Source: Chloroflexota bacterium (lineage in GTDB: Bacteria > Chloroflexota > Anaerolineae > J102). Taken from it: a DNA stretch of 43,094 nt. Under the pieces are notes generated by a model. That model worked only from the letters and a program-made list of their open reading frames with translations, did not search any database and had not been told where the DNA came from. The stretch lies in assembly GCA_013151415.1 (NCBI GenBank), contig JAADII010000033.1:1-43094 (forward strand), given 5' to 3'. A program made the position numbers and the translations under genes. How positions within the stretch are numbered: the first letter of the stretch is position 1; each line of letters begins with the position of its first letter. Of the stretch, positions 1 to 43,094 are shown piece by piece.

Positions 1-133
1 CCGTGTCGTCGGTCGAACCGCCATCCACAATGACTATCTCGTCCGGCGGCAAGGTCTGCGCGACAATGCTATCCAGTAGCTTGCGAATGGCCGCTCCTTC
101 ATTATATACGGTCGCGATGAGAGAAATGCTCAT
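1..133 (-). CDS. Glycosyltransferase family 2, N-terminal part only
   Basis: This is the first 44 codons of a minus-strand gene that runs off the left edge of the window. The start reads MSISLIATVYNEG and then reaches IVDGGSTDDT, the usual GT-A nucleotide-sugar-binding beginning of family 2 glycosyltransferases (hydrophobic strand, YNE, then a D-G-G-S turn). GT2 enzymes transfer a sugar from a nucleotide-activated donor, commonly onto cell-envelope glycans. The ATG at 131-133 overlaps the stop of a 23-codon ORF just upstream by four bases (ATGA), which suggests translational coupling. The acceptor and sugar cannot be inferred because the catalytic DxD and the C-terminus lie outside the window. 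Confidence 0.8.
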   Translation of the reverse strand, partial: MSISLIATVYNEGAAIRKLLDSIVAQTLPPDEIVIVDGGSTDDT

Positions 134-201
134 AATGAATTCGTCCAGGGCCTTCCAGCCTGGGCCGCTCGGCGATTTTCGGCTTCATCCAGCTCGCGCA
201 T
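130..201 (-). CDS. Possible 23-residue coupled leader ORF before the GT2 gene
   Basis: A short minus-strand ORF starts with MRELDEAENRRAAQ and ends NSL-TGA. It has a GGGGAG Shine-Dalgarno-like sequence about six bases before its ATG. Its TGA overlaps the ATG of the following glycosyltransferase (ATGA), as in translationally coupled pairs. The peptide is charged, with no signal peptide or known motif. It may be a real small gene, a translational feeder for the glycosyltransferase, or the remnant tail of a lost gene. The reading frame is open further upstream to 318, but the codons there are repeat-derived. Confidence 0.3.
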   Translation of the reverse strand: MRELDEAENRRAAQAGRPWTNSL

Positions 202-232
202 GGTCTCCCCGTCAGGTGTTGGCGTTTTTCGG

Positions 233-446
233 CACGAATTGACACGAATCCTACGAATACCACCTTTGCAGTTTTTGTGAAATCGCGATACGAGACACAG
301 ATGAACGCTGATAGACACGGAATTTACTTACATAACCTCAAGATATCCGTGTCTATCTGTGTTTATCTGTGTCCAAAATGAAAAAGTGCAAACATAGTGT
401 GCGAAGAAAAGGGCAAAGAAATTCGTGTTAATTCGCTCAATTCGTG
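233..446. repeat. Nested imperfect inverted repeats made of ~10-bp words
   Basis: The spacer between the GT2 start and the ftsH end holds two nested inverted repeats. The inner arms, 296-320 and 347-371, pair at 21 of 25 positions and carry variants of 'ctatctgtgt'. The outer arms, 233-258 and 421-446, carry variants of 'aattcgtg' repeated roughly every ten bases. No T-run follows, so it is not a typical intrinsic terminator, although transcription from ftsH would pass through it and could form a long hairpin. Apart from the small ORF at 130-201, I see no gene in the 414 bp between 134 and 547. Confidence 0.7.
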
Positions 447-540
447 CCTACTTCTCGTCCGAGCGAGAGGATCAGCGCTCAAGAGGGAGCCCACCAGCGC
501 GCGAGAAAAGGCCGGAAAAACGCGTGCCAGGGGGGAGAGT

Positions 541-586
541 TCACTGCTCACTGTTGGCCGCTGACTGTTGGCTGTTGACCGTGGCC
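541..586. repeat. Short-period word repeat overlapping the ftsH tail
   Basis: Variants of 'gactgttggc' recur every 7-10 bases. On the minus strand they encode the low-complexity end of the ftsH frame and its alternative frame ([13 protein letters not shown] in the latter). Similar repeats lie at other gene ends in the window. Confidence 0.55.
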
Positions 587-2578
587 GAAGCCTGGGGCAG
601 GATGGCAATGGTGCGCGAGCCGGGAGGTCGGGGTCCGAGGATGTCTTCCAAATCGGCTTGCGTCACGGTTTCGCGTTCGAGCGAGCAAGGTTTGGGCCAG
701 GTGGTCCAATTTTTCGCGATGTTTCTCGAGCAGCTCGCGCGCGGCCTGATGTCGCTCTTCCAGCAAGCGTTGCACGGCCTGGTCGATGCGCGCGGCCATG
801 GCCTCGCTGTAGTCTCGCCCCATGGCCATTTCATAGCCCAGGAACGGTTGTTCCTCGTCCGATTGAAACGCGATCAGGCCCAACTCGCTCATGCCCCAGC
901 GCGTGACCATGCGCCGCGCCAGTTTGGTGGCCTCCACCAAATCATTCTCCGCGCCCGTGGTGATCTCGTCAAACACGATCTCCTCCGCGGTGCGACCGCC
1001 GAGCATCACGGCCAATCGGGCCAGGAGATAGCCGCGGGTCAGGTTGTATTGGTCTTTGCCCGGCAGTTGTTCGGTGACGCCGAGCGCGCGACCCCGAGGA
1101 ATGATGGTGACCTTGAGCACGGGATCGGCCTCTTTATTAAACCAGGCCACCACCGCATGGCCCCCTTCATGATAGGCGATGACCTTGCGATCGTGTTCGT
1201 CCAGCAACAATCGTCGCGCGCCGCCCAAGATGATCTTATCCTGCGCTTCGAGGAAGTCGGCCATGGTCACCTGCTTGCGCTCATGTCGCGCGGCGATGAG
1301 CGCGGCCTCGTTGCACAGGTTGGCCAGTTCCGCGCCGCTGAAACCGGGCGTGGCCGCGGCCAGGGTCTCCAGGTCCACGTCATCGGCCAGCTTCAGGCGT
1401 CGGGTGTGAATTTTAAGGATGCCCACGCGGCCCGGGTAATCGGGCAACCCCACCGTCACCTGGCGGTCGAAACGCCCAGGGCGCAGGAGGGCCGGGTCGA
1501 GCACGTCGGGTCGGTTCGTCGCGGCCATGACAATGACCTCCTCCCGCTCCGCGAAACCGTCCATTTCCACCAGGAGTTGGTTCAGGGTCTGTTCGCGCTC
1601 GTCGTTCACCGCGCCCAGACCTGCGCCGCGACGGCGTCCCACCGCGTCCAGCTCGTCGATGAACACAATGGAAGGCGCGGCCTGCTTGGCCTGCTGAAAC
1701 AGGTCGCGCACGCGGCTTGCGCCCACGCCCACAAACATCTCCACGAATTCGGACGCGCTGATGCTGAAAAAGGGCGCGCGGGCCTCGCCCGCCACCGCGC
1801 GCGCCATCAAGGTCTTGCCTGTGCCGGGCGGCCCAACCAACAACACCCCGCGCGGGATTCTGGCCCCGATCTCATGATATTTTTGCGGGTTGCGCAAAAA
1901 ATCCACCACTTCTTGCAGTTCTTGTTTGGCTTCATCCGCGCCCGCGACATCGTCGAAAGTGACGCCCGTTTCCTCGCCTGTGTAACGTCGCGCTCGGCTG
2001 CGGCCAAACCCAAACAATCCACCCTGGTTGACCATGCTTTGCCGCCCCATCCAGGCGAAAAAGAGAATGAGCAAGAGCAAGGGCAACCCTTGCACGAACA
2101 ATGCGGTGAGCCAAGGCGAGGGCGGGGGTTTCACCTCCACCTCCACCTCATGGGCCCTGAGCAAGGCCATGAGTTCGGGATCACCCACCGTTTCGGGATA
2201 GGTGGTTTGAAAATGGCTATAGGTCGCGGGTTCGGGCTGGACGGTGGAGGTGGGGCTGGGCGAGCCGGTGAGGAGCAAGGGCGGCGGCGGGGACCAGGAA
2301 ATGGGCTGGATGAATGCGCCGCGAATGGTTTGTCCCTCGATCTCCACGCGCGCCACGTTGTTTGCATCCACCTGTGCAAGAAATTCAGAGTAAGGGATGC
2401 GCGCAATTTCGGGCGCGAGCGCTTTGCTCATGGGCCAAAACGCGAATCCATTCCACACGAGCAGCGCGAGCAAAACCAGCCACCAAACCCACGGCGGCAC
2501 GCGATCGAATGCGCTTCCGCGCTCGTTCGGTCGCGAAGAACGATGGGGCGTTTGGCGATTATCGTTGTCGTTGTTCAT
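548..2578 (-). CDS. ftsH: ATP-dependent zinc metalloprotease FtsH, frameshifted tail
   Basis: FtsH is a membrane-anchored AAA+ protease that unfolds and degrades membrane and regulatory proteins. Two membrane segments are visible (about residues 29-48 and 155-175) around an extracytoplasmic region. Then come Walker A GPPGTGKT (about 247), Walker [10 protein letters not shown], the second-region-of-homology motif [18 protein letters not shown], and the zinc site HEGGH at 470, with HExxH intact. A later acidic ligand in [10 protein letters not shown] also fits. The 676-residue length is normal. The C-terminus is odd: after LDHLAQTLL the frame leaves the expected family ending because of a four-base tandem duplication (679-686). 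The other frame continues [15 protein letters not shown], a typical FtsH end. The catalytic parts lie upstream of the shift, so activity is probably kept. Confidence 0.93.
679..686 (-). other. GAGC tandem duplication causing a frameshift in ftsH
   Basis: The plus strand reads gagcgagc. Removing one four-base unit restores the expected FtsH ending ([18 protein letters not shown]) encoded in the adjacent frame down to a stop at 541. This is either a real slippage mutation or a sequencing/assembly error. Confidence 0.7.
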
Positions 2579-2642
2579 GGGAGATTGGCAAAAGACGTCG
2601 GGGTGAGAGCTTGATCATTATGCGAGGCGCACAGAGGATGAT

Positions 2643-2651
2643 AGTATACCA
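2643..2651 (-). promoter_or_regulatory. Extended -10 promoter for ftsH
   Basis: On the minus strand TGG precedes TATACT, an extended -10 element. Start of transcription would be near 2636, giving a ~58-nt leader before the ftsH ATG. No good -35 is visible. Confidence 0.45.
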
Positions 2652-2712
2652 AGTCGCTGAATGAAAGCCTATTTTCGCGCCCGAAGTCGCACGCCGCCAT
2701 CGATTTTCAGCC

Positions 2713-3813
2713 TTATGGAGCTGTGGTCAGCAAAGTGACGCGGGCCACGGTCTCTTTGTTGGGCTCGCTTTTGATGACGAGTGAACCGCCATATATCTCG
2801 GCAATGCGCATGGCGATGGCCAACCCCAATCCCTGACCTTGCTGTTCGTATTTATCGCGATCAAACTGACGATAGGCGCCAATCGCGGCCACTTGCTCGG
2901 GCGTCATGCCGCGGCCATGGCCGGTGATGGCGATGACAAACGCTCCATTTTCCTCCACTCGCGAACAAACATGAACGGGTTGTCCTGGTTCGGAAAATTT
3001 GAACGCATTTTCGATCAGCTCCTCGAGCAACACATAGAAGTGCGGCTCCGATATGCGGATGTCCGCCGTTTCCAGGTCGAGGCGAAGATCGGTTTCTCGC
3101 TTGGCCTTTTGCGCCTCGGCTTGCGCGACGTGAGCGATGAGATCGGCCGCGTTTTCCAGGCTTTCGTTGCGCCACGCCTCCGCGCCCAAATCGTCTCGCG
3201 CCTGCAACTCCAGCTCGGCGTAGAGCAAAAAGCGTTGCACCAATTGTTGCAACCGCTGGCTGTAGTTTTGGATATTGCCGGCCACCTCTCGAATTTGTTC
3301 GGGTTGGAGAAATTCGTAGTTTTCGCGCAAAAACGTCGCGTAACCCATGATGCCGGTCAGGGGGGTTCGCAACTCATGGGGCAGCATGGTGGCCATGTGG
3401 CGGCGCAAGTCATCTATTTTTGCTTCTTGTTCGGCCTGGAGCGCGCTTCGTTTGGCCAGCCGCGTGCGAATGGCCTGCAACACATCCTCACGCGTGAAAG
3501 GCTTGGTGAGATAATCGTCCGCGCCCAAAGTCATGCCCGCGCGCATGTTTTCCCGATCGGTTCTTGCCGTGAGAAAGATGAAAGGTATGTTGGCTGTATG
3601 ACGATTCTGCTGCAATGTGGTCAGCACATCATAGCCATCCATTTCTGGCATCAGAATGTCAGACAAGATCAAATCTGGGAGATGCTGTTGAGCCAATTCG
3701 GCCCCGACGCGGCCGTCGGCTGCGGTGAGCACTTCATAGCCTTCGGCCTCCAGGAGCTCGCGTAAATTCTCCCTTATCGGTTCTTCGTCTTCGATGACAA
3801 GAATTTGGGTCAT
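2713..3813 (-). CDS. Receiver-histidine kinase hybrid (REC-HisKA-HATPase)
   Basis: This 366-residue soluble protein has an N-terminal receiver domain: acidic pair EDE near 8-10, phospho-acceptor Asp52 in SDILMP, then FLTAR and LTKPF. A kinase core follows, with H-box LPHELRTPLTG at His146 and an HATPase domain with N-box ELIENAFKFS and G2 box GQGLGLAIA. Such proteins receive a phosphate and pass signals through their own transmitter. The G1 box reads TGHGRGM, with Gly298 where the adenine-binding Asp of D-x-G-x-G is expected; ATP binding may therefore be impaired. The start at 3813 was chosen because GAAGG lies nine bases upstream; an in-frame ATG at 3822 is too close to it. It follows the large sensor kinase by ~105 bp and probably forms a pair with it. 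Confidence 0.88.
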   Translation of the reverse strand: MTQILVIEDEEPIRENLRELLEAEGYEVLTAADGRVGAELAQQHLPDLILSDILMPEMDGYDVLTTLQQNRHTANIPFIFLTARTDRENMRAGMTLGADDYLTKPFTREDVLQAIRTRLAKRSALQAEQEAKIDDLRRHMATMLPHELRTPLTGIMGYATFLRENYEFLQPEQIREVAGNIQNYSQRLQQLVQRFLLYAELELQARDDLGAEAWRNESLENAADLIAHVAQAEAQKAKRETDLRLDLETADIRISEPHFYVLLEELIENAFKFSEPGQPVHVCSRVEENGAFVIAITGHGRGMTPEQVAAIGAYRQFDRDKYEQQGQGLGLAIAMRIAEIYGGSLVIKSEPNKETVARVTLLTTAP

Positions 3814-3918
3814 AGGTCGCATCCTTCACGAGAAATATGGATTTTTTGTCAAGCCGACGCGAACACCGATAAAAAACGGCTCGCGCCGACCAGGCTAAGC
3901 AAAAGAATGGGCGCGGTT

Positions 3919-6900
3919 TTATTCTTCGGCCATGGCGTCGGCGGAGCATTCCACCGGCAATGTGACGACCACGGTCGTGCCCTGGCCCTCTTTGCTGTGA
4001 ATGTCGATGCCGCCGCCGTGGCGTTGAACCGCGCGCTGGACAATATTCAACCCCAGGCCCGAGCCGGAAATCGCGCCGACATTGCTCGCGCGGTGAAACG
4101 GTTCGAACAGATGCTCTTGGTCCCAGGCGGGAATGCCAATGCCGTGATCTGAGACGCGAAGCATGACGCGGTCATCTTTGCATTCCAGGGCCAGCGTCAC
4201 CTCACTGCCCTTAGATGAATATTTAATGGCATTGGAAAGCAGGTTGTGGCAAATATGGCGCAGCAGACGCTCATCCAGGCGCACGGTTAATTTTGTCGGA
4301 TCATCCAGCGCATCGAGATCGAGCGTCAGCCGGTGATGCGCTCCCATGCCAATGCGAAGCTCCTCCATGATCTCCTGACAAAAGGCGACCAGGTTCAACC
4401 GTTTCGGTTCGAATCGCAGCTTGCCCGCATCCGCTCGGCTCACCAAAAGCACATCATCGATGAGCGCGGTCATGCGCTGCACCGTGCTTTGAATGCGGCG
4501 AAGGTGCATGAGGCGCTTATGTTCGTCCCAACGCTGGCCATAATGCTCCAAAAGTTCGGCCGAAGAGAAAATGGTGGTGAGCGGGGTGCGAAATTCATGA
4601 GAGGCGATGGACAAGAAACGCGATTTCAGCTCGCTCAATTCTTGCTCTTGGGCCAGCGCGCGGCTGACTTCCTCATGAGCCAATCGCAGCTGCTCGTAGG
4701 CCGCCTCCAGCTCGGCCGTGCGTTCGGCCACGCGGCGCTCCAGTTCCGCTGCATGCGCGCGCAGCTCTTCATAAAGGCTGGCGTTTTCCAGGGCCAGGGC
4801 CGTTTGCCCGGCCAGCGCCTCCAAAAATTCCAGCCATTCTTTTCCAAATCCGCGCTGGCTGCGATGGAACGTTTCCAATACGCCCAAAAGCCTATCATGA
4901 GCCACCAAAGGCGCGGCGTAATAGGCCTCGAAACCTTCGGCCACGGCCAACTGAAAGCGCTTGAACGATTCGGTGCGCAGCAAATCGCCTTCACCCAAGG
5001 GCTTGCGCTCCAAAGCCACCTTGCCGGCGTAGCCCTCGCCCAGTTGCAGCCGCGTCGTCTCCACAAGATGGGTGTGAAAACCGCGCCCCGCGGCGAAAGC
5101 CAGCTCCTGCGTCTCGGGATCAAACAACAACACCGAGGCCGCATCCACATTCAGTTGCGTGGTCACCTCTTCTAGCAAGCTGTTCAAGACCTCGTCGCGT
5201 TCGCGACTGCCGGTGATGGCCACATCGATCGCGCGCAAGGCCTGCACGCGACGCAGTCGGCGCAAAGCGTCGGCATAGAGATGGATGCGTCGCAACACAT
5301 TGCCGCCCATCTCGCCCACCGTGGTCAGCACGCGCATTTCCGACTCATCGAAGGGCGCGGCCCCGCTCTCGCGCGCCACCATCAACACGCCGAGCACCGA
5401 TTCTTCGGAAAGCAAGGGCACAAACGCCGCCGGCCCCATGTTCTCGATCTCCGACGCGTATTGGCGCCCTGGCTCTGTGCTCAGAAAATCATCGGACGCG
5501 CACGGGCGCTGCATATTGCTCATCTCTTGAGCAACGGCCTCATCCATTTGCACGCGAAGGCCGGTGAGAGGCAGCAGAAAACCCTGGGCTTGCGATACAA
5601 TGCATTCGCCCCGTTCTGGATCCATCAGTACGATCAAGCTGGCTTCGGCCTCGACCACGGCCCGAGCGCCCGCCAACAAAATGGGCACAGCCTCATCTTC
5701 GGTGAGAATCGAGCGAAGCTGAGCCGATAAATGCGAAAGCGCTTTCAGGGTTTGCAATTGCCGCGCGATCTGAGCCTCTCCCTCTTTTCGCGCGGTGATA
5801 TCCAGCATGCTGGAGATAAAATGGCTGATCTTGCCGTTGGCGTCGCGCAGCGAGGTGATGGACTGATGTTGGATGTAAAGACTTCCGTCCTTTCGACGGT
5901 TGATCAGCTCCCCGCGCCAGGTTTGGCCTGAGAGGATCGTCTCCCACATGGTTCGGTAGAACGCGCGATTGTGCTTGCCCGATTTGAGGATGCTCATCCT
6001 CTGGCCGATCGCCTCCTCTCGCGAGTAGCCTGTTAGCTCGGTGAATGCAGGATTCACCCATTCGATGACGCCCTCGGGATCGGTGATGGCGATGGCGCTG
6101 GCCACTGCATTGAGGGTGGCGCTTTGCAAGCGCAATCGCTCCTCTTGCTTTAGTTGTTCGCTGATATCGCGGAAGATCACCTGAAAGGCCATGCCGTCAT
6201 CCAATTGAATGGGGCTGGCCGTCACCTCCACGGGCAAGATATCGCCATTCACGCGCAAAAAACGCTCGCGCGCCATGGGCGCGGGCTGGCCTGTTTCGGC
6301 CATCTTCTGAATGCGCTCGAAGATCTGGTCGCGGTCGTCAGGGTGAACGAACTCGCCAATGGGACGCCCCACCAAATCGGATGGGTTTTCGACGCCGACC
6401 ATACGCGCGGCCGCGGCATTCAGCGCCACCACCCGACCGTTTCGGTGAATCGCGATCCCCTCCGGCGAAGTTTCGAATAGAAGTCGGTAGCGCTCTTCGC
6501 TCTTGGATAGGGCCGCGATCGCGCGTTCTCGTTCGGTCGATTGCTGCTCCAACGTTTCGGCCATGCTATCGAAGGCTCTGGCCAGACGGCCCATCTCGCT
6601 CAGATCATGGGGCACGCCCGAACGCGCGCTCAGGTCGCCCTCGGCCAATTCGCGGGTCGCGGCGAGCAGTGCGTTCATGCGTCGCATAACGAAAATTTCA
6701 TGACCGGCCCAGGCGGCAATCAGCGCCAGGATTGTCACGACCCCCAGGATGGAGAGCTGGAGCCGCAGCGTGCGGTTGGCCTGGGCGTAGATTTGATCAG
6801 GCGAAAGCCCCACCATCACATGAGCGTCGGGCTCGTAATCGATGTCGATGGGCAATGGCGCATGCGCGTAAAGCCGCATGACGCCATCCACCCCGCGCGC

Positions 6901-7614
6901 TTCGATGATGTCCGGCTCCGGCGCTTCCAGCACATGGGTGATGACCGAATCCGCGCTTTCGGTTCGCCCCACCCAATTTTCGTTTTTGGGCCAACGGGCC
7001 AAGATCGTCCCCCGACGATCCACCACCATATAAACAGCGCCCTCGGGCAGATTCGCGCTTTGAGCCCATTGCTCAAACCATTTCAGATCGAGCGCAGCGA
7101 ACACCACGCCCAACAATCGCCCGTCGTTCAGGATGGGTTGGGCGAATACGAGCACAGGTATCTGGGTGATTCGGCCAATTTGATACTCGCCGACCGCAAA
7201 CTCGCCCGTTTGCACCGCCCGCTGAAACCAGGCGCGATCGGCCGCGCTCACCGGCCCGGTGAAGGAAAGCGCGCTGCAAACAATGCGACCGTTGGCGTCG
7301 GCCAGCCCCAGATTGGCGAACGCCGCTTTGATGCCATATAGCTGTGTGAACAAGCCCCCGCACTCCATCTGATTGGCGTCATTCAGTTCGGGTTTCCGGG
7401 CCAGCGACGAAAGGATCTGCTGTGTTTCGGCGATGAGCAGGCGATGGGTGATGGAGGCGAAGCGGGTCTCCTGGCGCAACTGGTATTCGGCCGTTTGCCG
7501 TGCGGCGGCGCCATCATTGGTGGCGTCGTAAATTGCCAATCCTATAGCCGGCAGCGCGGCGAATAGAATCAGCAGCATGAAGCGAAAGCGATGGCTGAAA
7601 AGAAGCTTCCTCAT
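3919..7614 (-). CDS. Large membrane sensor kinase (Cache-HAMP-PAS-PAS-GAF-GAF-HisKA-HATPase)
   Basis: This is a 1231-residue membrane-bound sensor. A membrane segment at about 11-29 is followed by an extracytoplasmic Cache/PDC-like domain to about 285, a second membrane segment, and a HAMP linker (MRRMNALLAATRELAEGD). Two PAS domains follow (the second contains FTELTGYSREEAIGQ), then two GAF-like domains, a coiled coil, and the kinase core with phospho-acceptor His1006 in IASHEFRTPLTT. The ATPase has N-box NAIKYSSKG, an intact G1 DHGIGI and G2 GSGLGLNIV. The Cache domain should sense a small external ligand and the PAS/GAF domains internal cues, but neither can be named. The receiver-kinase gene lies directly downstream. 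A long leader and a strong promoter lie upstream. Confidence 0.92.
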   Translation of the reverse strand: MRKLLFSHRFRFMLLILFAALPAIGLAIYDATNDGAAARQTAEYQLRQETRFASITHRLLIAETQQILSSLARKPELNDANQMECGGLFTQLYGIKAAFANLGLADANGRIVCSALSFTGPVSAADRAWFQRAVQTGEFAVGEYQIGRITQIPVLVFAQPILNDGRLLGVVFAALDLKWFEQWAQSANLPEGAVYMVVDRRGTILARWPKNENWVGRTESADSVITHVLEAPEPDIIEARGVDGVMRLYAHAPLPIDIDYEPDAHVMVGLSPDQIYAQANRTLRLQLSILGVVTILALIAAWAGHEIFVMRRMNALLAATRELAEGDLSARSGVPHDLSEMGRLARAFDSMAETLEQQSTERERAIAALSKSEERYRLLFETSPEGIAIHRNGRVVALNAAAARMVGVENPSDLVGRPIGEFVHPDDRDQIFERIQKMAETGQPAPMARERFLRVNGDILPVEVTASPIQLDDGMAFQVIFRDISEQLKQEERLRLQSATLNAVASAIAITDPEGVIEWVNPAFTELTGYSREEAIGQRMSILKSGKHNRAFYRTMWETILSGQTWRGELINRRKDGSLYIQHQSITSLRDANGKISHFISSMLDITARKEGEAQIARQLQTLKALSHLSAQLRSILTEDEAVPILLAGARAVVEAEASLIVLMDPERGECIVSQAQGFLLPLTGLRVQMDEAVAQEMSNMQRPCASDDFLSTEPGRQYASEIENMGPAAFVPLLSEESVLGVLMVARESGAAPFDESEMRVLTTVGEMGGNVLRRIHLYADALRRLRRVQALRAIDVAITGSRERDEVLNSLLEEVTTQLNVDAASVLLFDPETQELAFAAGRGFHTHLVETTRLQLGEGYAGKVALERKPLGEGDLLRTESFKRFQLAVAEGFEAYYAAPLVAHDRLLGVLETFHRSQRGFGKEWLEFLEALAGQTALALENASLYEELRAHAAELERRVAERTAELEAAYEQLRLAHEEVSRALAQEQELSELKSRFLSIASHEFRTPLTTIFSSAELLEHYGQRWDEHKRLMHLRRIQSTVQRMTALIDDVLLVSRADAGKLRFEPKRLNLVAFCQEIMEELRIGMGAHHRLTLDLDALDDPTKLTVRLDERLLRHICHNLLSNAIKYSSKGSEVTLALECKDDRVMLRVSDHGIGIPAWDQEHLFEPFHRASNVGAISGSGLGLNIVQRAVQRHGGGIDIHSKEGQGTTVVVTLPVECSADAMAEE

Positions 7615-7928
7615 CGATTCTGTTGTGCGAGATGAGTGACGGGTAAAGAGAATGGTTCGTCCCCTACTGCTGTTTCCTACTCCTCAGACTATCCCTTTCT
7701 AACAAAAAGGGAGCGCTTGAGTTTGGCGCCTTGACATCGAACTTCCTGCCCCTGGAGCGAGAAATAGGGTGGGCAAGGGCTTCACACAAAAATCAGCAGA
7801 TATCTTCTGCCCGGTTCTGCCGTGGAAGAGGTCCGCTTCTTGCTACCGTCTCAGGTTATAGGAGGGTACAGCTCGGGCGACGGACGATATAAACAGGTGA
7901 AACGACATTGCCGTCGCGTCAGTCGATT
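7615..7928 (-). ncRNA. Long structured leader or small RNA upstream of the sensor kinase
   Basis: A strong minus-strand promoter at 7935-7962 predicts transcription from about 7928, leaving ~313 nt before the kinase ATG. The RNA can close on itself: CCTGAGAC near its 5' part can pair with GTCTGAGG near 7679-7690 (7 of 8), enclosing smaller stems such as GCAGA/TCTGC. This overall shape, about 190 nt with a closing stem and an open middle, recalls 6S RNA or a riboswitch. I cannot assign it to a known family. It may simply be a long 5' UTR. Nothing protein-coding was seen between 7615 and 8159. Confidence 0.3.
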
Positions 7929-7934
7929 GAATTG

Positions 7935-7962
7935 AGTATACCAGTTTATGCTGAATTGTCAA
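7935..7962 (-). promoter_or_regulatory. Sigma-70 promoter for the sensor kinase leader
   Basis: The minus strand reads TTGACA, 16 bases, TATACT: a perfect -35 and a five-of-six -10. It fires leftward toward the kinase at 7614. Confidence 0.7.
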
Positions 7963-8159
7963 TAACCCCCCTTGGCGTTTTCGCGATCTGCTCGCATATT
8001 CTTTGCCTATTTCTAATCCTTCTCTTGCACTTCTCTAATGATGCGCTAAGAGCCGTGTGTTAACTTGATTATCAAAGATTCTGCACCAAGAAAAAGCCGC
8101 AATCATGCGTTGAGATCGATTCAGAAGGTTTTTCAGGCCAAATAGGGAGGAAAGCGACG

Positions 8160-8210
8160 ATGAAGTGGAGTAAGAGAGCATTTATTATCAAGCGATTGGC
8201 GTCCCGCTGA
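8160..8210 (+). CDS. 16-residue upstream ORF before the baeRF gene
   Basis: ATG at 8160 is preceded by a strong Shine-Dalgarno (GGGAGG at 8145-8150, nine bases away). It encodes MKWSKRAFIIKRLASR and then TGA. Its stop lies 27 bases before the next start codon, with that gene's own ribosome site between them. The peptide is basic and hydrophobic, resembling regulatory nascent peptides. No family is recognised. It could be a leader peptide controlling the release-factor-like gene downstream. Confidence 0.4.
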   Translation: MKWSKRAFIIKRLASR

Positions 8211-8237
8211 ACATTTCATCCTTAAGGAGAAAACCCC

Positions 8238-9479
8238 ATGCCAACTCAAACCCTCGCCGAGGACCTCCAACTCGAACTCATCGGCGACGATGAGCGCGGT
8301 TACGATTTTATCACCCCGGAAGATATTCAGTTGTTGAAAGAGCTCAGCGCGGAGCCGGGCGTGTTTTCGCTCTATCTCGACACTACGGCCGAGCGGATGC
8401 AAAGCGAGCCATTGGCGCTGCGGTATAAAAAGTTGGTGGAGGAGCGGCGTCAGCATGTGGTTGGTCGTGAGAGTCGGTTGCTTTTCGACGCTGTAGCCGA
8501 GCACATAGGCAAATTGTTGGAGAGCAGTTACGGACGGCCTCGTGGTCGTGGGCTGGCTCTATTCGCCATTCCCGAGCGCTTTTCTCCGAAAGGCGGACCC
8601 GAGGTGAAATATCGTCGTTTGATCCGTTATCATCTGCCCGAACCGCCGCTGGACGCGCTGGAATGGGGTGAGACGCCACTGCTCACGCCGCTGCTCATTC
8701 AGTTGGATGAACACGCGCCCACGGGCGTGGTCGTGGTGGACCGCAAACACGCTCGCTTTTTTGTCTATTACATGGGTGAGGCGGCCGAATATGGCGTTTC
8801 AGAAATCGGTGAAACGCCGCCTCGCACTCGATCCCTGGGCTGGGGCGCGCACAATCATGAACAATGGCAAGAAACCCATTATCAGAAACATCTGCAACAG
8901 GTGGCCGAATTGACCGCGCGGCTGGACCGCGTGGCCAGGTGGAAGTGGCTGACCATTGGCGGCGTGGACCAGGCCCCGCAAGAACTGAAAGAGCGCCTGC
9001 CAAAACCCTTGCAGCAAAAGTTCCTTGGTCATTTCAACATTCACCTGACGGCCACCCTGAATGAGGTGCGCGATGAAGTGGGCCCTTTGGTTCATGCGGC
9101 CGAAGTGCGCGAAGAGTCCGACACATTGGCCGCGTGGGTGGGCGCGCTCAAAACGCCGGGGGGCCGGGCGGTGGCCGGGCTGGCCGACACCACCCTGGCC
9201 GCGCAACAGGCTCGCATCCAGACGCTCATCATTCCACCCAATTGGGTTCAGCCCGGTTGGCAATGCCAATCCTGCCAGGGGCTGATGGCCGACATCTTGG
9301 CCGAACCGCCCAAAGCGTGCATTTATTGCGGCGCTCCCCTCAAGGCGCTTCCCGATATCATCAGCGTGGCCGCCGCGCAAACTTTGACCCTTGGCGGGCA
9401 AGTGGAGATCGTGCGCGACCCTGAGAACCAGGCCATTTTGAAGCAATACGGCGAAATCGGCGCCCTGTTAAGATACTGA
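8238..9479 (+). CDS. Bacterial eRF1-like release-factor family protein (baeRF, probably family 10)
   Basis: This 413-residue protein opens with a leader ending FITPEDIQLLKELS and then SLYLDT, the typical start of bacterial proteins homologous to archaeal/eukaryotic release factor aRF1/eRF1. The central part (VVVVDRKHARFFVYYMGE) matches the eRF1 middle-domain core. The loop after it reads GWGAHNHEQWQETHYQKH, so the classical GGQ peptidyl-hydrolysis motif is not present in canonical form. A C-terminal zinc ribbon is formed by C343/C346 and C361/C364. Family members are thought to act at the ribosome, perhaps in rescue or recycling; a role here is inferred. AAGGAG eight bases before ATG fixes the start. 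The gene stands alone, followed by a hairpin and two tRNA genes. Confidence 0.75.
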   Translation: MPTQTLAEDLQLELIGDDERGYDFITPEDIQLLKELSAEPGVFSLYLDTTAERMQSEPLALRYKKLVEERRQHVVGRESRLLFDAVAEHIGKLLESSYGRPRGRGLALFAIPERFSPKGGPEVKYRRLIRYHLPEPPLDALEWGETPLLTPLLIQLDEHAPTGVVVVDRKHARFFVYYMGEAAEYGVSEIGETPPRTRSLGWGAHNHEQWQETHYQKHLQQVAELTARLDRVARWKWLTIGGVDQAPQELKERLPKPLQQKFLGHFNIHLTATLNEVRDEVGPLVHAAEVREESDTLAAWVGALKTPGGRAVAGLADTTLAAQQARIQTLIIPPNWVQPGWQCQSCQGLMADILAEPPKACIYCGAPLKALPDIISVAAAQTLTLGGQVEIVRDPENQAILKQYGEIGALLRY

Positions 9480-9486
9480 CATGCGC

Positions 9487-9538
9487 GGGCGCGGTTCCGG
9501 TTTGCGCATTCGGCTTTTGGCGAAACGGAACTGCGCCC
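9487..9538 (+). terminator. Long hairpin after the baeRF gene
   Basis: Arms 9487-9499 and 9526-9538 pair over 13 positions including one G-U, just after the stop codon. No T-run follows, so this may act as an RNA-stabilising or Rho-assisted end rather than a classical terminator. Confidence 0.45.
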
Positions 9539-9541
9539 ACC

Positions 9542-9570
9542 TTGACAGCGGCGTCCAGTTATCGTACAAT
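9542..9570 (+). promoter_or_regulatory. Near-consensus promoter of tRNA-Cys
   Basis: TTGACA, 17 bases, TACAAT. Predicted start is about 20 bases before the mature tRNA. Confidence 0.85.
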
Positions 9571-9595
9571 ATGGGTGAAATTGTAGACAGACGGC

Positions 9596-9671
9596 GGCGA
9601 CGTAGCCAAGTTGGTTAAGGCAGGGGTCTGCAAAACCCCGATCGCGGGTTCGAATCCCGCCGTCGCCTCCA
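9596..9671 (+). tRNA. tRNA-Cys (anticodon GCA)
   Basis: A complete cloverleaf: acceptor GGCGACG pairs with CGTCGCC, the anticodon stem GGGGT/ACCCC encloses CTGCAAA, and the T arm is GCGGG-TTCGAAT-CCCGC. The anticodon GCA is at 9630-9632, the discriminator base is U (normal for Cys), and CCA is encoded. It has its own promoter and terminator. Confidence 0.96.
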
Positions 9672-9678
9672 TCGATGC

Positions 9679-9711
9679 GCCGGCTTGCACACAGGCAAGC
9701 CGGCGTTTTTT
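9679..9711 (+). terminator. Intrinsic terminator of tRNA-Cys
   Basis: A perfect 10-bp stem (GCCGGCTTGC / GCAAGCCGGC) with a six-base loop is followed by GTTTTTT. Confidence 0.9.
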
Positions 9712-9828
9712 GCATTGGCGGCCAGGAAAAGCGCGGCTGGGCTCATGTTGGAGCCAGGGGTCGATCGTCTTATTCTCTGACCCTTTTCGCCCCGAACCCG
9801 AAACGCTTTCCCGCCAAAAAAACCTTAT

Positions 9829-9857
9829 TTGACGCGCGGAACAAATCCTGTTAGTAT
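9829..9857 (+). promoter_or_regulatory. Promoter of tRNA-Leu
   Basis: TTGACG, 17 bases, TAGTAT, about 20 bases before the tRNA. Confidence 0.75.
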
Positions 9858-9878
9858 TTTTGGCGTCAATACCATCAC

Positions 9879-9962
9879 GGGGCGGTGGCGGAATTGGCAG
9901 ACGCAGCGGACTTAAAATCCGCCGTGCTTCGGCACTTGTGGGTTCGAGTCCCACCCGCCCTA
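9879..9962 (+). tRNA. tRNA-Leu (anticodon UAA)
   Basis: A class II tRNA with a long variable arm (CGTGCTTCGGCACTT). The D arm includes GGAATTGGCAGAC, typical of leucine tRNAs. Anticodon stem GCGGA/TCCGC encloses CTTAAAA, anticodon TAA at 9913-9915. T arm GTGGG-TTCGAGT-CCCAC. Discriminator A, no encoded CCA. The first acceptor pair is a G-U. The 258 bp from here to the micro-ORF at 10221 hold no other gene; a TATATT at 10135-10140 might be a -10 element. Confidence 0.95.
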
Positions 9963-10151
9963 TGTCGAAAGGCTGAAGTCGGTCATTTTGTTTTGGTTGA
10001 AGCCGATTGCCAGAGAGCCTTGCCTTTCTGCTTTGGCCTGTTTGGTTTTTTTGGACGACATTTGGTTGACATAAGTCGCCTGCATTGGGACAAATGGCAA
10101 GATCACAGAGAAATCTGACCTGAAATCGGCGACGTATATTACTCTGTCCAC

Positions 10152-10181
10152 GTTTGGAAATCGGGGATGGCCGCGCTGTTG
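10152..10181 (+). repeat. Left arm of 30-bp inverted repeat
   Basis: The 30 bases from GTTTGG to CTGTTG recur in inverted orientation at 10507-10536 with a single mismatch (position 10168). Identity ends sharply at both sides. The arms bound a 385-bp segment carrying the micro-ORF. Only an AC dinucleotide is shared at the outer flanks, so no convincing target-site duplication is seen. Confidence 0.92.
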
Positions 10182-10220
10182 CTTCCACCCGTAGCACCCA
10201 GCCTTTTAGGAGGACGCCCC

Positions 10221-10289
10221 ATGAAGTACGAAAAACCCACCCTGGTTAAGCATGAAGAGCTGAAGCAGGTCACGTTCAGCGCTCACTAA
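10221..10289 (+). CDS. 22-residue leader-like peptide (RiPP-precursor-like, no evident core)
   Basis: This micro-ORF has a perfect AGGAGG ribosome site at 10208-10213, seven bases before ATG. It starts MKYEKPTLVKHEELK and ends QVTFSAH. Tyr3, Pro6, Leu8 and Thr18 fit the YxxPxLxxxGxxxxxT pattern recognised by PqqD/RRE-type proteins in lasso-peptide leaders, with Glu12 replacing Gly. The length and the KP...VT spacing also recall PqqA. Only four residues follow the conserved Thr, so it looks like a leader without a core, or a mature short peptide. It lies inside the 30-bp inverted repeat and 271 bp before a B12-type radical SAM gene followed by an NTP_transf_5 gene, a family often seen in lasso and related loci. 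The RiPP call is inference. Confidence 0.6.
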   Translation: MKYEKPTLVKHEELKQVTFSAH

Positions 10290-10460
10290 AGATGGTGTCG
10301 CCCGCTCCTCTGACGCGCGATGAGCAAAGCGTCGGTTTATGGCGCGGGAGCATTTTCCTGTCTTGGGCGTCCGGTTGACCTTGGACGCCACACTCCTTTC
10401 GCGTGCGTCCGGTTGAGGCTCGTCAAAGGCGACGGGATTTCCGGTGCACCAACATCTCAG

Positions 10461-10484
10461 AGAGGGCGGTCGCACCGCCCCTCT
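10461..10484 (+). terminator. Hairpin between the micro-ORF and the radical SAM gene
   Basis: AGAGGGCGGT pairs with ACCGCCCCTCT (one bulge) around a CGC loop, with a short TTTT 12 bases later. It could attenuate read-through from the peptide into the operon. The surrounding 271 bp (10290-10560) also contain GCGTCCGGTTGA twice but no supported gene. Confidence 0.45.
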
Positions 10485-10506
10485 TAGCCTCCGTTTTCTA
10501 GCAACC

Positions 10507-10536
10507 CAACAGCGCGGCCGTCCCCGATTTCCAAAC
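10507..10536 (-). repeat. Right arm of 30-bp inverted repeat
   Basis: Reverse complement of 10152-10181, 29 of 30 identical. It ends 24 bases before the radical SAM start codon; a TATGAT (10540-10545) directly follows and could serve as a -10 for a very short leader. Confidence 0.92.
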
Positions 10537-10560
10537 ACCTATGATGAATATACACCCATC

Positions 10561-12051
10561 ATGTCAGCCCATGTCTTTCTGATTAACTTTCGAAATCATC
10601 GCGATATGTATCCGCCGTTTGGGATCATGTATGTGGCGGATGCGCTTATGCAGCAGGGGCATCGAGTTCGCATATTCCACGAAACAGGGGACAAGTGGCG
10701 CGATGTGGTGCGTTTGGTGCGAGATGAACGTCCGGATTGGGTGGGTTTTAGCACCATCACAGGGCCACAATTGCGCCCCACCATCGAAGCGACGCGCGCG
10801 GTGAAAGCGTTGGGCGCGCCCACGGTTTGGGGCGGCGTGCATGCCACCATCATGCCCGAAGAGGCGCTCAAAGAGGAGAGCGTCGATTTCGTCATCGTCA
10901 ACGAGGGGGAGATCACGGCCCAGGAGTTTACGGCCGCATTGCTCGAGGGGCGCGGCTTTGAAAATGTGTTGGGATTGGCCTGGCGAGACCAAGATGGCCA
11001 ACCGCATATCAACCCCCCGCGACCCTTCATCACAAATTTGGACGACTTCCGCCCCCGTTGGGAGCTTTTGCCCGATATTCCGGCCTATTTTTTGCAATCC
11101 GGCCCTTATCAACGCGCGATCCCCGTTTACATTTCGCGTGGCTGCCCCTTTCGTTGCGGCTTTTGCTACAACGAAGTGGTGATGAAACGCACCTGGCGGC
11201 CCCATTCACAGGCCTTCGTGCTCGAGCAGGTGCGTTGGTTGCAAGATCATTACGGCATCGACGCCGTGGATTACGCCGACGATTACCTTTTTGGACGCAT
11301 AAAGGCCATGCAGCGCATGGTCGAGGCTGTGGCCTTGCCCTGGAGTGGGCAGGTGCGGGTGCAGCTGCTCAAACCCGAATTTGTGCAATGGATGAGCGAC
11401 ACCGGATGCCAGTGGGTGAATATCGGCGCGGAATCCGGCTCGCAAGCCGTGCTCGATAGCATCGCCAAAGACCAAAAGGCGTGGATGATCGAATGGGGCG
11501 TGCGCAACCTGGCCGAATATGCGCCGCATATCGAAGCGAATCTCAGCTTCATTATTGGCTTGCCCGCGGAAACGCCCGCAGAGCGTCGCGACACGCTCGA
11601 TCTCATCGAGCGCCTATGCGAAATTCATCCCAACGCCCGCTGCTCCATTTCCATTTACATGCCCTATCCCGGCACGCCGTTATGGCCGGACGCGCTCGCG
11701 CGCGGGTATCAACCGCCTCAGAGCCAGATGGGGTGGAGCGAATTCGATATCCATAAAGGCAACACGCCCTGGGTGGACGAAACCGAGGGGCGCATCATGT
11801 CGGAGATTTGCGACATTTTGTTTGTGGGCCGCAGCCAGGGCCATTGGCTTCTCAAGCCCTATTATGGTTTGCTGCGTTGGCGTTGGCGCAAGGGCTTTTT
11901 CAAATGGTATGTCGAGGGCGCTCTAAAGACCAAAGGCGGACAATTGGTGGAGCGCATCGGCTTTTTGCGCGCCTTGCGCGACAAACTTGCGCCGCGCCTG
12001 GTTCGTTACAATGCGAATACGCACCGAGGCCCCGCGGCCGAAGCGATATAA
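10561..12051 (+). CDS. B12-binding-domain radical SAM enzyme
   Basis: A 496-residue class B-like radical SAM protein. Residues 1-140 form a Rossmann-like cobalamin-binding domain (FGIMYVADALMQQGH, then VWGGVHATIMPEEAL and a DFVIVNEGE loop). The radical SAM core starts at SRGCPFRCGFCYN, with cluster cysteines 195, 199 and 202 in C-x3-C-x2-C. A GAESGS motif and FIIGLPAETPAE follow, as usual in this superfamily. The enzyme should use SAM and probably cobalamin for a methylation or a C-C/C-S bond change. The substrate is unknown; an envelope lipid or glycan or the upstream peptide are options. ATG at 10561 gives the family's usual N-terminus although the Shine-Dalgarno is poor. The next gene starts seven bases after its stop. 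Confidence 0.85.
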   Translation: MSAHVFLINFRNHRDMYPPFGIMYVADALMQQGHRVRIFHETGDKWRDVVRLVRDERPDWVGFSTITGPQLRPTIEATRAVKALGAPTVWGGVHATIMPEEALKEESVDFVIVNEGEITAQEFTAALLEGRGFENVLGLAWRDQDGQPHINPPRPFITNLDDFRPRWELLPDIPAYFLQSGPYQRAIPVYISRGCPFRCGFCYNEVVMKRTWRPHSQAFVLEQVRWLQDHYGIDAVDYADDYLFGRIKAMQRMVEAVALPWSGQVRVQLLKPEFVQWMSDTGCQWVNIGAESGSQAVLDSIAKDQKAWMIEWGVRNLAEYAPHIEANLSFIIGLPAETPAERRDTLDLIERLCEIHPNARCSISIYMPYPGTPLWPDALARGYQPPQSQMGWSEFDIHKGNTPWVDETEGRIMSEICDILFVGRSQGHWLLKPYYGLLRWRWRKGFFKWYVEGALKTKGGQLVERIGFLRALRDKLAPRLVRYNANTHRGPAAEAI

Positions 12052-12058
12052 AGTGACA

Positions 12059-13246
12059 ATGACTCATGCTCTGCCCGCGCCCGCGCGAGACCTGTTCGCC
12101 CTCTTACGCGGGGATCCCGTTGAACCGGCCGATTGGGATGCGGTGGGGGTCTACGCGCTCTCGTTGGGGCTGGGCCCGCTCTTGTTGGAGACCGCGGCCG
12201 AACGCCTGCCGCCCCTATTGAGCGCTCGCTTGCGATTGGCCGCGCGACGCACCGAATTGCGCACTCGCGCCCTGCTGGACGCGCTGGCCGAAGTGCTCCA
12301 GATGTGCAACCAACAAGGCGCGCCCGCGCTCGTGCTCAAAGGCGCATATATGGCCCCCGCCATCTACAAGAATTTGAGCCTGCGTAGCATGAGCGATATC
12401 GACTTGCTCATCGAGCCGCATGCATTCACCCAATTTCAGGCCATCATGAAGGCTTTGGGTTACGAGGGTAAACACACCGATCCCCAAAGCGGACCGGGCA
12501 TTGTCAAGCATGAGTGGACCTATCAGCGAGCCAACAGCCCCAAAGCCGCGGCCAACCCCCTTCTCTTCGGAGGCGAAAGCCTGTTCATCGAACCCCATGT
12601 CTCACTGACGGAAAGCTGGTTTGGATTGAAGGTCGGGCTGACCCACGACGTTTGGTCGCGACGCGTTGAATGGCGACTGCGCGACTCCTCGGGCCGTTCA
12701 CACCTGGCCTATGCTCTTTGTCCTGAAGACGCCTTGTTGCACGCGGCCATCCATGCCATTTTCCATTTGCTGATGGGCAAGGCCGCGTTCATTCAGTTAT
12801 ACGATATCCGTCGTTTGCTCGAAGTTCAGGTTGATCTCGATTTCGAAGCCCTTCTGGCCACTGCGCTCCATCCCGATGTGAGCGCGAGCGCGCATCTTTT
12901 GGCCGCGCTTCGTTTGGCCCGCGATGCATATGCCGCGCCGGTTCCTCGATTGTGGCTGGAGCGCTTGAGCGAGGCTTGCCCCTCCCGACAGCGCGAAGCC
13001 GCGTTGGCGCTCTCTTTGGAGCGGATGTGGCGCATGAGCCAGCAAGCCCCCCTCACCACACTCGCCCAGCGTTTGCGGCGCGGCATGCGAGATCGGTTTG
13101 TGGCTGCGGCCTGGGCGCGCGACCGTCGCGAGGTCTTGCGCGTGTGGCGGAGTGCGTTTCTCTTCCATCGCACCGACACCGCGCGGTTGCTCTTGGCGCG
13201 CTTGTCGTCGCGAAGCGAGCGTTCGAACTCCAAGGCCCCGGGTTGA
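12059..13246 (+). CDS. Nucleotidyltransferase family protein (NTP_transf_5-like)
   Basis: This 395-residue protein contains LVLKGAYMAPAIYKN (Lys about 94) and SMSDIDLLIEP (Asp about 113 and 115), the two signatures of the NTP_transf_5 uncharacterised nucleotidyltransferase family. The paired Asp residues match the metal site of the nucleotidyltransferase fold. Family members occur in lasso-peptide, PqqD-linked and exopolysaccharide clusters, but their reaction is not established. A GTG at 12053 is an in-frame alternative start. It lies directly behind the radical SAM gene and is probably cotranscribed. The 133-bp gap that follows has a weak TTGGTC...TAAAAT pair and no other feature. Confidence 0.78.
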   Translation: MTHALPAPARDLFALLRGDPVEPADWDAVGVYALSLGLGPLLLETAAERLPPLLSARLRLAARRTELRTRALLDALAEVLQMCNQQGAPALVLKGAYMAPAIYKNLSLRSMSDIDLLIEPHAFTQFQAIMKALGYEGKHTDPQSGPGIVKHEWTYQRANSPKAAANPLLFGGESLFIEPHVSLTESWFGLKVGLTHDVWSRRVEWRLRDSSGRSHLAYALCPEDALLHAAIHAIFHLLMGKAAFIQLYDIRRLLEVQVDLDFEALLATALHPDVSASAHLLAALRLARDAYAAPVPRLWLERLSEACPSRQREAALALSLERMWRMSQQAPLTTLAQRLRRGMRDRFVAAAWARDRREVLRVWRSAFLFHRTDTARLLLARLSSRSERSNSKAPG

Positions 13247-13379
13247 GCCAAGCGTCCATCGCGCGTCAAGATGATGGTTGTTGACTCCGCGTCGCCATAA
13301 TGAAACTCGCGGTTGCCCAACCCTCACTTCACTCCCCGGCGGATTGGTCGTAACAGCGAATGGATTGTAAAATCCCCGC

Positions 13380-14633
13380 ATGATGCGTGTAATCCGCCTT
13401 GCCATCGCCATTCCCCTGCTTCTGTTCAGCTTCCGTCGCCTGATCTTTACACTGGTTGCGCTTTTCACCCCCGCCACCAGGCCGCCGGCGACCGATGAGC
13501 CGCCTCGCGATCTGCTCGTGTTGGTTCCCTGTCGCAACGATGGGGCCAGTTTGCCTGGCCTGGTGGACGCGTTGCTCGAGAACGGTTACCCACTGGATCG
13601 GCTTAAGATCATGCTCATCGACGATGGTTCTGACGACGACAGCGCCGCGATCATGCAGGCATTGGCCCGGCGGCGGCCGCAAGTCGTCCGAGTCATTCAT
13701 TTGCCTGCGAACGTTGGCAAGGCGGCCGCCCTCAATGCAGCGCTCGCCGACGAGTCGTGGGGAGATGTGGTCGCGGTTTACGACGCGGACCATCGTCCCC
13801 AACCTGGCGGCCTGGCCATGCTTGTGCAGGGGTTTGCCGATCCGCACGTGGGCGCGGTGAGCGGTCGCACCGAACCGCGCAATGCGCTGGCTTCGCCCGC
13901 GGCCTATTACAGCGCGGTCGAACGGTTGGTGCATCAGCGCATTACGCTGGTGGCCAAAGACCGTTTGAATCTGGCTCCGGCCATTCTTGGCTCCCATTGC
14001 GCGTATCGTCGTTCTCTGCTCGAGGCTTTGGGCGGTTTTACGGCCGGCGCCTTTCTCGAGGACAGCGATCTCACTGTGCGCATTGCGGCGGCGGGTTATC
14101 GCACCCGATATCTCGAGAGCATCCCCGCGATGGACGAAGCCCCAGCCACGCTCGCGGGCTATTGGCGGCAACATGTGCGCTGGTCGCGCGGCTTTCAAGA
14201 TGTGGCGGTTCAGCATGGTCGGGGCGTGCTTCGCGGGCCTCTGCCCTGGCCTTTGCGTCTCGAACTTTTTCTCTTCAGTTTAGGCTATCTCGACCGTTTG
14301 GCCCTCTTGGCTGCGGCCGCATCCATGTTTTCGGATGCGGTCTTTGGCGCTCGTTTTCGTTTTCCGCGCGCCTTATTCGCGGCGGTTTTGGCCCTGCCCT
14401 ATTTGCAAATTATGGCCGCGTTTGTACGGGCCAGGGTTGCACTGACCTGGTGGTTGAGGTTGCCTTACGTGTTTCTCCTTTTTCCCGTGGATGTGGCCGC
14501 CGCGGTGCGCAGCACATTGGACACTCTCCTCGATCGCCCTCGTCATTGGCGACCTACGGCCAAACAACCGACGGCCAGCCAACCCTATGTCGCCATCGAC
14601 AAGCCAAAGGCGACCATGCCTCGTGAATTGTGA
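13380..14633 (+). CDS. Membrane-bound processive-type glycosyltransferase family 2
   Basis: A 417-residue inner-membrane glycosyltransferase resembling hyaluronan/cellulose synthase-type GT2 enzymes. An N-terminal membrane segment (residues 4-30) is followed by the GT-A core: VPCRND, LIDDGSDDD, DADH, ED in FLEDSDLT and Q264-H-V-R-W268, the QxxRW signature of processive enzymes. Membrane helices follow near 300-375. It probably extends a polysaccharide from a UDP-sugar at the cytoplasmic face. The last residues (PTAKQPTASQPYV) are encoded by the same kind of short word repeat found at other gene ends here. Its TGA overlaps a possible GTG start of the next gene (GTGA). Confidence 0.88.
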   Translation: MMRVIRLAIAIPLLLFSFRRLIFTLVALFTPATRPPATDEPPRDLLVLVPCRNDGASLPGLVDALLENGYPLDRLKIMLIDDGSDDDSAAIMQALARRRPQVVRVIHLPANVGKAAALNAALADESWGDVVAVYDADHRPQPGGLAMLVQGFADPHVGAVSGRTEPRNALASPAAYYSAVERLVHQRITLVAKDRLNLAPAILGSHCAYRRSLLEALGGFTAGAFLEDSDLTVRIAAAGYRTRYLESIPAMDEAPATLAGYWRQHVRWSRGFQDVAVQHGRGVLRGPLPWPLRLELFLFSLGYLDRLALLAAAASMFSDAVFGARFRFPRALFAAVLALPYLQIMAAFVRARVALTWWLRLPYVFLLFPVDVAAAVRSTLDTLLDRPRHWRPTAKQPTASQPYVAIDKPKATMPREL

Positions 14634-14683
14634 ATCGCGCACCCCTTGCGGCCCATTTGCATCAGGAACTACGCAACAGGACT

Positions 14684-16096
14684 ATGATTTCGAAACCCAA
14701 TGAGCATGTGATTATTTTGGGCGGAGGCGTTGCCGGCCTCGCCACCGGACTCGAACTGATTCGTCGCGGTCGCCGCGTCACGGTCATTGAAAAGGGCGAA
14801 CGCGTGGGCGGTCTTGCGCGCACTTTGGTTTATGGCGATTTTCGTTTTGACATAGGCGGTCATCGCTTCCATAGCCATAAGCCCGAGATCATCGCCTGGA
14901 TAAAAGAGTTGATGGGCGCTGATCTGTTGCGCGTGCCCCGCATTAGCCACATTTATCTTCAAAACAAGTTTGTGGACTATCCCCTGCGTTTTCCCAACGC
15001 CTTGAGCATTTTCAGCCCGCCTCAGGCCGCGCGCATTTTGGCCAGCTATGGCGCGGCCGCGTTGCGGCGTCGGTTGAACGGTCGCAAAAAGGATGTGTCC
15101 TTTGAAGATTGGGTGGTGCATCGCTTTGGCCGGGCCATGTTCGACGTCTTCTTCGGCCCTTACACCGAAAAAGTGTGGGGCATTTCCTGTCAGGAGCTTT
15201 CGGCCGATTGGGCGGCTCAGCGCATCAGCTTGCCCAGCCTCACCGAGGCCGTGAAGCGGGCCATTGCGCCGGGCGCGGAGCCCCCCTCCACCATCATCTC
15301 TCATTTTTGGTACCCGCGCGCGGGCTTTGGCATGATTCCCGACCGCATGAGCGAGGAAATAGAGCGTTTGGGCGGTCGCGTGCTCACTTCGGCGTCGGTG
15401 GCCGCTCTGGAGCCGAGATCGGATGGTGGATGGCGGGTGCATGTGCAAGAGCGGGATGGCGTTCAGCGCCTGACCGGCGATCGGGTCATTTCCTCCATCC
15501 CCCTCCATTATTTGCTGGCCGCGCTGCCTCCTGAAAGCGGCGCAGCCGACATTGCGCGGCGGTTTAGCTTGAGCTATCGCGACATGGTGTTGTTGTTCCT
15601 GGCGCTCAAGATCCCGCGAGTGAGCGAAGACAGTTGGACTTATTTCCCGCAAACCGAGCTCTTGTGCGGACGCACGCACGAGCCGCGTAATTGGAGCGCC
15701 GAAATGGCGCCAGAGGGCCGCACCTCGCTGGCGGCCGAAGTGTTCACCAGCCGCGGTGAGGCGACTTGGGAAATGTCGGACGAGCAGTTGGTGGCGCGCG
15801 CGGTGCGCGAATTCGAAGAAATTGGTTTCTTGCCGCCCCATAGCTTGATGGACGCCTGGGTGCTGCGCGTGCCCTATGCCTATCCGGTCTATTATATTGG
15901 TTATGCTGAAAAAGTGCGCCGAGTGCGCGAGTTTCTAGACGCCGCTTTCCCCGATCTTCATTTGGTGGGGCGCACAGGTTCGTTTCGCTATATGAACAGC
16001 GACGGCGTCATCGAAGATGCGCTTGCGCTTACCGATTATCTAACCGGCACACGCCATGAGTATGTCGATGTCAGCAAAGACTACAAGGTGGACTGA
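14684..16096 (+). CDS. FAD-dependent UDP-galactopyranose-mutase-like oxidoreductase
   Basis: A 470-residue protein starting with an FAD-binding Rossmann fold (IILGGGVAGLATGLEL, then a VIEKGERVGGLART motif) and DIGGHRFHS, as in UDP-galactopyranose mutase and related NAD(P)/FAD amine-oxidase-like proteins. The C-terminal FAD contact region reads GRTGSFRYMNSDGVIEDAL. In glycan loci such proteins isomerise or oxidise nucleotide sugars; the precise reaction is not inferable. ATG at 14684 starts the fold directly; a GTG at 14630 that overlaps the previous stop would add 18 residues and coupling. The next gene overlaps its end by 41 bases. Confidence 0.82.
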   Translation: MISKPNEHVIILGGGVAGLATGLELIRRGRRVTVIEKGERVGGLARTLVYGDFRFDIGGHRFHSHKPEIIAWIKELMGADLLRVPRISHIYLQNKFVDYPLRFPNALSIFSPPQAARILASYGAAALRRRLNGRKKDVSFEDWVVHRFGRAMFDVFFGPYTEKVWGISCQELSADWAAQRISLPSLTEAVKRAIAPGAEPPSTIISHFWYPRAGFGMIPDRMSEEIERLGGRVLTSASVAALEPRSDGGWRVHVQERDGVQRLTGDRVISSIPLHYLLAALPPESGAADIARRFSLSYRDMVLLFLALKIPRVSEDSWTYFPQTELLCGRTHEPRNWSAEMAPEGRTSLAAEVFTSRGEATWEMSDEQLVARAVREFEEIGFLPPHSLMDAWVLRVPYAYPVYYIGYAEKVRRVREFLDAAFPDLHLVGRTGSFRYMNSDGVIEDALALTDYLTGTRHEYVDVSKDYKVD

Positions 16097-17153
16097 GCCG
16101 AATATTTCGGTCGTCATCCCGGCGCTAAACGCCGCCTCGTTTCTGCCAGACCTTATTCGCGCTCTGCAAGAGGGCGAATCGCCGCCCGAAGAGATCATCG
16201 TGGTGGATGACGGTTCGTCCGACGAAACGGCCGCGCTCGCCCGTTCGTTGGGCTGTCGAATTTTTCACACGCCCGCGGCCCGTTCGGGCCCGGCTATGGC
16301 TCGCAATCTGGGCGCGTTGCACGCCCAGGGCGACATTCTCTTCTTTCTCGACGCGGATGTGGTTCCTCATCGAGACGCGGTCGCGCGAGTGCGCGCGGCC
16401 TTTGCTTCCGACGCGGCCCTCGATGCGATTTTCGGCTCTTATGACGATCAGCCCACTGATCCCGCCTTTCTCAGTCAATATAAGAATCTTTTTCATCATT
16501 ACGTGCATCAGATGAGCTCGGAAGACGCCAGCACATTTTGGACGGGATGCGGCGCCATTCGTCGCGAGGCGTTTCTCGATTTGGGCGGTTTCACCGATGA
16601 TTATGGCCGGCCATGCATTGAAGACATCGAGTTGGGTTATCGTTTGGGGCGACGCGGCGGCCGCATCCGTCTGGACAAGGGGTTGCTGGTCACCCATCGC
16701 AAACGCTGGACTCCATTGGGTTTGCTGCGCACCGACATCCTGGACCGGGGCATCCCCTGGGCCGAGTTGATATTGCGACACGGCGCTTTTGTCAACGACC
16801 TGAACTTGCAAACAAAAAATCGCATTAGCGTGGCTGCGTTTTGGTTGTTGATGCTCAGCCTGGCGCTGGCCGCCATGTGGTCGGGGTGGATGCTGTTGGC
16901 GGCCCTGGGATTGGGACTATGGCTGTTGCGGCTCAATTGGCCGTTGTATCGCTGGTTCGCTCAGAAGCGAGGCTGGTGGTTCGCGATGCGGGTGATTCCC
17001 TGGCATTGGCTCTATTATGGTTACAACGCCGTGGCCTTTGCTTTGGGCGCGCTGGCCCATGCGCGTTCGGCCTTTGCACGCGGACATCTTCACCCAGAGC
17101 GACCCGGCGCCCTTATTCAGATGCAGCAAGTCAACCATCTGGAAACTTCGTGA
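16056..17153 (+). CDS. Glycosyltransferase family 2 with C-terminal membrane helices
   Basis: A 365-residue GT2 protein. The core shows SVVIPALNA, VVDDGSSDETA, FFLDADVVPH (DxD metal site) and a C-terminal acidic IEDIELGYRLGRRGG. Two or three hydrophobic segments follow from about 265 to 345. It should transfer a single sugar to a lipid-linked or membrane acceptor. The start (MSMSMSAK) overlaps the preceding gene by 41 bases, and internal ATGs two and four codons later are equally possible. It is one of two glycosyltransferases flanking the mutase-like gene, which supports one assembly line. Confidence 0.86.
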   Translation: MSMSMSAKTTRWTEPNISVVIPALNAASFLPDLIRALQEGESPPEEIIVVDDGSSDETAALARSLGCRIFHTPAARSGPAMARNLGALHAQGDILFFLDADVVPHRDAVARVRAAFASDAALDAIFGSYDDQPTDPAFLSQYKNLFHHYVHQMSSEDASTFWTGCGAIRREAFLDLGGFTDDYGRPCIEDIELGYRLGRRGGRIRLDKGLLVTHRKRWTPLGLLRTDILDRGIPWAELILRHGAFVNDLNLQTKNRISVAAFWLLMLSLALAAMWSGWMLLAALGLGLWLLRLNWPLYRWFAQKRGWWFAMRVIPWHWLYYGYNAVAFALGALAHARSAFARGHLHPERPGALIQMQQVNHLETS

Positions 17154-17155
17154 CC

Positions 17156-19267
17156 ATGTCGCATATGCCCATCGACGGCCGGCGTAGCCGCATGCTGTTT
17201 CTAACGTTTATGCTTCTCGCCGGCTATGCGCTACGCGTTGTCAACCTGGGTGAGGCCTCCCTGTGGCTGGATGAGCTCATTCAGGTTCAGCTTGCTCGCG
17301 CGCCCTTGCGCGAGATGTTCCAGTTGGTTTTTGCGCACGCCAATACGCCAGTCGATGTGCTCATCACCAAGACCTTGTTGCGGTTTGGGCGGCAGGACGC
17401 CTGGTTGCGCATGTCTTCGGCCTATATGGGCGTTCTCAGCATTCCGCTCATCTACGCGCTCGCGCGCAAATTGCTCCCGCGCCCTGGCCCTTTGGTGACA
17501 GCCTTGCTTTTCACCCTGGCCCCCCTCGCCATCATGCATCATCGCGAGGTTCGGCCTTACGCCACCTTCTTGATGCTCGCTCTACTCAGCACATTGCTCT
17601 TTCTTTGGTCGTTGGAAAAGCAGGGGTTGTGGCCCTTTTTCGCTCTCAGTTTTCTTTTTTTGCTCCACACCCATCTCTTTTCTCTGGCTTTATTGGCCGT
17701 TTACGGGTTGTATTGGCTTGTTTGGCTATTGCCCAAGGGTCTGCGCGCTCGCGATTCGCGTCGGTGGCTGCTCGCGCCTGCGGCGCTGGCATTGACCACC
17801 ATCGCCTTTCTGCTTTCGCCGGCATCGCCCGACTATGTTGGGCGATTCACCCGAGCTGTTTTGCAAGGGATCAGCGGGCCGCGAGCCATGGAGACCCTCT
17901 CGCTCGCGGCCACCACCTATCCCTTCCCCGGTTTTGCGCCCATCGTCAAGCGCATTCCTCAGGATTTCAGCGGCGCGCAGCCGGCCGGCCTGCCCGCGTT
18001 GGGCCTTTTGTTCATGGGGCTTTGGGGCATGCGACGCCGGCCGCGCGCGCTTTTTTTCCTCCTGACATGGCTCATCCTCATACCGGCGGCCATCGTTTTT
18101 GCGCTTTATCAACGCGATCATTGGTTTAGCCCGCGCTACATTATTCACGCCTTGCCGCCGTTCATCATGCTGGTGGGCATGGGCGCGGTGACGCTGGCCC
18201 GGTGGCTGGCGAATGGCGCTGAGCTCATCTTGCGTCGCCGGTCGCGACGACCGGCCCTTTTTCCCTTTGCGCTTGCCGCCGTTCTCGCGCTCTACTTTTG
18301 GCAGACCGCGCCCGCCCTGGCCCAGGCGCGCGGCCCATCGCGCGAAAATCTACGCGACGGCGCCGCGTTCTTGCAACAAACATACCAACCCGGCACGCTC
18401 ATCATCGCGCCGCTGGTGGGGCCTTATTTGCTAGGCCATTACCTGCCAAAAGAGATGGATGTCGTCGATTTCCAAAGCCCGGTTTTGGTCGAATCGGTCG
18501 CACAGAACTACGAACGAGCCTTTCTCTTGCAAACCGTCTACAGCCATCTCACCCCGCGCAACACCTCCTGGCTGACGCAGGAAAATCTTGTAGCCGCCTT
18601 TCAGCCCGGCGTCGAGATATATCGCGCGCCGGCCGGAGAGGAGGCGCGCAAACGGGTTCAGATGCGCATCAAGGCCATTTTGAGCGGCGACCAAGACGTT
18701 TCTCTCGCCGAGCTGAAGCGCATGGCCGCGGAAGCGCGAAAGCTCAAAGATTGGCCGCTGACCATTCAAATTTGGGAGCATTTCTTGCAGCAAGCGCCCA
18801 ATGATTCGGCCGCCTGGACCGAGTTGGGATTGGCTTATCGTCAGGCCGAGCGTCTCGACGCGGCCATCGACGCGTATCAGAGGGCCATCGAGTTGGCCCC
18901 CAACAACGCCTGGGCTCATCTGCTTCTGGCCAATGCGTTGCGCCTAAACGGCCAGCCCGAAACCGCTCTACGCCATGCGCAAGACGCGGTTGACATCGCC
19001 CCGCATTTGCCAGATGCGTGGTCGGCTTTGGGATTCGCTCAACTGGAATTGGGCGATGCGGTCGCGGCCCGCGCAGCCTTCGAACGCGGTCTCGAACAAA
19101 GAGCCGATGCGCTTATGTTGCGCTATGGTCTGGCGCAAGCCGCATCGGCCGCCCGCGATTCAGATGCGGCCGAGCTCTGGCAAGCGCTTCTCGATCTGAA
19201 CCCGCCTTCTTTCATGCGAAACGCCGCCTGCAAGCATTTGCAAAACGCTCACACCCTTTGCCCATGA
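17156..19267 (+). CDS. GT-C (GT39/ArnT-like) glycosyltransferase with TPR tail
   Basis: A 703-residue protein. The first ~430 residues are polytopic, with SLWLDELIQV in the first extracytoplasmic loop; Asp39-Glu40 match the catalytic acid pair of GT-C enzymes that use polyprenyl-phosphate sugars outside the membrane. From about residue 530 come tetratricopeptide repeats (WTELGLAYRQAERLDAAIDA, AWAHLLLANALRLNG, AWSALGFAQLELG). The TPRs probably bind a partner in the envelope. The start lies two bases after the previous stop, and the end overlaps the next gene by ATGA, so this is clearly operonic. Confidence 0.84.
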   Translation: MSHMPIDGRRSRMLFLTFMLLAGYALRVVNLGEASLWLDELIQVQLARAPLREMFQLVFAHANTPVDVLITKTLLRFGRQDAWLRMSSAYMGVLSIPLIYALARKLLPRPGPLVTALLFTLAPLAIMHHREVRPYATFLMLALLSTLLFLWSLEKQGLWPFFALSFLFLLHTHLFSLALLAVYGLYWLVWLLPKGLRARDSRRWLLAPAALALTTIAFLLSPASPDYVGRFTRAVLQGISGPRAMETLSLAATTYPFPGFAPIVKRIPQDFSGAQPAGLPALGLLFMGLWGMRRRPRALFFLLTWLILIPAAIVFALYQRDHWFSPRYIIHALPPFIMLVGMGAVTLARWLANGAELILRRRSRRPALFPFALAAVLALYFWQTAPALAQARGPSRENLRDGAAFLQQTYQPGTLIIAPLVGPYLLGHYLPKEMDVVDFQSPVLVESVAQNYERAFLLQTVYSHLTPRNTSWLTQENLVAAFQPGVEIYRAPAGEEARKRVQMRIKAILSGDQDVSLAELKRMAAEARKLKDWPLTIQIWEHFLQQAPNDSAAWTELGLAYRQAERLDAAIDAYQRAIELAPNNAWAHLLLANALRLNGQPETALRHAQDAVDIAPHLPDAWSALGFAQLELGDAVAARAAFERGLEQRADALMLRYGLAQAASAARDSDAAELWQALLDLNPPSFMRNAACKHLQNAHTLCP

Positions 19268-21252
19268 TCATGAAACCGACACAAATCCTTGCCGCCGGAC
19301 TCCTCATCGCGGGGTTGCCCGCCATAGTGCGCAGCATGCGCCGTCGCCACCGTTGGGAAAGCCGCAATCGCCAGGTTTATATCGCGCTCTATTTCGAGCA
19401 AATGAGCATTGCCGCCACGCGCGCGGGGCGGCCGCTCTATGATTTCCTGCACGAATGCCGGCATCATGGCGCCACCCATATCGCCATTCTCGAAGACACT
19501 CTCGACAGCCTGATGGCTTCCGGTCGGCTCATTCCCGTGGCTTGCGACCAGCCTCATCAACATCTCTTCGAAGGGTCAGCCGATCTCATCGTGCGCCTGC
19601 GCGATGAATTCGCCGCGCGCGCGGCCCATTGTTTGGTGGATGCAAATCCTGAAGCGGGAACCCTGAAGCTGCAAGGCGATTTGCGCGCGTTGCGCCCCCT
19701 GGGGCTGGGTTTCGACGCCGAGGTCTTCGCCAGGGCTCGCGACGCGGGTTTGCAGCTTATTGCTCGACCTGTGAGCTATCCCTGGCCCACCGCAGAAACC
19801 ATCGAACGCACCCTGTCTCAGGCCGCTGAACTGGGCGCGCGCATCATTTCTTTCGCTGGCGATCCCTTGCTTGGCCATGAGATGCATCTCAACGCCACCG
19901 CGGCCAGCCTTCGTCGTCATCGACTCATCGCCACCTATTTTCCCGATAGCCGTCATCAACGCGGGGATTGGTTCATTGCCAAGAGCGCGGCCGAACGCAC
20001 GTTGCTGGCCCTGCGCTTCACTTTGGCCGATCTGGATAAGGGCGACGAGTCCAGCATTGCCTACCAGGCCGCGCTACGCGCGCGCGAGGGCGGCATTCGC
20101 CTCATCTTCGCCGATACATATATTGGCGTTCATGCAACCACGCCCACGGCCATATTGCACTATCTGGATGAACTGGTTCACGCCCTGGTTCATCATGAAG
20201 GCTTTGTTATCGATATTCCGCAACATCATCACCACCATGACGATGACGGGCATGCTCATGAACATGGCGAGCATGAGCACGGACATCATCATCATCATCA
20301 TGGACATGAGCACGCGCACGGGCGCGAACTTTCATGGCCCGATCCTTTGCCCCTCGAACGCGTCGTTCCTCATATCGAACGATTTTTCGAGACGCCCGGC
20401 GCGGACGCAGGACGTTACACCGCGCGCGTCACCGATCTGACTCCGGCGGCCGTGGGGTTGGGCCTGTTGGCATTGGATCGAATGGCGAGTTTGCCTTCCA
20501 TCGTGGGGTTGGCGTTGGCCGCGCTGGGGTTGGCCGCGGGCGAACGTCTGGCTCCATGGCTCGATCAACCTCGCGATGCGCTGGAGCGCGCATACGCCCC
20601 ATCCTATTTGCCTAAGTTGCTCGCGCTTGGCGCGTTGGCTACAGGCGGGGCCGCGGGGCCCTCTTCATTGGCGGTGGCGCCGGTTGCAGGTCTGTTGGCC
20701 GCGGCCGCCACGGCGAATCCTGAATATTATTTGCGCATCGAAGCCATTCGCACATACGGTCTTGATTGGAGCCTCCCGCTGGCCGTGCAATTGGCGGCCG
20801 AGCCGCCGCCTTTGCTCGCGGGTGGCTGGCGTTGGGGCGCGGCATTGGTCGCACTCACCGCGCCTCTGTGGTTGCGCGGTCGCCTGCCGGCCGATCTCAT
20901 CGATGTCCTGGATCGCGAGCACCCCAGCGGGCACACCCACCATCTCAGCGCGGCTCAGCGCGCGCTGGGCGACGCGCGTATGGCCATGAGCGCTCAACCT
21001 TTGCGAAAATGGGCCGGTTTGGTGTGGCTGTGGCCGGTGCATTCGGCGCTGCCGGCTCAGTCCACGATGCGTTCGTTGGCCGGGCTTGCGGCCACGGTTG
21101 GCGCTGTCGCCACAGCCGGGACATTGCGCAATCCCAGCCGACCTATTGCGCTCTCTTTGGCTCAGGTTTTTCGTAGTTGGGTTGTTCATGCGCCCTTTTA
21201 TCTCGCCGCATCGCTCGCGCTCGCGGCCGGCCAGGGGCCGAGCGGAAAATAA
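19264..21252 (+). CDS. DUF5693-like membrane protein with a histidine-rich loop
   Basis: A 662-residue membrane protein. After an N-terminal membrane segment (8-24), residues 40-310 resemble DUF5693 (YIALYFEQM...THIAILEDTLDSLMASGRL), a domain known beside polysaccharide pyruvyl transferase (CsaB) in envelope loci. Residues about 320-355 form a metal-binding-like tract of alternating His, Asp, Glu and Gly, including HHHHHDDDGHAHEHG and HHHHHHGHEHAHG. A hydrophobic region with several membrane helices follows from about 395 to the end. Function unknown; a role in export or assembly of the glycan is inferred from position between the GT-C gene and the flippase. The start overlaps the upstream stop (ATGA). 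Confidence 0.7.
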   Translation: MIMKPTQILAAGLLIAGLPAIVRSMRRRHRWESRNRQVYIALYFEQMSIAATRAGRPLYDFLHECRHHGATHIAILEDTLDSLMASGRLIPVACDQPHQHLFEGSADLIVRLRDEFAARAAHCLVDANPEAGTLKLQGDLRALRPLGLGFDAEVFARARDAGLQLIARPVSYPWPTAETIERTLSQAAELGARIISFAGDPLLGHEMHLNATAASLRRHRLIATYFPDSRHQRGDWFIAKSAAERTLLALRFTLADLDKGDESSIAYQAALRAREGGIRLIFADTYIGVHATTPTAILHYLDELVHALVHHEGFVIDIPQHHHHHDDDGHAHEHGEHEHGHHHHHHGHEHAHGRELSWPDPLPLERVVPHIERFFETPGADAGRYTARVTDLTPAAVGLGLLALDRMASLPSIVGLALAALGLAAGERLAPWLDQPRDALERAYAPSYLPKLLALGALATGGAAGPSSLAVAPVAGLLAAAATANPEYYLRIEAIRTYGLDWSLPLAVQLAAEPPPLLAGGWRWGAALVALTAPLWLRGRLPADLIDVLDREHPSGHTHHLSAAQRALGDARMAMSAQPLRKWAGLVWLWPVHSALPAQSTMRSLAGLAATVGAVATAGTLRNPSRPIALSLAQVFRSWVVHAPFYLAASLALAAGQGPSGK

Positions 21253-21305
21253 GCGCGGCGGCCGCCTCGATAGCCTTTCTCATCTCTTCGCTTTCTCATC
21301 GGTTC

Positions 21306-22757
21306 ATGTCATCGGCCCGCACCGCCGCACGAAATCTTTCAGCCATCAGCTTGCACAAAGGCGCCCAGATATTGGGGGCCTTTGCTTTTGCCGCGCTTGT
21401 GCCCCGTTCGTTGGGCGCCGAGTTGTTCGGTCAGCTCTCTTTCGTCCTCTCCCTCAGCCTGCTTTTGCAAATGCCCGGCGATTTGGGCGGGTTGGACATC
21501 ATCGGCCGGTTCGTGCCCGGCTGGGCGCAAGAGGACGAGTCGGGACGAAGAAAAATCGTCTGGCTCACATGGCACCTGATAGCGCTTCGCTTGCTCATTG
21601 GTTTGGCCGTCACCCTGGTGAGCGTCCCGCTCGCGCCGCGGCTGGCAAGTTGGCTTACGCCTCTCGACGGCTTGCTCATCGGTTTGTCCGCGGCCATTCG
21701 CCTGCTTTCGTGGACGCCTTTTCATCTCAGCTTTGGGTTGGGGCGCATGGGCCGTTGGTCGGTGGAGCTCGCGTGGCGGCAATTGGTCATGACGCCATTT
21801 TTGCTGGCTTTTGCGCGTTGGGGCGTCACCGGCCTGCTCGCGGGCCTGGCGTTGAGTGAGGCGCTGTTCCTGTTGCTGGGCCATTATTGGATCCGCCCTT
21901 ATCTTCGCGTCCAGTCTTTCGATTGGCCCGCCCTTCGCCCTTATTTGCGATTCGGCGCTGGCTTTTTCTTGGCCAATATCGTCATTGTGGCGCTCTATCG
22001 GTTGGGGCCGGTGTTGCTAGAGGTGCTTGCTCGCAACACGGTCGCGGTGGGTTACTTCAATCTGGGCGTGAGCGTATATATGATGCTTCTCGTCATCCTC
22101 ACCCAGTATATGAGTTCTTTCGTCCCGATGTTATCCTTGTTTCACCGTCGCGGCGAACTGGCCGCGGCTCAGCGGTGGTTGGATCGCATGGTGCGATATA
22201 CGGCCGTGCTCATGGGCGTGATCATCATTGGCATGTTTATGCTCATGCCTGCGGTTGCGCCTCTTCTCTTTGGCGCCGACTTTGCTCCCGTGACGCGCAT
22301 CATGTTATTGCTCGCGTTGGCTTTGTTGGCGCAGCCTTTGGTTTGGGCTGGCCGTTATGCAGCGGTGTCGTTTGGTCACCCGCGCGCGGCCTTTTATGCC
22401 ACATTGTTCGGCTTGCTGGCTTTTCTTGCCGTTAGTCCGGCGCTCATGCCCCGTTTTGCAGCCGATGGCGCGGCTCTTGCGCTGGGATTTGGCGTTGTGG
22501 TCATGGCGGGGGTCTATCTTTGGTTGGGCCGAGAGTGGTTAAAATCGCCCTGGCTCGCGTTGGCCGCCGCCTATCTGCCCTTATCCGCGCTCCTTTTCAT
22601 CTACGATCCCGCCCGCGACTTGATGTCTGGCTTGTTATGGAGCGCGTTGCTGATCCCGCTCTATCTGTTTCTGCTCTGGCTGTTGCGCGTGGTCACCACC
22701 GCCGAATTGGCGCAGATGCGCGCGGCGTTCATGCCCGGCGGCGCGCCCAAACGCTGA
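21306..22757 (+). CDS. Wzx-like polysaccharide flippase (MOP superfamily)
   Basis: A 483-residue polytopic protein with about 12-14 hydrophobic segments. The N-terminus (ISLHKGAQILGAFAFAALVPRSLG...FGQLSF) is typical of O-antigen/teichoic-acid flippases, which carry lipid-linked oligosaccharides across the membrane. It is the last gene of the glycan operon, 53 bases after the DUF5693-like gene. The next gene downstream converges on it with only 25 bases between stops, and no clear terminator is visible. Confidence 0.85.
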   Translation: MSSARTAARNLSAISLHKGAQILGAFAFAALVPRSLGAELFGQLSFVLSLSLLLQMPGDLGGLDIIGRFVPGWAQEDESGRRKIVWLTWHLIALRLLIGLAVTLVSVPLAPRLASWLTPLDGLLIGLSAAIRLLSWTPFHLSFGLGRMGRWSVELAWRQLVMTPFLLAFARWGVTGLLAGLALSEALFLLLGHYWIRPYLRVQSFDWPALRPYLRFGAGFFLANIVIVALYRLGPVLLEVLARNTVAVGYFNLGVSVYMMLLVILTQYMSSFVPMLSLFHRRGELAAAQRWLDRMVRYTAVLMGVIIIGMFMLMPAVAPLLFGADFAPVTRIMLLLALALLAQPLVWAGRYAAVSFGHPRAAFYATLFGLLAFLAVSPALMPRFAADGAALALGFGVVVMAGVYLWLGREWLKSPWLALAAAYLPLSALLFIYDPARDLMSGLLWSALLIPLYLFLLWLLRVVTTAELAQMRAAFMPGGAPKR

Positions 22758-22782
22758 GAAGCGAAAACCGCGCAAACAGCGC

Positions 22783-24987
22783 TCAATCTTCTTGCGTCTC
22801 CATCGCGACGCATTCATCTTGTTCGGTGAGCGGAAGGGTGAAGCTCACCATGGCGCCTTGGCCCGGGCCTTTGCTCTCCGCCCAAATGCGCCCCCCGTGT
22901 TTTTCCACAATCTCTTTGGCCAGGGCCAGGCCAATGCCCATGCCCTTGAAGCGGCGATTCGCTCCTGAATCAACCTGATAGAACTGCTCGAAAATGTTGT
23001 CGAGCTCGTCCGCGGGTATGCCAATGCCCTCGTCTCTGACCGAGATGAGGATATCCTCGCCTTCTTTTCGGGCCTCGAGCCACACTTTGCCCCCCTGGGG
23101 CGAAAACTTGCGCGCGTTGCTCAAGAGATTGTTAACCACCTGGGTGAGATAATCTTCATGACCGCAAATGTTCTCAGTATCCAGCTCGATGCGAGCCTCA
23201 AGCGTGAGACCCGCCTCTTGCAGCACCGACGCCCAATCCGACGCCAGGGCCTCTAGCCAGCGCCTGGCCGGGAATGGTCGCATATCCAGCTTGCGCCGAC
23301 GCAGTTGATGGAAGAAAAGCAGCTGGTCGATGAGATGTTGAAGGTGTTTGGCCTGACGCAAGATGGTTCTCACGGCCATGTGCATGCGTTCGGGCGATTG
23401 GATCATGCCCGATTCGATGAGTTCGGCATAGCCATGCACCAACGTGAGGGGGGTGCGCAGTTCGTGGGTCACGGTGCGCAACATGTCTTCGCGCGTCTGC
23501 AATGAACGACGCAGCTCTTCGTTTGTGCGTTTGAGCTCTTCGAACAGCCGGGCGCGTTCGATGACCAATGCCGCGGTTGAAGCATAAGCCATGAGCATGG
23601 CGAGATCGTCTTCGCCGAACGCGGCTTTGCGGCTGGCGTTGTCCAGCGCGATCACCCCAATGGCTTCGCCCTGCACCAACAGCGGCGCCACAACCGCGCT
23701 TTGCACCGACGACATCTCTTCGATCTCGCCCTCGTAGCGGATGTCGTCGTTGCCCACCGCGTCGGAAATGATCAGGGGGCGGCGCTCGCGAAAGGCCAGG
23801 GCCGAATAGCCCTCGTTGACGGGAAAACGAGCCCATAAGATGCGCGGGTCCTGATATCCGCTGATGGCGCGAATATGGAGCTCGTCGTCTGCGGCGAGAA
23901 GAATGGTGCCTTTTTCTGCGGCCGGAACCGCATGGATGGCCGCGGCCAGGAGGTTTTGCAACAATGTTTCCAGGTCTAGCCCCTCTCCTAGCGCCCGGGC
24001 CACCGCGGCCATGGCTTCTCGTTCTCGCTCTCGCTGTTTGCGCGCGCTGATATCATTGAAGATGATCTGAATCGCGGCTTGCTCTTCAAAGGTGAGGGGC
24101 GCGGCCATCACTTCCACATCCACATAGCCGCCGTCCAGCCGCCGCATTTGTTCTTCGAGAGGCGGCACCCGCTTGCCACTGGCCAACAGTCGCCAACGCT
24201 CCTGAATGACGGGAACCCATTCTTCAGACACAAACTCGAGCACCGAACGCCCCACCAGGTCCGAGGGGCTGTTCGCGCCAAGAATGGATGCCGCCGCCGG
24301 ATTGGCGAACACCACCCGACCATCGATATGCACGATCACCCCGGCCGGGCTCAGCTCAACCAGGGTGCGATAATGCTCTTCGCTTTCGCGTAGCGCTCTT
24401 TCGGCCCGCATGCGCTCGATGGCCTGCCCCAACAGCGCGGCCGCAGTCTGCAAAAAGTGAACCTCGTCCTCGGTGAAACGCCGCTGCCGTTTTGTATGCA
24501 CGCCCAGCACGCCGAAGGGGCGCTCTGAGCCTCGAATGATGACGCTGACCCCGCTCACCACGCCATGCTCCAAGAGCAACTCTGGTCCGTGAAAGCGCGT
24601 TTCCGAGGCCAGATCGGCAACCACTACCGGCTCATCTGAAATCAGGGTGTATCCCGCCTGCGATTCGCTGCCCGCGCCGATGACCAGGCGTCCCACAAGA
24701 CCGGGCTGCCAACCAACGCCCGCTCGCAGCAAAAAACCCTGGCCATCCGGTTGCAATTCAAGCACCTTGACGAAATCGACGCGCAACACATCGGCTACGG
24801 TTTGCACAAGATCATCCATCATGCCCTGCACATCAGCGCTCCGCAAGGCGCGCAGACTCAGGCGCGCCAATGCGCTTTGCAAGGCCGCGAAATGATGAAG
24901 GGCGCTCTCCAATCGCTTCCGTTCTGTGTTCTCGTACGTAGTCATAAATCCCGCGGGGTTGAAAGGGACTCGAGAGAAAGTCTCCAT
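22783..24987 (-). CDS. Soluble sensor kinase (GAF-PAS-GAF-HisKA-HATPase)
   Basis: A 734-residue cytoplasmic kinase. Residues about 35-195 form a GAF domain, 205-330 a PAS domain (SPAGVIVHIDGRVVFANPAA...), and 345-480 a second GAF. The kinase core has His508 in TVTHELRTPLTL, N-box NLLSNARKFSPQGG, G1 DEGIGI and G2 GMGIGLALA, all intact. No receiver or membrane segment is present. The HisKA-HATPase half closely resembles that of the next kinase (25201-27678), pointing to duplication. Start is uncertain: a second ATG 14 codons in (before TTYENTERKRL) is also plausible. Confidence 0.9.
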   Translation of the reverse strand: METFSRVPFNPAGFMTTYENTERKRLESALHHFAALQSALARLSLRALRSADVQGMMDDLVQTVADVLRVDFVKVLELQPDGQGFLLRAGVGWQPGLVGRLVIGAGSESQAGYTLISDEPVVVADLASETRFHGPELLLEHGVVSGVSVIIRGSERPFGVLGVHTKRQRRFTEDEVHFLQTAAALLGQAIERMRAERALRESEEHYRTLVELSPAGVIVHIDGRVVFANPAAASILGANSPSDLVGRSVLEFVSEEWVPVIQERWRLLASGKRVPPLEEQMRRLDGGYVDVEVMAAPLTFEEQAAIQIIFNDISARKQREREREAMAAVARALGEGLDLETLLQNLLAAAIHAVPAAEKGTILLAADDELHIRAISGYQDPRILWARFPVNEGYSALAFRERRPLIISDAVGNDDIRYEGEIEEMSSVQSAVVAPLLVQGEAIGVIALDNASRKAAFGEDDLAMLMAYASTAALVIERARLFEELKRTNEELRRSLQTREDMLRTVTHELRTPLTLVHGYAELIESGMIQSPERMHMAVRTILRQAKHLQHLIDQLLFFHQLRRRKLDMRPFPARRWLEALASDWASVLQEAGLTLEARIELDTENICGHEDYLTQVVNNLLSNARKFSPQGGKVWLEARKEGEDILISVRDEGIGIPADELDNIFEQFYQVDSGANRRFKGMGIGLALAKEIVEKHGGRIWAESKGPGQGAMVSFTLPLTEQDECVAMETQED

Positions 24988-25087
24988 TTTTTCGGCGATT
25001 TTCCGCGTCGAAATGCGCGAAGCGCGGTGATGATGCGGACGAAGGGGGGAAACCGTCTCAATCTATCGCCCTTGTATCTTCCTTAAG

Positions 25088-25117
25088 ATTGTATGCTAAA
25101 ACTTTCGTATGTCGCAA
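25088..25117 (-). promoter_or_regulatory. Possible promoter for the GAF-PAS-GAF kinase
   Basis: The minus strand reads TTGCGA, 18 bases, TACAAT, about 100 bases before the kinase start. The remaining 24988-25200 spacer shows nothing else. Confidence 0.45.
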
Positions 25118-25200
25118 ATCAAGATCGCGCTCGACGTGAAGCGCCTAAGCCATTTTCCGCCTTCTCCTCTGGATGCGGCCAATAGTTCGCGCCCCTCCTC

Positions 25201-27678
25201 TCATCCTTCGCTATCGAGAATGGGCAGCGTGAAAATAATGGTGGTCCCCTTGCCTTCGCCTTCGCTCTTCGCCCAGATGTGGCCGCGGTGTTTTTCCACG
25301 ATTTCTTTGGCCAAAGATAAGCCAATGCCCATGCCTTTGAAACGCCGCGTGGTGCTGGCGTCCACCTGATAAAACTGGTCGAAAATTTTCTCCAACTTGT
25401 CCGCGGCCACGCCAATGCCTTCATCGCTGACCAGCACCATCACATCGTCTTCCACTCGCCGCGCCTGCACCGTCACTTCTCCGCCTTCGGGGGAGAATTT
25501 TTGCGCATTTTCCAGCAAGTTGTTTAACACTTGCCGCAAATAGCCCTTATGGCCTTGCACCATTTCCTCGCCGAGCTCGATTTTTTCTCTTAACACGATG
25601 TTCTCTTCTCGCATGAGCGGTTTCCAATCCGCAACGACGTTACGCAGCCAATCGCCCATGACAAAGGGGCTCATCTCCAGGTCGCGCTGGCGCACGCTTT
25701 GAAAAGCAAGGATCTGGTTGATCAGGCGTTGCAACTCTTTGGTCTGGCGCAAAATGGCCCGTGTGGCCTCTTGCACCTGCTCGGGCGTTTTGAAGAGCCC
25801 TTCGTTCATGAGGTCTGCATAGCTTTGCACCAAAGTGAGCGGCGTGCGCAACTCATGAGTGACGTTGCGCAACATGTCTTCTCGCGCTTGCAGAGCCTGA
25901 CGCAACTCTTCATTCGCGTGCGCGAGCTCCTCGACCAACTGGGCATTGCGCAAGGCCACCGCGGCCTGACGGCTAAAGGTTTGCATGGTTTCTCGGTCGA
26001 TGTCGGTCCAATTGTGAGGCTCATTGTAATAACAACCCACCACCGCGACGACGCGCCCTTCGTACACCAATGGCCAAAGGCTCACCGCGCGATACCCTTC
26101 GCTCTGGGCCAATTTGTAGAAGAAATCAGACCCTTCCCAACTTTCGATATCCGGCACCAAAATCGGCTCGCTGTGTCCGAGCAGCGAACTGCTGGGCATC
26201 ATCGTCATATGGCTGATCGCTTCGGTCGCATAGCTCTCAGAGATGCCCTGACGCCAGGCGCAGGTCACGGTTTTATCGGCCTGACGCACATACACGGCTG
26301 CGCGTTGCGCTTCGGAAAGAGCCAACGCGGCCTGGCCAATGGCCTCGACCACCTCGGCCACTGTGTGCGGTCGATTGAGCATTTCGGCCAACGACGCCAG
26401 ACTGAACGCTCGTTCGGCTCGCTCTTGGGCCTGCTGAAACAGGCGCAATCGCTCCACCGCCGCGCCCAATTCTCGCCCCACGGTCTTCACCAACGATATC
26501 TCCTCTCGCGTCCATTGCCGCGGCTGCGTCGCGTGCAGGCTCATGCCGCCGATGAGACGCTCTTGCGCCATGATGGGCAAGGCCAGAGAGGCGCGTACGC
26601 CCCACCGTTTCATGATGGGCGCGAGCAGCGACCAGGGCCACTTGACCGGCGCATGCCAATCATCCACCACCACGGGCATGGGCATGTCCTCAGGCATGGT
26701 TCGCGCCGCGTGGATCATCTCCTCGGCGAACGCGTCGTCCAGACCCGCCAGCACCCGCTCTTGCTCCAGCCAAAATCCCCCCATCTCGATGTTTAGGGCC
26801 TCGAGCGTGCGTTTCAGGGCCATGGTCAAGAGCATTCGCAGGTTGGTCACCTGCACCGACGCGGCAATGATCTCGTGAAGCGCTTCGGTTTGGGCCGTAT
26901 AACGACGCAGCCTCTCTTGCGCGTTTTTGCTTTCGGTGATATCCATCAACGCGCCTTCATAAATGATGGGCGCGCCTTCGGCGTCGCGCACGACTCGCGC
27001 GCTGATGCGCGCCCAGATGAGCTCGCCGTCGCGGCGGCGAAGCTGCACCTCGAAATTTTCCACCTTTCCCAAACGCTCGCTCAGCGCTCTAAACCGTTCT
27101 CGATCTTCAGGGTTTGCGTACAACTCCTCCACATGAACGCCTTCCAGGCTATCGCGTTCATCGATGCCGAGAATGCGCTTGCCGGCCGGGTTTAGGTCTA
27201 GCAGGCGACCGTCGGGCGTGCTGCGATACAGCCCGATGGGCACATGCTCAAAAAGGCGTTGGTAACGCTGCCCTGCCACGCGCGCTTGGCGGTGCTCTTC
27301 CTTTGTTTTCAGCACGGCTTTCAGCGCCAACGGCAAGCGCTGAAATTGTTTCGATGTCTTGAGAATGTAATCGTCCAACCCGGCCTTCATGGCCTCGACC
27401 GCGACCGCTTCATTGCCGGTCGCGGTGAACATGATGACCGGCGTGTCGGGGTGGTTCGCCTTGAATGCGCGCAAGACGTCCAGACCGGTGGTCCAACGAA
27501 GCTGATAATCGGTGATCACCGCGTCGAACTCTCCTTGATCGATCACCGCGGAGAGGTCGTTCGCATTCGTGATCTGGATGATCTCGATCTTGTCAAACGC
27601 CTCGGATAAGGAGCGAATGCTCAGCAGGCGATCATCCGGATTGTCGTCGATGAGAATGAGGCGCAGCGTCTTGGGCAT
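25201..27678 (-). CDS. Receiver-linked sensor kinase (REC-PAS-GAF-GAF-HisKA-HATPase)
   Basis: An 825-residue soluble hybrid kinase. The N-terminal receiver has the acidic pair DD at 11-12, phospho-acceptor Asp57 (ITDYQL), FTATGN and LKTS. PAS follows near 140-260 (FEHVPIGLYRSTPDG), then two GAF-like domains, and the core with His608 in NVTHELRTPLTLV, N-box NLLENAQKFSPEGG, G1 DEGIGV and G2 GMGIGLSLA. An N-terminal receiver suggests it is an intermediate in a phosphorelay. The Shine-Dalgarno AAGGAAGA supports the start. The upstream kinase gene ends 114 bases before it. Confidence 0.91.
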   Translation of the reverse strand: MPKTLRLILIDDNPDDRLLSIRSLSEAFDKIEIIQITNANDLSAVIDQGEFDAVITDYQLRWTTGLDVLRAFKANHPDTPVIMFTATGNEAVAVEAMKAGLDDYILKTSKQFQRLPLALKAVLKTKEEHRQARVAGQRYQRLFEHVPIGLYRSTPDGRLLDLNPAGKRILGIDERDSLEGVHVEELYANPEDRERFRALSERLGKVENFEVQLRRRDGELIWARISARVVRDAEGAPIIYEGALMDITESKNAQERLRRYTAQTEALHEIIAASVQVTNLRMLLTMALKRTLEALNIEMGGFWLEQERVLAGLDDAFAEEMIHAARTMPEDMPMPVVVDDWHAPVKWPWSLLAPIMKRWGVRASLALPIMAQERLIGGMSLHATQPRQWTREEISLVKTVGRELGAAVERLRLFQQAQERAERAFSLASLAEMLNRPHTVAEVVEAIGQAALALSEAQRAAVYVRQADKTVTCAWRQGISESYATEAISHMTMMPSSSLLGHSEPILVPDIESWEGSDFFYKLAQSEGYRAVSLWPLVYEGRVVAVVGCYYNEPHNWTDIDRETMQTFSRQAAVALRNAQLVEELAHANEELRQALQAREDMLRNVTHELRTPLTLVQSYADLMNEGLFKTPEQVQEATRAILRQTKELQRLINQILAFQSVRQRDLEMSPFVMGDWLRNVVADWKPLMREENIVLREKIELGEEMVQGHKGYLRQVLNNLLENAQKFSPEGGEVTVQARRVEDDVMVLVSDEGIGVAADKLEKIFDQFYQVDASTTRRFKGMGIGLSLAKEIVEKHRGHIWAKSEGEGKGTTIIFTLPILDSEG

Positions 27679-27792
27679 ACGTCATCTTCCTTTTCTTTGA
27701 TGGATGTCAGAGGTGGTTCCAAAGGGCGCAGGTAGTGAAAAAATCCCTTGAACAATCACCGTTGATGCATTCTCAAACATAAGTGTACGCGT

Positions 27793-30459
27793 TCATCCTT
27801 TTTTGTCAATCGTTGTCGAAGCGATTTCGAGCTCCACCCAAAAGCGACTTCCTGCGCCCTCTTCCGATTCGACGCCGCATCGCCCACCCAATCGTTCGAC
27901 CCCCTTTTGCACCACAGCAAGGCCAATGCCTGTGCCCGGATAAGCTTCGATGCCATGCAGGCGTTCGAACACATGAAAGATGCGCGTGCGATGCTCGGGT
28001 GCGATGCCGATGCCCTTATCCTCCACCCACACGCGCGCCCATCGGCCGCGGATTTCGGCCCATATGCGCACACGGGGCGTTTTTGCCGGCGGCGTAAACT
28101 TGATGGCGTTGGACAAGAGATTGGTGAATATTTGCTCCAAAACCGCATGATGCCCCAGGACGTGGGGGAGCGGTCGCTCGATATGAATGCGGGCCCCTCT
28201 CTCCTCGATCGTTGACGCCAGTTGCCCCAGTGCGGCGTCCATGATTTGTTCGAGATTCACAGGTCGCAAGCGCATTTCCATGCGACTCAGACGACTATAT
28301 TGGAGCAGATCCTGGATGAGGCGATCCATATGGTGGGCCGAGGCGACGATGCGTTGCGCGTATTCCCGACCCTGAGCGTCCAGCTGTCCGGCGTAGTCCT
28401 CCAGAAGCGCTTGCGCGAAACCTTCCATCGCTCGCAAAGGCGCGCGTAGATCGTGAGAGACGGAGAACGCGAACCGCTGCAGCTCTTCGTTCACCTGCTC
28501 CAATCGGCGTTGCGCGGCCTTTAGGTCTTGCATTACATTGGCCAACGCGCGGTTGAGCTCCTCCACTTCTTCGACCCGCGCTTGCAACGACGCGGTGCGC
28601 TCCGCCACTCGTTGCGCCATTTCATCGGCGTAGCGCCGAACTTGTTCATGCAGCCGCGCCTGATGAATGGCAATGGCCAGCGCGCTGGCCACCTCATACG
28701 CGATCTGCATATGCGTATCATTGTACGCGCGCGGCGTCTTGAATTGCAGATTGAGCAGGCCGATCAATTGGTTTTTCACCCTGAGCGGCGTGCTGAACGC
28801 GGAGCGAATGTTCAACGAGCGCAAGCCCTGCGTTAGCGCGGTGGGCGGGGCTGTTTCGAGGTCTTCTATTTCATAGATCAGCCCCGCCTCCAATGGCGCC
28901 AACGCCTCGCGTACGACGTCGAGCGGGACCGCGGAACGACCAAATGGCCCTTCATCTTCGGGTATCGAGGCGATGAGCATGCCTTCGCGGGCCGCCATGT
29001 CAATGGTGACGACGCTGGCGCGATCAAAGGGGATCAGCGCGCGGAGTTCTTCCAGGGCGACAAGCGCCACGGATTCGGGCGATTCCACGCCGAGCACCGC
29101 GCGGTCCAGTTTGCGCATGAGCAACAGCCGCTCTTGCTTTTCCTTGAGCGAGGCCGCGATGCGAGCGCTGCTGCGAGTTTCGTTTTCCAGCCGAGCAAAT
29201 GTGTGCGCGAGCGCCTTCGTCATCTGATTGAATGCGCGCGCGAGGTCGTCGAGCTCGCGGATGCGAGAGCCAGGCACTTCTTGTTTCCAATCACCTGAAG
29301 CCAAGGCCTCGCTGGCCTGGCTCAGGCGTTGAATGGGCTCAATGAGCTTGCGCGGCAAGACCACGCTCAAGGTGACGGCCAGCAACACGGCCAGCGCGCT
29401 CAGGGCCAACGACAGCCGATTCCCCGCTTGCAAAGGCGCCATGAAATCAGATTCGGGAATCAGCACCACCACCAACCAATCGATGCCATACTCATCCTGA
29501 AAGGGAAATGTATTGAGGAAGAAACGTTGGTCTTCGAAGACGAAGCTTGCAGTCTCGATGGGGGCGATGGCGGCGTAGTCGCCATATTGCCGCCGCAAGG
29601 TTCGCGCGGCCTCTCGGATCAAGGGGTCTTCGCTTTCGTCGGCGTGCAGCCGCGTGGGCGTTTGTTCGGAGGGGGGAATGGCGAAAATCGGCGCGCGCGT
29701 GGACGAGGCCACCAACAGGCCATTGCGGTCCATGATAAACGCCTGGCCGCTGCGTCCAATTTGAAGCGAGTGGAGAAAGGCTTCGATTTGAGAGAGAAAC
29801 ACATCCACCGCGACCACGCCGAGCAAGCGATGATCCGTATCATACACCGCGCGACTGGCGGTTAGCGCCATGTCTTGACCGGTGAAAAGCAGATAAATAT
29901 CGCTCCAGACGGGACCCTCTTCTTGAATGGCTTTCTTATACCAGGGTCGCGTGCGGGCGTCGAAATCGGGCAGCGTCAGGAGCAGTTCGGTGGGCTGGCC
30001 CTGATCATCGACTGCATATTTGTAAAACGCGCCGCGGCGAAAATCCTCCGTGAAAATGATATAGTAATCGCCGGTTGGGCCTTCACGGCCGGCGTCGGCC
30101 ACGCCGCCCTGGGTGTTGCCAAAGTAAACGCTCGTCACATCTTCAAATGTTCTTGCCTGTCGCCAGAATCGACGCATCAATCCCTGCTGGTCGGTGGGGT
30201 CCAAATCTCCGGCTCGGATGGCGCTGGCATTGATTTGCACGATTTGTTGAGGCTCAGCCAGAAATTGATCAAGATGCTCTTCAATGAGCGCGGTCAGTTC
30301 ATTTTGCAGCTCTCTGGCCAGCTGTTGCACCGCAAACTGCGTGTTCTGGTATGAGATATACAGCACCATCCCCACAGTGAACAAGATTATGGCGCTGATT
30401 GGAATGATCAGGGCGAAGAGTAATGGAACTCTTGAATTGCGTTCTGAAGAGGACATCAT
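27793..30459 (-). CDS. Membrane sensor kinase (dCache-HAMP-GAF-HisKA-HATPase)
   Basis: An 888-residue membrane kinase. A membrane segment at 12-34 leads to a double-Cache extracytoplasmic region (about 40-345, including DARTRPWYKKA, characteristic of Cache domains). A second membrane segment (350-370), HAMP (PIQRLSQASEALASGDW), a GAF domain and a coiled coil follow. The core is of phytochrome-like type with His669 in SVSHDLRAPLRA, N-box NLLSNAIKF, G1 DKGIGI and G2 GTGIGLAVV. The WYKKA signature is shared by Cache domains that bind amino acids or other small metabolites, but the ligand is not predictable. A SnoaL lipoprotein gene ends 34 bases upstream and is probably cotranscribed. Confidence 0.91.
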   Translation of the reverse strand: MMSSSERNSRVPLLFALIIPISAIILFTVGMVLYISYQNTQFAVQQLARELQNELTALIEEHLDQFLAEPQQIVQINASAIRAGDLDPTDQQGLMRRFWRQARTFEDVTSVYFGNTQGGVADAGREGPTGDYYIIFTEDFRRGAFYKYAVDDQGQPTELLLTLPDFDARTRPWYKKAIQEEGPVWSDIYLLFTGQDMALTASRAVYDTDHRLLGVVAVDVFLSQIEAFLHSLQIGRSGQAFIMDRNGLLVASSTRAPIFAIPPSEQTPTRLHADESEDPLIREAARTLRRQYGDYAAIAPIETASFVFEDQRFFLNTFPFQDEYGIDWLVVVLIPESDFMAPLQAGNRLSLALSALAVLLAVTLSVVLPRKLIEPIQRLSQASEALASGDWKQEVPGSRIRELDDLARAFNQMTKALAHTFARLENETRSSARIAASLKEKQERLLLMRKLDRAVLGVESPESVALVALEELRALIPFDRASVVTIDMAAREGMLIASIPEDEGPFGRSAVPLDVVREALAPLEAGLIYEIEDLETAPPTALTQGLRSLNIRSAFSTPLRVKNQLIGLLNLQFKTPRAYNDTHMQIAYEVASALAIAIHQARLHEQVRRYADEMAQRVAERTASLQARVEEVEELNRALANVMQDLKAAQRRLEQVNEELQRFAFSVSHDLRAPLRAMEGFAQALLEDYAGQLDAQGREYAQRIVASAHHMDRLIQDLLQYSRLSRMEMRLRPVNLEQIMDAALGQLASTIEERGARIHIERPLPHVLGHHAVLEQIFTNLLSNAIKFTPPAKTPRVRIWAEIRGRWARVWVEDKGIGIAPEHRTRIFHVFERLHGIEAYPGTGIGLAVVQKGVERLGGRCGVESEEGAGSRFWVELEIASTTIDKKG

Positions 30460-30493
30460 CCTTCGAGCATGCGCCCCAACGTCACCCAGGAAG

Positions 30494-31030
30494 TTAAGGC
30501 GCGATGGGTTCTAGATTGTAGATGAGCGAGCGAATGCGCCAACCGCCATCTCGCTGCCTCTCGAATTCCCAACGATCGCCCGCGGGTGAGACCTCCTGAC
30601 CAATGCGCGTGGTGGAGCGAACCAACGCGACGTCGCCCTCGATGATTATCTGGATGATTTCGGGCGCGGCGAATTGGGGGTTTCCGGGGAAGACAATCGT
30701 CATATAGCGGTCGAGTACAGCATCCAACCCCCGCCAGACCGCGTCATCACTATCGTCGTCGGGCGTGTGATTGGCGTCGCGCACCAACGCCTTTTCGACC
30801 CATAATTGGGCCAGGCGGTCGATATCCTGTTGCACCACGGCTTCGCTTTCCGCCAGAATCAGTTGGCGAATGGCCTCTTCATCCGAGGCCGGTTGGGCGG
30901 TGGGCGTTTGCACCGGCGTTGGGGATATGGCGTTTGCTTGGGGTGGCGTCGCCGTGGTTGAACGGCAGGAGACCAATAAAAGAGCCAAAACAACAACGAA
31001 CAAGCGCGTCGCGCGAGGAGATGCACGCAT
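30494..31030 (-). CDS. Lipoprotein with SnoaL/NTF2-like domain
   Basis: A 178-residue secreted protein with a lipobox LLVSC (Cys22), a Thr/Pro-rich linker (TPVQTPTAQP), and a SnoaL/NTF2-like fold from about 50 (EEAIRQLILAESEAVVQQDIDRLAQLW...). Such domains bind small ligands. Its position directly before the Cache kinase suggests it could feed or modulate that sensor; this is inference. The start codon sits where transcription is predicted to begin, so the mRNA may be leaderless. Confidence 0.78.
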   Translation of the reverse strand: MRASPRATRLFVVVLALLLVSCRSTTATPPQANAISPTPVQTPTAQPASDEEAIRQLILAESEAVVQQDIDRLAQLWVEKALVRDANHTPDDDSDDAVWRGLDAVLDRYMTIVFPGNPQFAAPEIIQIIIEGDVALVRSTTRIGQEVSPAGDRWEFERQRDGGWRIRSLIYNLEPIAP

Positions 31031-31036
31031 AACAAT

Positions 31037-31065
31037 ATTATCTCATGCTTTTGTTCTATCTTCAA
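31037..31065 (-). promoter_or_regulatory. Promoter for the SnoaL lipoprotein-kinase operon
   Basis: The minus strand reads TTGAAG, 17 bases, GATAAT. The -10 ends seven bases before the ATG, so transcription should start at or next to the start codon. No Shine-Dalgarno is present. Confidence 0.6.
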
Positions 31066-31255
31066 GTGTCGCGCGTTTGGATCGCGTTTCAAAAACGGGC
31101 CGGACGCGCAAACCCCGCCCGAACGCTTGCGGCCCGGAAGCGGTGAAGATGCACGCGCGTCGCCGGGGATCGCCCCATGCGTCGGTGGAAATGACCGACG
31201 CCGACTCAGGGTTGTCCACCTCGCGGGTCTCGCGACGCGCCAACCGAGGGCCGGG

Positions 31256-31289
31256 GAAAACGGTCGGATGAAAGGCGCGCATCCGACCG
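31256..31289 (-). terminator. Intrinsic terminator of fhs
   Basis: Arms 31261-31270 and 31280-31289 pair perfectly (CGGTCGGATG / CATCCGACCG). On the minus strand TTTTCC follows, 25 bases after the fhs stop. The rest of 31043-31313 holds no supported gene. Confidence 0.8.
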
Positions 31290-31313
31290 CTTTCCCGCGG
31301 CGCCATTTCTCGT

Positions 31314-33209
31314 TTAGAACAGACCCACCACTTTGCCTGTTTCCAGGTCTAAGTCGACATCATAGAAGACCGGACGCGTGGGCAAACCGGGCATGGTGCT
31401 CATCTCGCCCAGCAACGGATAGAGAAAACCCGCGCCCACGCTGGCGCGAATGTCGCGCACCGGCACCACAAAACCGGTGGGAGCGCCCTTGAGCGTGGGA
31501 TCATGGCTCAAGCTCAAATGCGTCTTGGCCATGCAAATGGGCAATTTGTCGAAGCCCACGCGGTTGTAAAACTCGATCTTCTTTTCGGCCGCTGGCAAGA
31601 ATTCTACGCCGTCCGCGCCATAAATTTCGCGGGCGATGGTTTCGATTTTCTCCTTAATGCCCATATCCAGCGGGTAAAGGAATTGGAAGTTGCTCGGCTT
31701 CTCGGCCGCGGCCATCACCGCCTTGCCCAGCTCCACCGCGCCTGCGCCGCCATCGGCCCAATGGGTGCTTTGCACCGCATCTTCAGCGCCGGCCTCCAGC
31801 GCAATGCGCCGCACCAAGTCCACTTCGGCGTCTGTATCGGTGTGGAAGCGATTGACCGCCACCACCACCGGGATGCCAAAGCGCAACGCGTTTTTGATAT
31901 GCACGCGTAGATTGGAGCAGCCCTTTTCCACCAATTCGAGGTTTTCTTCGGTGTAAGCGGGATCAAGCGGTCGGCCAGCCACCACTTTGGGTCCGCCGCC
32001 GTGCATCTTGAGCGCGCGAATGGTGGCCACCAGCACCACCACATTGGGGATCAAACCGCTATAACGGCATTTGATGTTGAAAAACTTCTCCATGCCAATG
32101 TCTGCGCCGAACCCGGCCTCGGTGAGCACGAACCCTTCCGGCCCCACCAACTTCAGCGCGATCTGATCGGCCACAATGGAGGAATTGCCGTGCGCAATAT
32201 TGGCGAACGGCCCGGCATGAACGAACGCGGGCGTGCCCTCCAACGTTTGCATCAGGTTGGGCATGATCGCATCTTTCATGAGCACGGCCAAAGCGCCGCC
32301 CACGCCCAAATCGTCGGCCGTGATGGGCTCGCCCGATCGGCTCGCGCCAATGACCATGCGGCCCAGGCGATCGCGCATGTCGGCCAGACTGGTGGTCAAG
32401 GCCAGAATAGCCATGATCTCGCTGGCCACGGTGATGTCGAAGCCGGTGCGACGGGTGAATTTCTCCTTTGGCCCCAGGCCAATCTCGATTTCGCGCAGGT
32501 AACGGTCGTTGGTGTCCACCACGCGTCGCCAGGTGATGGTGTCTGGATCGATGTCCAACCGCACGAACCGGCTGCGCTCCTCTTCGGTCAGGTCATTGGG
32601 ATCGGTTTTATCGATGCCCAGTTTTTTGAGACGACGCAACATCACCGGTGAGAATTTGCGCTGGCCCTTTTTGTCGGGCGGGCAAAGGCGGTTGAATAGC
32701 GACTCATCCGATTGGTAAGATTCATGATGCATTCGCGTGTCAATGGCCGCGGCCAGCAAGTTGTTGGCCGCGGTGATGGCGTGGATGTCGCCCGTGAGAT
32801 GCAAGTTGAAGTCTTCCATTGGGATGATTTGGCTGTAGCCGCCGCCCGCGGCCCCGCCTTTGATGCCAAACGTAGGGCCTTGGCTGGGTTGACGCACGCA
32901 AGTAAAGACCTTTTGGCCCAAATGCGCACCCAACGCCTGGCTCAGACCCACGGTGGTGGTGGTTTTGCCCTCGCCCAATGGCGTGGGCGTAATGGCCGTC
33001 ACCAGCACATACTTGCCGTTGGGCCGGTCGGCCAACCGGTCGCGCACCGAAAGGTGCACCTTTGCTTTTTTGTTGCCGTACAGCTCCAACTCCTCCGGCA
33101 AGATACCCACCTCAGCCGCAATTTCGGTGATGTCGAGAGGCTCCACAGATTGAGCGATTTCGATGTCCGATGGAACGGGTCGTTTGAGGTTGGTGAGTTT
33201 GTGTGGCAT
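31314..33209 (-). CDS. fhs: Formate-tetrahydrofolate ligase, long eukaryote-like form
   Basis: This 631-residue enzyme joins formate to tetrahydrofolate with ATP, giving 10-formyl-THF. The P-loop [11 protein letters not shown] is at Lys82, and [20 protein letters not shown] and [10 protein letters not shown] are intact family motifs. It is ~70 residues longer than typical bacterial Fhs. Stretches such as [38 protein letters not shown] and CRYSGL resemble, from memory, the C-terminal synthetase domain of eukaryotic C1-THF synthase (MTHFD1). AAAGGAG before MPHK fixes the start; an in-frame ATG 21 codons upstream is unlikely. It stands alone, with its own promoter and terminator. Confidence 0.94.
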
Positions 33210-33289
33210 GATGGTATCTCCTTTGATATGAACGCCACGCAAGGGGAAAGTAATGGCTCCTCCCGCTTGCAATCGAGTTTCCTCTCACA

Positions 33290-33319
33290 AGTATAGTGCA
33301 AAACGCTTTTCAGAGCCAA
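33290..33319 (-). promoter_or_regulatory. Promoter of fhs
   Basis: The minus strand reads TTGGCT, 18 bases, TATACT, about 80 bases before the start codon. Confidence 0.55.
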
Positions 33320-33426
33320 AAATGATGGGAGGATTACAGTTGTGCGCGCATTGTTCGAGCCGCCAAAGAGGTTTTGGGGTTTGGGCTTTCGCGTCTCGAG
33401 CGAAAACACGCGGCCTCGTCTCGGGG

Positions 33427-34026
33427 TTATGGCTTCGGCGTTGCAGGCCCGTAGCGGGTCCAGCGCACCCATCCCGCGGCCTCGGCGTCCTCCACGCGAC
33501 AAAACCAGAGGTCGGCCTCGCGGCGGTCGAAAAGTTCATCTTCGGGCAAAACATAGAGCCGCGTCTCATCAAGACGAGCGATCACGCCTTTGACAAAGCA
33601 TCCCTCAGGCGGGTCGATGCATCCCTCTCGACAGGGCAAGGGCGTTGGCGTGGAAGTGGGCAAGAGATGGCCTGATACGGTCATCCGTTCGGTGATCAAG
33701 ATTTTCTGCCCGGGAAGCAACGCGTCGGGATCCTCCAGCTCGTTGACGCGGATCAAGAGTTCGACATCCACGCCATATTGCGCGGCGATGCCCGAAAGCG
33801 TGTCGCCGGGCCGCACTGTATAAAGCACGGCCGCAGGCGTGGGGGTGGTCGTGGTCGCGTTTTCGACTTCGATAGGCGGCGACGGAATCGTCTCGGCGCA
33901 CCCCGCCAGCATGAGAATCACGCCGCTCCACGCCAACAGCGCAAACAACCAGCGCGCTCTCTTTTCGCCCGCTCCCCGCGCGCGGGCGTCTGAACCCTGA
34001 TTTCCGGTTTTGCTTCTGTTTCTCAT
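33427..34026 (-). CDS. LysM-domain lipoprotein
   Basis: A 199-residue lipoprotein with a basic N-terminus, a hydrophobic stretch and lipobox LMLAGC (Cys43). A Thr/Pro-rich linker leads to one LysM domain (YTVRPGDTLSGIAAQYGVDV...LLPGQKILI), which binds peptidoglycan or related glycans. A second TP-rich linker and a small C-terminal region with CREGCIDPPEGC follow; that region may be disulfide-linked. The start is coupled to the preceding class A PBP by ATGA, and GGGAGG lies upstream. The pair suggests a joint role in wall synthesis. Confidence 0.84.
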   Translation of the reverse strand: MRNRSKTGNQGSDARARGAGEKRARWLFALLAWSGVILMLAGCAETIPSPPIEVENATTTTPTPAAVLYTVRPGDTLSGIAAQYGVDVELLIRVNELEDPDALLPGQKILITERMTVSGHLLPTSTPTPLPCREGCIDPPEGCFVKGVIARLDETRLYVLPEDELFDRREADLWFCRVEDAEAAGWVRWTRYGPATPKP

Positions 34027-36848
34027 CCCGACCTCCCATCCTCGACAAGATAGCGACCATCCACCCAACCTCGCACGCCGCGCGTGGGCGATTGCACGGC
34101 GTACCAGGGCGCGCCATTGACCATATATGGCCCTTTATCCACGATCAAGCTTTCGTTGCCATTCAGTTCGAGCCAGGCCGGGTGCTCTAACCCCGGTTCG
34201 GTGCGCAGGCGCAGGGTTTGCACGCCCGGCTTGGCGCGCACGCGAATCCCTGCGCTAAACACGCGATACATGGCCAATTCACCCGGTCCGCTCAAATCAT
34301 CGGGCGGCAATGGCCGCAAATATCGGCCCAGCGCCCAACCGCGTAGGCCGGTGTCGAGCACGCGTACGCGATACCATTCGTCACCCTTTTCTTTGCGAGG
34401 CCCTTCAAGGATGACCGCGATCTGCCGCGGTTTGATCGAACCGCGCACCGGGCTTTCTCTATCCGGCCGCGCGCGCACGTTCAGGCCCCGCACATCCACC
34501 CGGATCACCGCCCGCCCGCCGGGCCATAGTCCCATCTCTTGGGTGGGCGGCGGCGGCAAAGGGATCAGGCGTTTTGGTTTGGGCGGTTTTGGCTGGCCGG
34601 CCAGCTTGGGCTTGCGCACGTTGCCATTGCACCGGTCGAACGTGGTTAGCGTTAGGCCATAGCGTTTGGCCCATTTGCGAGCGGCCGCGCGATCGCTGCC
34701 GCGTTTTGGATAAGGCACAAACATGGTCTCGCGCGCCACCTGGGGCGGCAGTTCTTTGGCCAGCGCGGGCAAGCAATAGCCCCGCCGCGACGCGTTGACG
34801 GCGGGCCGCGCCGTGGTTTTGGGTCGAGCGAATATTTCAACATACGCGCGCGGGCAACCGCGATTGAATCGTCCCGGCAAAAGATCGCACACTGGCGCAG
34901 TGTAGACGCCTTGGGGCTGAACGAACCCTTGGGGCAGGGGTTCGTCCACAAATCCCAGCGTGGGGTGCAATGCACGATTTTCCCAGATGCTTTCCATAAT
35001 ATCGTGCCAGATAGGGGCCGCGCCTTGCGAACCATAGGTGTTGCGCATGGGGCGATTGTCGCTGTTGCCAACCCATACGCCTACGGCCACATAAGATGTA
35101 TAACCTACGGTGAGGTTGTCGCGAAAGTCGTCGGTGGTGCCTGTTTTCACGGCCGCGGGTTGGCTCACATTGAGAGCCGAGTTGACGCCGAACACCTTTT
35201 GTCTCATACGCGCATCGCTGAGGATGCTGCTGATCTGATATGCCGTAATGGCCGAGACGGCTTGAGCGGGCGAGTTGGGCGAGGCCGGACGGAAAAGGAC
35301 GCGTCCGGCCTCGTCTCGGATCTCAAGGATGGGTTGCACGCGGGTGATGCGACCCTGGTTGGCGAGGATGGAGAAGGCGTGAGTGAGCTCCAACAGGCTG
35401 AGTTCATAGCCGCCCACAGCCAGGGATAGGCCATAAGTGCGAACCGGTTCGCGCCACGAGCGCACCCCCAACTTTCGAGCGGTTTCCAGCGCGGTTTCAA
35501 TCCCTATATCTTCCAGGAGTTTGATGGCCGGAACGTTGAGCGAATTGGCCAGGGCCGCGCGCACGCGCGTGGGGCCGAAAAAGCGCCCCGTGGAATTGCG
35601 AGGCGCATACCAACCGCCGTTGGCCCCGCGGTAGCGCGTGGGCGCGTCCCAGATGATGGATGCGGGCGTCCAGCCGTTTTCCAGGGCCGCGGCGTAAATG
35701 ATGGGTTTTACGGCCGAACCAGGCTGCCGCGGCCGCACAGCCATGTTCACCTGACCATCGATGCTCTCGTCGTAATAGTCGATGCTGCCCACCATGGCCA
35801 ATACCTGACCGGTGGGCGGATGGAGTATGACCACCGCGGCGTTGCTGGCCCTCACCGCCTTGCCGATCTGCGCGATCTGGCCGCGCGCAATCTGTTGGGC
35901 CAGTTGTTGGTAGCGGAGGTCGATGGACGTGGTGACTTGCAAACCTGTTCTCATGCCGTCCGGGCCATAACGCTCGTATAAAAGCTCTCGCACATAGTCC
36001 ACGAAATGGGGCGCGCGCAGCACAGGCGGTTTGGGCGGAACCAGTCGCACCTTTTCGGCCAGGGCCGCGGCCTTTTCCTGTGGGGTGATGAAGCCGTGCT
36101 CTTCCATCAAATCCAGGACCACGCGTTGCCGGGCGAAGGCCGCGTCCGGCGCGATGAAGGGGTCGTAATCATTGGGCGATTGCGGAATGCCCGCCAATAG
36201 CGCGCTTTCGGCCAAAGTGAGTTCGGCCGCGGATTTGCGAAAATAGGTTTGAGCCGCCGCCTCCACGCCATAGGCCTGATGCCCATAATAAATGGCGTTC
36301 AAATACATTTCCAGTATTTCTTCCTTGCTGTAGCGCCCTTCCAGGTCCATGGCCAGCAAGGCTTCGTCCATCTTGCGACGCAAGCTCAGTTCGTATTTTC
36401 GTTCTTCCCCGAGGATGAGGGTGCGCACCAGCTGCTGGGTGATGGTGCTCGCTCCCGACACGATTTCATCGGCCTGCCAGTTTTGGAACGCCGCGCGAGC
36501 AATGGCCGCCATATCTATGCCCGTGTGTTTGAAAAAATTTTTGTCTTCGGTGGCGATGGTGGCGTCGATGAGCGAGGGCGCTATTTGGTCCAACGCAACC
36601 ACGGTGCGCCGACCTTCGTCCGCAATCTCATAGAGAAGGTTGCCAAATCGGTCATAAATTCGCGTGGTCTGCACGGGCGGACGTCCGGCAACTTCGGTGA
36701 GACGATCGATTGCCGCCGCCACCGACGAAGAGGGTTGAGACGCGTTCCGGCGCGGCGCGGCCGTCAGAGCCAGCGCACTTTGCGGACCCAAGGCCATCCA
36801 CAGCGCAAGCAGAATCAGAGAAATGCGGGTGAAGGATCGTTTCATCAT
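34023..36848 (-). CDS. Class A penicillin-binding protein with C-terminal SH3b domains
   Basis: A 941-residue bifunctional peptidoglycan synthase (PBP1A type). An N-terminal signal anchor is followed by a GT51 transglycosylase with catalytic Glu101 in ATEDKNFFKHTG, and a transpeptidase with Ser378 in SAVKP, SLN, and KTGTT (Lys568). The tail carries a Pro/Lys-rich linker (QPKPPKPKRLIPLPPPP) and two SH3b-like domains (GLNVRARPDRES...GWALGRYL; LRLRTEPGLEH...GWVDGRYL). SH3b domains bind wall components and are unusual on class A PBPs. ATG-ATG at 36848/36845 was chosen; a TTG seven codons upstream with AAGGA is an alternative start. Confidence 0.92.
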   Translation of the reverse strand: MMKRSFTRISLILLALWMALGPQSALALTAAPRRNASQPSSSVAAAIDRLTEVAGRPPVQTTRIYDRFGNLLYEIADEGRRTVVALDQIAPSLIDATIATEDKNFFKHTGIDMAAIARAAFQNWQADEIVSGASTITQQLVRTLILGEERKYELSLRRKMDEALLAMDLEGRYSKEEILEMYLNAIYYGHQAYGVEAAAQTYFRKSAAELTLAESALLAGIPQSPNDYDPFIAPDAAFARQRVVLDLMEEHGFITPQEKAAALAEKVRLVPPKPPVLRAPHFVDYVRELLYERYGPDGMRTGLQVTTSIDLRYQQLAQQIARGQIAQIGKAVRASNAAVVILHPPTGQVLAMVGSIDYYDESIDGQVNMAVRPRQPGSAVKPIIYAAALENGWTPASIIWDAPTRYRGANGGWYAPRNSTGRFFGPTRVRAALANSLNVPAIKLLEDIGIETALETARKLGVRSWREPVRTYGLSLAVGGYELSLLELTHAFSILANQGRITRVQPILEIRDEAGRVLFRPASPNSPAQAVSAITAYQISSILSDARMRQKVFGVNSALNVSQPAAVKTGTTDDFRDNLTVGYTSYVAVGVWVGNSDNRPMRNTYGSQGAAPIWHDIMESIWENRALHPTLGFVDEPLPQGFVQPQGVYTAPVCDLLPGRFNRGCPRAYVEIFARPKTTARPAVNASRRGYCLPALAKELPPQVARETMFVPYPKRGSDRAAARKWAKRYGLTLTTFDRCNGNVRKPKLAGQPKPPKPKRLIPLPPPPTQEMGLWPGGRAVIRVDVRGLNVRARPDRESPVRGSIKPRQIAVILEGPRKEKGDEWYRVRVLDTGLRGWALGRYLRPLPPDDLSGPGELAMYRVFSAGIRVRAKPGVQTLRLRTEPGLEHPAWLELNGNESLIVDKGPYMVNGAPWYAVQSPTRGVRGWVDGRYLVEDGRSG

Positions 36849-36882
36849 ACTCAAATCTCGATGTGGCAATCATTCCTTGTTC

Positions 36883-36888
36883 ATTATA
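36883..36888 (-). promoter_or_regulatory. -10 element for the PBP-LysM operon
   Basis: A consensus TATAAT on the minus strand, but no good -35 at 17 bases. Transcription near 36876 would favour the ATG at 36848. Confidence 0.45.
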
Positions 36889-36946
36889 GACGCAACCCAA
36901 TGGCGAAAAGTAATGGCGTCTCGAGTAAAACGAAGTGTCAGGCGTA

Positions 36947-36975
36947 TTGACAAAACCCCATCGACTCGGTAGAGT
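36947..36975 (+). promoter_or_regulatory. Promoter of the mscS-hydrolase operon
   Basis: TTGACA, 17 bases, TAGAGT; about 55 bases of leader to the ATG. Confidence 0.7.
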
Positions 36976-37035
36976 GCACATATGCCATGTTATCCGCTGC
37001 GCTTGAGCATTGTCGTCTGATTTAAGGAGTGAGCC

Positions 37036-38145
37036 ATGACATTCTTCCAGCTCGATCAATGGTCCGCCCTGTTAACCGCCGCGTTCATCATTTTCGGTTT
37101 TGCTGTGGGGGCGCGGCTCATGTGGTGGACGTTGACTCACATAGTTTTGCCATCGGCGCGTAAGAGCGCCACCAAATTGGATGATTTGGTCCTCGAAGCT
37201 TTGCGGGTTCCCGTTTCGGCCGCCATTATTGTATTGGGGTTCGTGGTGGCGCGTTCATATGTATACGCGGCGTTCCCTCAGTGGGAAAAATACGAGCGAG
37301 ATTTTCTTTTCATCGCCTATGCCACCATTGGTTATCTTGCTGTTTATCGTTTGACCTCCAAGTTGATGTGGTGGTATTTGCACGAAAAGGCCAAGGAGAC
37401 CGAAACGCACATCGATGACCATTTCTTGCCCTTCTTTCGGCGAGTCATGCTCATCGTATTGACCCTGATCTATTTCATTTTGATCCTCAATCGGTTCGGC
37501 GTTTCGGTGACCAGCCTGGTCGCGGCTTTGGGTGTGACCTCGTTGGCCGTGGCATTGGCCGCTCAGTCTTCACTCAGCGACCTGATCTCCGGTTTTCTTA
37601 TTCTTGCGGACCAACCCTTTCGCATTGGTGATCGCATCAACATCGCTGAATTGGATTTGGTGGGCGATGTAGTTGACATTGGCTTACGCTCCACTCACAT
37701 ACTCACGCTCGATCATCGCATGGTCGTTGTGCCAAACACGCTCATCGCCAACAATATCATTATCAATGAAGCCTATCCTGACCCAGCCCTACGCGTGGAC
37801 ATTCCTGTAGGCGTCGCCTATGGCGTGGATGTGCGCCACGCCAAGGCCGTCATCCTTGCCGGACTGCGCAATATCAAGGCGGTGCACTTGTTAAGGCCGC
37901 CCGAAGTGTTGTTCATAAGCATGGGCGATTCGGCTTTGAATCTGGAAGTGCGATGTTGGATCGACACTTATTCCAATCGTCCTCGACTCATCGACCGCAT
38001 CAATGAGAACATTTATCAATCCCTCACCGAAGCCGGCATCGAAATTCCCTTCCCTCAACGCACGGTCTGGCATCGACTGGAGCCGGATGCCGTGGAGCAA
38101 TGGCGCGAAGCCCTGGCGCATGACAAACCCATGAGAACATCATGA
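37036..38145 (+). CDS. MscS-family mechanosensitive channel
   Basis: A 369-residue membrane protein with four or five hydrophobic segments. The pore-lining helix resembles MscS TM3 (SLVAALGVTSLAVALAAQSS), followed by LSDLISGFLILADQPFRIGD, the classical junction with the beta domain, and VVVPNTLIANNIIIN. These channels open under membrane tension and release solutes during osmotic downshock. AAGGAG lies before the start. An alpha/beta hydrolase gene overlaps its stop (ATGA), which suggests cotranslation. Confidence 0.92.
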   Translation: MTFFQLDQWSALLTAAFIIFGFAVGARLMWWTLTHIVLPSARKSATKLDDLVLEALRVPVSAAIIVLGFVVARSYVYAAFPQWEKYERDFLFIAYATIGYLAVYRLTSKLMWWYLHEKAKETETHIDDHFLPFFRRVMLIVLTLIYFILILNRFGVSVTSLVAALGVTSLAVALAAQSSLSDLISGFLILADQPFRIGDRINIAELDLVGDVVDIGLRSTHILTLDHRMVVVPNTLIANNIIINEAYPDPALRVDIPVGVAYGVDVRHAKAVILAGLRNIKAVHLLRPPEVLFISMGDSALNLEVRCWIDTYSNRPRLIDRINENIYQSLTEAGIEIPFPQRTVWHRLEPDAVEQWREALAHDKPMRTS

Positions 38146-39422
38146 AAAAGCATCTTTCCCTTTTCTCCACCCTGCTGGTCATCTTCAGCGCAGCGCCTTA
38201 CGTTCGTTTTCGTTTTCCACCAGCCAGCGTGATTTGGTGGCCCATCAAATTGGCTGCGGGCGCGTTGGCCCCGCTGTTGGCCGTGGCGGGCGCATGGAAT
38301 GCGCTTTTGGGGTTGGCGCGGCGAGAGCCGTTTCGCACAGGAGCGGGGCTGATCGCCGCGCTTTTCGCCGCGTTTTACACGCGCGCGGTCACGCGACCAC
38401 ATCGCGGCTTTGAAGAGGCGTTCGGCCCGGATTGGGAGGCGCGCATCCCGCCTGAGCAACGACGACGCATGGCTTCCCGTCGCTGGACGCCCATCGCCTT
38501 GCCCTCCGGCGCCTGGCAATGGCATCGCGATTTCATCTATGGGCAAAGCCCGGCCACGCGTCGGCCTCTATTGGCCGACATCTGGCGTCCGGGCCCGGGC
38601 GTCAGGCCTTCCGGTCTGATCGTGATTTACATCCATGGCGGGGCCTGGGTGATGGGCGATAAAGATATGTACACGCGCGCTTTCTTCCGCCGACTTGCAG
38701 GGCAAGGACACGTGATCATGGATGTGGCTTACACTCTGTGGCCGGAAAGCGACATGCAAAGCATGGTTACAGAGATCAAGCAAGCGATCTTGTGGATGAA
38801 GGCGCGTGCGGCCGAATTCAAGGCCGACCCCGAACGCATTGTGCTCATGGGCTCGTCCGCTGGCGGTCATCTGGCTTTGCTTGCCGCCTACACGCCCAAT
38901 CATCCCGCGTTTCAACCCAAAGGCTGGGAAGGCGACACCGCGGTGCGGGCGGTGGTTGGTTATTATCCACCGGTCGATCTCGAAGATGTTCATCGCTACG
39001 GTCAGATGGTGTTCGAGGATTATCTGGCCTCGAAGCGCGTGCGTCGCGCGCTGGCCATCGCCGAGCTAAAGCTCATGAAGATGTATCCCGAGGCCGCGCG
39101 GCGTCAAAAAGAAATTTCTCTCGTGGCTGCGATTCTGGGCGGAACGCCCGAGCAGATTCCCGAGACCTACCGTTTGCTCTCGCCCATTCACCATGTGGGG
39201 CTTGACGCGCCGCCCACGTTGTTGCTGCCGGCCGGCGATGATTTCTTCATGCTCACCCCGGCCGTGCATCGGCTCTATGCCCGCTTGCGCGAGGCCAATG
39301 TCCCCGCGATCATGGTGGAATATCCCTATTCGGATCACGCCTTCGATCTGATCCTGCCCCAGGTTTCGCCGGTTGCCCAGGCCGCGACCTATGAGGTGGA
39401 GCGGTTTCTGGGGTTGTTCTGA
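38142..39422 (+). CDS. Alpha/beta hydrolase (HSL/carboxylesterase-like)
   Basis: A 426-residue protein with two N-terminal hydrophobic segments (about 5-25 and 35-58) and an alpha/beta hydrolase domain. The oxyanion motif HGGAW is near 165, and the nucleophile elbow GSSAGG (Ser about 239) precedes an Asp region (LPAGDD) and a C-terminal His (SDHAFDL). These mark the esterase/lipase group related to hormone-sensitive lipase. The membrane segments suggest it acts at the inner membrane. The substrate is unknown. It overlaps the mscS-like gene by four bases. Confidence 0.85.
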   Translation: MKKHLSLFSTLLVIFSAAPYVRFRFPPASVIWWPIKLAAGALAPLLAVAGAWNALLGLARREPFRTGAGLIAALFAAFYTRAVTRPHRGFEEAFGPDWEARIPPEQRRRMASRRWTPIALPSGAWQWHRDFIYGQSPATRRPLLADIWRPGPGVRPSGLIVIYIHGGAWVMGDKDMYTRAFFRRLAGQGHVIMDVAYTLWPESDMQSMVTEIKQAILWMKARAAEFKADPERIVLMGSSAGGHLALLAAYTPNHPAFQPKGWEGDTAVRAVVGYYPPVDLEDVHRYGQMVFEDYLASKRVRRALAIAELKLMKMYPEAARRQKEISLVAAILGGTPEQIPETYRLLSPIHHVGLDAPPTLLLPAGDDFFMLTPAVHRLYARLREANVPAIMVEYPYSDHAFDLILPQVSPVAQAATYEVERFLGLF

Positions 39423-39428
39423 AAAAAG

Positions 39429-39504
39429 CGTCCGATGTCCAACGTCCAATGTCCAGGGTGAGCTGGTTGGTGGACGGCGAGACGATGGACGATAAGACGA
39501 AAAG
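39429..39504. repeat. Short-period word repeat between hydrolase and PPTase genes
   Basis: Variants of 'gtccaa' (gatgtcca-acgtcca-atgtcca) recur every 7-9 bases, followed by imperfect complementary words (gatggacgataagacg). Confidence 0.6.
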
Positions 39505-39519
39505 TTGTCAATCGTCCTC

Positions 39520-40275
39520 ATGCTTTTCACTTTGGCTCAATCCAGCTTTGCGCATCCCGCTTTGGCCCTGGGCCTGGCGCCAACCGGGCTGCTGGCCCCA
39601 GCGGAGCATACGCGTCTGGAGGGGCTGCGGCTGGTGAGGCGGCGGCGCGAATGGCTGCTGGGACGCTGGACGGCCAAGCATTTGGTGCGGCATGTGTTGT
39701 GGCGCGCGCAGGGCGAAGGGCCGGCGTTGAGCGCGATTTTCATCGGCAATGATGAGCGCGGAGCGCCCTACGCGGCGCGATGCGTGGGACAAGAGGCGCG
39801 ACCCGAGAGATTGCCCATGTCGCTTTCCATAAGCCATTCAGAACACATCGCGTTTTGCGCGGCCTGGTGGGGCCAGAGCCTACGCGTGGGCGCGGATGTG
39901 GAGCGCATCGCGCCGCTCGATTCCGCGTGGATGGATGCTTTTCTCAATGAGCGCGAGCGCGTATGGTTAGAAAAGGCTCGTTCTCGCGCGATTCCAGCTC
40001 ATAGCTCCGGCGCTTTTGGGTCGGATTCTGAATTCGCCGTCTGGTTGACCGCGATATGGAGCGCAAAGGAGGCCGCGCTCAAGGCGTTGCGTCTGGGCCT
40101 GCGCCGAGCAGACCCTCGTCTTGTCACCTGTCATCTCGGCTCGTCGGTCGCGCTCATCGAACGTTGGCGCGCTGTGCGGCTGACCCTCGCACCCGAACTC
40201 GTTCCCGCGTCGAGCCAGGTCAACGCCTGGTGGCGATTCGAGTCGCCTTACGTCTTTGCGGTTGTGGTGGTTTGA
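39520..40275 (+). CDS. 4'-phosphopantetheinyl transferase (Sfp type)
   Basis: A ~251-residue enzyme that moves phosphopantetheine from CoA to a carrier-protein serine. The Sfp signatures are visible: GADVER (Asp126, Glu128, magnesium ligands), WSAKEAALKA (Lys183-Glu184), and an upstream SISHSEHIAFCAA. It would activate acyl, peptidyl or lysine-pathway carrier proteins, none of which is in this window. The start is uncertain: ATG at 39520 or TTG at 39505. The gene begins immediately after a word-repeat spacer and has no clear promoter of its own. Confidence 0.83.
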   Translation: MLFTLAQSSFAHPALALGLAPTGLLAPAEHTRLEGLRLVRRRREWLLGRWTAKHLVRHVLWRAQGEGPALSAIFIGNDERGAPYAARCVGQEARPERLPMSLSISHSEHIAFCAAWWGQSLRVGADVERIAPLDSAWMDAFLNERERVWLEKARSRAIPAHSSGAFGSDSEFAVWLTAIWSAKEAALKALRLGLRRADPRLVTCHLGSSVALIERWRAVRLTLAPELVPASSQVNAWWRFESPYVFAVVVV

Positions 40276-40368
40276 AAGGATGAATCCGTCGGCTTTTGAC
40301 TGTAAGCCAGCGTTGCCTGTTTCAATCGGCGCGCGTCCAAATTGAAACGCCCCCCTTTCTCATCCGCG

Positions 40369-40397
40369 TTGACACCAAAGCGTCGAAATGCTACTAT
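40369..40397 (+). promoter_or_regulatory. Promoter of the Uma2 gene
   Basis: TTGACA, 17 bases, TACTAT, with a ~75-base leader to the Uma2 ATG. Confidence 0.72.
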
Positions 40398-40420
40398 TGG
40401 TGAAAACCGCTCCCGTTGAT

Positions 40421-40472
40421 CCCCAACCACCCGACCAACAGACCACGCGACTACACGACTACGCGAGCAACC
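40421..40472. repeat. Short-period word repeat before the Uma2 gene
   Basis: Words such as ccaaccacc, cgaccaac and cgactacacgactacgcg repeat every 7-9 bases, ending eight bases before the start codon; no Shine-Dalgarno is present. Confidence 0.6.
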
Positions 40473-40479
40473 CTCTATT

Positions 40480-41118
40480 ATGACAGCCATCGCCTTCACC
40501 CGCGTTGAAGTGGCCGAACGCATGACTTCGGCCGATTTCTTTCGCCTCGCGCCCGAAACGCAAAAAGCCGAACTCATCGACGGAGCAATGATCGTGGCCT
40601 CTCCCGCATCGACCATTCATGAACAGCTTTTCTCTTTCCTCTTCTCGTTGTTGCGCATTTATTGCGAAGACAAAAACCTTGGCACTGTGTTAGGTTCTCG
40701 CACCGCGGTGGAGTTGGCCCTCGATCAGGTGTATGAGCCGGATATTTTGTTCGTGGCCCGCGAGCGCGAGCATATCATCGAGTCCAACGGCGTGTTCGGT
40801 GCGCCGGATCTGGTCATCGAGATACTGTCCGCGAGCACGGCGTCGTATGATCGGGGACCGAAGTTTCGCGGTTACGAGGCCGCAGGCGTGAAGGAGTTAT
40901 GGTTGATCGATCCATACGGCCCCGCGGGGACCGAGTTCTATCGTTTGGAGAGCGGGCGCTATGTGGCTGTGGGCGTGGGGCCGGATCAAACGGTGCGCTC
41001 GCAAGTCATTCCCGGCTTCTGGCTCAAGACCAACTGGCTCTGGCCCGGCGAAGGCCGCGTCTCGGTGCGCGAAGCCCTGGCGGAAATCGAACAATCAACA
41101 ACCAACGGTGAACTGTGA
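40480..41118 (+). CDS. Uma2-family (DUF820) PD-(D/E)xK endonuclease-like protein
   Basis: A 212-residue protein with the Uma2 pattern: YEPDILFVA, then PDLVIEILSAST, and KFRGYEAAGVKELWLIDP. These match the restriction-endonuclease-like core (Asp, Glu-x-Lys-type positions). The family is highly expanded in cyanobacteria and Chloroflexota, and its physiological role is unclear. The last residues (EQSTTNGEL) come from a word repeat that continues into the spacer. It has its own promoter. Confidence 0.86.
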   Translation: MTAIAFTRVEVAERMTSADFFRLAPETQKAELIDGAMIVASPASTIHEQLFSFLFSLLRIYCEDKNLGTVLGSRTAVELALDQVYEPDILFVAREREHIIESNGVFGAPDLVIEILSASTASYDRGPKFRGYEAAGVKELWLIDPYGPAGTEFYRLESGRYVAVGVGPDQTVRSQVIPGFWLKTNWLWPGEGRVSVREALAEIEQSTTNGEL

Positions 41119-41142
41119 ACCGTGAACAAACCAACCATGAAC
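41093..41142. repeat. Word repeat spanning the Uma2 end and nuoE start
   Basis: Variants of 'caaccaac' and 'gtgaac' (ggtgaactgtgaaccgtgaac) recur every 6-8 bases across the gene junction and include the alternative GTG start of nuoE. Confidence 0.6.
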
Positions 41143-41595
41143 CCTTCCATCGAACCCATTCTTCAACGCTATGAGGGCAAAGGGCGCGCCTATTTGCTGC
41201 CCTGTTTGCTGGATGTTCAGGATGTGTCCGGCTGGCTGGATGAGGAAACCTGTCTGGCCATTGGCGAAACGCTGGGCGTTCCTCTGGTGCAGATTCATGA
41301 TGTGATTCAGTTCTACGCGCTGCTCTACGACAAGCCCGTGGGCGAGCGCATCATTCGCGTCTGCGATGACGTTCCCTGTTATCTGGCCGGGAGCGAGGCG
41401 ATTGCGGAGGCGCTGGCGCAACGGTTGGGCCTGGACCCGGAACACGGCGGAACCACGACCGACGGCAAGTGGACGCTGGAAATCCATCCCTGTTTGGGGC
41501 GATGCGAGCAAGCGCCTTTTCTGCTCATCGATGATGAAGAGCATGGGCATGTGCGGCCTGAGCAGCTCGAAGCCTGGTTGGAGGTGGGGGCATGA
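41137..41595 (+). CDS. nuoE: NuoE-like [2Fe-2S] subunit
   Basis: A 152-residue thioredoxin-like ferredoxin of the NuoE/24-kDa family. The four cluster ligands are Cys76 and Cys81 (C-x4-C) and Cys119 and Cys123 (C-x3-C), the canonical spacing. It passes electrons from NADH to, or from, the flavin subunit in complex I, bidirectional hydrogenases or formate dehydrogenases. ATG at 41137 was chosen; a GTG at 41122 lies in a repeat. The stop overlaps the NuoF start by four bases (ATGA). Confidence 0.9.
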   Translation: MNPSIEPILQRYEGKGRAYLLPCLLDVQDVSGWLDEETCLAIGETLGVPLVQIHDVIQFYALLYDKPVGERIIRVCDDVPCYLAGSEAIAEALAQRLGLDPEHGGTTTDGKWTLEIHPCLGRCEQAPFLLIDDEEHGHVRPEQLEAWLEVGA

Positions 41596-42953
41596 GCTAT
41601 CAACCGGTGCTCACCGCGCGGGTGGGCAAGGTGGACCCAACCAGCCTGGATGATTACAAGGCGCATGGCGGGTTTCAGGCGTTGGAGCGGGCCGTGGAGA
41701 TCGGCCGTGATGCGATCATCGACATCGTGACGCAGGCCAATGTGTTGGGTCGCGGGGGCGCGGCTTTTCCGGCCGGCATCAAGTGGAAGGCCGTGAACGA
41801 GGAGCGAGCGCCCAAGTTCGTGGTCGCGAACGCGGATGAATCGGAGCCGGGCACGTTCAAGGATCGCATCATCATGGAGCAAGACCCCTTTTCGCTGGTG
41901 GAGGGGATGATCATCGCCGGGTATGCGACCGGGGCCGAACAGGGCTATATTTACATTCGCGGGGAGTACGCCAGGGCCATCGAGCGGGTGCAACACGCGG
42001 TGGACGCATGTTATCAGGCCGGTTATCTGGGTCGCGACATCCTGGATACGGGCTACGCCCTGGAAATCGAGGTGCGTCGCGGCGCGGGCGCGTATATCTG
42101 CGGCGAGGAGACCGCGCTGTTCGAGAGCATCGAGGGCAAGCGGGGTTTTCCCCGGCTCAAGCCGCCCTATCCCACGCAGGCGGGCTTGTTTGGCCGGCCC
42201 ACGCTCATCAACAATGTGGAGACGCTCATCAACGCGCTGCCGCTCGTGCTTTACGGCCCGGATTGGTACAAACGTCTGGGGCCGGTGGATTCGCCCGGGC
42301 CCAAGCTTTACTGTCTGTCGGGACGGGTGCGCCGGCCGGGTCTGGTGGAAGCGCCCATGGGCACGTCGTTGTATGAGCTGATCTATGATTACGGCGGCGG
42401 CGTCACGGGAAGCGGCGAGTTGGGCGGCGTGCTGTTGGGCGGCGCGGCCGGCATGTTCGTCACGCCCGATTATGTGGATGTGTACATGGATTTCGCCACG
42501 CTCAACGAGGTGGGCGCGGCCCTGGGTTCGGGCGTGGTCATGGTGTTCGACACGTCGGTGGACATGAAGCAGGTGCTGAAGCGCATCGCCCGCTTCTTCG
42601 CTCACGAATCCTGCGGCAAGTGCTATCCTTGCCAGCTCGGCACACAGCGCCAAATGGAGATTGTTTATCGCCTGGCCGCAGACCGTTTGCGCGATGGCGA
42701 CATGGTTTTGTTGAAGGATGTGGGCCAGGCCATGACCGAGGCCAGCATTTGCGGCCTGGGCCAGACTGCGCACAGCGCCATTCGCACCGCGTTGGATCGA
42801 TTCGATTTTGACCCCGCCCGCGAGCGGTCGCTTCAGGAGGTTTTGAACCACGGGTGGCGCGAATTTACGCGGATGCGTCCCGGCTACCTATTTTTGGCGA
42901 ATTTACAAAAAGTACTGTTTTTGTATTTTATGGTGATAAGCACTCGTAATTAA
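41592..42953 (+). CDS. nuoF: NuoF-like NADH-binding flavoprotein subunit
   Basis: A 453-residue FMN and [4Fe-4S] protein. NADH/FMN motifs GRGGAAFPAGIKW and ADESEPGTFKDR are followed by GAGAYICGEETAL and NNVETL. The cluster ligands are Cys341, Cys344, Cys347 and Cys387 (ICGLGQT). It oxidises NADH, or reduces NAD, and exchanges electrons with NuoE. The final ~24 residues (from PGYLFLANLQ on) are AT-rich, hydrophobic and unlike the family, so the end may have been rewritten by an insertion or deletion. The partial gene downstream suggests a formate-dehydrogenase-type or complex-I-type complex. Confidence 0.9.
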   Translation: MSYQPVLTARVGKVDPTSLDDYKAHGGFQALERAVEIGRDAIIDIVTQANVLGRGGAAFPAGIKWKAVNEERAPKFVVANADESEPGTFKDRIIMEQDPFSLVEGMIIAGYATGAEQGYIYIRGEYARAIERVQHAVDACYQAGYLGRDILDTGYALEIEVRRGAGAYICGEETALFESIEGKRGFPRLKPPYPTQAGLFGRPTLINNVETLINALPLVLYGPDWYKRLGPVDSPGPKLYCLSGRVRRPGLVEAPMGTSLYELIYDYGGGVTGSGELGGVLLGGAAGMFVTPDYVDVYMDFATLNEVGAALGSGVVMVFDTSVDMKQVLKRIARFFAHESCGKCYPCQLGTQRQMEIVYRLAADRLRDGDMVLLKDVGQAMTEASICGLGQTAHSAIRTALDRFDFDPARERSLQEVLNHGWREFTRMRPGYLFLANLQKVLFLYFMVISTRN

Positions 42954-42961
42954 CCATTTAT

Positions 42962-43009
42962 CCCGTATTATTGCGCAATATGCGATATAATTGCGCAATG
43001 CGGGTTTTT
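42962..43009 (+). terminator. Twin ATTGCGCAAT palindromes forming a terminator-like hairpin
   Basis: ATTGCGCAAT, itself a perfect palindrome, occurs at 42970-42979 and 42990-42999, exactly 20 bp apart. Because the copies are self-complementary they pair with each other; CCCG and CGGG extend the stem, and TTTTT follows. It can act as an intrinsic terminator after nuoF or as a two-site operator for the next gene. Confidence 0.65.
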
Positions 43010-43029
43010 GGTCATTAGTTGCTAGTCTT
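43009..43029. repeat. Short word repeat before the last gene
   Basis: Words ggtcatt-agttgct-agtcttt are variants of a seven-base unit, similar in style to the other gene-end repeats. Confidence 0.4.
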
Positions 43030-43043
43030 TGCTTTTTTCTCTT

Positions 43044-43094
43044 ATGCCCGAAAAAATCTGGATCACCATCGACGGAAAATCCTTTCAGGTCGCG
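43044..43094 (+). CDS. N-terminus of NuoG/FdhA-like subunit (partial)
   Basis: The last 17 codons read MPEKIWITIDGKSFQVA, which matches the ferredoxin-like beginning (xxTIDGxxxxV) of complex-I NuoG and of NAD-linked formate dehydrogenase alpha subunits. Its position after nuoE-nuoF supports this. The gene continues past the right edge, so FdhA and NuoG cannot be separated. A T-rich leader precedes it and no Shine-Dalgarno is clear. Confidence 0.6.
   Translation, partial: MPEKIWITIDGKSFQVA

Follow-up and report, generated by a model that had tools for sequence, protein, structure and literature searches.

Unequal expression of a RiPP precursor and its enzymes is usually ascribed to terminators or to separate promoters. 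Among described RiPP systems, the linear polyphosphorylated peptides (LPP) were reported in 2026 from Bacillota polysaccharide loci that encode an RRE, an HprK-like kinase and an NTP transferase, and their precursors carry the motif YxxPxVLxHQxIxFETxxS (PMC13381572). In LPP the leader peptidase is a SipW-like signal peptidase (SpI). The motif bound by the RRE, [Y/W]xxPx[L/V/I], is described in the same paper. At the level of RNA, it is known from pre-rRNA that distant complementary sequences form an RNase III site (Young and Steitz 1978, as cited in PMC5371410), and in E. coli the selective processing and stabilisation of operon RNA has been described, in which stem-loops act together with RNase E, PNPase and other enzymes (PMC10667835). 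The mRNAs of type I toxins such as hok and aapA, finally, contain a stable long-distance helix between their 5' and 3' parts (PMC6733600). Here we describe a locus of Chloroflexota in which a conserved RNA helix appears to bracket the ORF of a RiPP precursor, and we consider it fairly probable that excision of the RNase III type separates the precursor message from that of the enzymes.

The window, that is the whole stretch of DNA that was analysed, is 43,094 nt long (contig JAADII010000033.1, positions 1-43,094, assembly GCA_013151415.1; Chloroflexota, Anaerolineae, J102). A repeat search located two inverted-repeat arms of 30 nt at 10152-10181 and 10507-10536, which are 97% complementary (29/30) and 325 nt apart, at exactly the coordinates and with the 29 of 30 opposite match given in the original prediction. 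The single position that is not a Watson-Crick pair is T10168 against G10520, which is a U-G wobble in the RNA of the plus strand, and the right (3') arm thus pairs with the left (5') arm, both on the plus strand, by 29 Watson-Crick pairs and one G-U pair. The 20-bp core that was aligned to relatives is 10161-10180 in the left arm. The pairing of these arms is far above chance: their own pairing score was 55 whereas the left side scored at most 23 against the right sides of other loci, and the folding energy of the segment was -175.6 kcal/mol (z = -6.0), a value that 0 of 100 shuffles equalled. Between the arms, all on the plus strand, lie a Shine-Dalgarno sequence for the peptide ORF, AGGAGG, seen directly at 10208-10213, the ORF of a predicted RiPP precursor of 22 residues, MKYEKPTLVKHEELKQVTFSAH, at 10221-10289, which is assigned on its conservation in 27 copies, and a strongly structured loop spacer at 10290-10506 whose sequence differs between lineages. 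The loop also holds an imperfect 23-nt direct repeat (83%) at 10356-10378 and 10394-10416. Upstream of the element are genes for tRNA-Cys (9596-9671) and tRNA-Leu (9879-9962). A tRNA-Leu is directly upstream in three sister genomes as well, and the precursor may therefore be co-transcribed with it.

The first enzyme gene 3' of the helix is that of a B12-binding radical SAM protein (10561-12051, plus strand). Its ATG at 10561 is 24 nt past the end of the right arm, and it is the first of eight collinear genes (10561-22757) that follow this arm, as had been foreseen. The NTP_transf_5 (PF14907) gene comes next at 11987-13246 on the plus strand, its real start being probably within this ORF, and in most other lineages it is this gene that follows the peptide. 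The remaining operon (13380-22757, plus strand) encodes two GT2 glycosyltransferases, a FAD/UGM-like oxidoreductase, a PMT/TPR membrane protein, a DUF5693 protein and, as the product of its last gene, which is without a Pfam match, a probable flippase-like membrane protein. Right after the operon, on the minus strand, there are three consecutive genes for multi-domain histidine kinases (PAS/GAF/Cache) at 22783-30459.

The first three relatives of this locus were found by DNA similarity in sister genomes of the same family. In these the radical SAM gene is about 80% identical and the peptide and an inverted repeat are at the corresponding place, the letters of the arms being different from those of the window (sister core, GGGTAGCTGCGCTGTC). 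A scan with the radical SAM family gave 24 close orthologs, from Caldilineales, Anaerolineales, Anaerolineae, Ardenticatenaceae or just Chloroflexi. Besides the three sisters about 17 more Anaerolineae genomes of several further families carry the peptide, and further loci, in families f12, f35, f43 and f45, came from pattern searches that were blind to strand, the family of the window being f1. In the loci L064, L077, L078 and L079 the peptide precedes the NTP_transf_5 gene and not the radical SAM gene; an inverted repeat brackets the peptide in the first three of these, and in L079 the helix is absent and a local 12-bp hairpin is found 3' of the peptide instead. One pattern match (L113) was rejected as a chance match that lacks Y-x-K-P. 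When about 260 genomes of Chloroflexota classes other than Anaerolineae were searched the peptide pattern had no match, but the pattern was strict and this absence makes the distribution given here a lower bound. The comparison set consisted of 22 loci with 27 copies of the peptide. Long-range inverted-repeat arms enclose the peptide in 21 of the 22 loci examined, the loop closed by the helix being 150-400 nt across loci, and in G661 and G667-G670 two tandem peptide ORFs lie within one repeat.

When the peptide copies were compared it was found that they are 21-29 residues long and follow the consensus Y-x-K-P-x-[LIVM]-x-K-H-x-x-L-x-x-[VIM]-T-F-S-x-H-stop. The residues Y, K, P, K, H, L, T, F, S and the final H were invariant in 27/27 copies, an invariance that is partly by construction because several of them were in the search patterns (Y and P for some loci). 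The excess of codon differences at third positions, 3365 as against 1545 and 1244 at the other two in the 27 copies, is not by construction, nor is the presence of the peptide in the three sisters, and this pattern of substitution indicates that the peptide ORF is a real coding sequence. The RRE-binding motif is present, with Y and P in all 27 copies and, at the third defined position, L, I or V in 24 and M in 3. The lasso-leader profile NF033521 matched only below its cut-off. The C-terminal end is fixed as TFS[S/A/M]H, so that at most four residues come after the conserved T. The micro-ORF had been called leader-like in the original prediction, and its sequence does resemble a leader; as judged from its conservation, however, it is a conserved RiPP precursor and not the leader of an attenuator.

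The arms were then compared by local alignments. A core of 20 bp gave a gapless alignment over the 21 arm pairs, of which the 20 distinct sequences were used for covariation. In these, standard pairing was found in 94.0% of the core cells as against 73.0% after shuffling, a percentage that is biased upward because the right arms were picked by their pairing with their own left arms; the bias is limited by a swap control, in which own pairs scored 30-55 and foreign pairs 16-22 on average, with close relatives as the exception. Two-sided compensatory change was seen in 19 of the 20 core pairs, with 94 cells altered on both sides, and the covariation score was 0.700 compared to 0.275 for shuffled and not more than 0.193 for slid partners. 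None of five covariation measures was reached by any shuffle. Thus, the arm sequences differ between lineages yet remain complementary, and the helix has a mean pair probability of 0.75-0.99 in ensemble predictions. Amid this freely covarying helix, core pairs 9, 10, 14 and 17 are near-invariant, being either invariant or the same in 19/20. A search of Rfam 15 returned only tRNAs at the gathering score and no credible match at E <= 0.3.

Covariation by itself could also come from recombination between the arms, and it is only the G-U bias, the orientation and the promoter position that separate the two explanations. Since covariation is also expected of arms that belong to a DNA switch or to recombining repeats, a strand test was used, in which the expectation for DNA is that the transition mismatches G-U and A-C are equally frequent. 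Within the arms there were 30 G-U and 6 A-C mismatches, and 16 and 4, respectively, when these were collapsed by clade and column (p = 0.006); G298b, with two A-C mismatches and zero G-U, goes against this bias. In a consensus scan, sigma-70-like sites with p <= 0.01 were found 5' of the left arm in 9/21 loci and in none of the loops, and the site of the window itself is weak (p = 0.20). Promoter-like sites at this position make it probable that the transcript includes the left arm. The orientation of the peptide toward the next gene is identical in 21/21 stem elements, most of which came from strand-blind searches. Taken together, the covariation, the G-U bias, the promoter position and the fixed orientation lead us to state with high confidence that the inverted repeats are a conserved long-range mRNA helix. 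An RNA stem that loops out the peptide had been one of three options put forward at the outset, and it is the one that the compensatory changes and the G-U bias favour. The other two options were at the level of DNA. In Bacteroides, invertible inverted-repeat elements are found before capsule loci, and inverted repeats before a glycan operon would fit phase variation through a site-specific inversion that flips the peptide segment or a promoter inside it. We regard this as very improbable, given that the promoter-like sites are outside the arms and none in a loop is significant, that the mismatches lean toward G-U, that the flipped order looked for in related genomes was never seen, and that no recombinase domain is present among the window proteins scanned, which agrees with the initial observation that the window has no recombinase gene. 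A MITE, or another small mobile element that ends in inverted repeats, has the geometry around a short segment in its favour but is if anything even less credible. In the 4.5-Mb draft genome no copies of the 30-mer were found besides the two arms, nor was there a second copy of the segment; there is no obvious target-site duplication, as no direct repeat stands out when the flanks CTGTCCAC and ACCTATGA are compared; and across several families the element keeps one fixed context, before the NTP_transf_5 or the radical SAM gene of the same type of operon, with compensatory change.

This leads to the question of what the mRNA helix does. It would probably serve to excise the precursor mRNA by a cut of the RNase III type, or to stabilise this mRNA. 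In the excision model, transcription would start upstream of the left arm, and a helix of about 20-30 bp would close a loop with one or two precursor ORFs directly before the first modifying-enzyme gene. RNase III or a similar nuclease would then cut the helix, which has about two or more A-form turns, and thereby release the message of the precursor from that of the enzymes. The precursor, which is needed in excess, and the enzymes, which are needed in catalytic amounts, would in this way have separate stability and translation. RNase III accepts helices from about two turns upward, and a gene for it is present in the genome of the window (258.9 bits). The length of the helix, its position between the promoter and the first enzyme gene, the bracketed ORFs and the presence of RNase III together favour excision, and it is from these that we infer cleavage, the nuclease and an effect on expression. 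In the group G298/G661/G666-G670 (L099, L102, L104, L106, L108-L111) the right arm and the ATG of NTP_transf_5 are separated by -2 to 17 nt and a Shine-Dalgarno sequence is missing in most cases, so that cutting would leave a nearly leaderless message, and leaderless translation of NTP_transf_5 after cleavage is possible. Against excision, the loop of G666 (L106) has an apparent intrinsic terminator, a GC-rich hairpin followed by T7, about 50-90 nt past the conserved His codon, which means that only read-through RNA could form the helix there. The four near-invariant core pairs are a hint at a sequence-specific binder rather than at generic RNase III. It may be, and we propose this only tentatively, that there is a lineage-wide cis-RNA family in which the helix excises one or two ultra-short precursor ORFs with the tail FSSH or similar, some lineages being left with a nearly leaderless NTP_transf_5 message, and in which the core is recognised sequence-specifically.

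Two other ways in which an RNA helix could work have to be set against excision. The helix may act without being cut: it could protect the precursor mRNA from exonucleases, in the manner of a clamp or an insulator, or it could be the site at which a dedicated RNA-binding protein docks. We take this to be unlikely though well worth considering, since the near-invariant core pairs and the predicted very high stability of the stems agree with it while the length of the helix suits RNase III, this enzyme is encoded in the genome and no candidate binding protein was identified. Less probable again, and to our mind doubtful, is that the helix serves as a translational lock or an attenuator in the way of the 5'-3' interaction of hok and aapA, or that it controls the enzyme gene that follows. 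A small ORF is enclosed by a long-distance helix here as it is in toxin mRNAs (PMC6733600), the NTP_transf_5 start close to the right arm and mostly without a Shine-Dalgarno sequence in the group G298/G661/G666-G670 could be read in this way, and most right arms of family f45 have a U-run at their end; but the missing Shine-Dalgarno sequence and the U-run are each confined to one lineage, the Shine-Dalgarno sequence of the peptide is outside the arms, and masking of the initiation region by the helix was unsupported, as the predicted unpaired probability of the region was nearly the same with and without it. The U-run as a terminator was likewise rejected because of its confinement to f45. In three loci of that family (L089-L091) the right arm is a GC-rich helix followed by 6-7 T, which resembles a long-loop terminator.

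As for the system that the excised precursor would serve, the loci L138 and L139 encode PqqD and a B2-like peptidase, and in L078 a PqqD-type RRE, a B2-like peptidase, an HprK-like kinase and an asparagine-synthase-like protein adjoin the radical SAM gene. The B2-like profile NF033537 was above its cut-off in 2/3 proteins tested and slightly under it in the protein of the window genome, which is encoded on another contig and is 52% identical to that of L078; an HprK-like kinase was not found beside it. A Transglut_core3 protein is encoded in 9/9 genomes tested. The YxxPx[L/I/V] leader motif, the PqqD-type RRE, the B2-like peptidase, the HprK-like kinase and the NTP transferase are shared with lasso clusters of the paeninodin type. 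However, the core of the present peptide is too short for a ring, and the asparagine-synthase-like protein scored 241.9 bits where the lasso cyclase cut-off is 525, both of which speak against a lasso peptide. The window genome has a second RiPP-like cluster (L141, G000:C18:25000-36861; 363-1613, 3931-6111 and about 5937-6272) with NTP_transf_5, an asparagine-synthase-like protein, a weak PqqD match and a better-scoring Transglut_core3 protein, which is apparently a paeninodin/lasso-type locus separate from the peptide of the window.

Neither Rfam nor the open-licence papers searched, which included those on NTP_transf_5/PF14907 and on RiPP precursors together with RNase III or RNA structure, gave an earlier description of the helix or of the peptide family. 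Helices of long range that enclose a functional RNA are already known, as are LPP-like peptides, and it is the combination, a covarying helix around RiPP precursor ORFs, that is new. It adds a device at the level of RNA to RiPP biology, in the form of a strongly covarying mRNA helix around a whole ORF. Like the RNase III stems of pre-16S and pre-23S rRNA, distant complements here form a long helix that loops out a functional RNA; unlike in those, the loop is the mRNA of a tiny RiPP precursor, is only 150-400 nt long, and its cleavage would be by analogy. As in the selective processing of operons (PMC10667835), stems and cleavage in a polycistronic mRNA would set the ratio of gene products, with the difference that here a single long-range helix brackets the whole ORF. 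With hok and aapA the element has in common a small ORF within a stable long-distance helix, but its initiation region is predicted to be unmasked, no antisense RNA is known, the ORF appears to be that of a RiPP precursor, and the helix stands between this ORF and an operon. The peptide itself is closest to LPP, with which it has Y, P, [L/V], H, [L/I], T and S in common without any change of spacing, and the systems are alike in the RRE (PqqD), the HprK-like kinase, the NTP transferase and the setting in a polysaccharide locus; by analogy, the Ser of the peptide would be phosphorylated. The present system differs in its B12-radical SAM, DUF5693 and FGE-like partners, in its B2-like peptidase and in its occurrence in Chloroflexota. 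LPP precursors are 35-200 aa long with variable C termini, whereas the present ones have 21-29 residues and end four residues after the conserved T, one residue past the Ser of the motif. The match of the motif at identical spacing together with this early stop identifies the peptide, on sequence grounds, as an LPP-like RiPP precursor with an ultra-short tail, and thereby defines a very small precursor family of Chloroflexota envelope-glycan operons, with four residues past the conserved threonine, that is related to the newly reported LPP.
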